A stretch of 64,000 nucleotides of DNA from Rheinheimera salexigens (GTDB lineage: Bacteria > Pseudomonadota > Gammaproteobacteria > Enterobacterales > Alteromonadaceae). The stretch is from positions 557,466-621,465 of the forward strand of contig NZ_MKEK01000001.1 in NCBI RefSeq assembly GCF_001752395.1, written 5' to 3'. A model generated the notes under the pieces. That model did no database searches, was not told the DNA's origin, and saw nothing but the letters and a program-made list of their open reading frames with translations. Positions 1 through 64,000 of this stretch are shown here, one piece after another. Both the position numbers and the translations under genes were made by a program. Numbering within the stretch: position 1 is the stretch's first letter; each line of letters starts with the position of its first letter.

Positions 1-389
1 CCATCGTGCAAGAGCTAGCAAAATACAGCACTAAACTGGCGAATAAACCACGTTGGTTAGTTTTTAATAAAATAGACTTAGTGCTGGATGATGAGCTAGA
101 AGAAACAGTCCAGAAAGTTATTGCTGCGCTAGATTGGCAAGGTCCAGTATGCAAAATTGCTGCTGCAAGTCACACCAATACTGAACGCTTAGCGGCTGAT
201 ATACTTAGTTATATTGAATTGATGCCAGTTGAAGAGCCTGCTGAAAAATTAACAGATCCTGTTAGCTTTAAGTGGGATGATGAAGAAACTCAACAGCAAC
301 AACAAGCCCAAGCTGACGTTGCTGATGATGATGACGACGACGATTTTGATGATGACGATTATGACGTTGAAGTTATTTATCAGCGCTAA
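1..389 (+). CDS. obgE: GTPase ObgE/CgtA, C-terminal part (5' end outside window)
   Basis: This is the last ~128 residues of the essential ribosome-associated Obg GTPase; the reading frame is open to the left edge, so the start lies outside. The G4 motif of the GTPase domain is visible (FNKIDL, about residue 20 of the visible part), followed by a SAAS-like G5 segment (AAASH). The end is a strongly acidic tail with runs of Asp (DDDDDDDFDDDDYDVEV) preceded by a Gln-rich stretch, as is usual for gammaproteobacterial ObgE, which acts in 50S assembly and the stringent response. folA follows 9 bases downstream, so the two are probably co-transcribed. The alternative is another Obg-family protein such as YchF, but the acidic tail argues against that. 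Confidence 0.93.
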   Translation, partial: IVQELAKYSTKLANKPRWLVFNKIDLVLDDELEETVQKVIAALDWQGPVCKIAAASHTNTERLAADILSYIELMPVEEPAEKLTDPVSFKWDDEETQQQQQAQADVADDDDDDDFDDDDYDVEVIYQR

Positions 390-398
390 GGTTAGCTG

Positions 399-887
399 AT
401 GAAAATTTCTATGATTGCAGCGATGGCCAATAACCGTGTTATTGGCCTAGATAATCAAATGCCTTGGCATCTGCCCATTGATTTACAGCACTTTAAAGCG
501 GTTACTTTAGGTAAGCCTGTGGTGATGGGGCGTAAAACCTTTGATTCTATAGGTCGATTATTACCTGGCCGGCGTAATGTCGTTATTAGCCGACAATCGC
601 CGCAAGATAATAAAGGCGCTGATTGGGTCACTGATTTAGAGCAAGCTTTCGCTTTATTGTCTGATGCTGAAGAAATTATGGTGATTGGTGGTGGTCAAAT
701 TTATCAGCAATGTTTACCCTTCGCTCAGCGCTTATACTTAACAGAAATTGCTTTAAGCACGCCAGGTGATGCTTTTTTTCCGGATTATCAAGCCGTAGCA
801 AACTGGCAATTGGTTGATGAGCAATATCATGCGGCGGATCAACGTAACCCACACTCATGTCGCTTTATAACTCTAGAGCGTAACTAA
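399..887 (+). CDS. folA: dihydrofolate reductase (type I)
   Basis: Reduces dihydrofolate to tetrahydrofolate with NADPH in the cytoplasm; the target of trimethoprim. The 162-residue length is typical of chromosomal FolA. Visible family features are the N-terminal MISMIAA-like strand, the Met20-loop region with NQMPWHLPID (substrate-binding Trp and the acidic Asp), VVMGRKTFDSIG, LPGRRNVVISR, and the NADPH-binding VIGGGQIYQQ. It starts 9 bases after obgE. Its position close to the apaH end of the lptD-apaH block matches the order found in many gammaproteobacteria. Confidence 0.97.
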   Translation: MKISMIAAMANNRVIGLDNQMPWHLPIDLQHFKAVTLGKPVVMGRKTFDSIGRLLPGRRNVVISRQSPQDNKGADWVTDLEQAFALLSDAEEIMVIGGGQIYQQCLPFAQRLYLTEIALSTPGDAFFPDYQAVANWQLVDEQYHAADQRNPHSCRFITLERN

Positions 888-976
888 AACCGAGTATAAA
901 ACGGCCAGTTATTTGCGCCCTTATTGGCATGTTGTTAGTATAGTCTGGTATCCATTCAGTCAGTCAGGAGTAGTAC

Positions 977-1348
977 ATGAGATTAGTACCAACTTTGCTT
1001 TGCAGTGTTGTAGTTGGATTTGCGACGTTTTCGTCGCCTGTGGCCTTAGCTGATGATCAGATAGCTGCTTCAATGTGTGATTATGTTGCTGCAGACGATA
1101 AAAATAGATTGCGTAAGGTTTTAAGTGATCAGCGATTAAGATTACGAAATGTTTATGAGGGTATATTTTGTGATGGCAATAGCTTGATCCGTTATGCGTT
1201 TATTAATAATGCCGCCGATGTTGGCGAGTTTATTATTAAGCAACTACCTTCGTCAGCGGTTGCAGATTCAGGTGATATTGCTTGGGCTGAAGCCAATGGC
1301 CATAATGCCTCGGCTTTATTAGATGTGTTAAAACAACGTGCAGAATAA
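977..1348 (+). CDS. exported DUF3718-family protein
   Basis: A 123-residue protein with a clear signal peptide (hydrophobic residues about 5-24, cleavage after SPVALA). The mature part contains CDYVAADDKNRLRKVL and RLRNVYEGIFCDGNSLIRYA, a pattern I recognise from the DUF3718 family of small periplasmic proteins in Shewanella and related Alteromonadales. Two cysteines (in SMCDY and IFCDG) could form a disulfide. No function is known for the family. An AGGAG-type ribosome site (TCAGGAG, ~966-972) precedes the ATG. It is a lone gene ending at a bidirectional terminator shared with the convergent MCP gene. Confidence 0.8.
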   Translation: MRLVPTLLCSVVVGFATFSSPVALADDQIAASMCDYVAADDKNRLRKVLSDQRLRLRNVYEGIFCDGNSLIRYAFINNAADVGEFIIKQLPSSAVADSGDIAWAEANGHNASALLDVLKQRAE

Positions 1349-1372
1349 TACTCAGTAATAGTAATATTTAGA

Positions 1373-1402
1373 AAAAAAATCCGCTAACTAGCGGATTTTT
1401 TT
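1373..1402. terminator. bidirectional Rho-independent terminator
   Basis: Inverted repeat AAAAAATCCGCT-AACT-AGCGGATTTTTT between the ends of two convergent genes. The 12-bp stem with A-run and T-run makes it work on both strands, serving the DUF3718 gene (+) and the MCP gene (-). Confidence 0.9.
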
Positions 1403-1426
1403 ATGGCTTAAATCGATGTGCAACCG

Positions 1427-3439
1427 TTAAACTTTAAACTGTGCTACCGACAAGCGTAACTCTTCTGCTAAGCGCGCGACTTCATGACTAGACTCAGATG
1501 TCTGCTCTGCACCAGAAGCGGTTTCTTCAGCAATAGAGACAATAGACTCTAATAGTTTACTTATTTCGTGTGACACTTGATTCTGCTCTTTAGCCGCATC
1601 TGAAATTTGCTCACTACGGTCATGAGCAGAATGCACAGCATCAGTTATTGAATCTAATGCAGTAGTAGCAATTTCAGTTTTCTGCACACAGTTTTCGGCT
1701 TGTTTTTTACCTTTTGCCATCGCTTCAACAGCGGCATGAGCACCACTTTGCAGTACTTGGATCATAGCCTGAATTTCTTGAGTAGAGGCTTGAGTTTTGC
1801 TAGCAAGAGAACGTACCTCATCGGCAACAACCGCAAATCCTCGGCCTTGCTCACCGGCACGGGCAGCTTCAATAGCGGCATTCAGTGCTAATAAGTTAGT
1901 TTGATCAGCTATGCTGCGGATGACATCTAAGATGCTGCCAATAGAAGCGCTATCTTTATGCAACTTGTTAATGACGACCGAAGCTTGATCAACTTCATGA
2001 GATAGCTGCAAAATAATGTTTTTATTTTCTAACGAAATACCTTTTACCCGTTCGGTTTCGTTATCAGCATTTCTTATTACGATTACTGCGTCATTTGCAC
2101 TTTGTAATACGCCTTGTGCGGTACTGCTCATTTCGGTGGTTGCCGTAGCGGCTTGAGTCACTTGCGATTTTTGTTCTCGAATAGCATGCGTAGTTTGCAT
2201 AGTAATAGCCGACGTTTGCTCAGATGCCGCTGCAAGTTGAGTCGAGCGAGAGATAATCCCTTGAATTAATGCCTGTAAGCTCTGAATAACTTTGTTGCAG
2301 TTTGTGGCTAAGGTACCAAATTCATCCTTAGCACTATCATCTAACTTCTGGGTTAAATCACCAGAGGCTACAACGCCTAAAATATGATTCACTTTAGCCA
2401 GCGGTATAGAGATACTGCGCACCGTTAGCGTGGCAATTAAGATTGAAAATAAAATAGACAGGATCACCACGACAAATATCATCGAGATAGCGTTCGATAC
2501 ACTCTGCTCTGTGGCTTGTTGAATAGTTTCTGCTGCGGTACTTGCTTGGTTCAGTAGTGCATCTAAGCTTTTCATGGCAATAACGGTTTGCTCATCGGTT
2601 TGGCTTAACAGTAAGGTTGCTTGTGCCAAGCTATTTAAATGCTGTGTTTTTAATTGTGGAATACCATTGTCACTGCTTAGTAATTTACTAATATTGGTAA
2701 CTTTTTCTGCTAACTCGCTAACTAAGTTAACTTGGCCAGCGGTTTCCGTTTGGATACTAGAGAATTGATTGTTAATTTCTTCTAACCGAAAGCTGATTTC
2801 ATTACTTAACGTAGCAGCTGTGCTGCTAGAGGCGGTACGATTTAAGTCTATTACGCTACTAATTAAGGTGTTAATGCCGGTTTCTATTGATGTTGCTGCA
2901 GCATAGGCTTTAGGGAAGCGGCGTTGTACGTCACGGACATCGGTAAAGTCTAAGATCAACATGGCCATATTATCTGCATTATCTTCTAAGTCAGACATAT
3001 CACTATTGATGGTTTCTTGAGTTTGTAGGCTAAACTGCAGCGTGCTGAATAATTGGCTAGCAATAGGCGTGAAACTGGCATAAACATCATTGGTGTTACT
3101 GGCCGCGCGCTTTAGTACGGCATCGTTAGCGACCACTTTTACTAAATTGGCATAACTATTTTCATAGGTTTTCTTTTCAACGTTAAACTGCTGTTGTAGT
3201 GTGGCTAAGTCTGACAAGGAGGTTGCATAAAAAGCGGCTTGGTTTAATTTACTCATTAAAACAAATTCGCTTTTCATAATCGCGCTTTGCTCTAAAGCAG
3301 GTATAGAAACCTGGTTTACTTCGCTTGTAGACTGACTAATACTATTTAAACTGAAATAAGAGGCGCTACCAATAATAAGTAGCAGTAGCGAGGTGATAAT
3401 AAAACCACCAATCACTCTTAATTTTACAGTTAACTTCAT
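1427..3439 (-). CDS. methyl-accepting chemotaxis protein
   Basis: A 670-residue transmembrane chemoreceptor that signals to CheA/CheW. Order: short N-terminus, TM1 (about residues 8-28), a long periplasmic helical domain (~30-310), TM2 (~315-338), HAMP ([16 protein letters not shown]), then the coiled-coil signalling domain. The hairpin tip is plain: [20 protein letters not shown] followed by DEVRSLA. The start is set at 3439 (MKLTVK) because GGGAG lies just upstream; the TTG at 3451 would include this ribosome site in the coding sequence. The ligand is unknown: the sensor resembles a four-helix type with no recognisable binding motif. It sits alone between apaH and the DUF3718 gene and is probably an insertion into the ancestral apaH-folA neighbourhood. 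Confidence 0.93.
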
Positions 3440-3512
3440 AACAACTCCCAATATGTGCGCAATAGCCGATAGCTACAACCATGTTAATCTGGTTTTAAGA
3501 TACTTAAGACGC

Positions 3513-4331
3513 TCAAATATACAGCTTATGTTCAGTTGCTGCCACACTATATCGCTGTTGATTATCAATACAGAAGGCAGTTAACCGATTTCCCCATACG
3601 CAACCGGTATCTAAGGCATGAATATTAGGGACAGGACTATAACCATTCAGTGCAGCCCAATGGCCAAAAAATAGTTGAGGTAAGGCTTTATCTCGACAAA
3701 ATTCATACCAAGGGACTAAATCGGGTTGATTGTCGGGATGACCTTTATGCTTTAACTCTAAGGCTCCGCTAGTAGAACAAAAGCGCATGCGGGTACAAGT
3801 GTTAATGGTATAACGCCAGCGCTGCTCTGGCGTGTTGGCTTTAGCAAAGCGGTGCGGTTTATTACCATACATATTTTGCAGTAAGTACAATGGCTGTTGC
3901 TGTAATTGCTGTTGCACCTCGGATGCCATCGTTAAGGCATCAGATAATTGCCAGTCAGGCGCTAAACCGGCATGAACCATCATGGCATTACGCTGCGGAC
4001 AAACATGGATTAATGGCTGTTGTCTTAGCCAATTAACTAATTGCTCAACATTTTCGGCTTCAAGTAATGGCTGAAGTTGATCTTTAGGGTTTACCTCACT
4101 AACCCCGTAGTGGCAGGCAATAAAGTGTAAATCGTGATTGCCTAACACTACTTGAGCGACATCACCTAAATTATAAATAAAATTAAGGCATTCTAGTGAC
4201 TGCGGGCCTCGCGCGACAAGATCGCCACAAAACCATAACTTATCTCGTTCGGGTGCAAAGTTGATATGCTGTAATAAACGTTGTAACGGCTCATAACAAC
4301 CTTGTAAATCACCAATAACGTAGGTAGCCAT
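3513..4331 (-). CDS. apaH: bis(5'-nucleosyl)-tetraphosphatase, symmetrical
   Basis: Splits Ap4A into two ADP, and removes Np4 caps from RNA in E. coli. The 272-residue length fits. Metallophosphoesterase motifs appear in order: GDLQGC (near residue 7), GDLVARGPQS, GNHDLH, then HAGLAPDW and the C-terminal FGHWAALNG and DTGCVWG. It is the last gene of the lptD-surA-pdxA-rsmA-apaG-apaH unit, 31 bases after apaG. The ribosome site is weak (TTAAAGTA). Confidence 0.97.
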   Translation of the reverse strand: MATYVIGDLQGCYEPLQRLLQHINFAPERDKLWFCGDLVARGPQSLECLNFIYNLGDVAQVVLGNHDLHFIACHYGVSEVNPKDQLQPLLEAENVEQLVNWLRQQPLIHVCPQRNAMMVHAGLAPDWQLSDALTMASEVQQQLQQQPLYLLQNMYGNKPHRFAKANTPEQRWRYTINTCTRMRFCSTSGALELKHKGHPDNQPDLVPWYEFCRDKALPQLFFGHWAALNGYSPVPNIHALDTGCVWGNRLTAFCIDNQQRYSVAATEHKLYI

Positions 4332-4362
4332 TACTTTAAGCTGCTAGTAGTTGAGGATGCCA

Positions 4363-4740
4363 TTAATTTAAAATGTTAGGCATAGCAAGACGAAATAATG
4401 GAATAGTCGCGGTTACGGCTTCTTTTTGCGCGGTAATCAGCTCGTAATGGCCTTGCATAGTGCCAACGGGAGTTTCTAATACTGCGCCGCTGGTATAGCG
4501 ATAACTGCTGCCTGGAGCCAGTTGCGGTTGCTCGCCTACCACGCCATCACCGCTAACCTCTGTTTGTTTACCGTTGGCGTCGTTAATTAACCAGTAGCGG
4601 CGTAAAAGTTGTAAAGTATCACTGGTTAAATTGCGGATGGTTATAGTGTAGGCAAACACATAACGTTCTGCTGCCGGATCAGATTGTGCAGCAATATAAA
4701 AAGTTTCTACCTCAACCGGAACGTTGAAATGCGAACTCAT
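4363..4740 (-). CDS. apaG: ApaG protein (DUF525 fold)
   Basis: A 125-residue ApaG protein with an Fn3-like beta fold. The conserved segments [33 protein letters not shown] and [12 protein letters not shown] are all present. The family is linked genetically to Co2+/Mg2+ handling in enterics, but the molecular role is unsettled. Its ATG overlaps the rsmA TGA stop (ATGA), indicating translational coupling. Confidence 0.95.
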
Positions 4741-5549
4741 TTATTAATCTCCTGCTGATGTAGCCACTGGGCAAGACGGACAAAGTCTTCGACGGCGAGT
4801 TGTTCAGGACGCAAGCCTGGATTTAGGCCTAATTGTTCTAAATCTTCTGCAGTAGCTATATTACTAAAACAGTTGCGCAGAGTTTTACGCCGTTGATTGA
4901 AGGCTTCTAAACACACCCGGTTTAATACTTCTGCTGGGACATCTGGCCGCTCTGATACTGGGCGCGGTATTAAGCGGACAACGGCTGAGTCAACCTTAGG
5001 AGCCGGCTTAAACGCGCCTGGGCCAACCTCAACCACTGGCATTGCATGACAAAAAAACTGGGTCATAACACTTAAACGGCCAAAAGCTTTACTGCCATGG
5101 CTAGCACTCATGCGCATCACGACTTCTTTTTGCAGCATAAAATGCATATTTTCAATTTGGTCAGCATATTGAAATAAATGAAATAGTAATGGGGTTGAAA
5201 TGTTGTAGGGCAAATTACCAAACACTTTCATTTTTTTATCTGTTGGTACTAAGCTAGCAAAATCAAACTTCATGGCATCAGCTTGATGCACAGTAAGCTT
5301 ATCAGCTAATGTTGGATGCTGTTGTAAGCGCTGGGCTAAGTCGCGGTCTAGCTCAATTACCGTTAGATGACCTGACTTTTCAGCAACGGGTTCAGTTAAA
5401 GCACCTAAGCCTGGGCCTATTTCGACTAAAAAGTCGTGTGGTTTTGGCGCAATTGCTTTAACAATGCGATCAATAACGTGCGGGTCATGTAAAAAGTTCT
5501 GGCCAAAGCGCTTACGGGCACGATGGCCCTGGTGTACATTATCAGTCAT
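4737..5549 (-). CDS. rsmA: 16S rRNA (adenine1518-N6/adenine1519-N6)-dimethyltransferase
   Basis: Dimethylates two adjacent adenines in the 3' hairpin of 16S rRNA (KsgA); loss gives kasugamycin resistance. 270 residues. The SAM-binding motif is [12 protein letters not shown] (~residues 42-53), the acidic residue ending beta 2 lies in VIELDRDLA, and the catalytic motif IV is NLPYNIST. The N-terminal [10 protein letters not shown] is diagnostic. It overlaps the end of pdxA by 8 bases and apaG by 4, the tight packing typical of this operon. Confidence 0.97.
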
Positions 5550-6537
5550 GAGTTAAGTTCGTTTTTGTGGCCAAGTGAATGGCTTGATGGACAGCATGAA
5601 ATAAGCTGCCAGTATCGGCTTTGCCTGTAGCGGCTAAATCAATCGCGGTGCCATGGTCTACAGAGGTACGGATCAGTGGCAAGCCAAGGCTAATATTAAC
5701 CGATTTACCAAAGCCCATATATTTAAGCACCGGTAAACCTTGGTCGTGATACATGGCTAATACGGCATCGGCATGCTGTAAGTATTTAGGTTGAAACAGG
5801 GTATCGGCAGGTAAAGGGCCAATTAAGTTCATGCCTTCTGCCCGCAATTCATTTAGGGCAGGGATCATAATATCTATTTCCTCTCGACCTAAATGACCGT
5901 CTTCACCAGCATGGGGATTTAAGCCACAGACATAAATTTTAGGATCTGCAATGGCAAATTTGTGTTTCAGATCATGATGCAATATTCGAGTGACATTGAT
6001 TAATCTATCGCGGGTAATGGCTTTAGCAACATACGCTAACGGAATATGAGTCGTGGCTAACGCGACCCTTAGCCCTTCTGTTGCCAGCATCATGACTACA
6101 TGCGCTGAGTTGGACAATAAAGCAAAAAACTCAGTATGACCACTAAAAGGGATACCAGATTTATTGATAATACCTTTATGCACAGGCCCGGTGACAATAG
6201 CGTCAAACTCACCATTGATTGCAGCTTCACCCGCATAATTTAAGGTGCTCACCACATATTGACCATTAGCCGGATTTAATTGTCCAGCTACTACTGGTTC
6301 TTCTATCGCAAAGTCGGCTATGGTTAAAGTACCAGCGGCTTGTGGTGTCGCTATTTCAGCTTTGTTATAAGGAATAATCCGCAAAGGCAGGTTAAGCTGT
6401 GCAGCACGTTGCTGCATTAAGTCGGCATTGGCACAAACGACCAGTTGCACTGGCCAATCTTGCTGCGCCAGTGCAATCACTAAATCTGGGCCTATACCTG
6501 CTGGTTCTCCAGGTGTAATACCAATGCGTAATGTCAT
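5542..6537 (-). CDS. pdxA: 4-hydroxythreonine-4-phosphate dehydrogenase
   Basis: NAD-dependent enzyme of pyridoxal-5'-phosphate synthesis. 331 residues. Recognisable segments: [13 protein letters not shown] at the N-terminus, [20 protein letters not shown] around the substrate site, metal-binding His in HTEFFA and [13 protein letters not shown], and [13 protein letters not shown]. It overlaps the stop of surA by one base (TAATG), so it is translationally coupled within the lptD-apaH operon. Confidence 0.97.
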
Positions 6538-7826
6538 TAATCCTCCGACATCACTTCAATATGCGCATCGTTACGTAGCTCACGTAAAAAGTTTGCTGAC
6601 TCTTCAGCATAGCGACGATTAAATATCATTCGGTATATTTGCTCACTCTTTTTATCGGCAGTAGCATCCATAGTGCGCTTATCAAGTACTTGCGCGATGT
6701 GCCAACCATGTTCGGTACGAAATGGCTCACTAATTTCATTCTGTTGTAAGCGATTAAGGGTATCTTTAAATGCCGGTACAAAAACACTTGGATCGCTCCA
6801 ACCTAAATCGCCACCATTGAGTTTAGAACCTGGATCTTCAGAGTACTCTTTAGCTAATTCTGCAAAATCGGCTTCACCGGCACGTAATTTAGCTGCAAAT
6901 TCTACTAGCATAGACCGAGCACGGTCTTCACTAAGAATTATAGAAGGTTTAATTAAGATGTGACGTGATTTAACTTCTTGAATTTCTGCGACGTTTTCGC
7001 CACGAATATCAAAAATAGTTAGGATATGAAAACCAGCGCCTGAGCGCAGCGGGCCAATAATATCGGTTTTCTTTCTACCACGAATGGCTTCAGAAAACAG
7101 CGTCGGCATTTCGTTAATATTTTGCCAACCTAAATCACCGCCTTCTAAAGCATTACTGCCTGACGATGAAGCAATAGCAATACGTTTAAAGTCACTACCA
7201 TCTCGTAATAACGCTAACACTTTATCTGCGCGCTCTTTCGCCGCTTGAATATCGTCGTTAGTAGCTTGATTGGGGATAGTGATTAAAATATGGCCAAGAT
7301 TATACTGCTCATTAACAGCACCTTGTTCTTCCATAATTTTCATTAGGGTTTCAACTTCTTTCGGGCTGATATAAATACGACGTTGCACATTGGCACGAAC
7401 TACTTCACCCGTAATCATTTCTTCACGTAAGCGCTCACGAAAGCGTTCAAAATCGCCTTCATCCGCTGTTACTTTCTGCCGAAAAGCGTCTAAAGATAAA
7501 TTCTCGCCTTGGGCTATATTACGAATAGTATCATCTAACTGAGCGTCACTAATTTGTAAGCCCATACGCTGGCCTAGTTGCAATTGGATGCTGGTCAGAA
7601 TTAAACGCTCTAAGGCTTGGGTATGCAGAGCACTGTCCGAAGGCAGGGTTTGATTTTGCGCTGCTGCATTACGTTTAACTCGATTAATAACCTCACTGAC
7701 ATCGCTTTTTAATACCACGCCATTATCAACGACAGCTGCAATGCGATCAATTTCACGCTCTTGCGCGTTCAAAGCAAAACTGCCACTACACAACAGCGCT
7801 ATGGCAATGATTTTAGATAACTTCAT
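6537..7826 (-). CDS. surA: periplasmic peptidyl-prolyl isomerase/chaperone SurA
   Basis: Chaperone that escorts outer-membrane proteins, including LptD, across the periplasm. 429 residues with a signal peptide ([21 protein letters not shown]), an N-terminal chaperone domain ([14 protein letters not shown]), and two parvulin PPIase domains (about residues 175-275 and 285-385), each with the GGDLGW signature. A good ribosome site (AGGA, seven bases) precedes the ATG. It lies 11 bases downstream of lptD, whose product is its best-known client. Confidence 0.97.
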
Positions 7827-7837
7827 ATAATCCTACA

Positions 7838-10099
7838 TCAATTAGTGAGTAAATATGGCCGACGATAACTAAATATCCCATTAGATAACATATCGCTGAC
7901 ACCAAAGCCGGCGCTGTCGCCAAAGCCTTTAAGTACAAACTGTAAGCCGATACTGCTATCAAGCTTACTGGTCTGAGTGAAGTTGCCAATTGGCAACTCC
8001 AGATCGGTAATAATTTGCCGTTTAGCAACAAGTCGTATGGCCCAGCAGCAGGATTCATACTGCAAACCTAAACTAGCATCTATCATACGGTGATTTGTTA
8101 CATCGCGATAGTAACTGCCTACCAACTGAACATTATCGCTAACAGGTACTGCGCCTAAGACACCAAGTTGTTGGATCTCCAAACCTGAGACTGCTCGGCT
8201 GTACCGATGGTTCAATTGAAACAAACTTTTGTCACTAGAGCGGTAATCTAAAGAGGCATTACTTTTTATCAGTTTGTCACTATCGATGTCGTACTGTAAG
8301 GCTGTACTGAAATACCATTTACGATACCAATGCCAAACTAACTCTGATGCTAGCATGGATTCAGTTGATGTCAGTTCATCTTCATTCTCTGGCGTAATAG
8401 TTGGCTGCTCAAGAAAGAATATCTGGCCTAAACTAAACCTGAATAATTCATTATCGGCATTATCATAAAAACGTGATGTCCAGCCAACAGTAACTTGATT
8501 AGCTTGATTAATCCGGTCTAAACCAGAATAACGGTTTTGTCTAAATAAGCCGTAATAATCGTCTTGTAATCGAGTGGTATCATATAAGCCAATATCGGTT
8601 TGGTCGCGATAAGGAATATACAGATACTGTATTTGTGGTTCAAATGTCTGCAAGGCAGGCTCGCCGAACCAATCGTATTCACGCTCTAAATTAAGTCGGC
8701 TGTGTAGGCGAAATTTTGGCACGGTACGGTTTACACTAGTGCTAACACCACTAATATGGTCGGCAGCAGTTTGTTGATAATAGGTATAAAGCAAGCTGGC
8801 TTGTGCCGTTACTTCTAACGCAGGAGTAATAAATGGGATCTCAATCGTTGGCTGTAGATGCACCCGATCCGCCGCCGTAATGTCAGCATCTTGATTAATA
8901 AAATGCGCATATTGGGCTTGCCAAGATAAGTTAACATTTGGCAATAAAGTAATAGGGCTTGCTGACTTTAACTGTAGCTCGGGTAAGGCACTATAGGCAG
9001 AATTATAGTTACCTAAAATCTCAAAGCCTTGCACTTTTAATTGCGAATGAACGGCTTCACCATAATAACTAATAGACGCTTCGCGCAATAATTGGGTATC
9101 GCTTTGGTTTGCATAATCAGAGCCTAAGTCATTTAAATAGGCATCATCACTCACATCAGTAATATCAATATGGGCTCTAATTTTAGGGCTAAAGTCACTT
9201 AAATGACTAATATGGCCTAAATAACGTGCACCATAGTTATCGGCTTTCTCATTATCATTATCAAGGTACTCTAGTTGCATATTACCTTGATGCTGCTCGG
9301 TTAAATAACGAAAATCAGATTTAAGCTGTAAACCCCGTTTGCTCATATAGCGCGGGGTTAATGTTAAGTCATAATTAGGCGCAAGATTAAAATAATAGGG
9401 CAGTTCTAATTCCAAGCCCACTTTTTGTGAGCTGCCAATTTTGGGCAGCAATACCCCAGAGCGGCGCTGATCATTTACTGGAAAAGTTAAGTAAGGTAAA
9501 TAAAATACCGGCACATCACTGATTTTAAAAACCGCATGATGCGCTTCGCCCCAACCTTCATCAGCCTCAATATTAATTTCTTTAGCATGTAAGGCCCAGC
9601 TGTTGTCTGTTGTTGGGCAAGTGGTAAATAGCGCACCCTGTAATGAGAGACCTTGTTGACTTGCGTGTAACTGTTGAGCATAGCCTCGGCCGGCTTGGGC
9701 TAAAAATTGATACTGGGCATCATCAAGCTGGGCTTTATCATTGGTCATATCGGCCGCAAAACTGCTACCGTTTACCGTAATATCCGAATTAAAATAGGCA
9801 ATACCGCCAGCAGCCGTTAAACTTTGCTGGAAGCGATTATAACTGGCGTTAGGTGCTATCAGTAATGTATCGCGGTGACTGATTTCAACTTGACCGCTAA
9901 AATGAGCTGTTTGGTTGTTACTTAACTCCACCGTATTAGAATTAATATGAATAGCGGGATCGTTAATATCTAAATGCGACACAGCATCCGGTAGTAAAAT
10001 CGGCTGGTAGCAGAAATTAGCAGTGGGTTGCTCAGCAAATGCGTTATAGCAAGTTGCCATGAGAGGGAAATATAAAAACAGAGCTAACCGATGTTTCAT
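7838..10099 (-). CDS. lptD: LPS-assembly outer membrane protein LptD
   Basis: With LptE it inserts lipopolysaccharide into the outer leaflet. 753 residues: signal peptide (~1-22), N-terminal OstA/LptA-like jellyroll (~45-200), then a 26-strand-type beta barrel with alternating aromatic strands. The four cysteines that form the essential disulfides are placed as in E. coli: one near the mature N-terminus (ANFCYQP), one in FTTCPTT, and a vicinal pair (ESCCWAIR) near the C-terminus. The gene leads the lptD-surA-pdxA-rsmA-apaG-apaH operon and is divergent from djlA. No strong ribosome site precedes the ATG. Confidence 0.96.
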   Translation of the reverse strand: MKHRLALFLYFPLMATCYNAFAEQPTANFCYQPILLPDAVSHLDINDPAIHINSNTVELSNNQTAHFSGQVEISHRDTLLIAPNASYNRFQQSLTAAGGIAYFNSDITVNGSSFAADMTNDKAQLDDAQYQFLAQAGRGYAQQLHASQQGLSLQGALFTTCPTTDNSWALHAKEINIEADEGWGEAHHAVFKISDVPVFYLPYLTFPVNDQRRSGVLLPKIGSSQKVGLELELPYYFNLAPNYDLTLTPRYMSKRGLQLKSDFRYLTEQHQGNMQLEYLDNDNEKADNYGARYLGHISHLSDFSPKIRAHIDITDVSDDAYLNDLGSDYANQSDTQLLREASISYYGEAVHSQLKVQGFEILGNYNSAYSALPELQLKSASPITLLPNVNLSWQAQYAHFINQDADITAADRVHLQPTIEIPFITPALEVTAQASLLYTYYQQTAADHISGVSTSVNRTVPKFRLHSRLNLEREYDWFGEPALQTFEPQIQYLYIPYRDQTDIGLYDTTRLQDDYYGLFRQNRYSGLDRINQANQVTVGWTSRFYDNADNELFRFSLGQIFFLEQPTITPENEDELTSTESMLASELVWHWYRKWYFSTALQYDIDSDKLIKSNASLDYRSSDKSLFQLNHRYSRAVSGLEIQQLGVLGAVPVSDNVQLVGSYYRDVTNHRMIDASLGLQYESCCWAIRLVAKRQIITDLELPIGNFTQTSKLDSSIGLQFVLKGFGDSAGFGVSDMLSNGIFSYRRPYLLTN

Positions 10100-10267
10100 G
10101 CAGCGATTTTTGCCTTACCTTGGATTATCTTACTAATTTCGTTGATAGCTAACTTGCTATGATAAATCAATTTTAGAAATCCTGCTAATCCGATATAGTG
10201 CACAGAACAGATCAGCCATGAAATAAAGCATGTTTACGACATGCAAACAGTTAATAAGGAATAAAGG

Positions 10268-11053
10268 GTGTGGGGTAAAATTTTAGGAGCCTTATTTGGC
10301 TTAGCATTATTTCGTTTACCCGGTTTAGTGTTAGGCATCATGGTCGGGCACTGGTTTGATAAGGCTTATAGCCAGCAATTTGAAAAAAATGGTGGCTTTA
10401 ATAGCTTGTTTAGTGAGAAAACGGATGAACAAGCTTTATTTCGTTATACCACATTTGCCACTATGGGCCACATTGCCAAAGCAATGGGTGTAGTGACGGC
10501 TGCGCATATTCAGCAAGCAACCCATTTTATGGCGCAATTAGATTTAACTGCAGAGCAACAAAAAGAAGCTCAAGCCGCTTTTCGCGATGGCAAATTAGTT
10601 AGCTTTCCGTTACGGCAGCAATTACAGGCTTTTTATCAGGTATATCGCCGACGCAAAGATGTATTACAGATATTTCTTGAAATCCAAATCAGTACTGCCT
10701 GTGCACAAGGTAAAATGCGTGATGAGCAATATTTGCTGTTACAACAAGTTGCCGGCTATTTGAATGTTAGCTCAGTGCAATTAGAGCGTTTAATCCAAGC
10801 TTTTGGTAGCCACAATAGACAGCAGCAGACAAACAGCAAGCTAAGTATTAGCGATGCATATAGGGTGCTAGGTGTCGACGCAGATATAAATGAAACCGGT
10901 TTAAAACGTGCTTACCGCAAATTAATGTCGCAGCATCATCCCGACAAGTTAATAGCACAAGGGGTGCCAAAAGAAATGCTCGAAGTGGCAAAGCAGCGCA
11001 CCCAAGATATTCAAGCCGCTTATGAGCTTCTTAAACGGCATCGCAGTAATTAA
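10268..11053 (+). CDS. djlA: co-chaperone DjlA
   Basis: Membrane-anchored J-domain protein that stimulates DnaK and, in E. coli, induces the Rcs envelope-stress pathway. 261 residues: an N-terminal single transmembrane segment rich in Gly (WGKILGALFGLALFR), a TerB-like central domain, and a C-terminal J domain (about 195-258) carrying the essential HPD in SQHHPDKL. The start is a GTG with AAGGA 7 bases upstream; no ATG lies near the conserved N-terminus. Divergent from lptD as in E. coli. Confidence 0.95.
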   Translation: MWGKILGALFGLALFRLPGLVLGIMVGHWFDKAYSQQFEKNGGFNSLFSEKTDEQALFRYTTFATMGHIAKAMGVVTAAHIQQATHFMAQLDLTAEQQKEAQAAFRDGKLVSFPLRQQLQAFYQVYRRRKDVLQIFLEIQISTACAQGKMRDEQYLLLQQVAGYLNVSSVQLERLIQAFGSHNRQQQTNSKLSISDAYRVLGVDADINETGLKRAYRKLMSQHHPDKLIAQGVPKEMLEVAKQRTQDIQAAYELLKRHRSN

Positions 11054-11056
11054 AGC

Positions 11057-11839
11057 TTATAAACCAATAGACACTAACCAACCGTATATTTCCTGTAACA
11101 CCCAGTCTTGGCTGCTTGCATCATACCCAGAACCCGTGATTAAGCGTTGGCGGTAAATAGCTTTAAAGTTTTTCTTGACTAGCTGTTGCCGCTGTTTTAG
11201 CTGGGTTAAAACAAATCTATTATCTAAACTGTTATTGATATCAAGTACCGGTATGGTGTGAGCGGCAATCGCTTCAGCTAATTGCTTATTCAATGCAAGC
11301 TCGGGTAAATAGGCCCCTACAATAATTAAAGCCATTACGTTTGGCAGTTGTTGCTCGGCATACAGTTGGTTAATTATTGCCGCACTGCTGCCTTGGGCAA
11401 TAATAACAATAGCGCCAGGTTCACGACTCGCATAAGTGATTGCTGCTGCGGTACGTTGTTGTAATTGTTGCTGATAACTATCAATGCTGCTGGGGTCAAA
11501 ACTAGCGATAGCGGGTGGCATTATCGATAGCGTATTCCAGCCTAGCTCAGTTAAGTTTAAGCGCAAATAATTAATGTATTTTGGGCTGGCTGCGTGTTCA
11601 TTAATGTCGGCAATTAATACTACCGTGCCTTTTTGGTAGCCAGTCATGCGCGGGCGTGACAATGCCATAAATGTCGAGTCAGCGCTTAATTGTACTCGCT
11701 CAGTATCAGGAAACTGGCGTTGTAAGTCTGCTTCGATAAAGACGTTATTAGCACTAGCATAAATTGAAAAAATAGCCGCAGTGGCATAGAGAAAACTAAA
11801 TACAAAAGTGGTAAGTAAATAGGTGAAATTACGCCGCAT
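11057..11839 (-). CDS. DUF3530-family exported alpha/beta-hydrolase-like protein
   Basis: A 260-residue protein with an N-terminal hydrophobic segment (residues ~8-28, signal peptide or anchor). The body fits DUF3530, a divergent alpha/beta-hydrolase-like family in aquatic gammaproteobacteria: GTVVLIADINEHAASPKYI replaces the usual oxyanion region, and VIIAQGSSAAII is at the nucleophile elbow, giving a G-x-S-x-A pattern rather than GxSxG. Substrate unknown. It ends only a few bases from djlA, on the opposite strand, with no terminator seen between. Confidence 0.75.
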   Translation of the reverse strand: MRRNFTYLLTTFVFSFLYATAAIFSIYASANNVFIEADLQRQFPDTERVQLSADSTFMALSRPRMTGYQKGTVVLIADINEHAASPKYINYLRLNLTELGWNTLSIMPPAIASFDPSSIDSYQQQLQQRTAAAITYASREPGAIVIIAQGSSAAIINQLYAEQQLPNVMALIIVGAYLPELALNKQLAEAIAAHTIPVLDINNSLDNRFVLTQLKQRQQLVKKNFKAIYRQRLITGSGYDASSQDWVLQEIYGWLVSIGL

Positions 11840-11892
11840 ATCTATTCTTACTTAAGAAATATAAATAGATATCGGCGTGAGTTAACCAGACT

Positions 11893-12255
11893 TTAATCTA
11901 GTTGTGCGGTTTGTTGGTGGTTATCGTCTAGCTGTAGATATTTATTGAAGGTATATAAAATTTGAGTTTTATACTTAAACTTAATATAGCTAGGATGTTG
12001 TTCTAGCAATTGCACACTGCTATCGGGTGTTAATATAAAGCAATACTTAGTGGCTTTAAACTCCACTAATGCTTTGGCCATTTCTTGTAATTGCTCATTT
12101 TCGGCTAAGCGGGCAACTTCTGCTTCAGCATTGCAAACATGCGAATGCGCTAACAGATCCACGTTAGTAAATGGAATTTGCTCAGCCATCACTGTAGCAC
12201 TACAACCCAGCGCTAACAGAGGCATTAAATATAGTGGGCGAATAGACTTTATCAT
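11893..12255 (-). CDS. small exported protein of unknown function
   Basis: I do not recognise a family. The chosen start (12255, MIKSIRPLYLMPLLAL) has CTGGAG five bases upstream and gives a clean signal peptide with cleavage near SATVMA; an upstream start at 12408 would add 51 residues of low-quality sequence and bury the signal. The mature ~98 residues are mixed helical with two cysteines (HVCNAE, KYCFIL) that could pair in the periplasm. It lies between the DUF3530 gene and ompA on the same strand, with the ompA terminator in between, so it is probably transcribed separately. Confidence 0.7.
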   Translation of the reverse strand: MIKSIRPLYLMPLLALGCSATVMAEQIPFTNVDLLAHSHVCNAEAEVARLAENEQLQEMAKALVEFKATKYCFILTPDSSVQLLEQHPSYIKFKYKTQILYTFNKYLQLDDNHQQTAQLD

Positions 12256-12427
12256 TATTACTCCAGGTAACCCGGTCTCCGTCTGACGCTCCATATATAG
12301 CAGAAACTGGGTAAATAATGACCAGAAACTCTGGCGGTTTTTACTGCATATATTTGCAGACAAGGAGCATGCTACCACAGCTTTTTTCATCTGGCAGCTT
12401 TTTTGCAACTTATTATATACACAAAAT

Positions 12428-12455
12428 AAAAAAGCCGCTGAAATTCAGCGGCTTT
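12428..12455 (-). terminator. Rho-independent terminator of ompA
   Basis: On the minus strand an 11-bp stem (AAAGCCGCTGA paired with TCAGCGGCTTT) with a 3-nt loop is followed by a T-run. It lies 40 bases after the stop of the OmpA gene. Confidence 0.88.
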
Positions 12456-12496
12456 AATTAATTAAATATGTGGCCTAAATTAATAGGCAATATTAA

Positions 12497-13573
12497 TTAA
12501 CGTAATACAGGCTCTTTGATTTTGGCTGTTACTTTAGCCTCGATACGCTGGTTAGCACGGTGCGCTGCACGAGTACTACCTTCTACGCGAGGTTTAGTTA
12601 CACCATAACCTACAGAACTAATACGTGACTCAGCAATATTAAAGTCTTGTTTTAACATCTTAGCAACGGCATCAGCACGACGTTGTGATAACTTCATGTT
12701 GTAAGCTGGGTTACCGATGTTTGAAGCATGACCTTCAATCGCTACTGTAGACTCAGGGAAACGTTGCATAAATGCACCTAAGCTTTGCACATCAAAACGC
12801 TGGTCAGCAGGTACTGCTGCAGAGTCAAATGGGAAGCGAACTTCGATATCTACGTCACCAACAGCAGCCATTTTCTCAACAAAGATAGTACAGCCATCTG
12901 GGCCAACTTTATGGTTAGCAGCAGTGTTAGGACACTTATCTTCATTGTCATTTACGCCGTCGCCATCTGTATCAACAACTTTTGCTACTACAGGAACTAC
13001 TACTGGAGCAGGCGCTGGTGCAGGTGCGGCTTTCTCAACAACAGAGCCAAATAAATAGCTCATACCAATTTTAATACCAGCATCGCCATAGCTCTCGTCG
13101 ATACCTTGGTAACGGTTACCTTCAGCATATAACGCTACGTTTTGGTTAAAGAAGTGCTTATAACCAACACCTACGTTTACCGCTGTAGAAGTTTGAGCTG
13201 CATCAAAGCGCTTTAAACCACCGACGATATAAATTGAAGGCATTTGTGGTAAGTGATACATAGCATCAAAACCAATACGGTTACCGTTTACGTCAGTACC
13301 ATCTAGCTTAGATTGCATTTCTAAACGAGCATACTCTGCACGTAATGCCCAATGTTCATTTAGGTAGTAACCAATTTCAACACCGTAGCCCCAATCTTTT
13401 TTCATGTAATCCCAAGCAGCTGACTCGGTTTTATCAGTGTCTGGCATATAGTATTCGCCAAAGATTGAGCCAAATACACGATTTTCTTTATCGGCATCAA
13501 CTGCGTGAGCAGCAAACGATCCTAATAAAGGCATAGCGACAGCGATAGCAACACATAATTTTTTAAGTTTCAT
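12497..13573 (-). CDS. ompA: OmpA/OprF-family outer membrane porin
   Basis: Major outer membrane protein that tethers the envelope to peptidoglycan. 358 residues from MKLKKLCVAIAV, chosen because AAGGAG sits 8 bases upstream; an in-frame ATG 24 bases earlier lacks one. Order: signal peptide (~1-24), an eight-strand beta-barrel domain (~25-175), a Pro-Ala hinge (PAPAPAPVVVPV), a thrombospondin type-3 calcium-binding repeat (DTDGDGVNDNEDKCPNT), and the OmpA peptidoglycan-binding domain (~230-350) with EGHASNIGNPAYNMKLSQRR. This layout is closer to OprF than to E. coli OmpA. It has its own terminator and a long leader. Confidence 0.93.
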   Translation of the reverse strand: MKLKKLCVAIAVAMPLLGSFAAHAVDADKENRVFGSIFGEYYMPDTDKTESAAWDYMKKDWGYGVEIGYYLNEHWALRAEYARLEMQSKLDGTDVNGNRIGFDAMYHLPQMPSIYIVGGLKRFDAAQTSTAVNVGVGYKHFFNQNVALYAEGNRYQGIDESYGDAGIKIGMSYLFGSVVEKAAPAPAPAPVVVPVVAKVVDTDGDGVNDNEDKCPNTAANHKVGPDGCTIFVEKMAAVGDVDIEVRFPFDSAAVPADQRFDVQSLGAFMQRFPESTVAIEGHASNIGNPAYNMKLSQRRADAVAKMLKQDFNIAESRISSVGYGVTKPRVEGSTRAAHRANQRIEAKVTAKIKEPVLR

Positions 13574-13743
13574 CCATATCTCCTTGGGTGGAATCAATAT
13601 CTCGGTATCATTGTACCGTAAATGTTAAATTGTAACTATAAAAGTAGTAAAAATTCAGCGTTTTTCAACAATGGGTATAATGTTATACGAAGTAAATGAA
13701 CCTTGGATTAATAAACACTAAAATTTATTTCATTATTTATTAA

Positions 13744-14397
13744 TTAAAAAGGACAGTGGCTACTAAATTGCATTTCTTTTTTTGATTCAGGATGCATTAT
13801 TGTTAAGCTTTCTGCATGTAATTGTAGTCTATTAGCCGCCGTAAATCCTTGAGAGTGGGCATAAAACTTATCACCCAAAATAGGATGGCCAAGCCACTGC
13901 ATATGCACGCGCAATTGGTGAGAACGACCGGTAACAGGGGTTAGCAAAACTCTGCTGCTATCAGTATCTTGGTTTAGTACACGATAATGGGTTAAAGAGG
14001 CTTTACCGTGCTCATAGCAGACTTTTTGTTTAGGTCGATTTGGCCAATCACATATTAAAGGTAAGTCTATACTGCCATTGTTAGTGGCGAGGTGTCCCCA
14101 CACGTTAGCAATATAATGTTTTTTTGTTTCCCTAAATTGAAACTGCCAATTTAATTGCCGTTGGCTCTCTGCAGTTAAGGCCATAATAACAATACCCGAT
14201 GTCGCCATATCTAAACGATGGACTAGTCTTATTTGTGGCCAAACTAATCGCGCCCGATACTCCAAGCTATCTTTATGTTCAATAGCTTTACCTGGCACGG
14301 TTAATAATCCGCTGGGTTTATTAAATACCACCAACTGTTGATCTTGATAAATGATATCGAGATAAGGTTCAGTGGGTGGTGAGTATACAAATAACAT
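13744..14397 (-). CDS. rluA: dual-specificity 23S rRNA/tRNA pseudouridine synthase RluA
   Basis: Makes pseudouridine at 23S position 746 and tRNA position 32 in E. coli. 217 residues, the short RluA form without an S4 domain. The catalytic Asp is in HRLDMATSGIVI, and the C-terminal substrate segment is TGRSHQLRVHMQWLGHPILG. It sits 6 bases downstream of rapA on the same strand, the same pairing as in E. coli, which supports the RluA assignment over RluC or RluD. Confidence 0.93.
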   Translation of the reverse strand: MLFVYSPPTEPYLDIIYQDQQLVVFNKPSGLLTVPGKAIEHKDSLEYRARLVWPQIRLVHRLDMATSGIVIMALTAESQRQLNWQFQFRETKKHYIANVWGHLATNNGSIDLPLICDWPNRPKQKVCYEHGKASLTHYRVLNQDTDSSRVLLTPVTGRSHQLRVHMQWLGHPILGDKFYAHSQGFTAANRLQLHAESLTIMHPESKKEMQFSSHCPF

Positions 14398-14403
14398 CTG
14401 CTA

Positions 14404-17307
14404 TTAATCGCCAGTAACAATAATCAATCTTAATGCATCTAGCTTTAATCTTGCTTTGCTAACATAAGTTAATAATTGTTGTTGTTGTTCTGCTACCGCA
14501 TCTATTTCATCAGCCCGTACCGAAGGGTTCAGTTGACGCAAAGCACTTAAACGCTGGTGTTGTTGGTTAAGTTGCTCAGTAACGTGTTGCACAGCTAGGC
14601 TTTGTACTTGGCTTAATTGCTGCTCGGCAAAACTACTGGCTTGACTAATTAACGGGTGTATTAGGCTTTGCAAGGCATTGACTAATTTAGACGCTGTTTG
14701 CCGGCCAATCGGTTTCAGTTGTTTATTCAGTTGCTCAAATTTAACTTTATCTGACAAGTTAGTGCCAGATTTATCTAGTAATACTCGAATGGGCGTTGCC
14801 GGCAAGTAACGGTTTAATTGCAACTGTGCTGGCGCACTGGCTTCAACAATAAAGTTAAACTCAACAAAATAGGTACCTGCGGGTAGGGCTTTATTGGCTA
14901 GAATGGCGACTGAGCTATTACCTTGTGGCTCTGTGGTTAATAAATCTAACGTGCCACGCACCATGGGGTGATCCCACGTCAGAAGCTGAATATCTTCTTG
15001 GGCTAATGCAGTAGCGCGGTCAAAGGTGACAGTGGTGCCATCCTCAGGTAACCAAGGGAAATTGCATTGCATATGATCGCCAGGTGTCAGCACTATACTG
15101 GTATCGCTATGATCATCTTGATTAACACCGAACATATCCCAAGCTTTTAGCATAAGCATTGGTAATTCAGTGCCATCATCTTGAGCATCAATCGTGTCAG
15201 CTAATTGCTGTGCTGCTGTGCCACCGCCAGAGTTAATTTCTAGCAATAAATCACGGCCTTGCTCTAATTGTTGCTTTAACGCTTGGTTGGCCGAAGTGGT
15301 AGCTGTAATAACAGTTTGTACAGCTTGCTGATCATAATTGGCTTCAGCCAATAACGATTGCAGTTTATCGGCGAACTGCTCAAATATAACGCGGCCGGTT
15401 TGGCAAGTCTGGGTAAAGGCGTTTAATCCTTGATCGTACCATTGCATTAATATCTGTTGGGCATGGTCAATAAAATACGGAACGTGGATTTGAATATCCG
15501 CTTGCTGGCCAATCCTATCTAAGCGGCCAATACGTTGTTCTAATAAGTCAGGATTTAAGGGTAAATCAAATAATACTAAATGATGAGCGAATTGAAAGTT
15601 GCGCCCTTCGCTGCCTATTTCAGAACATAACAATAATTGTGCTGCGTAATCTTCTTGAGCAAAATAAGCCGCCGCTTTATCTCGTTCTACAATACTCATG
15701 CCTTCATGAAAGACTGCAGCACGAATGCCTTCTTGAGTTCTTACCGCTTCTTCTAGTGCTATGGCGGTAGCAGCATTAGAGCAAATAAGAAGAAATTTTT
15801 CGTGTTTATGGCTTTTTAGCAAGTGTAGTAAGTGCTCAACCCGAGGATCAAATTGACACCAACTCGCGCTAGGATCTAATGCTTGAAAAATTTGCTCAGG
15901 AAATAAATGGGCATCAGCGCGTTGGGCTGCGGTTAAATCAGGATTAAAGCTGTTATGCACTTTTAATGCATTAGTATATTGCTCTGGCATGGTTAAGCCG
16001 GCAAATTGCGGTTGGCGCTTAGGGAAGCCTTTAACGCTGGCACGGCTATTTCTAAATAAAATACGACCGGTACCATGACGGTCCAGTAATTGCTCTAACA
16101 ATTGCTGGCGAGCGCTAAGTTGCAACTTACTATCAGTGCTATTTAACTGGGCTAATTCCGAGCTGATATCACTCTCACTCAGGGTCTGTTGTAAAGCAGA
16201 GATAGAAGCTTCGTTAATGTCCTCTTCGCCTAATAAAGGCTTAGCAACAGTAGCAATGTGCTGATAATTTTTTTCTTCAGCAACAAATTGCTCATAGCTG
16301 TGAAAGCGATCCGAGTCCAGTAGTTTTAAGCGCGCAAAATGACTTTGATGGCCTAATTGATCGGGTGTCGCCGTTAGCAATATTAAGCCAGCAGTTTTTT
16401 CTGCTAGCTCGCTAATTCGCAAATAATCTTCACTCGGTGCGTCTGGTTGCCATTGTAAATGATGTGCTTCATCAACAACTAATAAATCCCACTGACTTTC
16501 TAACGCTTGTTGATGCCAACGCGGTGAATTCTTTAAAAAGTTTAAACTACACAGTACCAGTTGTTCAGTGTCAAACGGATTAGCGGTATCTAAACTAGCT
16601 TGCTCGCAACGTTCTTGATCGAAAATAGCAAAATGTAAATTAAAGCGGCGCAGCATTTCTACTAACCATTGATGTTGTAATGTTTCAGGCACTACAATCA
16701 ATATTCTACTGGCTAAGCCACTAATAATTTGTTGATGAATAATTAAGCCCGCTTCAATGGTTTTACCTAAACCGACTTCATCGGCCAGTAATACTCGTGG
16801 CGCATGCCGCTTTGCTACTGTGTTGGCAATGTGTAACTGATGCGGAATTAAACTGATCCGGGCGCCCACTAAACCCTGCAACGGGTTTTGTTGTTGCTGG
16901 TGAATGTGTTGCCACGCTTGATAACGTAAAGTAAACCAATCAAAGCGATCAATTTGGCCGGCAAATAAGCGATCTTGTGGTTTACTAAAACTAATAAAAT
17001 GATCCAAAAAGGTTTCGCGCAGCTCAATATATTCTTCGGTATCGCTGCGCTGACCACAATAAATTAAATTCTCATGTTGTTGCTTAATCGCGCTTACATG
17101 CACTTTAAAGCCATCGGCACTGCTAATTTCATCGCCAACATTAAAAGTCACTCGCGTTAACGGGGCTTCTGCTTGGGCATAATACCGAGTGTCACCACTT
17201 GCTGGAAATAATAAGGTCAACATACGACCTTCTAAGGCAACGACAGTGCCTAACCCTAAATCTGATTCTGTATCACTAATCCAACGCTGGCCAAGAGCAA
17301 ACTTCAT
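14404..17307 (-). CDS. rapA: RNA polymerase-associated ATP-dependent helicase RapA (HepA)
   Basis: Swi2/Snf2 ATPase that binds RNA polymerase and promotes its recycling after termination. 967 residues from MKFALGQRW, matching the E. coli N-terminus; the longer frame would add a non-conserved leader. Visible: Tudor-like N-terminal domain, Walker A ADEVGLGKTIEAG (~residues 170-182), DEAHHLQW (motif II), LLTATPDQLG (motif III), HEGMSIVERD, SEIGSEGRNFQFA and RIGRLDRIGQ (motifs V/VI). The C-terminus LRLIIVTGD matches the family. Ribosome site is weak. Confidence 0.97.
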   Translation of the reverse strand: MKFALGQRWISDTESDLGLGTVVALEGRMLTLLFPASGDTRYYAQAEAPLTRVTFNVGDEISSADGFKVHVSAIKQQHENLIYCGQRSDTEEYIELRETFLDHFISFSKPQDRLFAGQIDRFDWFTLRYQAWQHIHQQQQNPLQGLVGARISLIPHQLHIANTVAKRHAPRVLLADEVGLGKTIEAGLIIHQQIISGLASRILIVVPETLQHQWLVEMLRRFNLHFAIFDQERCEQASLDTANPFDTEQLVLCSLNFLKNSPRWHQQALESQWDLLVVDEAHHLQWQPDAPSEDYLRISELAEKTAGLILLTATPDQLGHQSHFARLKLLDSDRFHSYEQFVAEEKNYQHIATVAKPLLGEEDINEASISALQQTLSESDISSELAQLNSTDSKLQLSARQQLLEQLLDRHGTGRILFRNSRASVKGFPKRQPQFAGLTMPEQYTNALKVHNSFNPDLTAAQRADAHLFPEQIFQALDPSASWCQFDPRVEHLLHLLKSHKHEKFLLICSNAATAIALEEAVRTQEGIRAAVFHEGMSIVERDKAAAYFAQEDYAAQLLLCSEIGSEGRNFQFAHHLVLFDLPLNPDLLEQRIGRLDRIGQQADIQIHVPYFIDHAQQILMQWYDQGLNAFTQTCQTGRVIFEQFADKLQSLLAEANYDQQAVQTVITATTSANQALKQQLEQGRDLLLEINSGGGTAAQQLADTIDAQDDGTELPMLMLKAWDMFGVNQDDHSDTSIVLTPGDHMQCNFPWLPEDGTTVTFDRATALAQEDIQLLTWDHPMVRGTLDLLTTEPQGNSSVAILANKALPAGTYFVEFNFIVEASAPAQLQLNRYLPATPIRVLLDKSGTNLSDKVKFEQLNKQLKPIGRQTASKLVNALQSLIHPLISQASSFAEQQLSQVQSLAVQHVTEQLNQQHQRLSALRQLNPSVRADEIDAVAEQQQQLLTYVSKARLKLDALRLIIVTGD

Positions 17308-17515
17308 TACATACCACATCAACAAAAAAGCGGGGCGCTATAGTACTAAAAATCCCATGTTTCTGCACCTAGTATTAAAGCTAGAAAAGTCTTATTTGAA
17401 TAAAGAGAATTATTATAAGGTTTAATCATACAGTTACATTAAATTGACTTATCCGTTTGATCAACTAGTCTAATTTATGAGCCTCACCCCTTATTTTTAT
17501 GTGCAAAGGAGTTGC

Positions 17516-18574
17516 ATGAAAAACCCAGTTTATACTGAATACAAACGCGCAAGAATAATCGGTATTATTTTAATTATAGCCTTATCTATATTTGGGGCAT
17601 TTGCCCACTATTTAAGAGCGGTGGATGATAGTGTACTGCAAACTAAACTGCGTCTAAATAGTGCCAGTAGCCAAATAGACACTAAGTTTAGTGCTTTACT
17701 GGCTTATGCCACTGCCTTGCAAAAGACAGCTCAATTAAAATTATTATTACCGGTTCCGCCTGCGGAGATTAGCCTGCCGCTATTATCTTTTACGGATGCC
17801 GAAACAGTGAACGTCGCGTTAACCGATATTGAGCATCCGCTAAGTGCAGAGTTAAATATGTTGCAGCAGCTGCAACCGTATTTTGATTTGGTCACTGAGG
17901 TGCAGCCGTTTATTAGTAATATTTATTATATTTCTGAACAAGGTTATGCCTACAACGGCTTAGTACGTTGGCCTGATTATATTGCTGAACAAATATTAAG
18001 TTGGCAAAGCGGAATTGATCAGGGAACCACATATAATCGAGAAACCACCTTTCATGCTCAATTTATGCAAGATCAGTCGGTGTTACAGGTACCCTTATAT
18101 GAAGATGATAAAAAACTCGGTCGGTTTTTATTTGCATTAGATTTAAAGCAATTATTAAAGCCGGTTTACGCTTTATATGCCAATACCGATTTAATGTTAT
18201 TGGATCAAGCTGGAAACTTAATACCGCATTCAACGTCACGCAACTTGCCACAAATAGATCAGCATCTAATCCATGTCCAACGCTTAGCCAACACGCCCTG
18301 GTCACTGGCGGTGTTAGAGCCAAAAACCAGTTTATTTACCTCAGGCTTAAATATGTTTGTCTGGCATCTAGTAAGTTATCTGGTTTTATTATCGATATTA
18401 TTTTTCTTAATGCATTATCGCTTTAAACGCCGAGTAGTCTCACCGGTAAATCGTTTATTTATTCATATCGAACGCTTAGGCAAAAGTGATGTGCAGGGGG
18501 TAAGGCATATTCCACTGGGTTGGAATGATATATTTGATAAAGTGTACCGGCTTACTCAACAAGACAAAAACTGA
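17516..18574 (+). CDS. membrane sensor with Cache-like periplasmic domain and no output domain
   Basis: A 352-residue inner-membrane protein of unassigned function. The start at 17516 (MKNPVYTEYKR) has AGGAG five bases upstream; an earlier ATG at 17477 lacks one. Layout: TM1 (~12-32), a ~250-residue periplasmic region resembling a double-Cache/PDC sensor (SNIYYISEQGYAYNG, LFALDLKQLL, LMLLDQAGNLIPH), TM2 (~285-305), then a short HAMP-like stub (VSPVNRLFIHIERLG) and stop. This is how the N-terminal half of a diguanylate cyclase or chemoreceptor looks, but no GGDEF, kinase or MA domain follows in any frame. It may be a natural signalling partner or a truncation. Confidence 0.7.
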   Translation: MKNPVYTEYKRARIIGIILIIALSIFGAFAHYLRAVDDSVLQTKLRLNSASSQIDTKFSALLAYATALQKTAQLKLLLPVPPAEISLPLLSFTDAETVNVALTDIEHPLSAELNMLQQLQPYFDLVTEVQPFISNIYYISEQGYAYNGLVRWPDYIAEQILSWQSGIDQGTTYNRETTFHAQFMQDQSVLQVPLYEDDKKLGRFLFALDLKQLLKPVYALYANTDLMLLDQAGNLIPHSTSRNLPQIDQHLIHVQRLANTPWSLAVLEPKTSLFTSGLNMFVWHLVSYLVLLSILFFLMHYRFKRRVVSPVNRLFIHIERLGKSDVQGVRHIPLGWNDIFDKVYRLTQQDKN

Positions 18575-18585
18575 AAATAACCGAT

Positions 18586-18780
18586 TTAAAATAAGCGATA
18601 ATCCGTTTGACCGTTACTCATATACAGCCGATATTGTGGGCTTATTTCACCTACCGCTAATAATGCCGGTCCGGTAGCATCAACTAATATATAAGCTTGA
18701 CCATTGATCATCGTTGTTGCATCAGTCGAAGGTGTTGCCGCTGCCAATGACAATGGCAGCCAGCAACTGATTAAATTATG
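18586..18780 (-). pseudogene. decayed or non-canonical small secreted-protein ORF
   Basis: On the minus strand, directly after the stop of the choice-of-anchor gene, one frame reads as a signal-peptide-like stretch (NLISCWLPLSLAAATP) followed by about 45 residues ending QYRLYMSNGQTDYRLF and a stop. No ATG, GTG or TTG is placed to begin that signal; the first in-frame ATG (18711) gives only 41 residues without it. An out-of-frame ATG at 18783, right after the preceding stop, hits a stop after five codons, so a small frameshift would restore a continuous ORF. I read it as a broken gene; a translated micro-ORF is possible. Confidence 0.35.
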
Positions 18781-18793
18781 TAAAAATTAGCAT

Positions 18794-19468
18794 TTATTTC
18801 GCTAACATAAATTTACGCCGAAACAATACCAAGCCCAGACCAAGCAGAGTCAATATACCGCTACTACCACTAGATACGCCAACACCGACACCAACGGTTG
18901 TGCTACTGCCAAAATGATTATCGCGCTGATAATCTTCTAGCGGTAACCGATCTAAGCTGCTGTCATCATAGCCCGAGATCTCGGCGACTAAATAACCGCT
19001 GCTAGCATCAAATATACGAATAGTCAGTACATATTCATCCCGAGGATAATCGCGTTGTAACACCGTATCTATGGCTAACCAGTCGTCATTACGCTGGCCA
19101 TAAAGCTCAAAAACAGAGCTGGTATAAAATATATATTCGTTGCCGTAACGAGGCTGTAAACTATACTCGGCAAACACTTGGACATAGGCATCAGAGGTAT
19201 CAGCATCTATATCTACTTCTAAGCGATGATAATAGCCATTATCATTAATATCGCGGCTTAAACGTAAATCAATACTATGAAACCAGACATAGCTTTCATA
19301 AGCTTGCGTAGTGATGTCAGAGCCGCGAGTGTTTTGTGCCTTTAAGGCTAACTGGCTTACATCAGGTACACCGAGTCGCTCGGTTGTTACTGCTAGTGCT
19401 TGTTCTGCGCTATACGCTGGTACAGTGAGAGCAATAAACAGTATGATACATTGCAGCAAGTTTTTCAT
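18794..19468 (-). CDS. exported protein with C-terminal sorting signal (choice-of-anchor H-like)
   Basis: A 224-residue protein with a signal peptide (MKNLLQCIILFIALTVPAYS). The core (SYVWFHSIDLRLSRDINDNG, YVLTIRIFDASSGYLVAEI, LDRLPLEDYQRD) resembles the choice-of-anchor H family seen in Shewanella and Vibrio relatives. The C-terminus is a tripartite sorting tail: Gly/Ser-rich motif (SSGSSG), hydrophobic helix (ILTLLGLGLVLF) and basic end (RRK), like GlyGly-CTERM proteins processed by rhombosortase. The start at 19468 is chosen for its GGAG ribosome site and signal peptide; an ATG at 19513 would add 15 polar residues. No sortase gene is in the window. Confidence 0.7.
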   Translation of the reverse strand: MKNLLQCIILFIALTVPAYSAEQALAVTTERLGVPDVSQLALKAQNTRGSDITTQAYESYVWFHSIDLRLSRDINDNGYYHRLEVDIDADTSDAYVQVFAEYSLQPRYGNEYIFYTSSVFELYGQRNDDWLAIDTVLQRDYPRDEYVLTIRIFDASSGYLVAEISGYDDSSLDRLPLEDYQRDNHFGSSTTVGVGVGVSSGSSGILTLLGLGLVLFRRKFMLAK

Positions 19469-19553
19469 ATCAGATTCTCCATTTGCTTTGATACTATTAC
19501 AGGCTAACGGCATGAATATCGGCTGAATTTAAACGTAAAGAACAGGTAAAGAC

Positions 19554-20390
19554 ATGAAATTAGTACGTAGCTTAACAGTAGAACAACCGATAAGTGCTAT
19601 TGAACTACTAGCAAAAGCCTTACCTGAATTATCAAAAGGCCGCTTAAAAGATGCGATGGCAAAAGGCGCGGTATTGCTGCATACCAAACCGAAAAAACGT
19701 TTAAGACGGGCGCAAACGGCGTTACAACCAGGGCAGAAGTTAGAAATACATTATGACGACGACTTGCTACAACGGCAATGTGATAGCGCGGTATTGTTGC
19801 ATGATATGCAAGGCTATAGCGTTTGGTTTAAGCCGGCCGCTATGTTATCGCAAGGCAATGAGTGGGGTGATCATTTAGCTTTGTTGCGCGCCGTAGAGTT
19901 GCATTTTGAGCATAAAAGGCAAGTGTTTTTATTACATCGATTAGATAGAGAAGCCAGCGGATTAGTATTGTTTGCCCATTCAAAAAAAATGGCCGCCGCT
20001 TTTAGTAAAATGATTGCCGAACAAACAATTGATAAGTATTACCGGATAGCGGTTAAAGGCCAGTTGGCTACCGAGTTACAGCAACAAGCGAAAATCACCT
20101 TGCCCTTAGATGGCAAAGCTTGTGAAACCCAGTTTAGTGACGTTAGTTACCATGCTGACTTAAACCAAAGCAAGCTGCGAGTTAAACTGATTTCAGGCCG
20201 AAAACATCAAATTCGCCGTCATTTTGCTGCGTTAGAACACCCCATAATGGGCGATCCTATGTATGGCAGTGATAATAAAGATAGTAAAGGTTTGGCCTTG
20301 CAAGCGGTGGGGATAAGCTTTACTTGTCCGCAAAGCAAACAGCGGCAAAATATTACGTTACCAGCTAATTTACAGCATGTTTCAGTGTAA
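19554..20390 (+). CDS. RluA-family pseudouridine synthase
   Basis: A 278-residue RNA pseudouridine synthase distinct from the RluA at 13744. It has an N-terminal S4-like domain (ELSKGRLKDAMAKGAVLLH, ~residues 27-70) and the catalytic Asp in HRLDREASGLVL (~126-137); the C-terminal ISGRKHQIRRHFAALEHPIMG is also typical. The target RNA cannot be read from sequence. It stands alone, divergent from the preceding exported-protein gene by ~85 bases. Confidence 0.9.
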   Translation: MKLVRSLTVEQPISAIELLAKALPELSKGRLKDAMAKGAVLLHTKPKKRLRRAQTALQPGQKLEIHYDDDLLQRQCDSAVLLHDMQGYSVWFKPAAMLSQGNEWGDHLALLRAVELHFEHKRQVFLLHRLDREASGLVLFAHSKKMAAAFSKMIAEQTIDKYYRIAVKGQLATELQQQAKITLPLDGKACETQFSDVSYHADLNQSKLRVKLISGRKHQIRRHFAALEHPIMGDPMYGSDNKDSKGLALQAVGISFTCPQSKQRQNITLPANLQHVSV

Positions 20391-20446
20391 ATTAGCGTTG
20401 TGACGACTCGCTGGGTATTAAGACCATTTCTAGCTGCTGCTTATCG

Positions 20447-22510
20447 TTAATCAAGATTGTCAGCGGCGCTAGGGGCTATCATTTGGCCATTACAATACAA
20501 CTTAATATTGCCCAATCGAATAGTGTTCAGTAAATCGTGGCGAATAGCAGCACTGGTCCACTCACACGCGCTTGGGCTGTCACTGTGTATCGACATTAGC
20601 CAAGTATTGCTCTCTTTAGCTGTTGCTGCAGCAAAGCGATGTCCTAACCATAGGGCATGAGTTAATGCGCGGAGAGTTTTAACCCGCCAAGGCTTTTTAA
20701 TCAGTTGGTTTAAAGTAAAGCTCATACATAACATAGGCAGTTGTTGATAAGTAATAGGTAAAAGCTGGCGCAGTTGGGTCACTAAATCTTGTTGTAAGCT
20801 GTCAAGCTCAGAGTTTTGATCCAATGCTAACCAAATAGTGTCGTTATGACGGCAGCTAGTTAAATATTTTTGCACGGGCAATTGCTGTATAAAGCTATCC
20901 AGTATTTGGTGATAAAATGGCTCACCAAGCTCTAGTTTTAATTGCTGACTGTTGTGTAACTGTATGGCAATTAAACTCATATTAGACCGCTGTTCTAATT
21001 GTTGCACTTGCTGACAAAAGCGAATCCAATCCGATAAGGCGGTTTTATTATGGCTGGCATGTTGCTGTTGCCGAGCTTGACGCCAAAGTAGCAGCATTAT
21101 CACTAAACTAATAAGCAAAGCGCCAATAACGTAAGCATGTTTAATCAGTTTGTTTTGCAGTTTTATATTGAGCTGCTGATATTTTTGAGCGGTTTCAAGT
21201 TGGCGCTTTAATTCGCTGTTCTCATTAATAGCATTATGGGTGCTGGTTAATTTGAGCTTGTTTTCTGAACTAAACTGCTCAAAACGTTTGCTGCTAGCAT
21301 AGTCTAAACTGGTATAAGCGCGCTGCCATTGTTGTTTATCTGCCGCTATTTTTGCATCCAGACTATAAAATCTAAAATGCATAAATGCTGCAGATTTTGT
21401 TATTTCAGGCTCTACAATATCCAGTAGGTTTGTCGCTTGTTCAATAGCATTGGTGTCGTATAGTACTTCAGCTAAATTAATCATCGCTTCGTAGCGGGTG
21501 GTAATAATATTTTGCTGGCGAAATAACTCTATGGCTTCGGAGTAAAACTGTATTGCTTGTTGCGGTTGTTTTTCTATAACTGCTACTTTTGCATAAGACT
21601 GCAAGATTAACGCGACACGAAAGGCGTCATCTTGTTCGCGAGCCAATACCATGGCTTTGGCTAAACTCTCTTTAGCGAGTTGTACATGCTCAGTGTGTTC
21701 AGACCCCTCAGAGTTCTCGGCTGCCACTACATGCGCTTCAGCAATAAACACTAAAATATAGGTATAGTTACCTTTGCGTTGCAATTTGTCATATAGCGGT
21801 AAAGCTTGCTGAAAATGCTCTAAGGCCGTTTTGGTATCATCTAATTTTAAAAAAGCCTTACCTAAGCGAAAATGAATTGAGGCTAAAGCAGGCAGGTCAT
21901 TTAATTTAGTGGCTAATTTTAGAGCTTCAGTAAACTGGTGATAGGCTAAGTTAAAATCATTATTAGGTAAGGCAAGTCGACCAATGGTAATTCTTGCTCG
22001 CAGCTCATAGTCAAAATGTTGCAAGTCTAAGGCCACTTCTAAACTACGTTGAGCGTAGGGCATCGCATTTTGTGGTTGGCCTAATTGATTATAAGCCTGA
22101 GCAAAGTTTTGTAGAACATCACCGTACAAGCTTTTACTTTCACGGCTATTTTCATCGGTTAATAATTTCTCAGCTTCTTTTAGTTGGGTAATCGCTAATT
22201 GAGTGTCACGAAATAATATGCCATATATTTTTGCTTTCATTAAATAACTGTAGGCGCGCAAATAACGACTATCGGCTAGCGATAACGCTTTATTAATGGC
22301 ATCAAGCGCGGTGTCTTTATTTCTTAAATGTAATTGAGTCTCGGCCAACACCATATAGTCTCTAGCGGTAAAGCTTGACGGTAATTTTTGCAATAACTGC
22401 TCACTGACTAAGCCAGGGTTTGCAGCTGCAGCAATGATTCTTGGCTCTAATTCAATAGAAGCAGATACCCATAATGGAAAACACATTAATACTAAGATAA
22501 TAAGGCGCAT
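20447..22510 (-). CDS. TPR-repeat membrane protein with degenerate GGDEF-like C-terminus
   Basis: A 687-residue protein: signal peptide (MRLIILVLMCFPLWVSA), about eight tetratricopeptide repeats (~50-390; e.g. ARITIGRLALPNNDFNLAYH, IHFRLGKAFLKLDDTKTALE), a coiled coil (~400-450), one transmembrane helix (HAYVIGALLISLVIMLLLW, ~455-475), then a ~190-residue cytoplasmic domain. That domain has the spacing of a GGDEF fold (MSLIAIQLHNSQQLKLELG, then LTSCRHNDTIWLAL) but lacks GGDEF/GGEEF, so it should not make cyclic-di-GMP. Families with TPR-TM-GGDEF are common in this group; this looks like an inactivated member acting as a sensor or scaffold. Confidence 0.75.
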   Translation of the reverse strand: MRLIILVLMCFPLWVSASIELEPRIIAAAANPGLVSEQLLQKLPSSFTARDYMVLAETQLHLRNKDTALDAINKALSLADSRYLRAYSYLMKAKIYGILFRDTQLAITQLKEAEKLLTDENSRESKSLYGDVLQNFAQAYNQLGQPQNAMPYAQRSLEVALDLQHFDYELRARITIGRLALPNNDFNLAYHQFTEALKLATKLNDLPALASIHFRLGKAFLKLDDTKTALEHFQQALPLYDKLQRKGNYTYILVFIAEAHVVAAENSEGSEHTEHVQLAKESLAKAMVLAREQDDAFRVALILQSYAKVAVIEKQPQQAIQFYSEAIELFRQQNIITTRYEAMINLAEVLYDTNAIEQATNLLDIVEPEITKSAAFMHFRFYSLDAKIAADKQQWQRAYTSLDYASSKRFEQFSSENKLKLTSTHNAINENSELKRQLETAQKYQQLNIKLQNKLIKHAYVIGALLISLVIMLLLWRQARQQQHASHNKTALSDWIRFCQQVQQLEQRSNMSLIAIQLHNSQQLKLELGEPFYHQILDSFIQQLPVQKYLTSCRHNDTIWLALDQNSELDSLQQDLVTQLRQLLPITYQQLPMLCMSFTLNQLIKKPWRVKTLRALTHALWLGHRFAAATAKESNTWLMSIHSDSPSACEWTSAAIRHDLLNTIRLGNIKLYCNGQMIAPSAADNLD

Positions 22511-22906
22511 GGCTGAATATTGTTCCGCTTTTTTAACCAGTGTAGCGATATTATATGATGCCGACTAGCGGTAAAAGATGTTCATTAAAGCTTTAAAGAA
22601 TTAATGACAATGTAAGGCTATATTTTTCAAGTTGTTAACTTGAAGTGCTGATTTAATATTATAGCTTTTATAATGTGTAATAATTAGAGCTTATATATTA
22701 GACAAAGTAGCGTTACTAAAATAAAGCGGCGCTAAGCATTGAAATTTAGCCTTAGCGGATTCATTAAGGTTAATTCAGGTGGCGCTCAGTCATAACTGTT
22801 ACACTAGGCTTATTATGTCGCCCATTTTTATGCCACAGATTTTTATGTCAAAGCAATGCCAGTTAGGCTTAAATTTATAATGGCGCTCAATACTGCCGAG
22901 GTAATT
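22511..22906. other. 396-bp divergent intergenic region with two palindromes
   Basis: Separates the TPR protein gene (-) from the small membrane protein gene (+). It holds no convincing ORF. Two inverted repeats are visible: TTCAAGTT-GTT-AACTTGAA at 22626-22644 (8-bp arms) and CGCTAAG (22730-22736) with CTTAGCG (22751-22757). Neither is followed by a T-run, so operator roles are more likely than termination, but this is conjecture. Very A+T-rich 22600-22700. Confidence 0.4.
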
Positions 22907-23221
22907 ATGTTTTCATCATCATTCAAGCAACAGACTAGTCAATGGCAACAGGCATTTGCTCAACGCCAGGCTGCCGGGCCGTTACAAAAACTTTTTGCTT
23001 GGTTAATGCTAGGTGTTTTTTTAGTTGTTGGCGCCGGTTTATTACTCTTTATGCTATTACTTAGCTGGATTGTGATCCCAATTATGCTATTTAGACACAG
23101 AGCCAAAGTTAAAGCTTGGCAGCAACAACGGCAACAGCATGCAACCGATCACGCTCAGACATCTGCACAGCGTGACCCTGCGGTTATTGAAGGCGAAGTG
23201 TTAGATAAAAAACAAGATTAA
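22907..23221 (+). CDS. small inner-membrane protein of unknown function
   Basis: 104 residues from MFSSSFKQQ, chosen because GAGGT lies five bases upstream; longer starts lack a ribosome site. A Gln-rich amphipathic N-terminus is followed by one long or two short hydrophobic segments (LFAWLMLGVFLVVGAGLLLF and LLLSWIVIPIMLF, ~30-65) and a basic/polar tail ending AVIEGEVLDKKQD. The VIEGEVLD ending occurs in several small membrane proteins of Alteromonadales, but I cannot name a family. Convergent with the TerB-like gene. Confidence 0.65.
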   Translation: MFSSSFKQQTSQWQQAFAQRQAAGPLQKLFAWLMLGVFLVVGAGLLLFMLLLSWIVIPIMLFRHRAKVKAWQQQRQQHATDHAQTSAQRDPAVIEGEVLDKKQD

Positions 23222-23265
23222 TTGTTTAGCACTCTAATTATTAAGAACTTTAATTATTAAAAATT

Positions 23266-23730
23266 CTAATTGTTAATAACTTTGAGCTTGGCCTGAATGT
23301 AGTCACTATGGCGAATAAACAGTAAATCAGCAATTTTACGTATCATCGCCTCTTCATTTGGGTCTAATTCATTATCGGCATAAACTTGTTGCCATAACTG
23401 GTCCATTAATTTTAACCTAGTGTCATAACTCAGCAACTTTAACTCTTTAGTAAACTCATGTAATGATACTGCTTCATCAGCCCGCTTAATGGCTTGCTGG
23501 CACACCTCTTTAGCTTCAGCAGACGATAACGCTAATTCTTGTTGTAAATATTTTTCAACCAAATCAGTTTCTTCATTAGCTAAGCTGAAATCAGCATTCG
23601 CTAACATTAACATTAACGATACACTGGCAAACTGTTCGCTGTTTAAACCACAAACAGCGGCATGCTGATTATCTACTGGGCGATTGTTACTGCTAAGGTT
23701 ATCAAGCAGAGTCTTAAATAATTGCAGCAT
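23266..23730 (-). CDS. TerB-family protein
   Basis: A 154-residue cytoplasmic protein with one all-helical TerB-like domain (about residues 35-145): VSLMLMLANADFSLANEETD, then LMDQLWQQVYADNELDPNEE and IRKIADLLFI. The paired Asp/Glu acidic motifs are the presumed metal sites of the TerB fold, also found in DjlA. Stand-alone members like this are common in aquatic gammaproteobacteria and have no proven link to tellurite resistance. No other ter genes are nearby. Confidence 0.85.
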   Translation of the reverse strand: MLQLFKTLLDNLSSNNRPVDNQHAAVCGLNSEQFASVSLMLMLANADFSLANEETDLVEKYLQQELALSSAEAKEVCQQAIKRADEAVSLHEFTKELKLLSYDTRLKLMDQLWQQVYADNELDPNEEAMIRKIADLLFIRHSDYIQAKLKVINN

Positions 23731-23938
23731 AAAATTTCCTATACCTTTTGGTGTTTATTGAGTAGCGAGTTAGAGGTTACTAAGCTAGCTTTGTTGCATA
23801 AATAGTTGCTTCGCTTGCATTTAACCCGTTGCAACCACATTAACGGTTTAATAAAATTTTTCGCAACTAGTTTCAAAGCGTAAATCTATCGAAGCTTAAA
23901 TGTTGCAAATTACTAGGTTGCACATAAAGAGGTGACAG

Positions 23939-24760
23939 TTGGCCATTATAATTACGCTCCTAATCGGCATTGTGATCATTAGCTTGGTGCTTTTTCTGCC
24001 CTATTGGCAACGTTATAAACGGCAGCGGTTAATGAAGCAACCTTTCTCTGCCGCTTGGCGGCAAATTCTGAAACAACGTATGCCTTTTTTTCGTGCCTTA
24101 CCGGCTGATTTACAGTTACAGTTAAAACAACATATTCAGGTGTTTATTGCTGAAAAACAATTTATTGGCTGTGCCGGCGTTATAGTAACAGACGAAATGC
24201 GGGTGACTATAGCTGCTCAAGCGTGTTTATTATTGCTCAATCGGCCCAATTATTATTATCCAAAATTAAAACAAATTCTTATTTATCCTAGCGTGTTTGT
24301 CGTCAAGGGGCCGCAACGGGATGGAGCCGGGGTGATGCATCAGCAGCAGCGTTTATTATCTGGCGAATCTTGGGGTTTAGGTAAGGTGATTTTAAGTTGG
24401 GCCGATGCTAAAGAGGGCGCTGCTAATCCCAGCGATGGTCGCAATGTGGTGATCCATGAATTTGCCCATCAATTAGACCAAGAAAAAGGCATGGCAACTG
24501 GCGCACCTCTACTGGAGCGTAGTACCGACTATCAACAATGGTCTAAAGTGTTAGCAGCAGAGTTTAGTCAGTTACAGCGCCAAGTCGCGGTGGGTGAAGC
24601 CAGTTTGTTTGATGCTTATGGGGCCACTAATCCCGCCGAGTTTTTTGCTGTTATCTCAGAAGTGTTTTTTGAACAACCCAATGAGCTTTTTAGCCAACAC
24701 CAAAAACTGTATCAACAACTCAGTCACTTTTATCGCGTCAATCCACTTAGCTGGCGCTAA
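23939..24760 (+). CDS. mtfA: MtfA-like zinc metallopeptidase (M90)
   Basis: A 273-residue relative of E. coli MtfA, the peptidase that also binds the glucose repressor Mlc. Motif HEFAHQLDQ (His173, Glu174, His177) is the zinc site, followed by PAEFFAVISEVFFE, which supplies the third ligand. Unlike E. coli MtfA there is an N-terminal transmembrane segment (IITLLIGIVIISLVLFLPYW). It starts with TTG, four bases after AGAGGTG; no ATG is available upstream without losing the ribosome site. Whether it regulates sugar uptake here is unknown. Confidence 0.88.
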   Translation: MAIIITLLIGIVIISLVLFLPYWQRYKRQRLMKQPFSAAWRQILKQRMPFFRALPADLQLQLKQHIQVFIAEKQFIGCAGVIVTDEMRVTIAAQACLLLLNRPNYYYPKLKQILIYPSVFVVKGPQRDGAGVMHQQQRLLSGESWGLGKVILSWADAKEGAANPSDGRNVVIHEFAHQLDQEKGMATGAPLLERSTDYQQWSKVLAAEFSQLQRQVAVGEASLFDAYGATNPAEFFAVISEVFFEQPNELFSQHQKLYQQLSHFYRVNPLSWR

Positions 24761-24762
24761 AG

Positions 24763-24948
24763 TCAGAAGCCATCAGGCCAAAATAATGCACGTAATACTT
24801 GTAAGGTAACCATTATTATCAATAATGGAATAATAAAAGCACTTATTTTACTGGGTGCAGTATCACTTTTTTTGCCGAATTTTTCAGTTAGGCTAACCAC
24901 TAACACTAAGCCAACTAATAGCACGGCTAAAATAATAAATAATGCCAT
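24763..24948 (-). CDS. 61-residue two-helix membrane protein
   Basis: A small ORF likely to be real: GGAG five bases before the ATG, a hydrophobic N-terminal helix (ALFIILAVLLVGLVLVVSL), a short charged loop (TEKFGKKSDTAPSK) and a second helix (ISAFIIPLLIIMVTLQVL) ending in FWPDGF. I do not recognise a family. It ends 2 bases from mtfA on the opposite strand. Confidence 0.6.
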   Translation of the reverse strand: MALFIILAVLLVGLVLVVSLTEKFGKKSDTAPSKISAFIIPLLIIMVTLQVLRALFWPDGF

Positions 24949-25087
24949 AAAGACTCCGTATTTGCCGGCAGATTACAGGCTAGTGTAACTTAGGCTTGAA
25001 AAGCGAGCAAAAGCAAGTTGTTACTCTGTGCCCGCTTTTTACATCGTGATATGCTGCGCACTTTTTTGCTAGATATAAGGATAAGCG

Positions 25088-26068
25088 ATGTCGTTAGAAA
25101 TGTTATGGGCAATATTGGCTTTAGTTTCAGGGCTAGCATTATTAGTCTGGAGTGCTGATAAGTTTGTTGATGGCGCTGCGGCAACGGCAGGTTATGCTGG
25201 TATGCCGCCATTATTAATTGGTATGGTAATTGTCGGCTTTGGTACCTCGGCGCCTGAGATGGTGGTTTCTGCCATTGCCGCTATGGATGGTAACCCCGCT
25301 TTAGCTATTGGTAATGCTTATGGCTCTAACATTACTAATATTGCCTTAATCCTAGGTTTAGTGGCATTGATTAGCCCTATTGCTGTTAACTCACAAGTTG
25401 TGCGCAAAGAAATACCTATTTTAATGCTAGTCACCTTATTTGCGGGCTGGCAATTATATGATGGTCATTTAAGCCAAGCTGACGCTTGGGGGCTATTAGG
25501 CGTGTTTTTTGTGGTCATGGGTTGGTCTATTTGGCAGGGCATGCGTAATACTAAAGATAATTACAGCACCCAAACTGTCGCTGAGTTAAGCGAAAACGAC
25601 ATGACGCTAAAACAAGCGATTATGTGGTTAATCATCGGTTTAGTGTTATTGATTATCGCTTCTCGTTTAGTGGTATTTGGTGCCGTATTTATTGCCGAGA
25701 GTTTAGGTGTCAGTGACTTAGTCATAGGTTTAACGGTCGTTGCTATTGGTACTTCGTTACCCGAGTTAGCCGCCTCGCTTATCGCGATAAAAAAAGGCGA
25801 ACATGATTTAGCCCTAGGTAATGTGATTGGTTCAAATTTATTTAATACCCTAGCCGTAGTAGGTATTGCTGCTGCAATAGAACCATTAACACTAGACTCA
25901 GTAGTATTAACTCGAGATTGGACCATAATGGCGTTATTAACCGCCGCTTTATTTATCATGAGCTATGGTTACAAAAAACAAGGTCGCATTAATCGGCTAG
26001 AAGGTGGCGTATTAATGCTAGTGTATTTTGGCTATACCGGTTATTTAGTCAGTACTGTTCTGGCTTAA
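25088..26068 (+). CDS. yrbG: calcium/sodium antiporter (YrbG/CaCA family)
   Basis: Inner-membrane cation exchanger, 326 residues with about ten transmembrane helices in two inverted halves. Each half carries the alpha-repeat signature: GFGTSAPEMVVSAIAAMDGN (~residues 46-65) and AIGTSLPELAASLIAI (~218-233), with GNAYGSNITNIALILG and GNVIGSNLFNTLAVVG after them. The Glu and Asn residues form the ion path in this family. AAGGA precedes the ATG. A single gene with no neighbour linked to ion signalling. Confidence 0.93.
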   Translation: MSLEMLWAILALVSGLALLVWSADKFVDGAAATAGYAGMPPLLIGMVIVGFGTSAPEMVVSAIAAMDGNPALAIGNAYGSNITNIALILGLVALISPIAVNSQVVRKEIPILMLVTLFAGWQLYDGHLSQADAWGLLGVFFVVMGWSIWQGMRNTKDNYSTQTVAELSENDMTLKQAIMWLIIGLVLLIIASRLVVFGAVFIAESLGVSDLVIGLTVVAIGTSLPELAASLIAIKKGEHDLALGNVIGSNLFNTLAVVGIAAAIEPLTLDSVVLTRDWTIMALLTAALFIMSYGYKKQGRINRLEGGVLMLVYFGYTGYLVSTVLA

Positions 26069-26177
26069 TAACAGCTTAGCGTTCGGCTAATTATCGGCAC
26101 AAAATCGACTTGCATCGACGCTGTATGGTTTAAATTATAATGATGCTAGCCAATCTTATTAATAGCGGAGGCAATAA

Positions 26178-27632
26178 ATGCAACTGAATCTTTCCAGCCA
26201 TTTATTACGGGCGGGCTCTTATATAAATGGCGATTGGCATAGCAGCGATAAAACTTTTGCCGTTCGTAATCCAGCAGATGGTAGTGAGTTGCATCAAGTT
26301 GCCGATGCGGGTGCTGAGCAAGCATCCGCAGCAATTGCAGCAGCAAGCAAAGCCTTTAGCAGTTGGAGCTTGTTGCCGGCCGCTAAGCGTGCTGAGCTAT
26401 TGTATAACTGGTATCTATTATTGGTTAAATACCAAACAGACCTCGCAATTATCCTGACTGCCGAACAAGGTAAGCCATTAGCTGAAGCTAAAGGTGAAAT
26501 TAATTACGGCGGCTCGTATTTACAATGGTTTTCTGAGCAAGCAAAACGCCTAGATGGCGATACTATTCCTGCCCCTTCAGCCGATAAGCGCATAATTATC
26601 CAGCGCCAGGCTGTAGGCGTAGTCGCGGCTATCACACCTTGGAATTTCCCAAACGCTATGCTGATGCGTAAAGCGGCGGCGGCTTTAGCTGCGGGGTGCA
26701 CCTTTGTGGTAAAGCCGGCACAGCAAACACCGCTTTCTGCGTTAGCAATGGCCGTATTAGCAGAGCAGGCTGGTATCCCAAAAGGGGTATTTAATGTGGT
26801 GGTCGGCACTAATGCAAAAGCTATAGGTGAAGTGTTAACGACCGATCGGCGGGTGGCAAAGTTTAGTTTCACCGGCTCTACGGCCGTGGGTAAAACACTA
26901 GCAGCGCAATGTGCTGCCGATGTAAAGCGAGTCACCATGGAGCTAGGGGGGAATGCGCCTTTTATTGTTTTTGATGATGCTGATTTAGAAGCGGCCGTGA
27001 CTGGTTTACTGGCGTCCAAATTTCGTAATGCAGGCCAAACTTGTGTCTGTGCCAATCGGATTTTAATTCAAAAAAGTGTCTACCCGGCTTTTACTAAAAA
27101 ATTGATAGCTGCCGTGAATAAACTAAAAGTCGGTTCTGGTTTAAGCCAAGATAGCGATATAGGGCCTTTAATCAGTACTGAGGCGTTAGAAAAAGTTGAA
27201 AAGCTAGTTAGTTCGGCTTTAAAGCAAGGCGCCAAAGTTGAGCTAGGTGCTCAGCGTCATGCTGCAGGTAAGCAGTTTTATGCGCCAACCATATTAAGTC
27301 AGGTAACGGCTGATATGGATATAAGTCAGCAAGAAATTTTTGGTCCCGTGGCAGCGTTGCAAACATTTACCGATGAAGCTGAAGCGATTAAGTTAGCCAA
27401 TGATACGGAGTATGGTTTGGCTGCATACTTTTATAGTCGCGATATTGGTCGCGTATTTCGGGTCGCCCAGGCGCTACAATTCGGTATGGTTGGTATTAAT
27501 GAAGGGGCTATCTCTAATGCCGCCGCCCCTTTTGGTGGCGTAAAGCATTCAGGTTATGGTCGCGAAGGCTCTAAATATGGTTTAGACGATTATACTGATA
27601 TCAAATACTTATGTTTAGGTGGTTTGGCATAA
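26178..27632 (+). CDS. gabD: NAD(P)-dependent succinate-semialdehyde dehydrogenase
   Basis: Oxidises succinate semialdehyde to succinate, the last step of GABA breakdown. 484 residues, the usual GabD length. Aldehyde-dehydrogenase motifs: TPWNFPNAM (oxyanion Asn), FTGSTAVGK (cofactor), TMELGGNAPFIVFDDADLE (general base Glu) and FRNAGQTCVCANR with the catalytic Cys and the nearby second Cys typical of redox-sensitive GabD. The C-terminus GREGSKYGLDDYTDIKYLCLG matches GabD better than generic ALDHs. GGAGG seven bases before the ATG. No gabT or GABA permease adjoins, so the substrate is inferred from sequence alone. Confidence 0.88.
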   Translation: MQLNLSSHLLRAGSYINGDWHSSDKTFAVRNPADGSELHQVADAGAEQASAAIAAASKAFSSWSLLPAAKRAELLYNWYLLLVKYQTDLAIILTAEQGKPLAEAKGEINYGGSYLQWFSEQAKRLDGDTIPAPSADKRIIIQRQAVGVVAAITPWNFPNAMLMRKAAAALAAGCTFVVKPAQQTPLSALAMAVLAEQAGIPKGVFNVVVGTNAKAIGEVLTTDRRVAKFSFTGSTAVGKTLAAQCAADVKRVTMELGGNAPFIVFDDADLEAAVTGLLASKFRNAGQTCVCANRILIQKSVYPAFTKKLIAAVNKLKVGSGLSQDSDIGPLISTEALEKVEKLVSSALKQGAKVELGAQRHAAGKQFYAPTILSQVTADMDISQQEIFGPVAALQTFTDEAEAIKLANDTEYGLAAYFYSRDIGRVFRVAQALQFGMVGINEGAISNAAAPFGGVKHSGYGREGSKYGLDDYTDIKYLCLGGLA

Positions 27633-27697
27633 AGGCATACGTTTCATCATAACTGCTACTTCATTGCTGATATTGATGGATATTTCTGCAAAAGAAG

Positions 27698-27737
27698 ACT
27701 ATTAGTTTAATAATCGAACAATTATTAAACTAATAGT
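27698..27737. repeat. perfect 17-bp inverted repeat upstream of the cold-shock promoter
   Basis: ACTATTAGTTTAATAAT (27698-27714) and its exact complement (27721-27737) flank a 6-base loop, CGAACA. No T-run follows, so it is a poor terminator for gabD, although the hairpin could protect the gabD 3' end. Its right arm reaches the first base of the -35 element of the cold-shock promoter, so a protein-binding site is also possible. Confidence 0.7.
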
Positions 27738-27766
27738 TGACTTACCACCCTTAGAGACGATATAGT
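27737..27766 (+). promoter_or_regulatory. promoter of the cold-shock gene, with ~150-nt leader
   Basis: TTGACT (27737-27742), 18-base spacer, TATAGT (27761-27766); predicted start near 27773. This leaves a leader of about 150 nt before the ATG at 27922, close to the long structured leader of E. coli cspA that controls mRNA stability and translation with temperature. A small hairpin-forming segment (GGCTTGAGGGAAAGCC) opens the leader. Confidence 0.6.
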
Positions 27767-27921
27767 GCGTCCGGCTTGAGGGAAAGCCTAGTTTTATTTA
27801 AGTACAATCCGCAGTTTTAGTCATAAACCTTCGTTCTGTTATATCTAAATCTCAGTTTTCTTCCTGCTGAATTGCCTATTTTAAGGCGTCAATATTTTTT
27901 AATTTATTCAGGATTTTAATT

Positions 27922-28131
27922 ATGTCTAATACTGTTACTGGTACCGTTAAGTGGTTCAACGAAGCTAAAGGTTTTGGTTTTATTGAGCAAGCATCTGGTC
28001 CAGACGTATTTGCCCATTTCAGCGCTATCAAAAGCGACGGTTTCAAAACTTTAGCTGAAGGCCAACAAGTACAATTTACTTTAAGCCAAGGTCAAAAAGG
28101 CCCACAAGCTGAAAACATCGTTTGCATCTAA
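27922..28131 (+). CDS. CspA-family cold-shock protein
   Basis: A 69-residue single cold-shock domain that binds single-stranded RNA/DNA and melts structure. RNP1 is KGFGFIEQ and RNP2 is VFAHFSAI; the start [16 protein letters not shown] is typical. AGGA lies eight bases ahead of the ATG. The long leader suggests cold induction or growth-phase control, but paralogues in one genome differ in this and the sequence cannot say which one this is. A strong terminator follows. Confidence 0.95.
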
Positions 28132-28189
28132 TTGTAAATTAAGCAGTTTTGCAATTAGCAGAACTAAGCTTAAATAACAAATGCATATC

Positions 28190-28221
28190 CTAAGGCCTTA
28201 TTTTAAGGCCTTAGTTGTTTT
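28190..28221 (+). terminator. Rho-independent terminator of the cold-shock gene
   Basis: Perfect 11-bp stem CTAAGGCCTTA / TAAGGCCTTAG with a TTT loop, followed by TTGTTTTTG. Confidence 0.85.
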
Positions 28222-28343
28222 TGTTGATCCGGAATAATTTTTGTCAAAATAATATTAGCTGTCGTAGCCTAGGTTATTTATCGGTGACAAGTTAACCGAA
28301 ACGCTTTAACATCCTGTTATTGCAGTTAGGAATAATTAATATC

Positions 28344-28769
28344 ATGCTCAAATTCAATGAATCTTTACCGATGAAGTTGGTTGCCGCCAGAGAAGTCACG
28401 ATGTCTTTTTTTCGGCCTATATTGCATGAAGTTGATTTTACCGATCAGCAATGGCGCGTGTTAAGAGCCTTAAGTGAGTTTAGTGGTTTAGAGTTTAAAG
28501 AGTTAGCCAAGCTAACCTGTATTCTAAGTCCAAGTTTAACTGGTATTATTAAGCGCCTTGAAGAACGAAACTTAATTTATCGTGAAAAATCTCAACAAGA
28601 TCAGCGCTGTACATTGTTATTTTTAACTCCTGAAGCAACGCAAATTGTTGATGAAGTCAGTGTGCAGATAGAAAAACGTTATGCGCAATTTAAGAAAAAA
28701 TTTGGCGCAAAAAAATTAGAGCGTTTACTAAAGCTATTAGATGAAGTCGAGACTTTACCTTTCTTTTAA
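28344..28769 (+). CDS. MarR-family regulator resembling HpaR
   Basis: A ~141-residue winged-helix regulator. It follows the HpaR pattern of E. coli (regulator of homoprotocatechuate degradation): LVAAREVTMSFFRPIL, FTDQQWRVLRAL, CILSPSLTGIIKRLEERNLI (recognition helix) and DQRCTLLFLTPEA (wing). HpaR-type proteins usually repress aromatic catabolic genes and respond to phenolic acids. It stands directly upstream of the catabolic island and is the obvious candidate regulator. The start is uncertain: ATG at 28344 has AGGA 12 bases away; a TTG at 28320 would add eight residues. Confidence 0.85.
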   Translation: MLKFNESLPMKLVAAREVTMSFFRPILHEVDFTDQQWRVLRALSEFSGLEFKELAKLTCILSPSLTGIIKRLEERNLIYREKSQQDQRCTLLFLTPEATQIVDEVSVQIEKRYAQFKKKFGAKKLERLLKLLDEVETLPFF

Positions 28770-29314
28770 TTCCTTACCTCAGCAATAATAAGCTTGCAGC
28801 AATGAATTCAAACGGGTTACTTGCAAGCCAAGCTCAAGCCCTGTCTAGTTAAATTCTGTCGAAAGCGAACATTTACTACTTCAGCTTTATCCTTCACTGA
28901 TGATTTATCCCTATTATTTCTAAAAAATATTAACCGTACAATATAGCTATATGAACCTTATCTTGAATAAAATTTTTGTGTGAGTTTTAATCAAATTCTA
29001 ATTGATTGATTCACTTAAAATTATTTAACTTGTTAAGTTATACTTGGCGATATTTTAGTGCGTTATGTATGGTATTTTTATTCTCAAATTAAAATTTTAA
29101 TTGATTTGTTTTAGAGTAAATACGTTACCTAAATATAATTTATTTTTTATCATTAGTAATTAATTGATATATAACAATATGTTGATTTGTTGTCTGTGAT
29201 AAAAGCCCTTGTTTTTAGCAGGGTTGCCTTTTGCTTACTTGACACGACTACTTATTAAGCAATAGATTGAGCTAACAGTTAAAGTTAACATGCTAACTAT
29301 TAAAGGGTAGGAAT
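28770..29314. other. 545-bp A+T-rich region before the TonB receptor, with promoter and palindromes
   Basis: No credible ORF. Near the right end TTGACA (29239-29244), 18 bases, TAGATT (29263-29268) could be the island promoter, with AAGTTAAC (29282-29289) just after the predicted start. Palindromes: TAACTT-GTT-AAGTTA at 29026-29040, and a perfect 16-bp AATTAAAATTTTAATT at 29087-29102. The half-site AAGTTA also occurs upstream of the MarR gene (28289-28296). High A+T content raises the chance of random matches. I see no clear terminator for the MarR gene. Confidence 0.45.
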
Positions 29315-31552
29315 ATGTCGAATGGTAAAGCGAAGTACACTTATATTGCTTTAGCAATAAGCGCTGCATTAACAAGCTCACTTGCTCAAGCTCAACAAGA
29401 AGATGAATTTAAAGGTATTGAAAAAATTGTAGTCACTGCGCAAAAGCGGGTGCAAAGTTTGCAAGAAGTACCGGCATCTATATCGGCCTTTGGTGCCAAT
29501 GAGATGAAAGAAAATCAAATGGTTAAAATTGACGATGTTATCTCGGCAACACCTAACCTTAGTTTTACCCCTTTCTCCGAAGCCGACCCACAGTTATCTA
29601 TTCGTGGTATTAGCTCAACTGCAGACGGTGTCGGTGGCGATCCTTCTGTAGTCGTTTTTATTAATGATATTGCAATTAACCGAGCAGGTGGCGCTAACTT
29701 AGACATTTATGACTTAGAGCGAGTTGAAGTTATGCGCGGCCCGCAGGGCACTTTATATGGCAAAAATGCTGTTGGTGGAGCCATTAATTTTATTACTAAA
29801 GCTCCAGAAGAGTTTTTTAGTGCAGAAGTCTCTGCCACTTTAGGTGACTATAATTTAAGAGAGCTTAAAGGTCACGTTAACTTTGCTATTGCTAGTGATA
29901 CTGCAGTACGTATTTCCGGATTAACTAAAGACCGTGATGGTTTCCAGAAAAACCTGGTTACTGGAAAAGATGTTGATGATGCTAATACTAAGAGCATTAG
30001 AGGGCAGATATCCCACAGCTTTGATAATGGTCTTGATGTGTTAGTCAGTACAGAATATACCAAAAATGATACTGCAGCGGGTAGCCGAGTACCCTTTCCA
30101 ATTGGTACCTTCGTTACAGACGGTTATGATGATGCTGGCTTAGTGCCAAATGACAATCCACGAGAAGTTGAACCCAATACAGATGGTTACTTTAAGCGCG
30201 ATGTATCCAATAGTTTTGTTAAAATCACCAAAGAATTAGATATCGGTACCGTCACTTCACTTACTTCGTATCGACATACTAAGTTTGATTGGTTACAAGA
30301 TTTAGTTGGTTTGCCTATTAGTGTGGTGCAATTAAAAACAGTAAATTTAGCTACCGAAAAAGATAAGCAATTTACTCAAGAATTGCGTATTAACGGTTTA
30401 AGCATGGCAGACAAGCTTAACTGGGTAGCAGGTGTTTATTATTCAACAGAAGATGTAGACCGCACCGAAAGCTACGATAGAACGTACCGCTTTTTATCTA
30501 CTCAGCAGCCGTTACCGGGTAAATCATTAGTGTCTTTCCCTGAGTTTGATCAATTTGCCACTATTGAATCAAAAGCGGTGTTTGCTCAAGGTACTTATGC
30601 TTTTACTGATAAATTAAATGTGACCATTGGTGGCCGCTATACGGTTGACGATAAAGATATCGATTTAGCCATAAACGATTTATTAGCCGGTAAAACACCA
30701 GGTCCAGATGAGATTTTTACCTTAGCCCCAGCCGATGAAGTTTATGCTATTACAGCATCTGACTCTTGGAGCTCATTCACGCCTAAAATTGCCGTTGATT
30801 ATCAATTAACAGCCGATGCTATGATCTATACCTCTGCAAGCAAAGGCTATAAAGCAGGCGGCTTCCAAAGTGCTCCAAGTAATAAAATCTCTGCCGAGCA
30901 ATCATTTGATCCAGAAGAAGTTATTAACTATGAAATTGGCGCTAAAACTCAATGGTTTAATAACAAAGTACGCTTAAACTCTAACTTGTTCTACATGGAT
31001 TATTCTAACTTACAGTTCTTCGAGCTAGTGGGAACTGGTGCCGATAGTTTGTTAGTAGTACAAAGCACTAATGCTGAAATTAAAGGCTTAGAATTAGAAA
31101 TGCTAGTGCGACCAACCCAAGATTTACAGTTAGGCTTTAACTATGCGTTATTGGATACCGAACTGGGTGCATATATTAACGCCGCCGGTAAAGACTTTAC
31201 TGGGAATAAGTTATCGCGCTCACCCGAGTCTAGCTACAGCTTATCTGCGCAATATTGGTTAGATTTAGCAGGTAAAGGCACGATGTCGTTCCGTACGGCT
31301 TATGAATATACCGGTGATCAATTTTTTGATGCTAACAATGACCCTGTTGTTGGTGGTGAGTCTGGCTATGGTTTATTGAATGCCAGTGTTCGTTACGAGT
31401 CAACCAGTGGTGATTGGAACGTAACGGCTTGGGCCAAAAACCTAACGGATGAGCTTTATCGTTCTACTTCAATTACTGCTGCAGATACTGGATTTGCTCG
31501 TATTGGTAACCCAAGAACAGTAGGTGTTACTTTCAATATGTACTTCGAGTAA
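29315..31552 (+). CDS. TonB-dependent outer membrane receptor
   Basis: Outer-membrane active transporter, 745 residues. Signal peptide (~1-26, ending SSLAQA), TonB box-like EKIVVTAQKR (~36-45), plug domain (VPASISAFGANEM, LSIRGISSTADG, VEVMRGPQGTLYGKNAVGGA, ~46-165) and a beta barrel ending GNPRTVGVTFNMYFE with the terminal aromatic residue. The barrel type (long loops, YxNxKGxKAGGF-like ASKGYKAGGFQSAP) is that of receptors linked to small organic molecules in sphingomonads and marine gammaproteobacteria, rather than siderophore receptors. It heads the catabolic island and presumably imports its substrate. Confidence 0.92.
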   Translation: MSNGKAKYTYIALAISAALTSSLAQAQQEDEFKGIEKIVVTAQKRVQSLQEVPASISAFGANEMKENQMVKIDDVISATPNLSFTPFSEADPQLSIRGISSTADGVGGDPSVVVFINDIAINRAGGANLDIYDLERVEVMRGPQGTLYGKNAVGGAINFITKAPEEFFSAEVSATLGDYNLRELKGHVNFAIASDTAVRISGLTKDRDGFQKNLVTGKDVDDANTKSIRGQISHSFDNGLDVLVSTEYTKNDTAAGSRVPFPIGTFVTDGYDDAGLVPNDNPREVEPNTDGYFKRDVSNSFVKITKELDIGTVTSLTSYRHTKFDWLQDLVGLPISVVQLKTVNLATEKDKQFTQELRINGLSMADKLNWVAGVYYSTEDVDRTESYDRTYRFLSTQQPLPGKSLVSFPEFDQFATIESKAVFAQGTYAFTDKLNVTIGGRYTVDDKDIDLAINDLLAGKTPGPDEIFTLAPADEVYAITASDSWSSFTPKIAVDYQLTADAMIYTSASKGYKAGGFQSAPSNKISAEQSFDPEEVINYEIGAKTQWFNNKVRLNSNLFYMDYSNLQFFELVGTGADSLLVVQSTNAEIKGLELEMLVRPTQDLQLGFNYALLDTELGAYINAAGKDFTGNKLSRSPESSYSLSAQYWLDLAGKGTMSFRTAYEYTGDQFFDANNDPVVGGESGYGLLNASVRYESTSGDWNVTAWAKNLTDELYRSTSITAADTGFARIGNPRTVGVTFNMYFE

Positions 31553-31640
31553 AGCAGTAGGGTTAATCTATAACAAAATTTAAAGGTGTCTAAATACTTG
31601 TATGCTAAGTGTTTAAGCACCTTAAGTTGGTGAGGCATAT

Positions 31641-32402
31641 ATGCGTTTAAAAAATAAAGTAGCCATTATTACTGGTGGAGCCAAAGGTTTCGGTGCGGCT
31701 ATGGTTCGTTTGTTCGTTGCTCAAGGAGCGAAAGTTATCCTAGCGGATATTGATAGCGAAAACGGTCAAGCGATAGCGGCCGAGTTGGGTGAAAACTGTC
31801 TATTTATGCGTTGTGATCATTGCGATAAAGCTAACAATGAATTGGTAGTAAAAACCGCGGTAGATACGTGGGGCGGCATCGACATTTTAATTAATAATGC
31901 AGGTATTGGCTGGACAGGTGATTTTATTGACGCTGATGATGAAGTACTGCAAAGGTTAATGACGATAAACCTAACCGGCCAATGGAATTTAACTCAAGCC
32001 GCTTTACCAGAATTAAGAAAAAGTGCCAAAAACAATGCCAATGGCACAGCGTTATTATTTACCTCATCTGGCCTTGGCTTGTATGGCGTAACTAAATCTT
32101 CTGCTTATACCGTATCAAAGCATGCTGTTATTGGTTTAATGCGCTCGTTAGCGGCTGAGTTAGGCCCTGAAAACATTCGAGTAAACGCTATTTGCCCTGG
32201 TATTGCTGATACCAATTTAGCGCGCAGCACAACCGCTTGGGGCGATGTCGATCAAGTTCTAAGTAAACTGGCTGAAAACACACCGTTACGCAAGTTAGCT
32301 GAGCCTATCGATATTGCCAATGCGGCACTATTTTTAGCGTCTGACGAAGGCCGTATGGTGCATTGCGTGGCATTACGGGTTGATGGCGGTGCACATACCT
32401 AA
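31641..32402 (+). CDS. short-chain dehydrogenase/reductase (SDR)
   Basis: A 253-residue classical SDR, NAD(P)-dependent alcohol/carbonyl oxidoreductase. Cofactor motif TGGAKGFG (11-18), acidic ADID after beta 2 (suggesting NAD preference), NNAG (85-88), catalytic Ser142/143, Tyr156 and Lys160 (YTVSK). C-terminal LRVDGGAHT is typical of SDRs that end in a VDGG motif. It lies 88 bases after the receptor and probably acts on an alcohol or ketone intermediate of the pathway. The exact substrate cannot be inferred. Confidence 0.92.
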   Translation: MRLKNKVAIITGGAKGFGAAMVRLFVAQGAKVILADIDSENGQAIAAELGENCLFMRCDHCDKANNELVVKTAVDTWGGIDILINNAGIGWTGDFIDADDEVLQRLMTINLTGQWNLTQAALPELRKSAKNNANGTALLFTSSGLGLYGVTKSSAYTVSKHAVIGLMRSLAAELGPENIRVNAICPGIADTNLARSTTAWGDVDQVLSKLAENTPLRKLAEPIDIANAALFLASDEGRMVHCVALRVDGGAHT

Positions 32403-32456
32403 GCCATTGGTCTAGGTCTTGGTTAATCAGATTAAATTAAGTAAGGCGTCATAATA

Positions 32457-33239
32457 ATGCTAATGCCAGATTATCAAGTTGCTGGTTCAGGTGAAACCAC
32501 CATTTATTTACTGCACGGTGCCTATGGTTCAAAAGACTATTGGCAGTATGAAATTAAATTATTAGTTGAACAAGGCTATCGCGTAGTGGCTTGGGACGCA
32601 CCAGGCTACGGCATAAGCCCACTGCCTGCGCAGTATTCAATCCGATTTTTAGCCCAAAGCTTTGTTAAGTTGCTTTATGCAACCTGTAGCAAGAGAAATA
32701 TATTATTTGGCCATAGTATGGGTGGGATTATTGCGCCAATGGTATATGCCTTAGCACCTGAAAAAATTAATGCTTTAGTCATTTCGGCCACGGTGGAATC
32801 TTTAGGTCATTTGTCTAAAGAGTTTCAAGATAACTTTATCCGTGAGCGAATTGCACCGTTGAATGCTGGTGTTGCCTTAGCCGATGCCGCTGCGCCATTA
32901 ATTAACGCCATGATGGGGCCTAAATCTACGGGCGCTCTGGTCGAGAAAGTGAAGCAAGTCGCATTAAGCACACCTATCGACACCTTTAAAGCCGCTATTC
33001 GCGCCATTGTTGAATACGATGGTCGTGGTGCAGTTGCTAAAATAAAAGTGCCTACGTTATGTATTGCCGGTGAGTTTGACCCTATCGGTAAGGTTGACAT
33101 TATGGCTGAAATGGCCAGTAAAATTGACAGCAGCACATTTACAGTCATCGATGGCACTGCACACTATGCTTGGGCCGAACAGCCTGAAGTTTTTAATCAA
33201 AAGTTATTCGCTTTTTTACGTCTAGCGCTTAAGCAGTAA
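32457..33239 (+). CDS. alpha/beta-fold hydrolase
   Basis: 260 residues, cytoplasmic, no signal peptide. Oxyanion motif HGAYGSKDYW, nucleophile elbow GHSMGG, acid in GEFDPIG and catalytic His in GTAHYAWAEQPE complete the triad. It resembles the MhpC/haloperoxidase-like group that includes C-C bond and ester hydrolases of aromatic pathways. It is 54 bases after the SDR in the same direction. It may hydrolyse an ester or a ketone product made by the neighbouring oxygenase. Confidence 0.88.
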   Translation: MLMPDYQVAGSGETTIYLLHGAYGSKDYWQYEIKLLVEQGYRVVAWDAPGYGISPLPAQYSIRFLAQSFVKLLYATCSKRNILFGHSMGGIIAPMVYALAPEKINALVISATVESLGHLSKEFQDNFIRERIAPLNAGVALADAAAPLINAMMGPKSTGALVEKVKQVALSTPIDTFKAAIRAIVEYDGRGAVAKIKVPTLCIAGEFDPIGKVDIMAEMASKIDSSTFTVIDGTAHYAWAEQPEVFNQKLFAFLRLALKQ

Positions 33240-33318
33240 CGGTTCATTAGTATGCCGTTGCTGTTTTTATTGTTTTCATCGCGGGTAAAACTGGTCACTA
33301 AATATTAAGGTAAAACTA

Positions 33319-34794
33319 ATGTTGAAAATAGAAAATAAAATTAAATTAACCATTAAAGATACTAATAAAAGCCCGTTTTTAACCGGTTTATTTCAATCGA
33401 TGGATACCGAATATACGGCGGACACCGATAGCCTAGAAGTGATTGGCGAAATTCCACAAGATATCGCTGGTGTATTTGTGCGTAACACCCATAACCAAGT
33501 TCACGAACCAATGGGCCATTATCATCCCTTTGATGGTGATGCCATGTTACATGCCGCTTATTTTAAAGATGGTAAAATGGAGTATCGTAATCGCTTTGTC
33601 CACACTACGGGTTACCTTGCTGAGCAAGCGGCCGGTAAGTCTTTATGGCCAGGTTTGCTGCACCCACAAGATGCGACTCGTCGTGGTTGGGGGGCTATTG
33701 GTGCCATGAAAGATAATGCTGGCACAGACGTTATTTGTCATGCTGGTAAGTTAATTGCTGTGATGTCGCAAGGTAGTGAGCCGTATCGTTTAGACCCGCG
33801 CACCTTAGAGAATTTAGGCGTGGATGCCAGCTGGGCCAAGCAAGTTAAAGAGGGCATTGCCGGTGAGTTTAAAGTAGACCACAAAACCGGTGATATGATT
33901 TTCCAAAACTACCCAATGACACCGCCATATATGAACTATGGTGTGGTCAATAAGCATAACGAGTTAGTGCATTATGTGCCAATTGAGTTACCTGGTGCGC
34001 GCTGGCCCCATGATTTAGGCATGACAGAAAACTACAGTATTCTGCATGACCTGCCATTCTTTTTCTCTGACGATAATACCGGTGGTAAGCCTAAGTTAGA
34101 GTTTTATCCTGAAGTGAAATCCCGTTTCGGCGTGATCCCACGTTATGGCCGCTCAGAAGATGTGCGCTGGTTTGAAGCCACGCCATGCTTTGTATTGCAC
34201 CTAGCTAACTGCTATGAAGATGGTGATGAAATTATCATGGACGGCTGTATTTCGTTAAACCCAGCCATGCCAGCAGTGGGTGATACCACCGATATGGATG
34301 CAAAAATATTACAACATTTAGATAAGCATAATACCCAAACTCGCTTATATCGCTGGCGCTTTAACTTGAAAACGGGCGAAACCAAAGAGCAGTTTTTAGA
34401 TCAAGAAGTAGTCGAGTTTCCGGTTTGTCGCAATGATTATAAAGGCTATAAATATAATTTTGCTTATACCAGCTTATTTGAAGCCGGGACTTGGAATATG
34501 TATGGCTTTAAAAAGTTTAATTTGTCCGCCGGAACCAGTGAGCGTTATGAATATGGTGAAAATCGCTATGGCGGTGAAGTACATATCGCTGCAAAGCTTA
34601 ATGGCATAGATGAAGACGACGCTTATATTATAACTTTTGTTCAAGATATGAATTTAGATCGCTCGGAATGTATTTTAATTGATGCCAAAAATATTGCGGC
34701 CGGCCCAGTCGCTCGGATTATTTTACCGCAACGTATCACTGCTGGCACGCATGCTTGTTGGGTTGAGTTAGATCGGATGAATGGTGAAAGATAA
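33319..34794 (+). CDS. carotenoid-oxygenase-family dioxygenase with atypical metal site
   Basis: 491 residues, RPE65/carotenoid cleavage family, non-haem Fe(II) enzymes that split C=C bonds of carotenoids, stilbenes or phenylpropenoids to aldehydes. Family landmarks: FVRNTHNQVHEPMGHYHPFD, GDAMLHAAYFKDGK, EPYRLDPRTLENLG. Three of the four Fe-binding histidines are clear: His231 (WPHDLGMTENY), His294 (FVLHLANCYEDGDE) and His478 (GTHACWVE). At the first site, where the family has a His in an AHPK-type motif, this protein reads AGEFKVDHKTGD: Glu183 stands at the His position and a His (188) at the later Pro. No signal peptide. Lignostilbene-type or vinylguaiacol-type cleavage is a better guess than carotenoid cleavage given its neighbours, but this is inference. 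Confidence 0.88.
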   Translation: MLKIENKIKLTIKDTNKSPFLTGLFQSMDTEYTADTDSLEVIGEIPQDIAGVFVRNTHNQVHEPMGHYHPFDGDAMLHAAYFKDGKMEYRNRFVHTTGYLAEQAAGKSLWPGLLHPQDATRRGWGAIGAMKDNAGTDVICHAGKLIAVMSQGSEPYRLDPRTLENLGVDASWAKQVKEGIAGEFKVDHKTGDMIFQNYPMTPPYMNYGVVNKHNELVHYVPIELPGARWPHDLGMTENYSILHDLPFFFSDDNTGGKPKLEFYPEVKSRFGVIPRYGRSEDVRWFEATPCFVLHLANCYEDGDEIIMDGCISLNPAMPAVGDTTDMDAKILQHLDKHNTQTRLYRWRFNLKTGETKEQFLDQEVVEFPVCRNDYKGYKYNFAYTSLFEAGTWNMYGFKKFNLSAGTSERYEYGENRYGGEVHIAAKLNGIDEDDAYIITFVQDMNLDRSECILIDAKNIAAGPVARIILPQRITAGTHACWVELDRMNGER

Positions 34795-35517
34795 ATGAGC
34801 GCGGCAATTAACTTAGTTTTGCTCCCTGGCTTAAACAATACTCAGGAAATCTGGCAGCCATTGTTAGCGCACTTGCCTAGCGAGGTTAACGCCTATGCAT
34901 TGCAGTGCCCAACTGTAGATGATGTGGATGCGATTGCCGATAGTTTGTTAGCTGAATTACCCGCGCAGTTTTATTTGTGTGGCTTTTCATTCGGTGGTTA
35001 TGTGGCGCTGTCTATTTTGCATCGTTATCCACAGCGGGTGCAGGGGCTTATTTTAGCCGGTACCAGCGCAAAAGCCGATTCGCCGCAACAAGTTGAGTTT
35101 CGCCGCAGTTTAATCGCGCGGTTACAAACCGAAGATTATCAGCAGATGATTAATCAGCAAGCGAGTAAAGCTTTTCATGCTGATAGCTTACTTAAACCGG
35201 AATTAATGCGAATTCGCCGTTCAATGATCAACAACTATGGTGCAGAGCGCTTTGTTGCTCATTTACAGGCCTGTATTGCCCGGCCAGATCGTGAGCAAGT
35301 ATTAACCGATATGACGATACCGTTATTAGTGATATCTGCGGTAGAGGATCAAGTGATGAGTATGGATAGCCAATTGGCCATGGCCAAGCTAGCTAAGGAC
35401 GCTGAACTTGCCATTATACAACATTCTGGTCACTTAATGCCGTTAGAACAGCCTGAGCAATTTGCTGCTGCGCTAATGAATTGGTTAACAAATTATATAG
35501 GACACGACCCAAAATGA
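34795..35517 (+). CDS. alpha/beta-fold hydrolase
   Basis: 240 residues. Oxyanion region LLPGLNNTQEIWQPL, nucleophile elbow GFSFGGYVAL, acid in SAVEDQVM and His in HSGHLMPLEQPEQF. The ATG directly follows the TAA of the dioxygenase gene with no gap, and its own TGA overlaps the next ATG, so translation is coupled on both sides. Coupling with the dioxygenase suggests consecutive steps. It is not closely similar to the other hydrolase at 32457. Confidence 0.88.
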   Translation: MSAAINLVLLPGLNNTQEIWQPLLAHLPSEVNAYALQCPTVDDVDAIADSLLAELPAQFYLCGFSFGGYVALSILHRYPQRVQGLILAGTSAKADSPQQVEFRRSLIARLQTEDYQQMINQQASKAFHADSLLKPELMRIRRSMINNYGAERFVAHLQACIARPDREQVLTDMTIPLLVISAVEDQVMSMDSQLAMAKLAKDAELAIIQHSGHLMPLEQPEQFAAALMNWLTNYIGHDPK

Positions 35518-37031
35518 ATAAGCTACTGCTAGCCTGCTTTTTATTAAGTTGTTTTTATCCTCAAGCTTATGCCAAAGATATGCAGCAAACCTGTTTATCG
35601 GTACAAGAGATATTACCTGAAGGTATTCAGTTAACTGCACCACCAAAGTTAGTCGAAATGGCTGGCTTGCCGGAGTTTTGTCAAATTAACGGCAAAATGG
35701 ACGGCTATATTGGTTTTGAAACTCGGTTGCCACTTCAAAAGTGGAATGGCAAGTTTATGATGGCGGGATGTGGCGGTTTATGTGGTGACGTGGTTGCCGA
35801 TAAAACCGGCTACTCTAATTCAATCAACTTTGCGGTGGCGCGTGGTTATGCGGCAACAGCGCATGATAGTGGCCATAGCGGTAAAAGTTCAGGCAGAGAT
35901 TGGATTGAAGAAGATCCTATCCAATTAGATTATTGGGCATATCAGTCTATCCCTGCGGTGGCTGAATTGAGCAAGCAGTTAGTGGCTAACTTTTACGGCA
36001 AAAAAGCCAAACAAAACTATTTTGCTGGTTGCTCTAATGGTGGTCGAATGGGCTTTATTGCAGCCCAGCGTTACCCGGATTTATTTGATGGTATTGCCGC
36101 TGGAGGTTCTATTATTGATTGGACGCTGAACTCTGGGCTATATGGCGCTTGGGTGATGCAACATCTGCATTTACCAAACGGCGTTAGTCGTTTTAGTCCA
36201 GATAATATTGAGCTATTACGTCAAGAAGTAATTGCTCAATGTGACAGTTTAGACGGTGTTAAAGACCAAGTCGTGTCTAATCCACAAGCTTGCCAGCTCG
36301 ATTTCAGCAAATTATCGTGCTCTAACCAAAACGAAACAGATTGCTTCAATGATAATCAAATTGAACATGTTAAAGCCGTGTATGCCGGTGTGACAGATAA
36401 AACCGGTAAGAAATTATTTACTGGTGTGCCTTATGGATCAGAGCAGCTATGGTCAATTTGGTGGTTAGGTAATGGTAAGCAAGCCGGTTGGGGCGCGTTA
36501 GCATCACAAAGTTTCCAAAATATGCTTTACAAACAACCTATTGGCCATAGTGTTGATATTCATAGCATTGATGTGGTTGATAACCTGCAAGCATTACAAA
36601 ATGGTGACTTAGCACGAGTGGGCAATGCGGTTAATTTAGACTTAAGCCAAATAGAAAAAAATAAAACCAAGTTTTTTATCTATCACGGCTGGGCCGATCC
36701 ATTAATTCCACCAGGAAGAACAGTTGAATATTATCAACAGGCCTATGCTCAAAGCCAAGATAAACAAGCCTTTACCGATAACATCCGCATGTTTATGGTG
36801 CCAGGTAATGGCCACTGCTGGGAGCAAAAAGGTGTAGCACCTGATTTGTTCGATCCTTTAATGGTATTAGAAGATTGGGTAGAAAAAGGCCAAGCACCAT
36901 ACAAAGTTGTGACGTATGAAAACGAAGTGGGTAAGGGAGATAACACCCGCTTATTATGTCCATTCCCGCAACAAGCTCAGTACAAAGGCAAAGGCGACAT
37001 TAAAAGTCATAAAAACTATCAGTGCAAATAG
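35514..37031 (+). CDS. exported tannase/feruloyl-esterase-family hydrolase
   Basis: 505 residues from MNKLLLACFLL, chosen because it gives a signal peptide (cleavage near AYA-KD) and an ATGA overlap with the upstream gene. The tannase-family catalytic set is visible: CSNGG with nucleophile Ser174, Asp in HGWADPLIPP and His in GNGHCWEQ. The Cys before the Ser and the Cys after the His match the disulfide that ties the triad together in this family. GCGGLCGD and AHDSGHSG are also typical. It would cut gallate, ferulate or similar phenolic esters in the periplasm, the first step after uptake by the TonB receptor. It is the strongest evidence that the island deals with aromatic esters. Confidence 0.9.
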   Translation: MNKLLLACFLLSCFYPQAYAKDMQQTCLSVQEILPEGIQLTAPPKLVEMAGLPEFCQINGKMDGYIGFETRLPLQKWNGKFMMAGCGGLCGDVVADKTGYSNSINFAVARGYAATAHDSGHSGKSSGRDWIEEDPIQLDYWAYQSIPAVAELSKQLVANFYGKKAKQNYFAGCSNGGRMGFIAAQRYPDLFDGIAAGGSIIDWTLNSGLYGAWVMQHLHLPNGVSRFSPDNIELLRQEVIAQCDSLDGVKDQVVSNPQACQLDFSKLSCSNQNETDCFNDNQIEHVKAVYAGVTDKTGKKLFTGVPYGSEQLWSIWWLGNGKQAGWGALASQSFQNMLYKQPIGHSVDIHSIDVVDNLQALQNGDLARVGNAVNLDLSQIEKNKTKFFIYHGWADPLIPPGRTVEYYQQAYAQSQDKQAFTDNIRMFMVPGNGHCWEQKGVAPDLFDPLMVLEDWVEKGQAPYKVVTYENEVGKGDNTRLLCPFPQQAQYKGKGDIKSHKNYQCK

Positions 37032-37073
37032 CAACGTTTTGACCCTATATATTCAGATAAAAGGTACAGCATA

Positions 37074-38555
37074 ATGGCAACGAAAACAGAATTTTTAGCA
37101 ACGCCAGATAAACAAAACTTTATTAACGGTCAGTGGGTTGCTTCTGTAAGCGGCGAGATGATTGACAGTATTAATCCAGCGACAGGTAAGTTAAACGGCC
37201 GTATCCCTGCTAGTAATAAACAAGATATAGACGCTGCTGTTGCCGCTGCTCGTGCTGCTTTTACTGACGGTGCTTGGCATGATTGCACGCCATCTGAGCG
37301 GTCAATATTATTATGGAAACTAGCCGATTTAGTCGAGCAGCACGCCGAAGAATTAGCCTACTTAGAAACAATCGATCAAGGTAAACCATTAAGTCATGCC
37401 ATATCAGAAATGAAAGGTGTTGCCGGCCAATATCGCTTTTACGCCGGTATGGCGACAAAAATCCAAGGTGAAACCTATTCACAATCGATGGACAGACATA
37501 ACCCCGCAGGTAAAAAAACCTTAGCTTATTCGGTAAAAGAGCCAATTGGGGTTGTGGCTGCCATAGTACCGTGGAATGCACCGTTAATTTTATTAGCCTT
37601 TAAATTAGCACCAGCTTTAGCCACAGGTTGCAGTGTGGTGGTTAAACCGGCTGAGTTAACTTCATTAAGCACGTTAAAATTTGCTGAGCTTATTCAGCAA
37701 GCGGGTTTCCCTGCTGGTGCCGTCAATATAGTCTGTGGCTATGGCCATACCGCTGGCGCTGCTTTAGCAGAGCATACTGATGTTGATAAAGTTAGCTTTA
37801 CCGGTTCAACCAAAACTGGCAAAGCCATTATAGATGCCGCCAAAACTAACTTGAAAAAAGTCTCTTTAGAGTTGGGGGGTAAATCACCGGTAGTTGTACT
37901 GCCAGATGCCAATATTGCAGAAGCGATTACCGGTGCAGTGCGTGCTATTACCTATAACAGTGGTCAAATTTGTATTGCCGGATCGCGGTTATATGCCCAC
38001 GAAGCTATTTATGATCAATTAGTTTCTGGCATTGTTAAGGTGTTTAAAACCTTAAAAATTGGTGACGGTATCAAAGCAGATACTATGATTGGTCCAATGG
38101 TTAATCAGCACCAAGCTAATATCGTAAAATCTTATATTGATGCGGGTATTGCTGAAGGCGCAGAGTTATTAACAGGTGGTAATCAGTTTGGCGACACTAA
38201 CTGCTTTATTGAGCCAACAGTATTGTCTAATGTAAATAACACAATGAAATGCGTGCAAGAAGAAATTTTTGGTCCGGTACTAGTCTGCCAAAAATTTAGC
38301 GATGTCAGTGAAATACCAGCATTAGCGAACGATACTATTTATGGCTTAGGCGCCAGTATTTGGACTCAAGATATTAGTGTTGCTAATCGTTTAGCCAGTC
38401 AAATAAAGGCCGGTGTAGTATGGATTAATGGTCACAATGTGTTTGACCCAGCCTTTCCAATGGGCGGATACAAACAGTCAGGCTGGTCAAGAGATGCCGG
38501 TACTCAAGCAGTAGAAAACTTCTTAGAGACTAAAACAATCATCACTTTGATATAG
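37074..38555 (+). CDS. aldehyde dehydrogenase
   Basis: 493 residues, NAD(P)-dependent. Motifs: IVPWNAPLIL (oxyanion Asn), FTGSTKTGKAI (cofactor), SLELGGKSPVVVLPDANI (general base Glu), NSGQICIAGSR (catalytic Cys) and EEIFGPVLVCQKF. The sequence is of the betaine-/aromatic-aldehyde type, not the GabD type found at 26178. In this context it would oxidise the aldehyde released by the dioxygenase to an acid ready for the CoA ligase. It starts 42 bases after the esterase gene. Confidence 0.92.
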   Translation: MATKTEFLATPDKQNFINGQWVASVSGEMIDSINPATGKLNGRIPASNKQDIDAAVAAARAAFTDGAWHDCTPSERSILLWKLADLVEQHAEELAYLETIDQGKPLSHAISEMKGVAGQYRFYAGMATKIQGETYSQSMDRHNPAGKKTLAYSVKEPIGVVAAIVPWNAPLILLAFKLAPALATGCSVVVKPAELTSLSTLKFAELIQQAGFPAGAVNIVCGYGHTAGAALAEHTDVDKVSFTGSTKTGKAIIDAAKTNLKKVSLELGGKSPVVVLPDANIAEAITGAVRAITYNSGQICIAGSRLYAHEAIYDQLVSGIVKVFKTLKIGDGIKADTMIGPMVNQHQANIVKSYIDAGIAEGAELLTGGNQFGDTNCFIEPTVLSNVNNTMKCVQEEIFGPVLVCQKFSDVSEIPALANDTIYGLGASIWTQDISVANRLASQIKAGVVWINGHNVFDPAFPMGGYKQSGWSRDAGTQAVENFLETKTIITLI

Positions 38556-38628
38556 GTTAATTTTGCTTAGGTTCAGTAGCGATTAAAGTGCTAATGGACC
38601 TAAGCCACCATAAAAAATAGGCAATTCT

Positions 38629-40065
38629 ATGAGCTCTGAGACAGTGATAACGTCAACACCAGCTGATTCAACTAAGGCGGAAACGGCAAGCACAGCGACG
38701 CCTAACCCAGCGATAGCCAAGGCAACAGTACTGCCAGCTTTGGTTAAGCATGAAAATCCGGTTTATTCTTGGTACGTGGTTATTATACTAATGCTGTGTT
38801 ACGCGTTAGCCTTTATTGACCGACAAATTTTAAGTTTATTAGTTGACCCCATTAAAGCCGACTTAGGTATCAGTGATACTCAGTTTGGGTTGCTGCAAGG
38901 CTTAGCTTTTGCGTTATTTTATACCTTTGTTGGCTTGTTTTTAGCCAATTTAGCCGATAAGAAAAAGCGAGTGAAAATTATCGCCATTGGTGTAGCGGCC
39001 TGGAGCGTAATGACCGCGATGTGTGGTTTAAGCAAAAGCTTCTTCCATATGTTTTTAGCCCGAGTCGGTGTTGCTGTGGGTGAGGCCGCATTATCACCCG
39101 CCGCTTATTCAATAATTAGTGATTACTTCCCAAAACGAAAACTGGGTAAAGCCATGAGCGTTTACACCGCGGGCGTTTATTTAGGCAGTGGTTTAGCGTT
39201 TTTAATTGGTGGTTTGTTAATTGTTGCCTTGCCAGATTCGTTAACCTTACCCATCGTTGGTGAGCTTAAAAATTGGCAATTAATTTTTATTAGTATTGGT
39301 TTGCCTGGATTGTTGTTTGCGTTGTTATCGCTGACCATTAGAGAGCCTAAGCGTGGTCGTTATCAAACAGCTACAGATATTAAAGTTGATAAGCCCAGTA
39401 GCGTTGAGAACGAGCAGTCAATCACACATTCGTTAAAATTCTTTAAAAGCAAATGGCCGATGTTTGTCCAGCATAATATCGGTTTCGCAATGCTGACTTT
39501 AGTTGGCTACGCTTTTCATTCTTGGGCGCCTAGTTTTTTTATCCGTACTATGGCATGGTCACCAGAAAAAACCGGTATGGTATATGGGACTATAGCCATT
39601 ATCGCTTCGCCTTTAGGCGTGTTATGTGGAGGTATCTTAGGCGATTGGATTTTAAAACGAGGCTATAACGACGCATTTTTTAAAGTCCCTTTCTATGGTG
39701 CTATCGCCTTATTGTTACCCGCAGGTTTTGCTACTTTAACCACAGATACGACGCTGGTGTTAACTTTAATTACCTTATTGATGTTTTTCTCAAGTTTTCA
39801 TGGTGGTATGGCCGTTGCTTCACTACACACTATTACGCCTATTCAATATCGAGCCCAAGCAACCGCGATATATTTATTTGTGATTAACTTAATAGGTCTA
39901 GGCCTAGGGCCAGTATTAGTGGCGGTATTAACCGACTATGTATTCCAAGATCCTACCGCTGTTGGTAAATCTCTATCTTTAGTGAGCTTTATTATTATCC
40001 CTATAGCAATACTGCTATTGTGGAGAACGAAAGCCATGTACAACCGAAAATATAATCAAAAATAG
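38629..40065 (+). CDS. MFS transporter, spinster-like
   Basis: 478 residues with 12 predicted transmembrane helices. A ~45-residue polar Ser/Thr/Ala-rich N-terminal tail (TPADSTKAETASTATPNP) precedes TM1 (YSWYVVIILMLCYALAFIDR). MFS loop 2-3 motif is NLADKKKRVKI, and AFIDRQILSLLVDPIKADLG is typical of the spinster-like carriers common in sphingomonad and marine catabolic clusters. Its place between the dehydrogenase and the CoA ligase suggests uptake of the esterase products across the inner membrane. Substrate and direction are inferred from context. Confidence 0.88.
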   Translation: MSSETVITSTPADSTKAETASTATPNPAIAKATVLPALVKHENPVYSWYVVIILMLCYALAFIDRQILSLLVDPIKADLGISDTQFGLLQGLAFALFYTFVGLFLANLADKKKRVKIIAIGVAAWSVMTAMCGLSKSFFHMFLARVGVAVGEAALSPAAYSIISDYFPKRKLGKAMSVYTAGVYLGSGLAFLIGGLLIVALPDSLTLPIVGELKNWQLIFISIGLPGLLFALLSLTIREPKRGRYQTATDIKVDKPSSVENEQSITHSLKFFKSKWPMFVQHNIGFAMLTLVGYAFHSWAPSFFIRTMAWSPEKTGMVYGTIAIIASPLGVLCGGILGDWILKRGYNDAFFKVPFYGAIALLLPAGFATLTTDTTLVLTLITLLMFFSSFHGGMAVASLHTITPIQYRAQATAIYLFVINLIGLGLGPVLVAVLTDYVFQDPTAVGKSLSLVSFIIIPIAILLLWRTKAMYNRKYNQK

Positions 40066-40078
40066 CGGAGAGTTCGTT

Positions 40079-41806
40079 ATGCAGAATATTTACCAGCAGC
40101 ATTTAGATAAAGTGCCAGCAAATTTTGAGGCGTTAACACCGCTGCACTTTATGCAGCGCGCGGCTGGCGTGTATCCAACTAAAACCGCGGTCGTCTATGG
40201 CGATTTACGCCGTAATTGGCGAGACGTGTATCAGCGCTGTTGTCAGTTTGCTTCGGCATTAGTCAGTGCGGGTATCGGCAAGGGTGATACGGTATCAGTC
40301 ATGGCGCCGAATATTCCAGAAGTATTTGAAGCCCATTTTGCTATCCCAATGTCCGGTGCGGTACTAAACACCATTAATACCCGCTTAGATGTTGCCAGCA
40401 TTAGTTTTATTTTAGAACATGCTGAAACCAAGCTGTTATTGGTTGATTTAGAGTATTACCCTCAAGTAATGCAAGCGCTAGTCGAGCTGGCGCAGCCACC
40501 TAAAGTTATTGTTATCAATGATAAAAGCTATCAAGGTACTACTCTAGGCACTATGCAAAGCACTATGCAAGATACTAAGCAAGATACTAAGCAAGATACT
40601 AAGCAAGGCACTGCACAAGGTGCAGCGCAGAGTGCTGCTAATGTTGCGGCAGCGGTGTCAGTAAGCGAAATTGACTATGAGCAATTTATTGCTAGCGGTG
40701 ATAAAGATTACGCTTGGCAAGCCCCGGCTGATGAATGGGATGCCATTAGTTTAAATTATACTTCTGGTACCACAGGCAACCCTAAGGGTGTTGTATATCA
40801 TCATCGTGGTGCTTATTTAAATGCCATTAATAACGCTGTTACATGGAACATCCCCCAGCACTTTAGCTATTTGTGGACCCTACCTATGTTCCATTGTAAT
40901 GGTTGGTGTTTTCCATGGACAGTGGCGGCTAAGGTTGGCGTTAATATTTGTTTAAGAAATATTGATGTTGGTGAAATTTTCAACTTAATTAAAACCGAAA
41001 AAGTGAGCCACTTTTGCGCTGCGCCCATTGTATTAAATATGCTAAATAATGGCACAGCAGCAGATAAAGCCGGTTTAAACCATAGCATTAAAGTTATGAC
41101 GGCAGGCTCGGCACCGCCAGCTGCGGTTATTCAAGGCATGGAAGAGTTGGGCATTGATGTTACCCATACTTATGGTTTAACCGAGACTTATGGCCCTTCA
41201 GTGGTGTGTGCATGGGACAGTGATTGGGACAACCTCGATATCTCTGAACGGGCACGGCTTAAATCACGCCAAGGGGTCAGAAGTAATTTATTGGAAGGCT
41301 TAATGATAGCCGATCCCGTTACCATGCAACCGGTGCCGCAAGATGGCGAAACCATGGGCGAAGTAATGGTGCGCGGTAATATCGTGATGAAAGGCTATCT
41401 TAAAAATGCTAATGAAACTAAAAATTGCTTTGCCGAGGGCTGGTTTCACACCGGCGATTTGGGTGTCTGTCATGAAAATGGCTATATCGAACTAAAAGAT
41501 CGCTCGAAAGATATTATTATTTCGGGTGGCGAAAATATTTCTAGTATCGAAATTGAAGGCGTTTTATATCATCATCCTGATGTATTAGAGGCTGCAGTAA
41601 TAGCTAAGCCGGATGGTAAGTGGGGCGAAGTGCCACTGGCCTTTGTTAAACTTAAACCGACAGCTACCGTAACAGCTGAAGAGCTAATAGCGTTTTGTAA
41701 GACCCGATTAGCTAAATTTAAAATACCGAAGGAAATTCGTTTTATTGAAATACCTAAAACATCGACCGGTAAAGTACAAAAATATTCTTTACGAAAGTTG
41801 ATCTAA
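40079..41806 (+). CDS. acyl-CoA synthetase (AMP-forming) with tandem-repeat insertion
   Basis: 575 residues; activates a carboxylic acid as acyl-AMP then acyl-CoA. P-loop YTSGTTGNPKGVVYHH, YGLTETYGPS, GWFHTGDLG, DRSKDIIISGGENIS and the catalytic Lys in KTSTGKVQKYSL are all intact. It is in the medium-chain/methylmercaptopropionate (DmdB-like) branch by eye. It is ~30 residues longer than usual because of a four-residue repeat, [D/G/S]T[K/M/A]Q, at residues ~157-184, between the N-terminal subdomain and the P-loop. As the last gene of the run, it should activate the acid made by the aldehyde dehydrogenase. No beta-oxidation or ring-cleavage genes follow. Confidence 0.9.
   Translation: MQNIYQQHLDKVPANFEALTPLHFMQRAAGVYPTKTAVVYGDLRRNWRDVYQRCCQFASALVSAGIGKGDTVSVMAPNIPEVFEAHFAIPMSGAVLNTINTRLDVASISFILEHAETKLLLVDLEYYPQVMQALVELAQPPKVIVINDKSYQGTTLGTMQSTMQDTKQDTKQDTKQGTAQGAAQSAANVAAAVSVSEIDYEQFIASGDKDYAWQAPADEWDAISLNYTSGTTGNPKGVVYHHRGAYLNAINNAVTWNIPQHFSYLWTLPMFHCNGWCFPWTVAAKVGVNICLRNIDVGEIFNLIKTEKVSHFCAAPIVLNMLNNGTAADKAGLNHSIKVMTAGSAPPAAVIQGMEELGIDVTHTYGLTETYGPSVVCAWDSDWDNLDISERARLKSRQGVRSNLLEGLMIADPVTMQPVPQDGETMGEVMVRGNIVMKGYLKNANETKNCFAEGWFHTGDLGVCHENGYIELKDRSKDIIISGGENISSIEIEGVLYHHPDVLEAAVIAKPDGKWGEVPLAFVKLKPTATVTAEELIAFCKTRLAKFKIPKEIRFIEIPKTSTGKVQKYSLRKLI
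40535..40630 (+). repeat. in-frame 12-bp tandem repeat in the CoA-ligase gene
   Basis: Units of 12 bases: three perfect copies of GATACTAAGCAA (40571-40606), flanked by diverged copies from 40535 to 40570 and 40607 to 40630, seven to eight units in all. The period keeps frame and encodes a polar four-residue repeat. Confidence 0.9.
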
Positions 41807-41833
41807 ACAGTAACCAAAACACTCCCCCTCAAG

Positions 41834-41867
41834 CGCTGCCAATTTGTTTTGGCGGCGTTTTTTTTTT
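41834..41867 (+). terminator. Rho-independent terminator closing the catabolic island
   Basis: CGCTGCCAA (41834-41842) pairs with TTGGCGGCG (41849-41857), one G-T pair, followed by ten T. It lies 28 bases after the CoA-ligase stop, indicating that the run of catabolic genes ends here. Confidence 0.88.
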
Positions 41868-42047
41868 GCTTAATAATATGAAAAATATACCTATTGGCAG
41901 TAATAAATACAGGGGTGATAATATCAATGCCAATTAAAAGCAATATAAAACAATGATTTAATTATGGTTTGATTTTTGCTTTCTTTTTTTAAGCGCAAGT
42001 ACTCAAGTACTCAAGCGTAAGCTTAAACGCCACTAAGGAGCAACAAT

Positions 42048-42194
42048 ATGAAAACATCATTTAATAAATATGCAAAAGCAGCGTTGTTAGCAATATTAGG
42101 TATGGCAGTTGTTGCCTGTGCAACAATTGAAGGTGCGGGTAAGGATATTGAAACTGCAGGTGAGTCTATTCAAGATGCAGCAGATAATGAGTAA
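42048..42194 (+). CDS. entericidin-like small lipoprotein
   Basis: A 48-residue protein: charged start (MKTSFNKYAK), hydrophobic stretch, lipobox VVAC (Cys24), then CATIEGAGKDIETAGESIQ ending DAADNE. The G-x-G-x-D-I-x-x-A-G-x-x-I pattern is that of EcnA/EcnB entericidins, small lipoproteins of a toxin-antidote pair induced in stationary phase in enterics. AAGGAG sits seven bases before the ATG. Only one copy is here, so no antidote/toxin pair; single EcnB-like genes are common and their role is unclear. Flanked by intergenic sequence on both sides, so probably its own transcript. Confidence 0.85.
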   Translation: MKTSFNKYAKAALLAILGMAVVACATIEGAGKDIETAGESIQDAADNE

Positions 42195-42196
42195 TG

Positions 42197-42256
42197 TATT
42201 TTAGTGTCGATAATGATCTGCACTAACGATCTACATTAAAAATCGACACTAAAATA
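42197..42256. repeat. perfect 15-bp inverted repeat after the entericidin gene
   Basis: TATTTTAGTGTCGAT (42197-42211) and its exact complement (42242-42256) enclose a 30-base loop, starting 2 bases after the entericidin stop. There is no U-tract after it, so it may be an mRNA 3'-end stabiliser or a site for a protein rather than a standard terminator. Confidence 0.7.
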
Positions 42257-42315
42257 GCTAAATATGACACTAAATAGCCATAAATATTAAGCTACGACAT
42301 GTATTACAGATAAAA

Positions 42316-43935
42316 CTAGCTGGACTCAGTTGAACTGGGTTCAGCTAGTTCTGCAATTGGCTCTGCTATCGATTCAGCTGTTGGTTCAGGTATGGGCTCT
42401 ATCATCATCGATAGGCGTTCAGACTCAAAATCACGATGTGATGTTTCTAAAGCTGGCAAGGTTTTGCTGACTTTAGCTGAAAGCTGACTAAAACGATCTA
42501 CCTTACCGTATAAACCTTGCTGACCCGCTAACGCTGTAACCGTACTATTGTAATGATTGCTTACGGTGTTTAAGGTCACGCCAAGCTTTTGCAAGCGCTC
42601 AGCGACTAAGCACACCTGATTATATACTTCGGCGGCGCGCTCACTAATCTCCCGGGCTTCTGTATTGCTGCGCTCTATCATCCATAAGTTGGACACGGTG
42701 CGTAAAATGGGGATTAACGTGGTATGCGATACTAAAACGATATTCTGTTTGTAACCATATTCAAATAAATCTTTGTTATGTTTTAGCGCCTCTATGTAAG
42801 CCGGCTCAATAGGCATAAACATTAATACAAAACTTGGGCTGTGCATGCCAATTAAGTTAGTGTAATCCTTACTGGCCAAGTCATCGATATGGCGGCGTAC
42901 CGCTTTATTATGCTCTGCCATCGCCAGTAGATAAGCGTCGTTGGTTTCTGCAGCAACCGCCCGATCGTAAGCAACCAGTGATACTTTGCTATCAATAATA
43001 ATATGCTTATTATCGGGTAACTTAATTAAGAAGTCGGTTTGTTTATTTTTGCCATCGCTATCTTTAAACGCGGTTTGGGCAGAAAAATGGGCATCTTGCA
43101 CTAAGCCACTCATTTCTAAGGTTCGCTGTAATTGCGCCTCGCCCCAAGCACCACGTTGTTGCGAGTCGCCTTTTAATGCCGAGGTCAGGTTATTGGCCTC
43201 TGTGCTCATGGATACGCCAATATCGAGCACCTTTTTGATTTCAGCATTTAAATTAGCATTGCCGCGGGTTGCTGAATCATGCACTTCATTAACCCGTTTT
43301 TGGAAGGCGTCAATTTGTTCCCGAAATGGTTTTAACATGACATCAATACTATGTTGACTGGTATCGGTGAAGGTTTTACCTTTCTCTTCAAAAATTTTAT
43401 TGGCTAAGTTTTCAAACTCTTTACTCAGTATTTGTTTATTTTCAGCCAGTTGTGCCAGTTGCTGTTCAAAGTGCTTTTCGCGCTGCTGCAAAGAAGTATC
43501 TAACTCAGTATGTTGTTTGGTTAGCTGTAAGTGCTCGGCTTGCAGCTCAGATAACTTAATGTGTTGTTGCTGAAGTTGACCTTTTAAATCGGTAATATAC
43601 TCTTTGGCTTGAAGCCCTGCCGTTTCAAACATCTTGGCTTTTTTACCTTCCTCTGCCAATTGCTGTTGTAATTGATTAAGGGTTGTACGTTCAGCTTGCA
43701 GCTGTTGCAGGCTTTGCTGTAAATGCTGCTCAATACGGCTTTGGCTAGTATGGGCAGCAATTAACTGCTGTTCAAGGCGACTAGTGATGATGGCGTTATC
43801 ATGTAATTGTTTTTGTAGTGCTGCTAACCGACGTTGATTGGTAATAAACGCAGCTAGATAACCAAGTGCGATAGCGATAACACAGGCCATCCCTATTAGG
43901 GTGATGAGCTCTGTATTCCAAAGAATTGTTTGCAT
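42316..43935 (-). CDS. rmuC: DNA recombination protein RmuC
   Basis: 539 residues. TM segment at the N-terminus (LITLIGMACVIAIALGYLAAFI), then a long Gln/Leu-rich coiled coil (~35-190), then the RmuC nuclease-like domain (~200-460): QRGAWGEAQLQRTLEMSGL, TDFLIKLPDNKHIIIDSKVS (PD-(D/E)xK-like core), YTNLIGMHSPSFVLMFMPIE. RmuC limits inversions at short inverted repeats and has recently been linked to defence against foreign DNA. The Glu/Pro-rich tail (PIPEPTAESIAEPIAELAEP) is variable in the family. Alone in its transcription unit. Confidence 0.93.
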   Translation of the reverse strand: MQTILWNTELITLIGMACVIAIALGYLAAFITNQRRLAALQKQLHDNAIITSRLEQQLIAAHTSQSRIEQHLQQSLQQLQAERTTLNQLQQQLAEEGKKAKMFETAGLQAKEYITDLKGQLQQQHIKLSELQAEHLQLTKQHTELDTSLQQREKHFEQQLAQLAENKQILSKEFENLANKIFEEKGKTFTDTSQHSIDVMLKPFREQIDAFQKRVNEVHDSATRGNANLNAEIKKVLDIGVSMSTEANNLTSALKGDSQQRGAWGEAQLQRTLEMSGLVQDAHFSAQTAFKDSDGKNKQTDFLIKLPDNKHIIIDSKVSLVAYDRAVAAETNDAYLLAMAEHNKAVRRHIDDLASKDYTNLIGMHSPSFVLMFMPIEPAYIEALKHNKDLFEYGYKQNIVLVSHTTLIPILRTVSNLWMIERSNTEAREISERAAEVYNQVCLVAERLQKLGVTLNTVSNHYNSTVTALAGQQGLYGKVDRFSQLSAKVSKTLPALETSHRDFESERLSMMIEPIPEPTAESIAEPIAELAEPSSTESS

Positions 43936-44234
43936 GTATAATCCTACAGGTTATCAATGACTATATTGTGCCATTACTATAATGCGTAAATGATTGAGCT
44001 AAATCTTGTTTCTCAGCGTACTGCTGACAGCTTAGGTTTGCGGTATAGTACCACTGTATAAGATAACAGTGTATCTGATATAACACACGCATTAATAGAG
44101 CTTGTGGCTCTGAATATACTGAATTATTTATATTTATAACCCGCTTAGCTGATAACGTTATTTTATATACTAAAATGTGTTAACCGATTTTACGCATTTT
44201 AACGATTAAAACCGTGTTTGTAGCGGTTCTTGTC
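43936..44234. other. intergenic region between rmuC and the RND operon
   Basis: About 300 bases between divergent genes. I see no ORF, RNA gene or strong hairpin; A+T-rich, with the RND promoter beginning at its right edge. Confidence 0.4.
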
Positions 44235-44263
44235 TTGATAACATACAGGCATGTATGTATATT
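44235..44263 (+). promoter_or_regulatory. RND pump promoter with AcrR-like operator in the spacer
   Basis: TTGATA (-35, 44235-44240), 17-base spacer, TATATT (-10, 44258-44263). The near-palindrome ACATACAGGCATGTATGT (44241-44258) fills the spacer exactly and shares the ACATAC...GTATGT half-sites of the E. coli acrAB operator bound by AcrR. A TetR protein bound here would block polymerase. The predicted start is ~44270, leaving a ~55-nt leader. Confidence 0.75.
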
Positions 44264-44326
44264 GCACGACATTATTTTGCCGATTTTTTTCAATTATTTG
44301 AACGGCAGTTTTTTAAGGAACTTTGT

Positions 44327-45466
44327 ATGACATTAAAGCTAAAATTACTAGTAACCGCAGTGGCGAGTTTAATGCTAGTAGCCTGTAGTGAATCGGAGCA
44401 AGTTCAGGCACAACAGCAGGCACCAGAAGTGGAAGTAATCACTTTAACCACTACTAGTGTTGGCTTAACTACAGAGTTGCCAGGCAGAACCATTGAGTAT
44501 CGCCAAGCAGAAATTCGGCCGCAGGTAAGTGGTATTTTACAGCAACGTTTATTTCGTGAAGGCCAGCAGGTAGAAGCCGGAGAATTGCTGTATAAAATTG
44601 ATGCTGCAACTTATCAAGCAGCGTTAGCCAGTGCTAAAGCCAATGTTGCCAGCGCGAAAGCCGGCCAATTTAATGCGGCAAATAAGGCCAAGCGGATTAA
44701 AGATTTATTAGGTAGTAAGGTGGTTAGCCAGCAAGACTTTGACGATGCCAATGCATTGATGATGCAAGCTGATGCTGCCGTTGCTAGTGCTGAAGCGGCA
44801 CTGCAAAATGCGCAAATCAACCTCGATTATACTGAAATAACCGCACCAATAAGTGGCGTAATAGGCCGTTCAGCCGTTACTGAAGGTGCGTTATTAACAG
44901 CTAACCAAGCTCAAGGCTTAGCCACCATACGTCAATTAGATCCTATCTATGCTGATTTAACCCAATCCAGTACTGATTTATTAAGAATAAAGCGGCAAAT
45001 GCAACAGCAAAATAAGCAGCAGGTGAGTGTCGATTTAATTTTAGACGATGGTTCTAAGTATGCAGAGCAAGGTAGCTTAGAGTTTTCAGAAGTTAATGTT
45101 GACCCCAGTACGGGCATGGTGACGTTACGCGCTGTATTCGATAACAAACAATCTGACTTACTGCCAGGCATGTTTGTGCGGGCGGTTTTACATCATGGTA
45201 GTAATGATAATGCTATTTTAGTGCCACAAGCGGCTGTTAGCCGCACGGCAAAAGGCGAGGCAATGGTTATGGTTGTTAATGCCGATAATCAAGTAGAGTC
45301 TCGTATAGTGATATTGGGCCAAAGTACTGACGGCAATTGGGTAGCTGAATCTGGGGTTAAAGCGGGAGAGCAAATAATTATTTCCGGCTTACAAAAAGTG
45401 CGTGCGGGTGCAACGGTTCGTGTTGTGCAAGCCGGTAATAAAACCACTAACACTGCTGCGCAGTAA
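44327..45466 (+). CDS. acrA: RND efflux periplasmic adaptor (AcrA/MexA type)
   Basis: 379 residues from MTLKLKLLV; AAGGA lies eight bases upstream, and the operator overlaps the region before the longer frame. Lipobox LVAC (Cys about 20) makes it a lipoprotein anchored to the inner membrane. Domains: beta-barrel/lipoyl halves (PGRTIEYRQAEIRPQVSGIL, LDYTEITAPISGVIGRSAV), alpha hairpin between them (ASAKANVASAKAGQFN...), and the membrane-proximal domain at the C-terminus. It bridges the inner-membrane pump and a TolC-type channel; no channel gene is present, as in E. coli acrAB. The permease starts 12 bases later. Confidence 0.93.
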   Translation: MTLKLKLLVTAVASLMLVACSESEQVQAQQQAPEVEVITLTTTSVGLTTELPGRTIEYRQAEIRPQVSGILQQRLFREGQQVEAGELLYKIDAATYQAALASAKANVASAKAGQFNAANKAKRIKDLLGSKVVSQQDFDDANALMMQADAAVASAEAALQNAQINLDYTEITAPISGVIGRSAVTEGALLTANQAQGLATIRQLDPIYADLTQSSTDLLRIKRQMQQQNKQQVSVDLILDDGSKYAEQGSLEFSEVNVDPSTGMVTLRAVFDNKQSDLLPGMFVRAVLHHGSNDNAILVPQAAVSRTAKGEAMVMVVNADNQVESRIVILGQSTDGNWVAESGVKAGEQIIISGLQKVRAGATVRVVQAGNKTTNTAAQ

Positions 45467-45478
45467 ACGGAGTAGCAG

Positions 45479-48400
45479 ATGGCCAATTTCTTTATAAGTC
45501 GTCCCATTTTTGCTTGGGTAATAGCGATTGTTATTATGCTGGCAGGCTTGTTATCGATTAAACAATTACCTATTGAGCAATACCCAAGTATTGCTCCTCC
45601 AGCCGTAACTATTAGTGCTAGCTATCGTGGTGCCTCGGCGCAAACTGCAGAAGACGCGGTAACACAAGTTATCGAGCAAGCTATGAATGGCTTGGATAAC
45701 TTAATGTATATGTCTGCCAATACTGACTCATCAGGTGGCATATCCATTACCTTAACATTTGAAACCGGTACTGATGGCGATATTGCCCAAGTACAGGTGC
45801 AAAACAAACTGCAACAAGCGTTACCCTTATTACCGCAAGAAGTGCAGCAACAGGGTGTTAGAGTTGCTAAATCTAACGGTAGCTTTTTAATGGTCGTGGC
45901 GTTTACATCAACTGATGACAGCATGAGCCGTGAGGACATTGCTGACTTCGTGGTTGCCAACGTTAAAGACCCGTTAAGTCGCACCGAAGGTGTAGGTAAC
46001 GTAGTGGTGTTTGGTAGCCAATATGCCATGCGTATTTGGTTAGATGCCGACAAGTTAAATCAGTTTAAAATGACGCCGTCTGATGTTACTGCTGCTATTC
46101 GAGTGCAAAATAATCAAGTGACCGCTGGTCAACTTGGTGGTGCGCCGGCGTTAGATGGTCAGCAATATAGTGCCGCTATTTTAGCCCAGACTCGTTTTAG
46201 CACGGTGGAAGAATTTAGCAATATATTGCTTCGTGTCAACCAAGATGGTTCATTAGTGCGCTTAGCTGATGTGGCGAGAGTGGAGTTAGGTGGTGAAGAC
46301 TATTCTATTAAAGCTCGCTTTAACGGCAGAGTGGCTACCGGTATCGCGGTTGAATTAGCTACTGGCGCCAATGCGCTTGATACCGCTGCAGCGGTAAGAA
46401 AACGTATTGCAGAATTAGAGCCGTATTTCCCGGCAGGTGTGTCGACTGTTATTCCCTATGATACGACTCCTTTTGTTGAAATATCCATTAACTCAGTGGT
46501 GCAAACGCTAATAGAAGCCATTATTTTAGTATTTTTGGTTATGTATTTATTTTTACAAAATCTGCGCGCCACCATCATTCCAACCTTAGCTGTGCCTGTG
46601 GTGTTACTCGGCACCTTCGGTATTATGGCGGCATTTGGCTTTACGATTAATACCTTAACCATGTTTGGTATGGTGCTATCTATCGGCTTATTAGTTGATG
46701 ACGCTATTGTTGTGGTTGAAAACGTTGAGCGGGTAATGACCGAAGAGGGTTTGTCCGCAGTTGAAGCTACGCGTAAATCAATGGGCCAAATTACCGGTGC
46801 TTTAATAGGTATCGGTTTAGTATTGTCGGCGGTATTTGTGCCAATGGCATTCTTTGGTGGGGCCACTGGCGCTATCTATAAACAGTTCTCTATTACGATT
46901 GTCTCGGCAATGGCGTTATCAGTACTGGTGGCAATAGTATTCACACCAGCCTTATGTGCCACTATGCTGAAACAAAATAAAAACGGCCATGTTAAAAAAG
47001 GCGGTTTCTTTGGTTGGTTTAACCGTGGTTTTGATAATACTAACCATAAATATCAGCGCGGTGTGGCCGGTATGCTGAAGCGCCCTGTGCGTTCAATGCT
47101 TGTTTACGGTGCCATTGTTTTGATTATGGTGGTGATGTTCTTACGCTTACCCTCGTCGTTTTTACCGTCTGAAGACCAAGGTATCTTTATTACTATGGTG
47201 CAGTTACCTACAGGTGCAAGCCAAGAGCGTACCGAAGCGGTAATGACTAAAATTGCTGATTACTATAATCAGGAAGACGCGGTTGATGCAGCCTTTACAG
47301 TGTCGGGCTTTAGCTTTAATGGTAGTGGTCAAAACGTAGGTTTAGCCTTTGTTCGCTTAAAAGATTGGTCTGAGCGTGATGATAATCAAAGTGTCAACGC
47401 CGTTATTGGCCGAGCTATGGGCTATTTTAGTACGGTAAAAGAAGCGCAGATCTTTGCCTTTAACTTACCGCCTATAGCTGCTTTAGGTAATGCTACTGGT
47501 TTTACACTCTATCTACAGGATCGGGCTGGTTTGGGCCACGAAGCCTTATTAAATGCCCGTAACCAGCTATTAGGTATGGCAGGACAAGAGCCAAGCTTAA
47601 TGGGTGTTAGGCCCAATGGTATGGAGGATGCCGCCCAGTTACAAATCGATATTGATCAGCTAAAAGCCCAAGCATTAGGCGTATCACCTGCTGATATTAA
47701 CCAAACCTTATCTATAGGTTGGGGCTCAAATTATGTTAATGACTTTGTTGACCGCGGCCGGGTGAAAAAAGTCTTTGTCCAAGCAGATGCTAAGTTCCGT
47801 ATGAGCCCAGAAGATATCAGTAGCTGGTATGTGCGGAATAAAGCCGGCGATATGGTTAGTTTTTCTTCATTTGCTACCAGTCGCTGGGTGTATGGACCAC
47901 AACGTTTAGAGCGTTATAACGGCGTATCGGCAATGCAAATTCAAGGCGAGCCTGCACCGGGTGTTAGTTCTGGTGATGCCATGTTAAAAATGGAACAGCT
48001 AATTGCTAATTTGCCCGACGGTATCGACTTTGAATGGACCGGAACCTCGTATCAAGAAAAGCTATCTGGCTCGCAAGCACCGGCTTTATATGCCTTGTCT
48101 ATTTTAGTGGTGTTTTTATGTTTAGCGGCGTTATATGAAAGCTGGTCAATTCCGTTTGCAGTTATCTTAGTGGTGCCACTGGGTATTGTTGGTGCGTTAG
48201 CAGCAACCTTTATGCGCGGGTTAGAAAACGATGTTTACTTCCAGGTGGGTTTATTAACTACCATGGGCTTGGCATCGAAGAACGCTATTTTAATTGTGGA
48301 GTTTGCCCGCGAGTTGCAGCAGCAAGGTAAAGGTATTATTGAGGCTATTTTAGAAGCGGTTCGATTACGGTTACGGCCTATTATTATGACGTCAATGGCC

Positions 48401-48586
48401 TTCTCGTTAGGCGTATTGCCGTTAGTGATTAGTAGTGGGGCTGGTTCTGCAAGTCGAAATGCTATTGGTACCGGCGTGTTAGGCGGTATGATCTCAGCAA
48501 CGGTATTAGCGATATTCTTAGTGCCTATTTTCTATCTAGTGATTATGAAAATCTTTGATAAAAAACATGCAGTAACTAAACAGTAA
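45479..48586 (+). CDS. acrB: RND efflux pump permease (AcrB/HAE1 family)
   Basis: 1035 residues, proton-driven trimeric multidrug transporter. The N-terminus [17 protein letters not shown] is diagnostic of HAE1 pumps. Proton-relay residues are present: paired Asp in [17 protein letters not shown] (near residue 405) and the Lys in [14 protein letters not shown] (near 940). Twelve transmembrane helices and two large periplasmic loops are in the expected places. The C-terminus is short, without the HAE1 His-rich tail. It is the second gene of the operon under the AcrR-like operator, so substrates would include dyes, detergents and drugs, by family. Confidence 0.95.
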
Positions 48587-48634
48587 CTAAGCAGTAACGC
48601 TTAGCAAGAGTAGAAAAACTTGTTGTACCTTTGG

Positions 48635-48670
48635 CCGGCTTTTAGTGCGAACTAACTAGCCGGTTTTTTT
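48635..48670. terminator. terminator between convergent acrB and tetR genes
   Basis: CCGGCT (48635-48640) pairs with AGCCGG (48658-48663), with an inner TTAGT/ACTAA stem, followed by seven T on the plus strand. It overlaps the last codons of the TetR gene. Confidence 0.75.
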
Positions 48671-49275
48671 AATCCCAACAACATAGTGTCAACAAAAGCT
48701 GGCGCATTAATGCTCAGGTCACACTGTAAAGGTTTAAGTAAAAAGTGACTGATAATGCCGGCAATATAGATATGTAATGACATTGCCGCTAAGCGTGGGC
48801 AAACCCCTTCACGCAGCAGTCCTGCTTGTTCTGCGCGACTAAAAGCGCGCTCTAATACCGCTATAGCCAAGGTATCGAGTTCATCTTGTTTAGTGACAAC
48901 AGGATTAAGCTCATCAATATATTCACAGCGATGAAACACAATGGTCAATACGCGATGGTGTTGCTCACTCTCAGCCACTAAGCGTAAACAGTTAACCATT
49001 AACTCCCGAATTTGCTTAAAAGGATCGCTACTTTCGTCTTTATTTACATTGGCGAGTAAGTGTTGAAATGGCAGGCGCACCCGCTCTAACATGGCATTAA
49101 ATAAATCGGCTTTATTTTCAAAGTGCCAATAAATAGCGCCACGGGTAACATTAGCTTGCTGGGCTATTTTCGCTAACGTGGTTTGCGAGACACCATGCTT
49201 ATAAAATAAATATTCTGCAGCATCTAAAATTGCAGCACGAGTACCTTCTGCATCCGCTTTAGTCCGTCTTGCCAT
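48652..49275 (-). CDS. acrR: TetR-family repressor, AcrR/TtgR-like
   Basis: 207 residues. N-terminal helix-turn-helix (ILDAAEYLFYKHGVSQTTLA, IAQQANVTRGAIYWHFENKA) matches the AcrR/MtrR/TtgR group almost word for word in the recognition helix; the C-terminal ligand-binding domain is variable. The start MARRTKADAEGTRAAIL is typical. In most genomes the regulator is divergent and next to the adaptor; here it lies beyond acrB and convergent, so it would not share the operator region at 44241 and its own promoter would need a separate site. I infer that it controls the pump from the match of family and operator type. Confidence 0.85.
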   Translation of the reverse strand: MARRTKADAEGTRAAILDAAEYLFYKHGVSQTTLAKIAQQANVTRGAIYWHFENKADLFNAMLERVRLPFQHLLANVNKDESSDPFKQIRELMVNCLRLVAESEQHHRVLTIVFHRCEYIDELNPVVTKQDELDTLAIAVLERAFSRAEQAGLLREGVCPRLAAMSLHIYIAGIISHFLLKPLQCDLSINAPAFVDTMLLGLKKPAS

Positions 49276-49364
49276 CGCCTATACTTCGCTCCAATTAGAC
49301 AACATTTATAATTGAGCAGTTTAGCATAAATGCCCGCTACAGACACTTATGCTATGGGCTTTGC

Positions 49365-50105
49365 TTACTGAACAACAAAGTCAAAATAAGTATCGGTATA
49401 AGCGGGTGGTTGGTGGGTAAAGTGCCACCATTCCATGCTATACACATTAAAGCCTGTTGCTGACATAATATCTAATAACCGCTGGCGATTAGCTTGTTGT
49501 TCAGCGGTTATGCCACTAGAGCCAACGTTGGAAATAGGGTCAAATAAATCAAACGGGCTTCCCGTATCGACCACTTGCCATTGGCCACTGCTATCTTGCT
49601 TAGCTAAGCTTAAATCGACCGTACTACCGCGACTGTGACCAGATTTTTCGGCGATATATTCACCGACTAAAGTGTCTTTAGCTAGGTTAGGGTAAAACTC
49701 AGCTTTAGTAGCCGTATCTGCGGTGTCTGCTGCCCAACGCATAAAGTGATCAACCGCGCGCTGTGGCCGATAGCAATCATAAACCCATAAGCTATAACCT
49801 TGCTGCATAGCCGCTTGCTGGGCTTTGGCTAATGCTTGCGCCGCATCAATATGTAAAAAACAGGTATTGGCTTGATAGCCATCAACTACGGTACCGACAA
49901 AGTTATTGTTAGTAAAATAGGCCATATGGACTTGGATTGTTGGTGCTAGGCTGGTGACATCGACAAAATTTGCCGGTATCGCTGGGCTTTCTGCAACAGC
50001 AGCAGTGCTTACTACACTACTGCTGATAGCAACAGCAAAGAGTAAGCTTTTTAAGGTACTGAAGTGGGTTTTCATTTCCTTACTGTTTATAACATATTTG
50101 GTCAT
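49365..50105 (-). CDS. periplasmic D-alanyl-D-alanine dipeptidase (M15D, VanX/DdpX family)
   Basis: 246 residues. Zinc-peptidase motifs: VYDCYRPQRAVDHFMRW, SGHSRGSTVDLSLA (His and Asp ligands) and EWWHFT (Glu base and His ligand). Signal peptide LLFAVAISSSVVSTAAVA exports it to the periplasm. It would cut D-Ala-D-Ala freed from peptidoglycan, a nutritional role like DdpX; there are no vanH/vanA-type ligase genes, so resistance is not implied. The ATG at 50105 overlaps the antiporter stop (ATGA) with GGAG ten bases upstream. A second ATG at 50075 gives a shorter signal peptide but has its ribosome site too close. Confidence 0.9.
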   Translation of the reverse strand: MTKYVINSKEMKTHFSTLKSLLFAVAISSSVVSTAAVAESPAIPANFVDVTSLAPTIQVHMAYFTNNNFVGTVVDGYQANTCFLHIDAAQALAKAQQAAMQQGYSLWVYDCYRPQRAVDHFMRWAADTADTATKAEFYPNLAKDTLVGEYIAEKSGHSRGSTVDLSLAKQDSSGQWQVVDTGSPFDLFDPISNVGSSGITAEQQANRQRLLDIMSATGFNVYSMEWWHFTHQPPAYTDTYFDFVVQ

Positions 50106-51493
50106 ATCATTAATGCTCCAGCAATGATAAAGGCGATTAAGGCTAACGCCCCGCAGACTAAAGAATAAGGTAATTGGGTTTTAACGTGTTCTAATAAATC
50201 ACACCCCGAAGCAACCGAACTGACTGCGGTACTATCAGAGATAGGCGAGCAGTGATCGCCAAAGACCCCACCACTTAATATAGCGGCTAAAACTAATGAG
50301 GGTGGCAAACCAAGCAATTCAACCATGGGCATGCCAATGGGAATTAAAATCGCAAAGGTGCCCCAACTGGTGCCGGTAGTCACTGAAATTAAACCACCGG
50401 CTAAAAATAATAACGCAGGAATTAAGATTAAAGGTAGGTTTTCATTAACAATAGACGCAATAAAAGTACCGGTACCTAACAACTTTAAGCTGCTTCCGAG
50501 TGACAAAGACAACAACACTATTGTCACTAAAGGCAGTAATTCACTCATGCCTTTAAAGCCGATATCCACTAATTGTTGATGTTTAAAGCGCCGACTAAAT
50601 AGCATCATACTGTAGGCCACTAAACAGGCTAGGGTGGTAGCATATAATACCGACTTAGAACCTGAACCTGCGACTAACTGACCATCGCCAGTCATCATCA
50701 TAAAGCCCAACATAGCCGCAACTAGGGTAAATAGAGGCACTAGCATAAAGGATGGGTGAGAAGGCGGCACATCGATTTCTGTGTGCTGTGACAAGGTATG
50801 TAACTGTTGCTCTGCACGGCGTAACGGACCATGTACTCGGCCAGTGATAATAGTGTAAAGCACGGCACTTAACGCAAATAGGGCGTAAAAATTTAACGGA
50901 ATAGTGCCAATAAGCACCGAAACAGCATTCTCACCCAAAGAGTAATTGCTTAATAAACCTAAAATATAAGCGCCCCAACCATTGAGTAAAATGATAATAC
51001 AAATAGGTGCGCTAGTACTGTCAATAATGTAGGCCAGACGGGCGCGACTCATTTTAAACCGATCAAATAAACCCCGCGAGCTAATACCGGCGGTAAGCGA
51101 GCTTAAGTTTGATTCTATAAACGTGACCGAGCTGATAAAAAAGGTCAGAAAACCGGCTTGGCGTGGTGTTTTAGCGACGCCTTTACGTACCAACATTTCT
51201 ACGGTTGCCGATACACCACCCGAATCTCGCATATAGGCGAGCAAGCCACCGACTAATAATGAAAACATTAAAATTCGGGCATTATCGGCATCACCAGTGA
51301 CAGCGACGATACGCTCTAGGGTATTAATGCTGCCATTAACTGCTAGGCTAGGATCAACAGCGCCACCACTAAAAAAATAGATTAATAACTCAGAACTACA
51401 AAGTGACAGTAATAAAGCCAAAATAACTTCTTTGCGCCAAAGTACAATAACGATAGCAACCAATGCCGGAACTAAGGTGAGCCAATCAGCCAA
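50102..51493 (-). CDS. NhaC-family Na+/H+ antiporter
   Basis: 463 residues, eleven to twelve transmembrane helices. NhaC-type features: FFISSVTFIESNLSSLTAGI, YIIDSTSAPICIIILLNGWG, ISVTTGTSWGTFAILIPIGMP, GGVFGDHCSPISDSTAVSS. These Thr/Ser/Asp-rich re-entrant segments are shared by NhaC and its amino-acid-exchanging relatives. Its last bases overlap the dipeptidase start, so both are made from one mRNA. The family also contains malate-lactate and arginine/ornithine-type exchangers, so solute exchange linked to dipeptide use is possible. Confidence 0.88.
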   Translation of the reverse strand: MADWLTLVPALVAIVIVLWRKEVILALLLSLCSSELLIYFFSGGAVDPSLAVNGSINTLERIVAVTGDADNARILMFSLLVGGLLAYMRDSGGVSATVEMLVRKGVAKTPRQAGFLTFFISSVTFIESNLSSLTAGISSRGLFDRFKMSRARLAYIIDSTSAPICIIILLNGWGAYILGLLSNYSLGENAVSVLIGTIPLNFYALFALSAVLYTIITGRVHGPLRRAEQQLHTLSQHTEIDVPPSHPSFMLVPLFTLVAAMLGFMMMTGDGQLVAGSGSKSVLYATTLACLVAYSMMLFSRRFKHQQLVDIGFKGMSELLPLVTIVLLSLSLGSSLKLLGTGTFIASIVNENLPLILIPALLFLAGGLISVTTGTSWGTFAILIPIGMPMVELLGLPPSLVLAAILSGGVFGDHCSPISDSTAVSSVASGCDLLEHVKTQLPYSLVCGALALIAFIIAGALMI

Positions 51494-51770
51494 AGCGGCC
51501 TCCTATTTTTATTATTATAAATTATTATATGAACATTGCAGATTATGCCTTATTTCAGCGATAAATATGCAGTGCATAACAAGTTTAGCTGTTATAACTT
51601 ATACCGTTTCATTCAGCGATGCTGCAATAAAATCAAATGTTTTTGCGATAGGCTGACTTTTGCGACAGGTGGGGTGTTGTATCAGCTTGGTTGTTTGTTA
51701 ACCACTTGCTGCAGCCTGCATAGTTGCGGCATGCTAGAACATTATTAGTTTCAGAGGTTAGGGCAGTAGT

Positions 51771-53189
51771 ATGAAACAGGTTTTCTGCTGGTTAGCAGCT
51801 GGTTTTTTAAGTTTATTTACCATGGTACAAGCTATGACGTTAACGCCAATTACAGATCAGCAATATCAACAATATCAGCAGTCGGGCTTAGATAAGCCTC
51901 AGCTCACCTATTCAGATATAGCGCCAATTTTGGCTGAACATGGTAAAAACGCCTTGTTTAGCTTTACTCAGATAGGGCAATCAGTACAAGGTACGCCTAT
52001 TTGGCAAATTGATATTGGTACGGGCGAAACACGGGTATTGGCTTGGTCACAAATGCATGGTGACGAATCTACCGCCACGGCAGCGTTAATGGATTTTTTA
52101 AACTTTATTGCTGCAGATGAGCAAGCCGATTGGCGTCAGCAATGGTTAAGCAAAGTGCAGTTACGTATTATACCTATGCTAAACCCAGATGGTGCTGCAG
52201 CAGGTAACAGACTTAATGCTATGGGGATTGATATTAATCGCGACGCTAAAGCCTTACAAACGCCAGAAGGGCGGTTATTAATGCAAGCGGCCAAGCAATT
52301 TAAAGCGCAATTCGCTTTAAATCTGCATGATCAAAATCGCTTTTACTCGGTTGGCGATAGCGATAAAACCACGACTATTTCTTTATTGGCTCCGGCCTTT
52401 AATGTCAGCAAAGATATTGATGCCACTCGGCATAAAGCAATGCAGTTAATTGGTGATATGCACGACTTAGTGCAGCAGCAACTTCCCGGCTATTTAGGTA
52501 AGTATAACGACACGTATTCGGTGCGTTCTTTTGGTGATACTTTTGCCGGCATGGGCATGAGCACAGTGTTAATAGAGTCTGGTGCTTATCCTAAAGATGA
52601 TAATCGACAGGTTGCCAGAAAATTAAATGCGCAGTTATTGATTATGAGCGTACAAAGCATAGGTAGCCAAGCTTATGCCAAGCAGTCGCTTGATACATAT
52701 CATGCTATTCCTTTTAACCGCAGTGATGCTATTAAAGATGTTTTAGTCAATAACCTGACCATTACGGTGGCTAAACAGCAAGCCCAAGTCGACTTAGCGC
52801 TAGAATTTAAAAGCCCACAACATGCGGTCATTACCGAAGTAGGTGATTTATGTATTAATAGCGCTTACCACCAATTTGATGCCACGGGTTTAAGCTACCA
52901 ACAGGGTAAAGCCTACAAGCTTACAGCGGCTTTAACCTTGGATAATGCCCGTTTTATTGAGCTAATGCGTCAAGGTTATAGCCACTTTAGCGGTGACGCT
53001 GCTTTGCTTAGCCAACAGACTGAATTTCCAGTGCTGGTTAATCCACGCGGCTTAGCTAAGCAAGCGCCACAGCGTCACCACGGTGCGACTTTTTTATTGG
53101 CCAATGAAAAAGGCGTCCAGTTTGCCATGTTAGCGGGCCAGTTAGTCAATTTAAGTACTGGCCAGGTTATGTACCCTAGGGGCACTTAA
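51771..53189 (+). CDS. exported M14-family zinc carboxypeptidase
   Basis: 472 residues with signal peptide (MKQVFCWLAAGFLSLFTMVQA). Metal site MHGDEST (His and Glu) with the third ligand His in LNLHDQN; substrate Arg/Asn region NRLNAMGIDINRDA; catalytic Glu in VLIESGAY. A C-terminal ~150-residue beta-rich region follows the catalytic domain. The family includes carboxypeptidases for peptides and murein tripeptides. With the dipeptidase and the MurNAc cluster nearby it may help scavenge wall peptides, but it is a separate, divergent transcription unit. Confidence 0.88.
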   Translation: MKQVFCWLAAGFLSLFTMVQAMTLTPITDQQYQQYQQSGLDKPQLTYSDIAPILAEHGKNALFSFTQIGQSVQGTPIWQIDIGTGETRVLAWSQMHGDESTATAALMDFLNFIAADEQADWRQQWLSKVQLRIIPMLNPDGAAAGNRLNAMGIDINRDAKALQTPEGRLLMQAAKQFKAQFALNLHDQNRFYSVGDSDKTTTISLLAPAFNVSKDIDATRHKAMQLIGDMHDLVQQQLPGYLGKYNDTYSVRSFGDTFAGMGMSTVLIESGAYPKDDNRQVARKLNAQLLIMSVQSIGSQAYAKQSLDTYHAIPFNRSDAIKDVLVNNLTITVAKQQAQVDLALEFKSPQHAVITEVGDLCINSAYHQFDATGLSYQQGKAYKLTAALTLDNARFIELMRQGYSHFSGDAALLSQQTEFPVLVNPRGLAKQAPQRHHGATFLLANEKGVQFAMLAGQLVNLSTGQVMYPRGT

Positions 53190-53216
53190 GCTAAATAAGC
53201 TAGATAGAAATAGGCA

Positions 53217-53762
53217 TCAGCGGTTTAATTGCTGGTGCCAACTTAATAATGCATCAAGCTGTTTGCTGACTAAACCTTGGATCCGCTCATCGATTAAGTC
53301 ACCATTGTTATCATAACTGCCACTAAAGGCATTAGAAAATACTTCTGGTTGGTTAAGCGGATATAAATTTAAAAACACACAGACTTGGCGTAAATGATAT
53401 TGAGCGCGAGATGTGCCCATACCGCCACCAGAGCCCATAATAGCCACTGCTTTTCCGGTTAACAAATGATTATCTGCTTCGCGAGATGCCCAATCTAAGG
53501 CATTTTTTAATGCTGGCGCGATAGAATAATTATATTCAGGACAAGCTAATAATAATGCATCTGCTTGTCCTATTTGTTGTAATAATAATTGCACTGATTC
53601 AGGTTTTTCAGCTAAATCTGCATTATAAAAAGGTATTTCCATTAAATCTGCAACATGAATTTTCATGCCTTCTGGGGCATGAGCTTGGGCATAACGGACT
53701 AAGCCACGGTTAGTTGATTTAGCGCGCAAACTACCGCAAATAGCTAATACATTAATACTCAT
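53217..53762 (-). CDS. NAD(P)H-dependent FMN reductase (ChrR/YieF-like)
   Basis: 181 residues, flavodoxin-like fold. FMN phosphate loop GSLRAKSTNRG (~10-20), CPEYNYSIAPALKNALDWASR (the family's isoalloxazine-binding signature) and VAIMGSGGGMGTSRAQ. Related enzymes reduce quinones, azo dyes and chromate and protect against redox stress. Single gene, convergent with the M14 gene. Specific substrate not inferable. Confidence 0.9.
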   Translation of the reverse strand: MSINVLAICGSLRAKSTNRGLVRYAQAHAPEGMKIHVADLMEIPFYNADLAEKPESVQLLLQQIGQADALLLACPEYNYSIAPALKNALDWASREADNHLLTGKAVAIMGSGGGMGTSRAQYHLRQVCVFLNLYPLNQPEVFSNAFSGSYDNNGDLIDERIQGLVSKQLDALLSWHQQLNR

Positions 53763-53892
53763 AAATTACTCCACATAATAATCAGTTATTACAACAATAA
53801 CTTACCTTAAGAAATTATTGTAGCTTATTCAGCTATGCTTGCAGCTTAATCCAATACTCTAATAGTGTAAAAATGTAATTAGCTAACCTCAT

Positions 53893-55092
53893 TTATTCTG
53901 GATAAAGTAAATAGGATCGGCGCTGTTGACGAAAATGTTGTAAATCGGCTTGCCAACTTTGTCTAATTTCTGGCTCGGTTAAGCCTTGTTCAATTTGTTG
54001 GCGTAGTTTATTGGTGCCAGCTAACTTATCCATAAAATTTTCTGAAGTAAAAAACAGCTCGTTATGTTGTTTAAATAGTTGATGCCAGTCCAACAAGTAG
54101 CGTAAATCTAAACCATGGCTAGACACTTGCCGTAAATCTTGGCCATGTAGTGGTTTGTCCATCAGTGGTGGCGTTAATGCCGCACCTGGCGTCGAAACCG
54201 GGGTAAAGCTAAAGTCAGCTAAAGCAAATTTATCATAGCCGATAACTTGAAATGGAAATGCTGTACCACGGCCAACACTTAAGGGCGTGGCTTCAAAAAA
54301 GCCCAGAGAAGGATATAGCGCTATAGCTTGATCATTGGGTAAGTTAGGGCTAGGTTTTACTGGCAGTGAATAGGCCATATCGCGGCGATAATGCGCGACG
54401 GGGATCACAGTTAATTGCAAAGAATCAGCTTGGTCAATCCAAGCTTCGCCTTTAATCATTAAGGCTAATTCACCAACTGTCATACCATGTAGTAATGGAA
54501 TAGGGTGCATGCCAACAAAAGATTGAAACGCTAGTTCTAATACAGGGCCATCAATAAAAGCACCGTTAGGATTTGGCCTGTCTAACACAATAAGCGGTAT
54601 ATCAGCGGCAGCCGCAGCTTGCATCAGATAATGTAACGAGCTGATATACGTATAATAGCGCACGCCAACATCTTGAATATCAAAAATTAACACATCAATA
54701 TTGGCCAGTTGTTCTGTTGTAGGCTGCTTATTGGCGCCGTACAAGGACACAATCTTTAAGCCGGTTTTGCTATCGACACTGTTTTTGACATAAGCACCGG
54801 CATCATAATCCCCTCTAAAGCCGTGCTCAGGAGCAAAAATAGTGTCTATATTCACCTGATTTTGCAGTAAAACATCAACTAAATGTTGGCCGGCTACTTC
54901 TGCTGTCGCGTTAACAAGTAAACCAAGCCGTTTATTGACCAACAACGGTAAATATTGCTGCAACTGCGCTGCGCCTATGGTAATAGCCGCGGAGCTCTGC
55001 TCAGAGTTAGCAATATCCGCAGGCAGCTGTTTGCTACAAGCGGTGATACCCAGAATAAGCACAGACATTAATAGCCGAGTTAGCTGTTTCAT
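53893..55092 (-). CDS. namZ: NamZ-like exo-beta-N-acetylmuramidase (DUF1343), lipoprotein
   Basis: 399 residues from MKQLTRLLMSV; lipobox GITAC (Cys about 19) makes it a lipoprotein. The DUF1343 body is clear: LLVNATAEV, FAPEHGFRGDYDAG, LIFDIQDVGVRYYTYISSL, LDRPNPNG, LLHGMTVGELA, PSPNLPNDQAIALYPSLGFFE. In Bacillus subtilis NamZ releases MurNAc from non-reducing ends of glycan strands and works with NagZ. Here it is the last gene of the symporter-kinase-murQ-namZ unit, 5 bases after the murQ stop, and a NagZ-type gene is divergent. The context supports the NamZ role; a longer N-terminal frame from 55155 overlaps murQ and lacks a signal peptide. Confidence 0.9.
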   Translation of the reverse strand: MKQLTRLLMSVLILGITACSKQLPADIANSEQSSAAITIGAAQLQQYLPLLVNKRLGLLVNATAEVAGQHLVDVLLQNQVNIDTIFAPEHGFRGDYDAGAYVKNSVDSKTGLKIVSLYGANKQPTTEQLANIDVLIFDIQDVGVRYYTYISSLHYLMQAAAAADIPLIVLDRPNPNGAFIDGPVLELAFQSFVGMHPIPLLHGMTVGELALMIKGEAWIDQADSLQLTVIPVAHYRRDMAYSLPVKPSPNLPNDQAIALYPSLGFFEATPLSVGRGTAFPFQVIGYDKFALADFSFTPVSTPGAALTPPLMDKPLHGQDLRQVSSHGLDLRYLLDWHQLFKQHNELFFTSENFMDKLAGTNKLRQQIEQGLTEPEIRQSWQADLQHFRQQRRSYLLYPE

Positions 55093-55097
55093 ATTGC

Positions 55098-56021
55098 TTA
55101 CGCCGTTAATGCTTGACGAATTGAATCGCCATTTAGCTGCAACTTTTGCTGACAACGACTGATATCGTCGCCGGTTAAAATATGCAAAATAGCTAATTTG
55201 GCACTGTTATTCGCCGCAATGAGAGCATGACGTGCGGTATCAGCTGGGCAGTCGGTAGCTTGCATAACAATTCGTACTGCGCGGGCTTCTAGCTTTTCAT
55301 TGCTGGCATGTAAATCGACCATCAAGTTTTGATATACTTTGCCACAGCGCACCATAGCAGCCGTAGTTAACATATTTAAAATCATTTTCTGGGCTGTACC
55401 GGCTTTCATCCGCGTAGAGCCAGTAACCACTTCAGCACCTACTACAGCGCAAATGCCACAATCTGCGGCGGCTAGTACAGCAGCATCGGCATTACAGCTA
55501 ATCGCAGCGGTATAAGCGCCTATAGAGCGAGCATAGGCTAGGCCCCCTAACACATAAGGCGTACGACCACTGGCTGCGATGCCAACTAAAATATCATGCT
55601 TATTAAAATCGATATTTTTTAAGTCAGTTACCGCTAAGTCAGGATTATCTTCGGCGCCTTCAACCGCTTTATATACCGCATTATCACCACCGGCAATTAA
55701 GGCCACCACTTGTGACGCCGGTACGCTATAAGTGGGCGGACATTCAACCGCATCTAATATACCTAAGCGACCACTGGTGCCGGCCCCTAAATACACTAAG
55801 CGACCACCTTGTTGAAAGGCGTCAACAATTTTATCGGTAACAATCGCGACTTGTTCTAAGCAAGCAGCGACGGAAGTGGCGACGGTTTGATCTTGTTGAT
55901 TAATTTTTTTAACAATGTCTAAACTGGATAATTGATCAAGATCCCAAGTATCAGGATGACGAGACTCTGAAGACATTTTTTCCAGTTGTTGTAATAAAGA
56001 ATCCTGTTGTGGATTGGTCAT
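55098..56021 (-). CDS. murQ: N-acetylmuramic acid 6-phosphate etherase
   Basis: Cuts the lactyl ether of MurNAc-6-phosphate to give GlcNAc-6-phosphate and D-lactate. 307 residues with a SIS domain: RLVYLGAGTSGRLGILDAVECPPTY, VGIAASGRTPYVLGGLAYA, VVTGSTRMKAGTAQKMILNM and VDLHASNEKL contain the catalytic Glu regions. A small C-terminal helical domain follows. Its ATG overlaps the kinase stop by four bases. The key marker that this locus handles MurNAc. Confidence 0.97.
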   Translation of the reverse strand: MTNPQQDSLLQQLEKMSSESRHPDTWDLDQLSSLDIVKKINQQDQTVATSVAACLEQVAIVTDKIVDAFQQGGRLVYLGAGTSGRLGILDAVECPPTYSVPASQVVALIAGGDNAVYKAVEGAEDNPDLAVTDLKNIDFNKHDILVGIAASGRTPYVLGGLAYARSIGAYTAAISCNADAAVLAAADCGICAVVGAEVVTGSTRMKAGTAQKMILNMLTTAAMVRCGKVYQNLMVDLHASNEKLEARAVRIVMQATDCPADTARHALIAANNSAKLAILHILTGDDISRCQQKLQLNGDSIRQALTA

Positions 56022-56902
56022 GGCAAATCCTTGCGTAAAGTTGTGCGATTATATAATTGCGTTGCCAAAATATGAGCGCCATCAACCGAGTCGCCTCGTG
56101 CTGGCTGAAATAAATCTTGTTCTGATTGTCTTAATAGTGGCTTACTAATGTTAGCTAAACCGCCTAATAACATGACAGGTAAGTTGGTATCTTCACGGCA
56201 AGCGTAAATAAGCTTGCTAACAGCTTGGCCATGCTGAATTAACAGCTGTTGGGCAATACCACATTGTTTTTGATACTCAAATACTAAAGGTGCTAATTGG
56301 GCATAGTCGGTTGCAGTGGCTGTTTTTAACCAAGGTAATAATAATTCTGGGGTGGCTGCGGTTTTCGCCGCAATAGCCTGTAAAAGCGGGCTTTGAATAC
56401 CGGCTGTACTATCGACATGCCATAGCAATTTACGCATGGCAATTTTACCCAGCCAAGCACCTCCGGCTTCATCACCAATATTAAAGCCCCAACCACCGAC
56501 TTGATGCTCTTGGCCATCAGCATGTAAACGCATGGCAACAGAGCCTGTGCCTAAAGCAACCACGACTACAGGTTGGCCTAAGTTAGCACCATACAAAGAG
56601 GTGCGGGCATCGGTTGTGATCAGCAATTGCTGGAATAAAGGCGCTAAATCGGCTACAGCTTGTTGCTGCTGTTGCGGATTACCAGCACCTGCTAAGCCCA
56701 TCACAGCAGTAATTTGGCAGGGTAAAGCCCCCGACTCTTGGCATAACTGAGTAATTAACTGCTTAATATTCGCTATCGCTAAGGCGTAATCGTTAGTTAA
56801 CGACGCCGCCCCGGCTTTATGTTGCCACTGTTGGCCAGTGTCTATATTAGTTAAGCGGGCTAAAGTTTTACAGCCACCGCCATCAATTGCTAACAACCAC
56901 AT
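56018..56902 (-). CDS. BadF/BcrA-type sugar kinase, probable MurNAc/GlcNAc kinase (MurK-like)
   Basis: 294 residues of the ASKHA kinase fold. Phosphate motif LLAIDGGGCKTLARL at the N-terminus, VALGTGSVAMRLHADG, GWGFNIGDEAGGAWLG and VMLLGGLANISKPLL are typical of the N-acetylglucosamine kinase/BadF group. MurK of Clostridium phosphorylates both MurNAc and GlcNAc. Here the gene lies 1 base after a symporter and overlaps murQ, and no PTS MurP or anhydro-MurNAc kinase AnmK is seen, so phosphorylation of imported MurNAc is the most economical role. GlcNAc kinase alone remains possible. Confidence 0.82.
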   Translation of the reverse strand: MWLLAIDGGGCKTLARLTNIDTGQQWQHKAGAASLTNDYALAIANIKQLITQLCQESGALPCQITAVMGLAGAGNPQQQQQAVADLAPLFQQLLITTDARTSLYGANLGQPVVVVALGTGSVAMRLHADGQEHQVGGWGFNIGDEAGGAWLGKIAMRKLLWHVDSTAGIQSPLLQAIAAKTAATPELLLPWLKTATATDYAQLAPLVFEYQKQCGIAQQLLIQHGQAVSKLIYACREDTNLPVMLLGGLANISKPLLRQSEQDLFQPARGDSVDGAHILATQLYNRTTLRKDLP

Positions 56903-56903
56903 A

Positions 56904-58478
56904 TTAGTTACCTACTAGCTGTGCTCTAACATTAGAGTTAACTGGCTTACCACTTAAGCAGACTAACGTGGCCACTACCGTGCCAATACACAACTGCCAA
57001 GTAAAACCAATGTCTAGCCCTGCTAAACGAGGGCTTATAAGTTGTAATATATAAGGTTGAAATAATAACGTCACCATAAAGCCAGCAATTAATGCCGCGG
57101 TTACCGAAACGCTATTACCACGGTGACTAAATAGCGCAGTAAAAAACACGCCTAATAAACCGCTGTAAGAAAACACCATCACGCTTAGGGCAAATGCCAG
57201 TAGCGGCATATCGGAATATTGCTGCCAATAAAAACACAATATCGCCATTAAAGATAAGGTAACAGCGGTAAATAACATGCCAAACTGACCGGCTTTTACA
57301 AAGTGTTTGGCCGGTGTAGCAGGTTGTTTCGCCAGCTTCCACGGTTTATACATATCGGCGACTAACACTGAAGACATAGAGTTTAAGCCTGACGTGATAG
57401 TCGATAGGGCAGCGGCAATCACGCCAACAATCACTAAGCCGCGTAAACCAGAAGGCATTTCATTTAACACGTAGTACATAAACACAGTGACTTTTTCACC
57501 GGCAAAACTATCGGCAAATTGCTGAGTGGGTTGATATAAATCAGGCCGTTGATAAAAGATATAGAGTAAAAAGCCAATTAAAATAAAAATTAACATCACC
57601 GGTATTACCATAAATACCGAGCTTAATAATGCTTTAGCGCCAGATTTACTGTCTTTACAGGTAAGTACTCGCTGAGTCATATCCTGATCCATACCAAAGG
57701 CGGCTATGTTTAATAAAATAAAACCGGTTAAGGCTGAGGCCATATTAAATACGCCAGCAGAGCTGGTATCTAAGCGCCAATCAAACAGTAATAACTTAGA
57801 ATCGCCGCCTTCAATTGGCTGGCTAAGTGCTTGGTGCAAGGTGCTTAAATCTAAGCCTAGGCTAGTGTATAAATAGCCTAAAACTAATAATGCGGCACTA
57901 ACATAAACCGCACATTGCAGCGCATCGGTATAAATAACCGAGCGAATACCACCAACTACGGTACAGGCTAAGCCAATAACCGCCAGTAAGATAACGGCCG
58001 ATATCACACTGCTGGCATCAATATTACCAAATAGCAACATTGCCACAGCGATTGCCGCCATATACAAGCGGGCGCCGCTGGCAAACACTCGGCCAAATAA
58101 ATACATTTTACCGGCATGGTTTTTAGCCGTCGCGCCAAAGCGTTGTTCTAACAATTCATAAACGGTGGTAACTTTATATTGGTAGTAGCGCGGTAATAAA
58201 AATTTAATCACTAGAATAGCCGCTATAATAGCGCCAATATTAGTGGCTAAATAAGTTAAATTGCCACGAAAGCCCATGTCGGGGCCACCTAAAAAAGTAG
58301 CAGCAGATTGCGAAGTCGCTAATACTGAAATAGCCACTACCCAGACTGGCATGTTATTACCACCTAAAAAATAGTCGTTACTATCGGTGGATTTTTTACG
58401 ATTAAAATACCAGCCAGCACAGGCCAAAATGGCGAAGTAGCCAACAAACACCCCCCAATCTAACAAGGTTAGTTGCAT
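56904..58478 (-). CDS. sodium:solute symporter, probable amino-sugar (MurNAc) importer
   Basis: 524 residues from MQLTLLDWG, with about 13-14 transmembrane helices; SSS family. Features: FLGGNNMPVWVVAISVLATS and SQSAATFLGGPDMGFRGNLTYL (substrate/Na+ sites at TM1), IGLACTVVGGIRSVIYTDALQ and AALSTITSGLNSMSSVLVAD (TM8 region). SSS carriers of this kind import sialic acid, galactose or other sugars. It is first in the unit followed by the kinase, murQ and namZ, which points to free MurNAc or GlcNAc as cargo. Homologues in similar clusters have also been annotated as generic sugar symporters. Confidence 0.85.
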   Translation of the reverse strand: MQLTLLDWGVFVGYFAILACAGWYFNRKKSTDSNDYFLGGNNMPVWVVAISVLATSQSAATFLGGPDMGFRGNLTYLATNIGAIIAAILVIKFLLPRYYQYKVTTVYELLEQRFGATAKNHAGKMYLFGRVFASGARLYMAAIAVAMLLFGNIDASSVISAVILLAVIGLACTVVGGIRSVIYTDALQCAVYVSAALLVLGYLYTSLGLDLSTLHQALSQPIEGGDSKLLLFDWRLDTSSAGVFNMASALTGFILLNIAAFGMDQDMTQRVLTCKDSKSGAKALLSSVFMVIPVMLIFILIGFLLYIFYQRPDLYQPTQQFADSFAGEKVTVFMYYVLNEMPSGLRGLVIVGVIAAALSTITSGLNSMSSVLVADMYKPWKLAKQPATPAKHFVKAGQFGMLFTAVTLSLMAILCFYWQQYSDMPLLAFALSVMVFSYSGLLGVFFTALFSHRGNSVSVTAALIAGFMVTLLFQPYILQLISPRLAGLDIGFTWQLCIGTVVATLVCLSGKPVNSNVRAQLVGN

Positions 58479-58543
58479 GGTTAACACTCAGTAAAAATTA
58501 TCAATAGGCTAACCTTACCATAATGTCTTATATTGGAGTAAAG

Positions 58544-58572
58544 TATTCATTTTGATTTAGCTTGAATGAATA
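58544..58572. promoter_or_regulatory. palindrome between the divergent MurNAc-salvage units
   Basis: TATTCATT (58544-58551) and AATGAATA (58565-58572), perfect 8-bp arms centred 21 bases apart, two helical turns. It lies midway in the ~150-bp divergent control region, a natural place for a regulator to control both units. No regulator gene is nearby. Confidence 0.5.
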
Positions 58573-58625
58573 AATTATTTTTGTTGTACTGCAGTTAGCG
58601 TTTGTCAAAATCATAGGATGCCAAA

Positions 58626-60596
58626 GTGGCCAAATTTCGGATCGAGGTAAAAAAGTCATGTCTACAGACATTAACGATATTAACGACGCTGCTGTTCAGC
58701 TCAAGTTTAATGGCGGCTGCTGTGGTAGGTAATGGTATGAATAATAACAGCGAGTTAACTAAAACCATGCCAAACAGCCATAGCAACAAGATCCCAGCGG
58801 CCAGTGTTAAACAAATGCTGGGTCAAAAGTTAATGCTAGATTTACGCTATTATTGCGAAAAGCCCGTCGCTGCTGGGCGTTGTAAAACCCCTATGACCAA
58901 GTTGCCGCCAGAGCTAGCAAAGCTGATCCGCGATTATGATATTGGCGGCATAATTTTATTTGCCGAAAACTTAGATAATATTCAGCAAATTGTGCAGCTC
59001 AATCGCGACTTACAACAAGCCGCCACCAGCTCACCATTACAGCAACCATTATTTATTGGTATTGACCAAGAGGGTGGCCGTGTTGCTCGATTACCGCGTT
59101 CACTAGCCACGTCTTTTAGCGGTAATATGGCTATAGGTGCCACGTATGCAGAGCATGGCACTCGCTTTGCTTCTGAAGTGGGCAAAGTATTAGCCGCAGA
59201 ATTATTGCCACTCGGTATTAATGTTAACTTTGCGCCCACGGTAGATGTAAACGTTAACCCTGATAATCCGGTTATTAACGTTCGCGCGTTTTCCGAAGAT
59301 CCGCACCAAGTCGCCGAGCTAGGCGCTGCAATGACCCAAGCCATGCAACAGCAAGGCATGATTGCCGCCCTTAAACACTTTCCTGGTCATGGCGATACAG
59401 CAGTAGATAGCCACTTAGGCTTGCCGATAGTGGAACATAGTGCCGAGCAAATACGCCAAGTGGACTTATACCCGTATCAGCACATTATTCAGCAGCAAAA
59501 CCCTGGCATGATTATGACGGCACATATTCAATTTCCAGCATTAGATGACAGCACTTTTGTGTCTAAACAAGGTGAGGTCATGATAAAGCCCGCGACTTTA
59601 TCACGTAAAATTTTGCACGGTGTATTACGCCAAGAGTTAGGGTATAACGGCGTTATTGTTACCGATGCCTTAGATATGGCCGGTATTAGTAAGTTTTTCA
59701 CTCATACCGAAGCGGTAATCCAAACATTTTCAGCTGGCGCCGATATCGCCCTAATGCCAGTGAAATTACAACAACCGGCAGAGTTGCCCGCGTTAGCTGC
59801 TTTATTAGAGCAGTTAAGCCAAGCGGTAGCGGATAACATTATTCCTAAAGCGGAATTGGCGGCATCTTATCAGCGTATTATTAAGTTAAAGCAGCAATAT
59901 CCGTTGTTACCAAAAGCTAATTCTGTTTCAGAGCAAGTGCAACAAGCTACTGCGGCTTTAGGTAGCCTACAACATAGAGCCAGTGAGCTTGCCTTAGCCC
60001 AAGCGGCCATAACTCAAGTTAAGCCACCACATACTGACGCAGCGAACGATGAACAGTTGATTATCAAAAAGCAGCAAAAGTTATTATTAATTATGCCAGA
60101 TCAAGCTAAAGCATCGGCATTGGCTGCTAGCTTGGCCTATTACAGCAAAGCGGCATTAACGATTGATATTATAAGCTTACAGCAAACTGATATTAGCGAT
60201 GTGGCGGCGAAAATTGCTAAAGCAGATGTGGTTATTAGCGGCTTTATTTCACCGATGCAAAGCTTAGCCGACATTGGCGGTATGGACGATATGACGGGAA
60301 TAAGAACCATAGCCGCGGCTTATCAGCGGCAAAAAACTATATTTGAGCTGCTTTTACCTAAAGTGGTAGCAGCCAATAAACCGCATGTTTATATCAGTTT
60401 ACGGGCACCTTATGATATTAGTGATTATGGCCAGTATGCGGATTTAGTCTTAGCCACTTATGCCTACAACACTGCTGAAGATCCTACTAGTATCGATGCC
60501 GGTAACGCCACTTACCAAGCATTAGCTCAAGTATTGCTAGGACAAATTAAAGCCGGTGGTCAACTACCGGTCAGTGTAAAAATGAGTCAGCACTAA
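58626..60596 (+). CDS. nagZ: exported two-domain GH3 beta-N-acetylglucosaminidase (NagZ type)
   Basis: 656 residues; GTG start with AGGA seven bases upstream. Signal peptide (SCLQTLTILTTLLFSSSLMA) exports it. GH3 domain (~60-400): IGGIILFAENL, IGIDQEGGRVARLP, KHFPGHGDTAVDSHLGLP with the NagZ Asp-His catalytic dyad, and the nucleophile Asp in VIVTDALDMAGI. A ~250-residue second domain follows (LLIMPDQAKASALA, VVISGFISPM), unlike the single-domain cytoplasmic NagZ of most Gram-negatives but like B. subtilis NagZ, which acts outside the cell with NamZ. It would strip GlcNAc from wall fragments in the periplasm, leaving MurNAc ends for NamZ. Confidence 0.9.
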   Translation: MAKFRIEVKKSCLQTLTILTTLLFSSSLMAAAVVGNGMNNNSELTKTMPNSHSNKIPAASVKQMLGQKLMLDLRYYCEKPVAAGRCKTPMTKLPPELAKLIRDYDIGGIILFAENLDNIQQIVQLNRDLQQAATSSPLQQPLFIGIDQEGGRVARLPRSLATSFSGNMAIGATYAEHGTRFASEVGKVLAAELLPLGINVNFAPTVDVNVNPDNPVINVRAFSEDPHQVAELGAAMTQAMQQQGMIAALKHFPGHGDTAVDSHLGLPIVEHSAEQIRQVDLYPYQHIIQQQNPGMIMTAHIQFPALDDSTFVSKQGEVMIKPATLSRKILHGVLRQELGYNGVIVTDALDMAGISKFFTHTEAVIQTFSAGADIALMPVKLQQPAELPALAALLEQLSQAVADNIIPKAELAASYQRIIKLKQQYPLLPKANSVSEQVQQATAALGSLQHRASELALAQAAITQVKPPHTDAANDEQLIIKKQQKLLLIMPDQAKASALAASLAYYSKAALTIDIISLQQTDISDVAAKIAKADVVISGFISPMQSLADIGGMDDMTGIRTIAAAYQRQKTIFELLLPKVVAANKPHVYISLRAPYDISDYGQYADLVLATYAYNTAEDPTSIDAGNATYQALAQVLLGQIKAGGQLPVSVKMSQH

Positions 60597-61801
60597 TGCT
60601 CGCTATGGTTAGGCGGCACTGCCAACATATTCTTGCCCAGTTACCTGGCCATCGTATGCTGGCGCTAGATGTATTACGCGGCCTAACCATAACCGCAATG
60701 ATTTTAGTCAATAACCCGGGCAGTTGGAGCTATGTTTATGCGCCGCTGCGACATGCAGAATGGCATGGTTGGACCGTTACCGATCTAATTTTTCCCTTTT
60801 TTATTGTCATAGTCGGTATTTCCATCCAGCTGAGTTTAGCCAAGCCCACCTTAACCAATTCAGCATTTAATAAAATCGAGCAATTAAAGCAGGGCCTTAT
60901 ACGTAGCGCCAAGTTATATGTTTTAGGGCTGTTTTTAGTGCTGTTTTACTATAATTTTCGCGATGTTAATTATAGCTATATTGAACAAAAGCTTATGACA
61001 TTGCGAGCATTTGGCGTACTGCAACGCATCGCTGTGGTGTATTTTTTTAGCTTAGTAATCGCTTTATATTGCGGCACTCGCGGTCGAATTTTTGCGGCTA
61101 TTGGGCTTACTATCATTTATTTAGCGGCAATGTATAAACTGCCATATCAATCTGAATATGGTACAGAGTTTGTTGGTTTGTTTGAGTTTGGTAATAGTTT
61201 TGCGGCTTGGCTAGATCATACGATATTGGGCGCCAGCCACGTTTATTATCGCAGTGCCACCCCCTTTGCTTTTGACCCTGAAGGGCTTTGGTCAACCTTG
61301 CCGGCTATTGTTAGTTGTATCAGTGGTTTATTAATTGCTCAGTGGTTGCAAGCAGATCGCACCTTAGTGGCTAAAGTGCGTGGCTTAGCCTTATTTGGCG
61401 TTGTCGCGGTGTGGATAGCTGAATTTTGGCATTATGGTTTGCCAATTAATAAAAGCTTGTGGACCCCTAGTTTTGTATTACTCAGCAGCGGTTACTGTGC
61501 CTTAGCCTTAGCGGCTTGTATTTGGTTATGTGATATTAAAAGATATCGGTTGTGGAGTGCACCTTTTATTGTGTTTGGTGCTAACGCTATTTTATTTTTT
61601 ATGTTTGCCGGTGTTGCTGCGCGGGCTTTAGGTATGATTAGCATAGGTGAAAGCTCATTACACAGCTGGTTGTATAACACCATCTATCAGCCCTTATTCG
61701 GTGACTATAATGGCTCACTCGCCTTTGCCTTAAGCTTTTTAGCGTTATCTTATATTCTGATGTATAGCTGTTATAAGCGCGGTTATATTTTTAAGGTCTA
61801 G
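60596..61801 (+). CDS. NagX-like membrane acetyltransferase (HGSNAT/DUF5009 family)
   Basis: 401 residues, about ten transmembrane helices. Start MLALDVLRGLTITAMILVNN and the loop HAEWHGWTVTDLIFPFFIVI, with the conserved His, are those of the bacterial relatives of human heparan-alpha-glucosaminide N-acetyltransferase; called NagX in chitin/GlcNAc clusters. The mammalian enzyme moves an acetyl group across a membrane to a terminal glucosamine. Its ATG overlaps the GH3 stop (TAATG), showing coupling. It may re-acetylate de-N-acetylated wall sugars before or during uptake. The role is inferred, the family is clear. Confidence 0.88.
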   Translation: MLAMVRRHCQHILAQLPGHRMLALDVLRGLTITAMILVNNPGSWSYVYAPLRHAEWHGWTVTDLIFPFFIVIVGISIQLSLAKPTLTNSAFNKIEQLKQGLIRSAKLYVLGLFLVLFYYNFRDVNYSYIEQKLMTLRAFGVLQRIAVVYFFSLVIALYCGTRGRIFAAIGLTIIYLAAMYKLPYQSEYGTEFVGLFEFGNSFAAWLDHTILGASHVYYRSATPFAFDPEGLWSTLPAIVSCISGLLIAQWLQADRTLVAKVRGLALFGVVAVWIAEFWHYGLPINKSLWTPSFVLLSSGYCALALAACIWLCDIKRYRLWSAPFIVFGANAILFFMFAGVAARALGMISIGESSLHSWLYNTIYQPLFGDYNGSLAFALSFLALSYILMYSCYKRGYIFKV

Positions 61802-61840
61802 CTAGTGTTAGCTTAGCCAAAAACATAACCGCATTAATGC

Positions 61841-62947
61841 CTATTGATTACCATCAAAGTAGCTGGTTACGCGGCGTGGCCAGTCAGGCGAATTAATTTT
61901 ATTTAATAAACTAGTGTTTATCTTTTCACGTAGCGCACTATTATCAGGCAATATAAACACATAATCCTGACGGGCGAGGGTGATCGGTAGCACTTGTAAT
62001 TTCCCCGCAAATTGCTGATTAATGGTCCAGCGTAATAACGGTTCATCATAAATAACCGCATCCACTTTACCGTCTTTTAATTGCTGCAAAGCTTGGCTTA
62101 AATCGGTTGCTTGGTCGTAGTTTAATTTCCGACTTTCTAACCATAATGCACTAGTACTGCCACCTAGGCTGGCAATATTCATCCCTCTAAGATCATCAGC
62201 ACTACTTAATTTATTACTTAACTGACCCACGGTTAAAGCACTAGTAATAGACGCGGTAAAAAACGACACGATCAATAAAGCGGTAAGCATCCAGACTAAA
62301 CCTAATAAACGACCGCCCACGGTACGAGGCGCCACATCTCCGTAGCCTACTGTTGTCATCGTTACCATGGCCCACCAAAAACCGGAAAATAAGCCTTGCG
62401 CTGTGCTACCGCCAAATTGCTCTTGGTTCTTTTTGCGCTCAAGCAACCATACAAGAAAGCCAACTGCTAAAAGCACTAACACAAGCAGCGTAATGATTTT
62501 TAAAAAAGCCGCTGAGGCTAATGCTGATAACACCGCCATCCAACCAGAAGCCCATTCACTGCGTACGGCAACTGATAAGCCTGAGCTTAAAATGATATGG
62601 GTAAAGTCCATTTTTATTGCCCGCTGCGCAGTTGCGGTAATAGCACCTATGCCAACATCAATTTCAGCGTTCGATGCCGCATCGAGTAATTCGGTTAAGT
62701 CATAAGGATGATACTCAAACTGCCAACCATGTTCATCAGCAATTTCATGCCATAAATCAATAGATAAACCGGTATAGCGGGTGCCGTCATACATGACAAA
62801 AGGTGGGGCGTCTTTAACGCCTATGCGTAAAACTGTTGCTGCAGTTTTAGCTTCAGCTGTTTCTTGTGCCTGACTTTCACTAGTGTTAGTGATAGTTAAT
62901 AATGCTATTAAGCAAAGAAATAAGAATGCTCGAGAGAAAGTTTTCAT
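61841..62947 (-). CDS. K+-channel-type ionotropic glutamate receptor (GluR0-like)
   Basis: 368 residues. Signal peptide (~1-28), first half of a periplasmic binding domain (LRIGVKDAPPFVMYDG... to ~130), TM1 (~145-168), pore loop with the K+ filter TVGYGD (199-204), TM2 (~212-235), second half of the binding domain (~240-365). Ligand contacts of the family are visible: Arg109 after ITATAQR and Asp301-Glu302 in VIYDEPLL. A tetramer would open a K+ pore when an amino acid binds, as in Synechocystis GluR0. The pore is much closer to K+ channels than animal glutamate receptors. No partner gene is nearby. The actual ligand is unknown. Confidence 0.9.
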   Translation of the reverse strand: MKTFSRAFLFLCLIALLTITNTSESQAQETAEAKTAATVLRIGVKDAPPFVMYDGTRYTGLSIDLWHEIADEHGWQFEYHPYDLTELLDAASNAEIDVGIGAITATAQRAIKMDFTHIILSSGLSVAVRSEWASGWMAVLSALASAAFLKIITLLVLVLLAVGFLVWLLERKKNQEQFGGSTAQGLFSGFWWAMVTMTTVGYGDVAPRTVGGRLLGLVWMLTALLIVSFFTASITSALTVGQLSNKLSSADDLRGMNIASLGGSTSALWLESRKLNYDQATDLSQALQQLKDGKVDAVIYDEPLLRWTINQQFAGKLQVLPITLARQDYVFILPDNSALREKINTSLLNKINSPDWPRRVTSYFDGNQ

Positions 62948-63075
62948 AGCGTAAAAGTCCTTATTAATTTCAAGCAGCTATAGCTAGCCATAATATAATA
63001 CTTAGCAAATTCACGCTCGGATTTATAAACTAAAAAAAGTTAGTGAAATTAGTTACAGTCCCTTTTTTATAAATG

Positions 63076-63606
63076 CTATTGCCATCGGCAAATACTGTGT
63101 ACGGAATGAGGGAAATTAGGGTACTCATAATTGATAAATTCATGTATTAATTCTGGGCTAGTTAAATCACAATTTACCTCTGCCAGTTTTTCAATATAAC
63201 TCTGGTGGGGTTCAATGCTAGGCGTAGTGGAGTACCAGATTAAATATTCTTTACCTAGATACTCCGTCGAAATAACTAAGCGTAGTGTACTTTGATCCAG
63301 CTTGTTACCAGGCAATCTGGATTTAATGTTTTTCATAGGCAAGTTGAATGCACCATCATCTAGACTAATAGTTGAATCTACGTATTCATGATGATAATCC
63401 ATACTCCGGTAGATAGTTACACCAGCCAATGGTTTACCATTGAGCATAATTTTACCCTTGATTTCAGGGCTAAGATGTACATCGTAACTTTTTAACCAAC
63501 CCAACATATCCGCGCTTACTGGCTGTAATAAAATAATAAATAGAAAGGTAATGAAGCAGCTGTTATTAAAATAATTTACTTTTACCTGAGAAAAAAATTG
63601 CGACAT
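63076..63606 (-). CDS. exported DUF6795-like protein
   Basis: 176 residues from the ATG at 63606; a GTG six bases earlier is possible. N-terminal hydrophobic signal (CFITFLFIILLQPVSA) after a long polar start. The mature part begins with a beta-sandwich (VHLSPEIKGKIMLNGKPLAG, VTIYRSMDYHHEYVDSTI, DDGAFNLP) like carboxypeptidase regulatory domains and matches my recollection of DUF6795, small envelope proteins of Vibrio/Alteromonadales. Three cysteines are in the mature part, two of them close to the C-terminus. Function unknown. Confidence 0.65.
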   Translation of the reverse strand: MSQFFSQVKVNYFNNSCFITFLFIILLQPVSADMLGWLKSYDVHLSPEIKGKIMLNGKPLAGVTIYRSMDYHHEYVDSTISLDDGAFNLPMKNIKSRLPGNKLDQSTLRLVISTEYLGKEYLIWYSTTPSIEPHQSYIEKLAEVNCDLTSPELIHEFINYEYPNFPHSVHSICRWQ

Positions 63607-63674
63607 AAACACATTCGCTTACATTGTAAATGTATGAAAAAGCAAGCTAATACAAAAAGTAGGCTTCAAAAGTC

Positions 63675-64000
63675 TTAGTTAATGTAATCTAAAGCTTGTC
63701 TAGCCATACGCATTAAAGCACCAACCGTAACCTCAAATACCCAACGGATAAAACGGTAAGATAAGTCAGCAACTTTAACCCCAGCTTTACCGGCAAACAC
63801 TAGCATGTGCCCTAGCAGCCCGCGGGTTTGTTCGGCTAATTCTCCTGACAGTTTTGCTATCTTCTCTACTGATGAGGCGAGCATGTCATAAAAAGTTAAG
63901 AAAGTGCCAATACCGGCCTGAGCTGTGACCAAAGCTAATAGGCCCGCTTTTTTAAGTAGGGTGATTAACGCGTAGTTAAGGCGGTTAGACCAATAAGTGG
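63675..64000 (-). CDS. unidentified protein, C-terminal part (5' end outside window)
   Basis: The frame stays open to the right edge, so only the last ~108 residues are seen. They are helical and amphipathic: LNYALITLLKKAGLLALVTA, FLTFYDMLASSVEKIAKLSG, GLLGHMLVFAGKAGVKVAD, ending MARQALDYIN. There are moderately hydrophobic stretches but no obvious transmembrane helix or motif. I do not recognise a family. No terminator is seen in the ~70 bases after its stop. Confidence 0.55.
   Translation of the reverse strand, partial: TYWSNRLNYALITLLKKAGLLALVTAQAGIGTFLTFYDMLASSVEKIAKLSGELAEQTRGLLGHMLVFAGKAGVKVADLSYRFIRWVFEVTVGALMRMARQALDYIN

Follow-up and report, generated by a model that had tools for sequence, protein, structure and literature searches.

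The window, a stretch of 64,000 nucleotides from Rheinheimera salexigens, contains nine co-directional genes on the + strand (29315-41806), with a gene for a MarR-type regulator before them and a strong terminator after them. In order, the nine genes encode a TonB-dependent receptor with an N-terminus that by eye is signal-like (29315..31552; PF00593, 147.3 bits; PF07715, 68.6 bits); a short-chain dehydrogenase/reductase (SDR) (31641..32402; PF13561, 197.5 bits); the alpha/beta hydrolase abh1 (32457..33239; PF00561, 88.6 bits); a protein of the carotenoid-cleavage-dioxygenase (CCD, RPE65/CCD) family (33319..34794; PF03055, 384.8 bits against a cut-off of 27); the alpha/beta hydrolase abh2 (34795..35517; PF12697, 59.5 bits); an esterase of the tannase/feruloyl-esterase/MHETase family with a signal-like N-terminus (35514..37031; PF07519, 324.8 bits; MHETase, 188.6 bits); an aldehyde dehydrogenase (ALDH) (37074..38555; PF00171, 565.9 bits); an MFS transporter (38629..40065; PF07690, 145.8 bits); and an acyl-CoA ligase of the PRK08162 subfamily (40079..41806; NF006020, 877.3 bits against a cut-off of 677). 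For the tannase the ATG at 35514, which overlaps abh2 by 4 bp, is most likely the start, and we chose it over the mechanically called TTG at 35481. All ten genes, that of the regulator included, are intact ORFs. Within the run of nine the intergenic gaps span -4 to 88 bp (from the TonB receptor onward: 88, 54, 79, 0, -4, 42, 73, and 13 bp), and the top site of the terminator scan is an intrinsic terminator-like site at 41831-41860 (+) with 12 pairs and then a T run; the total of terminator-like sites in the scanned stretch is not above that of shuffled sequences (17 found, mean 15.2), nor are promoter-like sites enriched (35 found, 39.5 expected). ORFs, gaps, and terminator scan bear out the preliminary description, which had seen a MarR gene and nine same-direction genes with short gaps or overlaps closed by a terminator, and its family labels for all ten genes agree with our Pfam and NCBIfam profile searches. 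The layout it took for one operon is likewise supported: as judged from it, the nine genes would share a single transcript, and the locus very probably is a catabolic operon. Enoyl-CoA hydratase and ring-cleavage genes, reported as missing, are indeed not among the ten; the proposed order of steps is sensible by family knowledge; and the literature searched, in the portions available, yielded no described locus with exactly such a gene set.

The regulator (28344..28769, +) scores above the cut-off of the HpaR equivalog model (TIGR02337; 164.6 against 121.2 bits), and is thus of the HpaR type. It need not be part of the operon, and perhaps has a transcript of its own, because 545 bp separate its gene from that of the TonB receptor and because another genome of the genus (G025) carries a shortened MarR, 92% identical, without the nine genes. 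Two near-identical A/T-rich repeats of 15 nt upstream of the receptor (28993-29007 and 29092-29106, +) are possible but weak operator candidates, and may also have arisen by chance. The operon looks acquired, since neither its CCD (E 0.001) nor its tannase (E 1e-20) has a match in any of the 30 other genomes of the genus. Foreign composition was rejected as a sign of transfer: the GC content of the nine genes (0.40-0.46) is ordinary beside the 0.418 of the window.

Judged by sequence, the catalytic triads of both hydrolases are intact: at least 93% of 24 sequences keep Ser87, Asp208, and His236 of abh1, and at least 93% of 22 keep Ser65, Asp185, and His213 of abh2. The esterase joins its match to PF07519 with the pairs Cys173-Ser174 and His434-Cys435, which we take to be the catalytic motif of the tannase family, and so belongs to that family. 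Family match and motif are common to this esterase, MHETase, and fungal feruloyl esterase B; the segment of MHETase between the two aligned stretches, in which its specificity residues presumably lie, does not align, so that the acid recognised by the operon esterase is not readable from sequence. The nearest solved relative of the ALDH is a phenylacetaldehyde dehydrogenase (4o5h, 500.4 bits).

Conserved across relative loci is a core of hydrolase, CCD, and hydrolase; a tannase was found in none of the 28 loci (tblastn, E 1e-12). Within 5 kb of the CCD, an abh1-type gene is present in 19 of the 28 loci, an abh2-type gene in 21, and both in 17; in these 249.6 kb, 40 of 41 abh hits lie on the strand of the CCD, against a single hit in the other 190 kb of the loci. 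The core occurs in both Proteobacteria and Bacillota. Carboxylate-transport genes frequently accompany it, with a TctC-type gene no more than 5 kb from the CCD in 19 of the 28 loci. In the wider CCD family, frequent neighbours are genes for acyl-CoA ligase, FabK-like NMO, and thiolase, as found among neighbouring ORFs selected by recurrence, size, or position rather than as full sets. Two SAR92/Porticoccaceae loci (L002, L003) show the same order as the window, TonB receptor-SDR-abh1-CCD-abh2, and their CCD is 70% identical to that of the window, yet their receptor (32-33%) and SDR (28-29%) are far less so and a tannase is missing. Their upstream ligase, NMO, SDR, ALDH, and hydrolase are 53-65% identical to a set from Sphingopyxis RW412. 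As the SDR, ALDH, and ligase of the window are only 24-33% identical to those of the SAR92 loci, and tannase is absent from all 28, the shared pathway would comprise the core only. Plasmids of Polaromonas sp. P1-6 (L046; abh-TctC-CCD-abh) and Cupriavidus basilensis (pRK1-2, L047; abh-abh-TctC-CCD) also hold hydrolases, TctC, and CCD (58% identity) together without tannase. The CCD of this C. basilensis locus retains all four histidines, and a further module of the same species combines another CCD with NMO, ligase, and thiolase. A CCD (P0003) and a tannase (P0124) are each listed on a contig of 5035 bases; if this is the same contig, it hints at a close relative in which both genes have stayed linked. 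No member of the CCD subfamily with a known substrate was found in the literature searched, a point against the isoprenoid reading given below. Identifying the substrate of a core common to such different bacteria would add a shared catabolic route.

The CCD of the window is a full-length match to its family, covering positions 3-468 of the 469 of the PF03055 profile. Its best match in the PDB is a carotenoid 9,10-dioxygenase (226 bits), against 151 bits for an entry named only dioxygenase and 146 bits for the best entry named lignostilbene dioxygenase; a 54-row profile gives 307 bits for the carotenoid and 223 bits for the lignostilbene enzyme. The remaining carotenoid-type enzymes do not outscore lignostilbene dioxygenase, which we count against an isoprenoid substrate: apocarotenoid-15,15'-oxygenase and NCED reach 143 and 139 bits in the PDB, and 196 and 202 bits with the profile. 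The NCBIfam apo-carotenoid (222 bits) and lignostilbene (212.5 bits; cut-off 800) models are both matched far below cut-off. In lignostilbene dioxygenases Tyr101 and Lys134 hold the phenol (PMC8191317, as excerpted, which also gives the roles of second-shell residues). In our alignments these two are replaced by Leu113 and Ser150, and of the phenol-site residues Phe59, Tyr101, and Lys134 only the first is kept, as Phe71.

The genome itself has no match to the LigB, intradiol, homogentisate dioxygenase (HgmA), or PaaA/PaaC families; as a control, the LigB search gave matches in 4 of 14 genomes, including that of Escherichia coli. The catechol 2,3-dioxygenase model reaches at best 25.1 bits against a cut-off of 320.2, and is also without an over-cut-off control. 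Ring-cleaving aromatic catabolism by the families searched was therefore not detected, nor was a homoprotocatechuate degradation locus, whose ring-cleavage enzyme HpaD is presumably LigB-type. The phenolic or stilbene substrate favoured by the preliminary description accordingly lacks support. On that account the tannase would release a stilbene or hydroxycinnamate-like unit whose side chain the CCD would cleave to give an aromatic aldehyde, with ALDH and ligase completing the breakdown. It is weakened by the loss of the phenol-holding Tyr and Lys, by the carotenoid 9,10-dioxygenase as best solved match, by the missing ring-cleavage families, and by the absence of tannase from the related loci. 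A lean towards aromatic esters nonetheless remains in the tannase, the ALDH, and the HpaR-type regulator; it keeps a phenolic substrate in play and counts against an isoprenoid one. In its accessible part, PMC6700365 also describes enzymes of the CCD family that make vanillin from isoeugenol and 4-vinylguaiacol. On balance we hold this route to be unlikely.

The metal site of the CCD is unexpected. Four His ligands and three second-shell acids are reported as remarkably conserved across all CCDs characterised to date (PMC8191317, excerpt), whereas the corresponding positions of the window enzyme are Glu183, His231, His294, and His478 in the first shell, and Gln151 (at the equivalent of Glu135), Glu366, and Glu420 in the second. 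By its sequence, the protein is thus a homologue with an altered site rather than a canonical four-His CCD, and its iron would be held by three histidines and Glu183. Glu occupies position 183 in 15 of the best 120 listed homologues (16 of 121 with the CCD of the window), while Gln is found at 151 in 120 of the 121; the second-shell alignment excludes L038 and L039 (internal stops) and disregards row L040 (a wrong ORF). Of the 12 generic rows in this alignment, 8 have Glu at position 151, 3 have Gln, and 1 has a gap; in the Sphingopyxis CCD, Arg stands at 151 and Gln replaces Glu420. In a tree of all 121 listed sequences, 9 CCDs from relative loci, and 4 plasmid CCDs, the Glu183 sequences form one clade (18 rows including the two SAR92 loci; SH-aLRT 100) with co-fixed residues, some of them adjoining metal-site positions. 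Changes of this kind could mean that the enzyme has lost O2-dependent C=C cleavage and become an isomerase, another oxygenase, or a scaffold in an operon devoted mainly to ester hydrolysis and aldehyde oxidation; the family includes a retinoid isomerohydrolase (a PDB entry name), the exchanged ligand is one kept by every characterised CCD according to the same excerpt, and the second-shell Glu is gone from nearly the whole subfamily. Such a loss seems decidedly improbable, given that 120 or all of the 121 sequences retain each of the other three histidines and of the two second-shell glutamates, and that the changes of the clade form a coherent set, not decay. With its fold and the rest of its site largely preserved, the clade would offer a natural exchange for testing the role of the ligand.

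Taken together, we read the locus as an acquired operon for using an unsaturated, ester-linked, isoprenoid-like compound, with an apocarotenoid-type acid or ester as the leading guess; we place this at somewhat less than an even chance. By family, the TonB receptor would take the ester through the outer membrane, the exported esterase would free the acid, and the MFS protein would bring it in. Further bonds (ester, lactone, or C-C) may be cut by abh1 and abh2; the CCD would use O2 to cleave a C=C bond, giving two carbonyl products; an alcohol or aldehyde would be converted to an acid by SDR and ALDH; and the ligase would feed the acid to beta-oxidation. A bulkier polyene pigment ester of algal or other bacterial origin, for instance an aryl polyene or a xanthophyll ester, would suit the exported esterase and the TonB receptor as well as the carotenoid-cleaving best match, and the Glu clade contains sequences named SAR92/Porticoccaceae and one named Halieaceae (P0058), which are marine groups. 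The TctC-type carboxylate-binding proteins that often accompany the core suggest a small acid instead, and the four-His form is present in a second Halieaceae locus (L014), so that a polyene pigment has only a slim chance in our estimation. We tentatively propose, as a rather doubtful extension, that the Glu-clade CCDs have a 3-His/1-Glu iron site in which a carboxylate has in effect moved from the second shell (Gln151 subfamily-wide) into the first, and act within a transferable hydrolase-CCD-hydrolase module degrading an isoprenoid-type acid, e.g. abscisate, at the counterpart of the carotenoid 9,10 bond. Such a cut of abscisate would give dehydrovomifoliol and glyoxylate. Rhodococcus sp. 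P1Y converts abscisate to dehydrovomifoliol by enzymes not yet named (PMC7996341, excerpt). Abscisate degraders were rejected as a direct precedent. It does not help that strain P1Y reportedly grew on acetic acid but on neither glycolic nor glyoxylic acid (same excerpt). A CCD match (E 1e-40) was found in 16 plasmid records, none of them from Novosphingobium sp. P6W, another abscisate degrader with a plasmid in the collection.

Among known enzymes, the top-scoring solved relative of the CCD is the carotenoid 9,10-dioxygenase of PDB entries 9m3e, 9luz, and 9m6z, which we take to be CCD1-type. The two share a family, and around the site of the lignostilbene Lys134 the window enzyme has MSQGSEPY where 9m3e has LSEGDKPY. 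Despite this best match the window enzyme departs from the four-His site of a carotenoid 9,10-dioxygenase, having Glu183 for the first His and Gln151 for the first second-shell Glu, and it lies in an operon with hydrolases, esterase, and ligase. The lignostilbene dioxygenases (isozyme I, PDB 6ojr; LSD4 of SYK-6) share with it the CCD family and Phe59/Phe71, and serve bacterial catabolism yielding aldehydes, but the window CCD scores lower against them and has Leu and Ser in place of their Tyr101 and Lys134; the lignin-dimer pathways described in the available part of PMC12997858 end in vanillin and similar monomers.

All ten genes at 28344-41806, the MarR gene at 28344 and the nine of the operon (29315-41806), read as intact ORFs in the window, and family-profile matches place them in the families named in the preliminary description. 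Its nine co-directional genes and strong closing terminator are likewise borne out: the gaps between successive genes, from the TonB receptor onward, are 88, 54, 79, 0, -4, 42, 73 and 13 bp, and the terminator-like site that closes the operon (41831-41860) is the strongest of the terminator scan. ATG 35514 is the most probable start of the tannase. Upstream of the ten genes lie an ALDH gene and a short cold-shock-like ORF (identified by eye), and downstream an RmuC gene, an HlyD-type protein gene and a pump-sized ORF taken for its RND partner; none of these is obviously related to the operon. The stretch 44255-49275 holds the HlyD-type protein, this putative RND pump (1035 aa) and, after them, a TetR-type repressor gene on the opposite strand.

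None of the 30 other genomes of the genus has a match for the carotenoid-cleavage-dioxygenase family protein (CCD) at E 0.001 or for the tannase at E 1e-20, the two of the nine operon genes covered by these searches. CCD-family matches occur in 11 of the 98 genomes of the CCD search, including the host (3.44 Mb, 99.98% complete), the remaining ten being at most 29% identical to the window CCD. The MarR gene is matched at E 1e-10 in 3 of 31 genomes, the host's own counted; G021 (same genus) has a 33% match, and G025 (same genus) a prematurely ending fragment with 92% identity across 78 residues, next to other genes. In another congener, G020, RmuC still adjoins the HlyD-type gene without the operon. 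Since the CCD and tannase have no match in the other genomes searched, and the MarR piece and the RmuC-HlyD pair occur without the operon, the nine genes seem to have been inserted between older neighbours; GC content gives no sign of transfer. The shortened HpaR-type gene of G025 (L073:8694-8930) adjoins a 620-aa transporter-like ORF (labelled by eye) and TonB-receptor-like ORFs, the operon being absent there. The locus is a real operon, very probably catabolic and probably acquired, with a conventional general plan and an unusual key enzyme.

Relatives of the CCD (33319..34794; 43-70% identity) were confirmed in 28 of 33 pattern matches. Within 5 kb of the CCD an abh1-type hydrolase is found in 19 of the 28 loci, an abh2-type in 21 and both in 17, all lower bounds, as contig ends truncate several of the loci. 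These 5-kb surroundings (249.6 kb in all) hold 41 hydrolase matches, 40 on the CCD's strand, against one in the other 190 kb, and both hydrolases keep the Ser, Asp, His triad (24 abh1 and 22 abh2 sequences passing thresholds). The same distance takes in TctC-type binding proteins (19/28), NMO (7/28), ALDH (6/28), TonB receptors (4/28) and BKACE (4/28, all Bacillota). Two SAR92/Porticoccaceae loci (L002, L003) repeat the window's order TonB receptor-SDR-abh1-CCD-abh2, albeit with a receptor only 32-33% and an SDR only 28-29% identical, and a tannase lies within 5 kb of the CCD in none of the 28 loci. In Neobacillus citreus (L017:2609-12080) the CCD accompanies TctA/TctC transport proteins, a beta-keto acid cleavage enzyme, a zinc alcohol dehydrogenase, an ALDH and an Amidohydro_2 protein; in Polaromonas sp. 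P2-4 (L028:8014-17400) the CCD, abh1 and ALDH matches are in pieces, which suggests decay or poor sequencing of this copy.

A second recurring module couples a more distant CCD with an acyl-CoA ligase, an NMO (FabK-like, judged by nearest solved relatives), a thiolase and an AraC-type or winged-helix regulator, with SDR and ALDH in some (Cupriavidus, Sphingopyxis RW412). Counted together, close and wider CCD relatives are uncommon (13/398 phylum genomes at E 1e-100, 5/369 class genomes at 1e-60, own genome counted in both). In C. basilensis this module adjoins one of the core type; plasmid pRK1-2 (L047:1-13488) has two distinct CCD genes in neighbouring modules, suggestive of two consecutive C=C cleavages within a single pathway. 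A Burkholderiales MAG (L018:1430-11512) likewise has both CCD types, encoded on opposite strands and accompanied by NMO, ligase and thiolase matches, and a same-family genome (L094:641-2350) has a PaaN-type protein (595.9 bits, cut-off 578.75) close to a gene set of distant CCD, ligase, NMO and thiolase. The four ORFs beside wider CCDs chosen by size and position are all thiolases, and a fifth was found elsewhere in L094; going by PF22691 and by the lipid-transfer hits of the single one run against NCBIfam, we read them as SCP2-type. Thiolases of that type work on side chains that are branched or belong to sterols, which favours, without proving, an isoprenoid-type acid; such an acid could pass through CoA ligation into beta-oxidation. 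An isoprenoid-like substrate is our tentative reading, held at somewhat below an even chance.

The phenolic ester proposed in the preliminary description is rather unlikely, and stays alive as a rival through the exported esterase, a tannase-family member whose closest solved relatives are MHETase (188.6 bits) and feruloyl esterase B-2 (147.3), the ALDH, nearest to phenylacetaldehyde dehydrogenase (500 bits, versus about 400 for retinal dehydrogenases), and the HpaR-type regulator. The host genome has no match for the LigB, intradiol, homogentisate dioxygenase or PaaA/PaaC families (controls positive for each) and two weak catechol 2,3-dioxygenase matches far below cut-off; with these as the aromatic routes covered, a phenolic ring would probably be left over. 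The window CCD scores best against carotenoid 9,10-dioxygenase (226 bits), versus 146 for the top entry named lignostilbene dioxygenase and 151 for another labelled simply dioxygenase; with a profile built from 54 relatives the scores are 307 and 223. This lead rests on the 9,10-enzyme, since apocarotenoid-15,15'-oxygenase (143 bits by single sequence, 196 by profile) and NCED (139 and 202) do no better than lignostilbene dioxygenase. A bulky pigment ester as substrate seems quite improbable. In lignostilbene dioxygenases the phenol-bearing ring is held by Phe59, Tyr101 and Lys134 (SYK-6 LSD4; PMC8191317). Mapped through alignments with isozyme I, whose chain numbering is taken, by counting, as one lower, Phe59 is kept as Phe71, whereas Tyr101 becomes Leu113 and Lys134 becomes Ser150, so the phenol site has not been retained.

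LSD4 binds iron through His167, 218, 284 and 476, with Glu135, 353 and 418 bonded to the last three (PMC8191317). The window CCD has His231, 294 and 478 for the last three ligands and Glu183 for the first. A search at E 1e-100 over 8000 scored candidates gave 2244 homologues; in the best 120 of these together with the window CCD, 105 of the 121 sequences have His at position 183 and 16 have Glu, and the other three ligand positions are His in 121, 121 and 120 (one gap). The L002 and L003 CCDs also carry Glu; in a quick 134-row maximum-likelihood tree they form one group of 18 with every Glu row (SH-aLRT 100), the tree having two long branches, unresolved forks in other places, and a count of two Glu/His label changes because L002 and L003 were unlabelled rows. 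Eleven more positions covary with Glu183 (shared by 14 or more of the 16 clade sequences and by no more than 15% of the others), among them 182, adjoining the ligand, and 419 and 421, flanking Glu420. Glu183 may itself bind iron; an altered, non-cleaving chemistry of the CCD is improbable. A literature search, with most subscription papers outside its reach, found no described case of such a Glu-for-His iron site, and the Glu183 clade is the most testable surprise of the locus. The second shell differs from LSD4 as well: its Glu135 is Gln151 in the window CCD, and since Gln occupies this position in 120 of the same 121 sequences (Asn in one), Gln151 predates Glu183.
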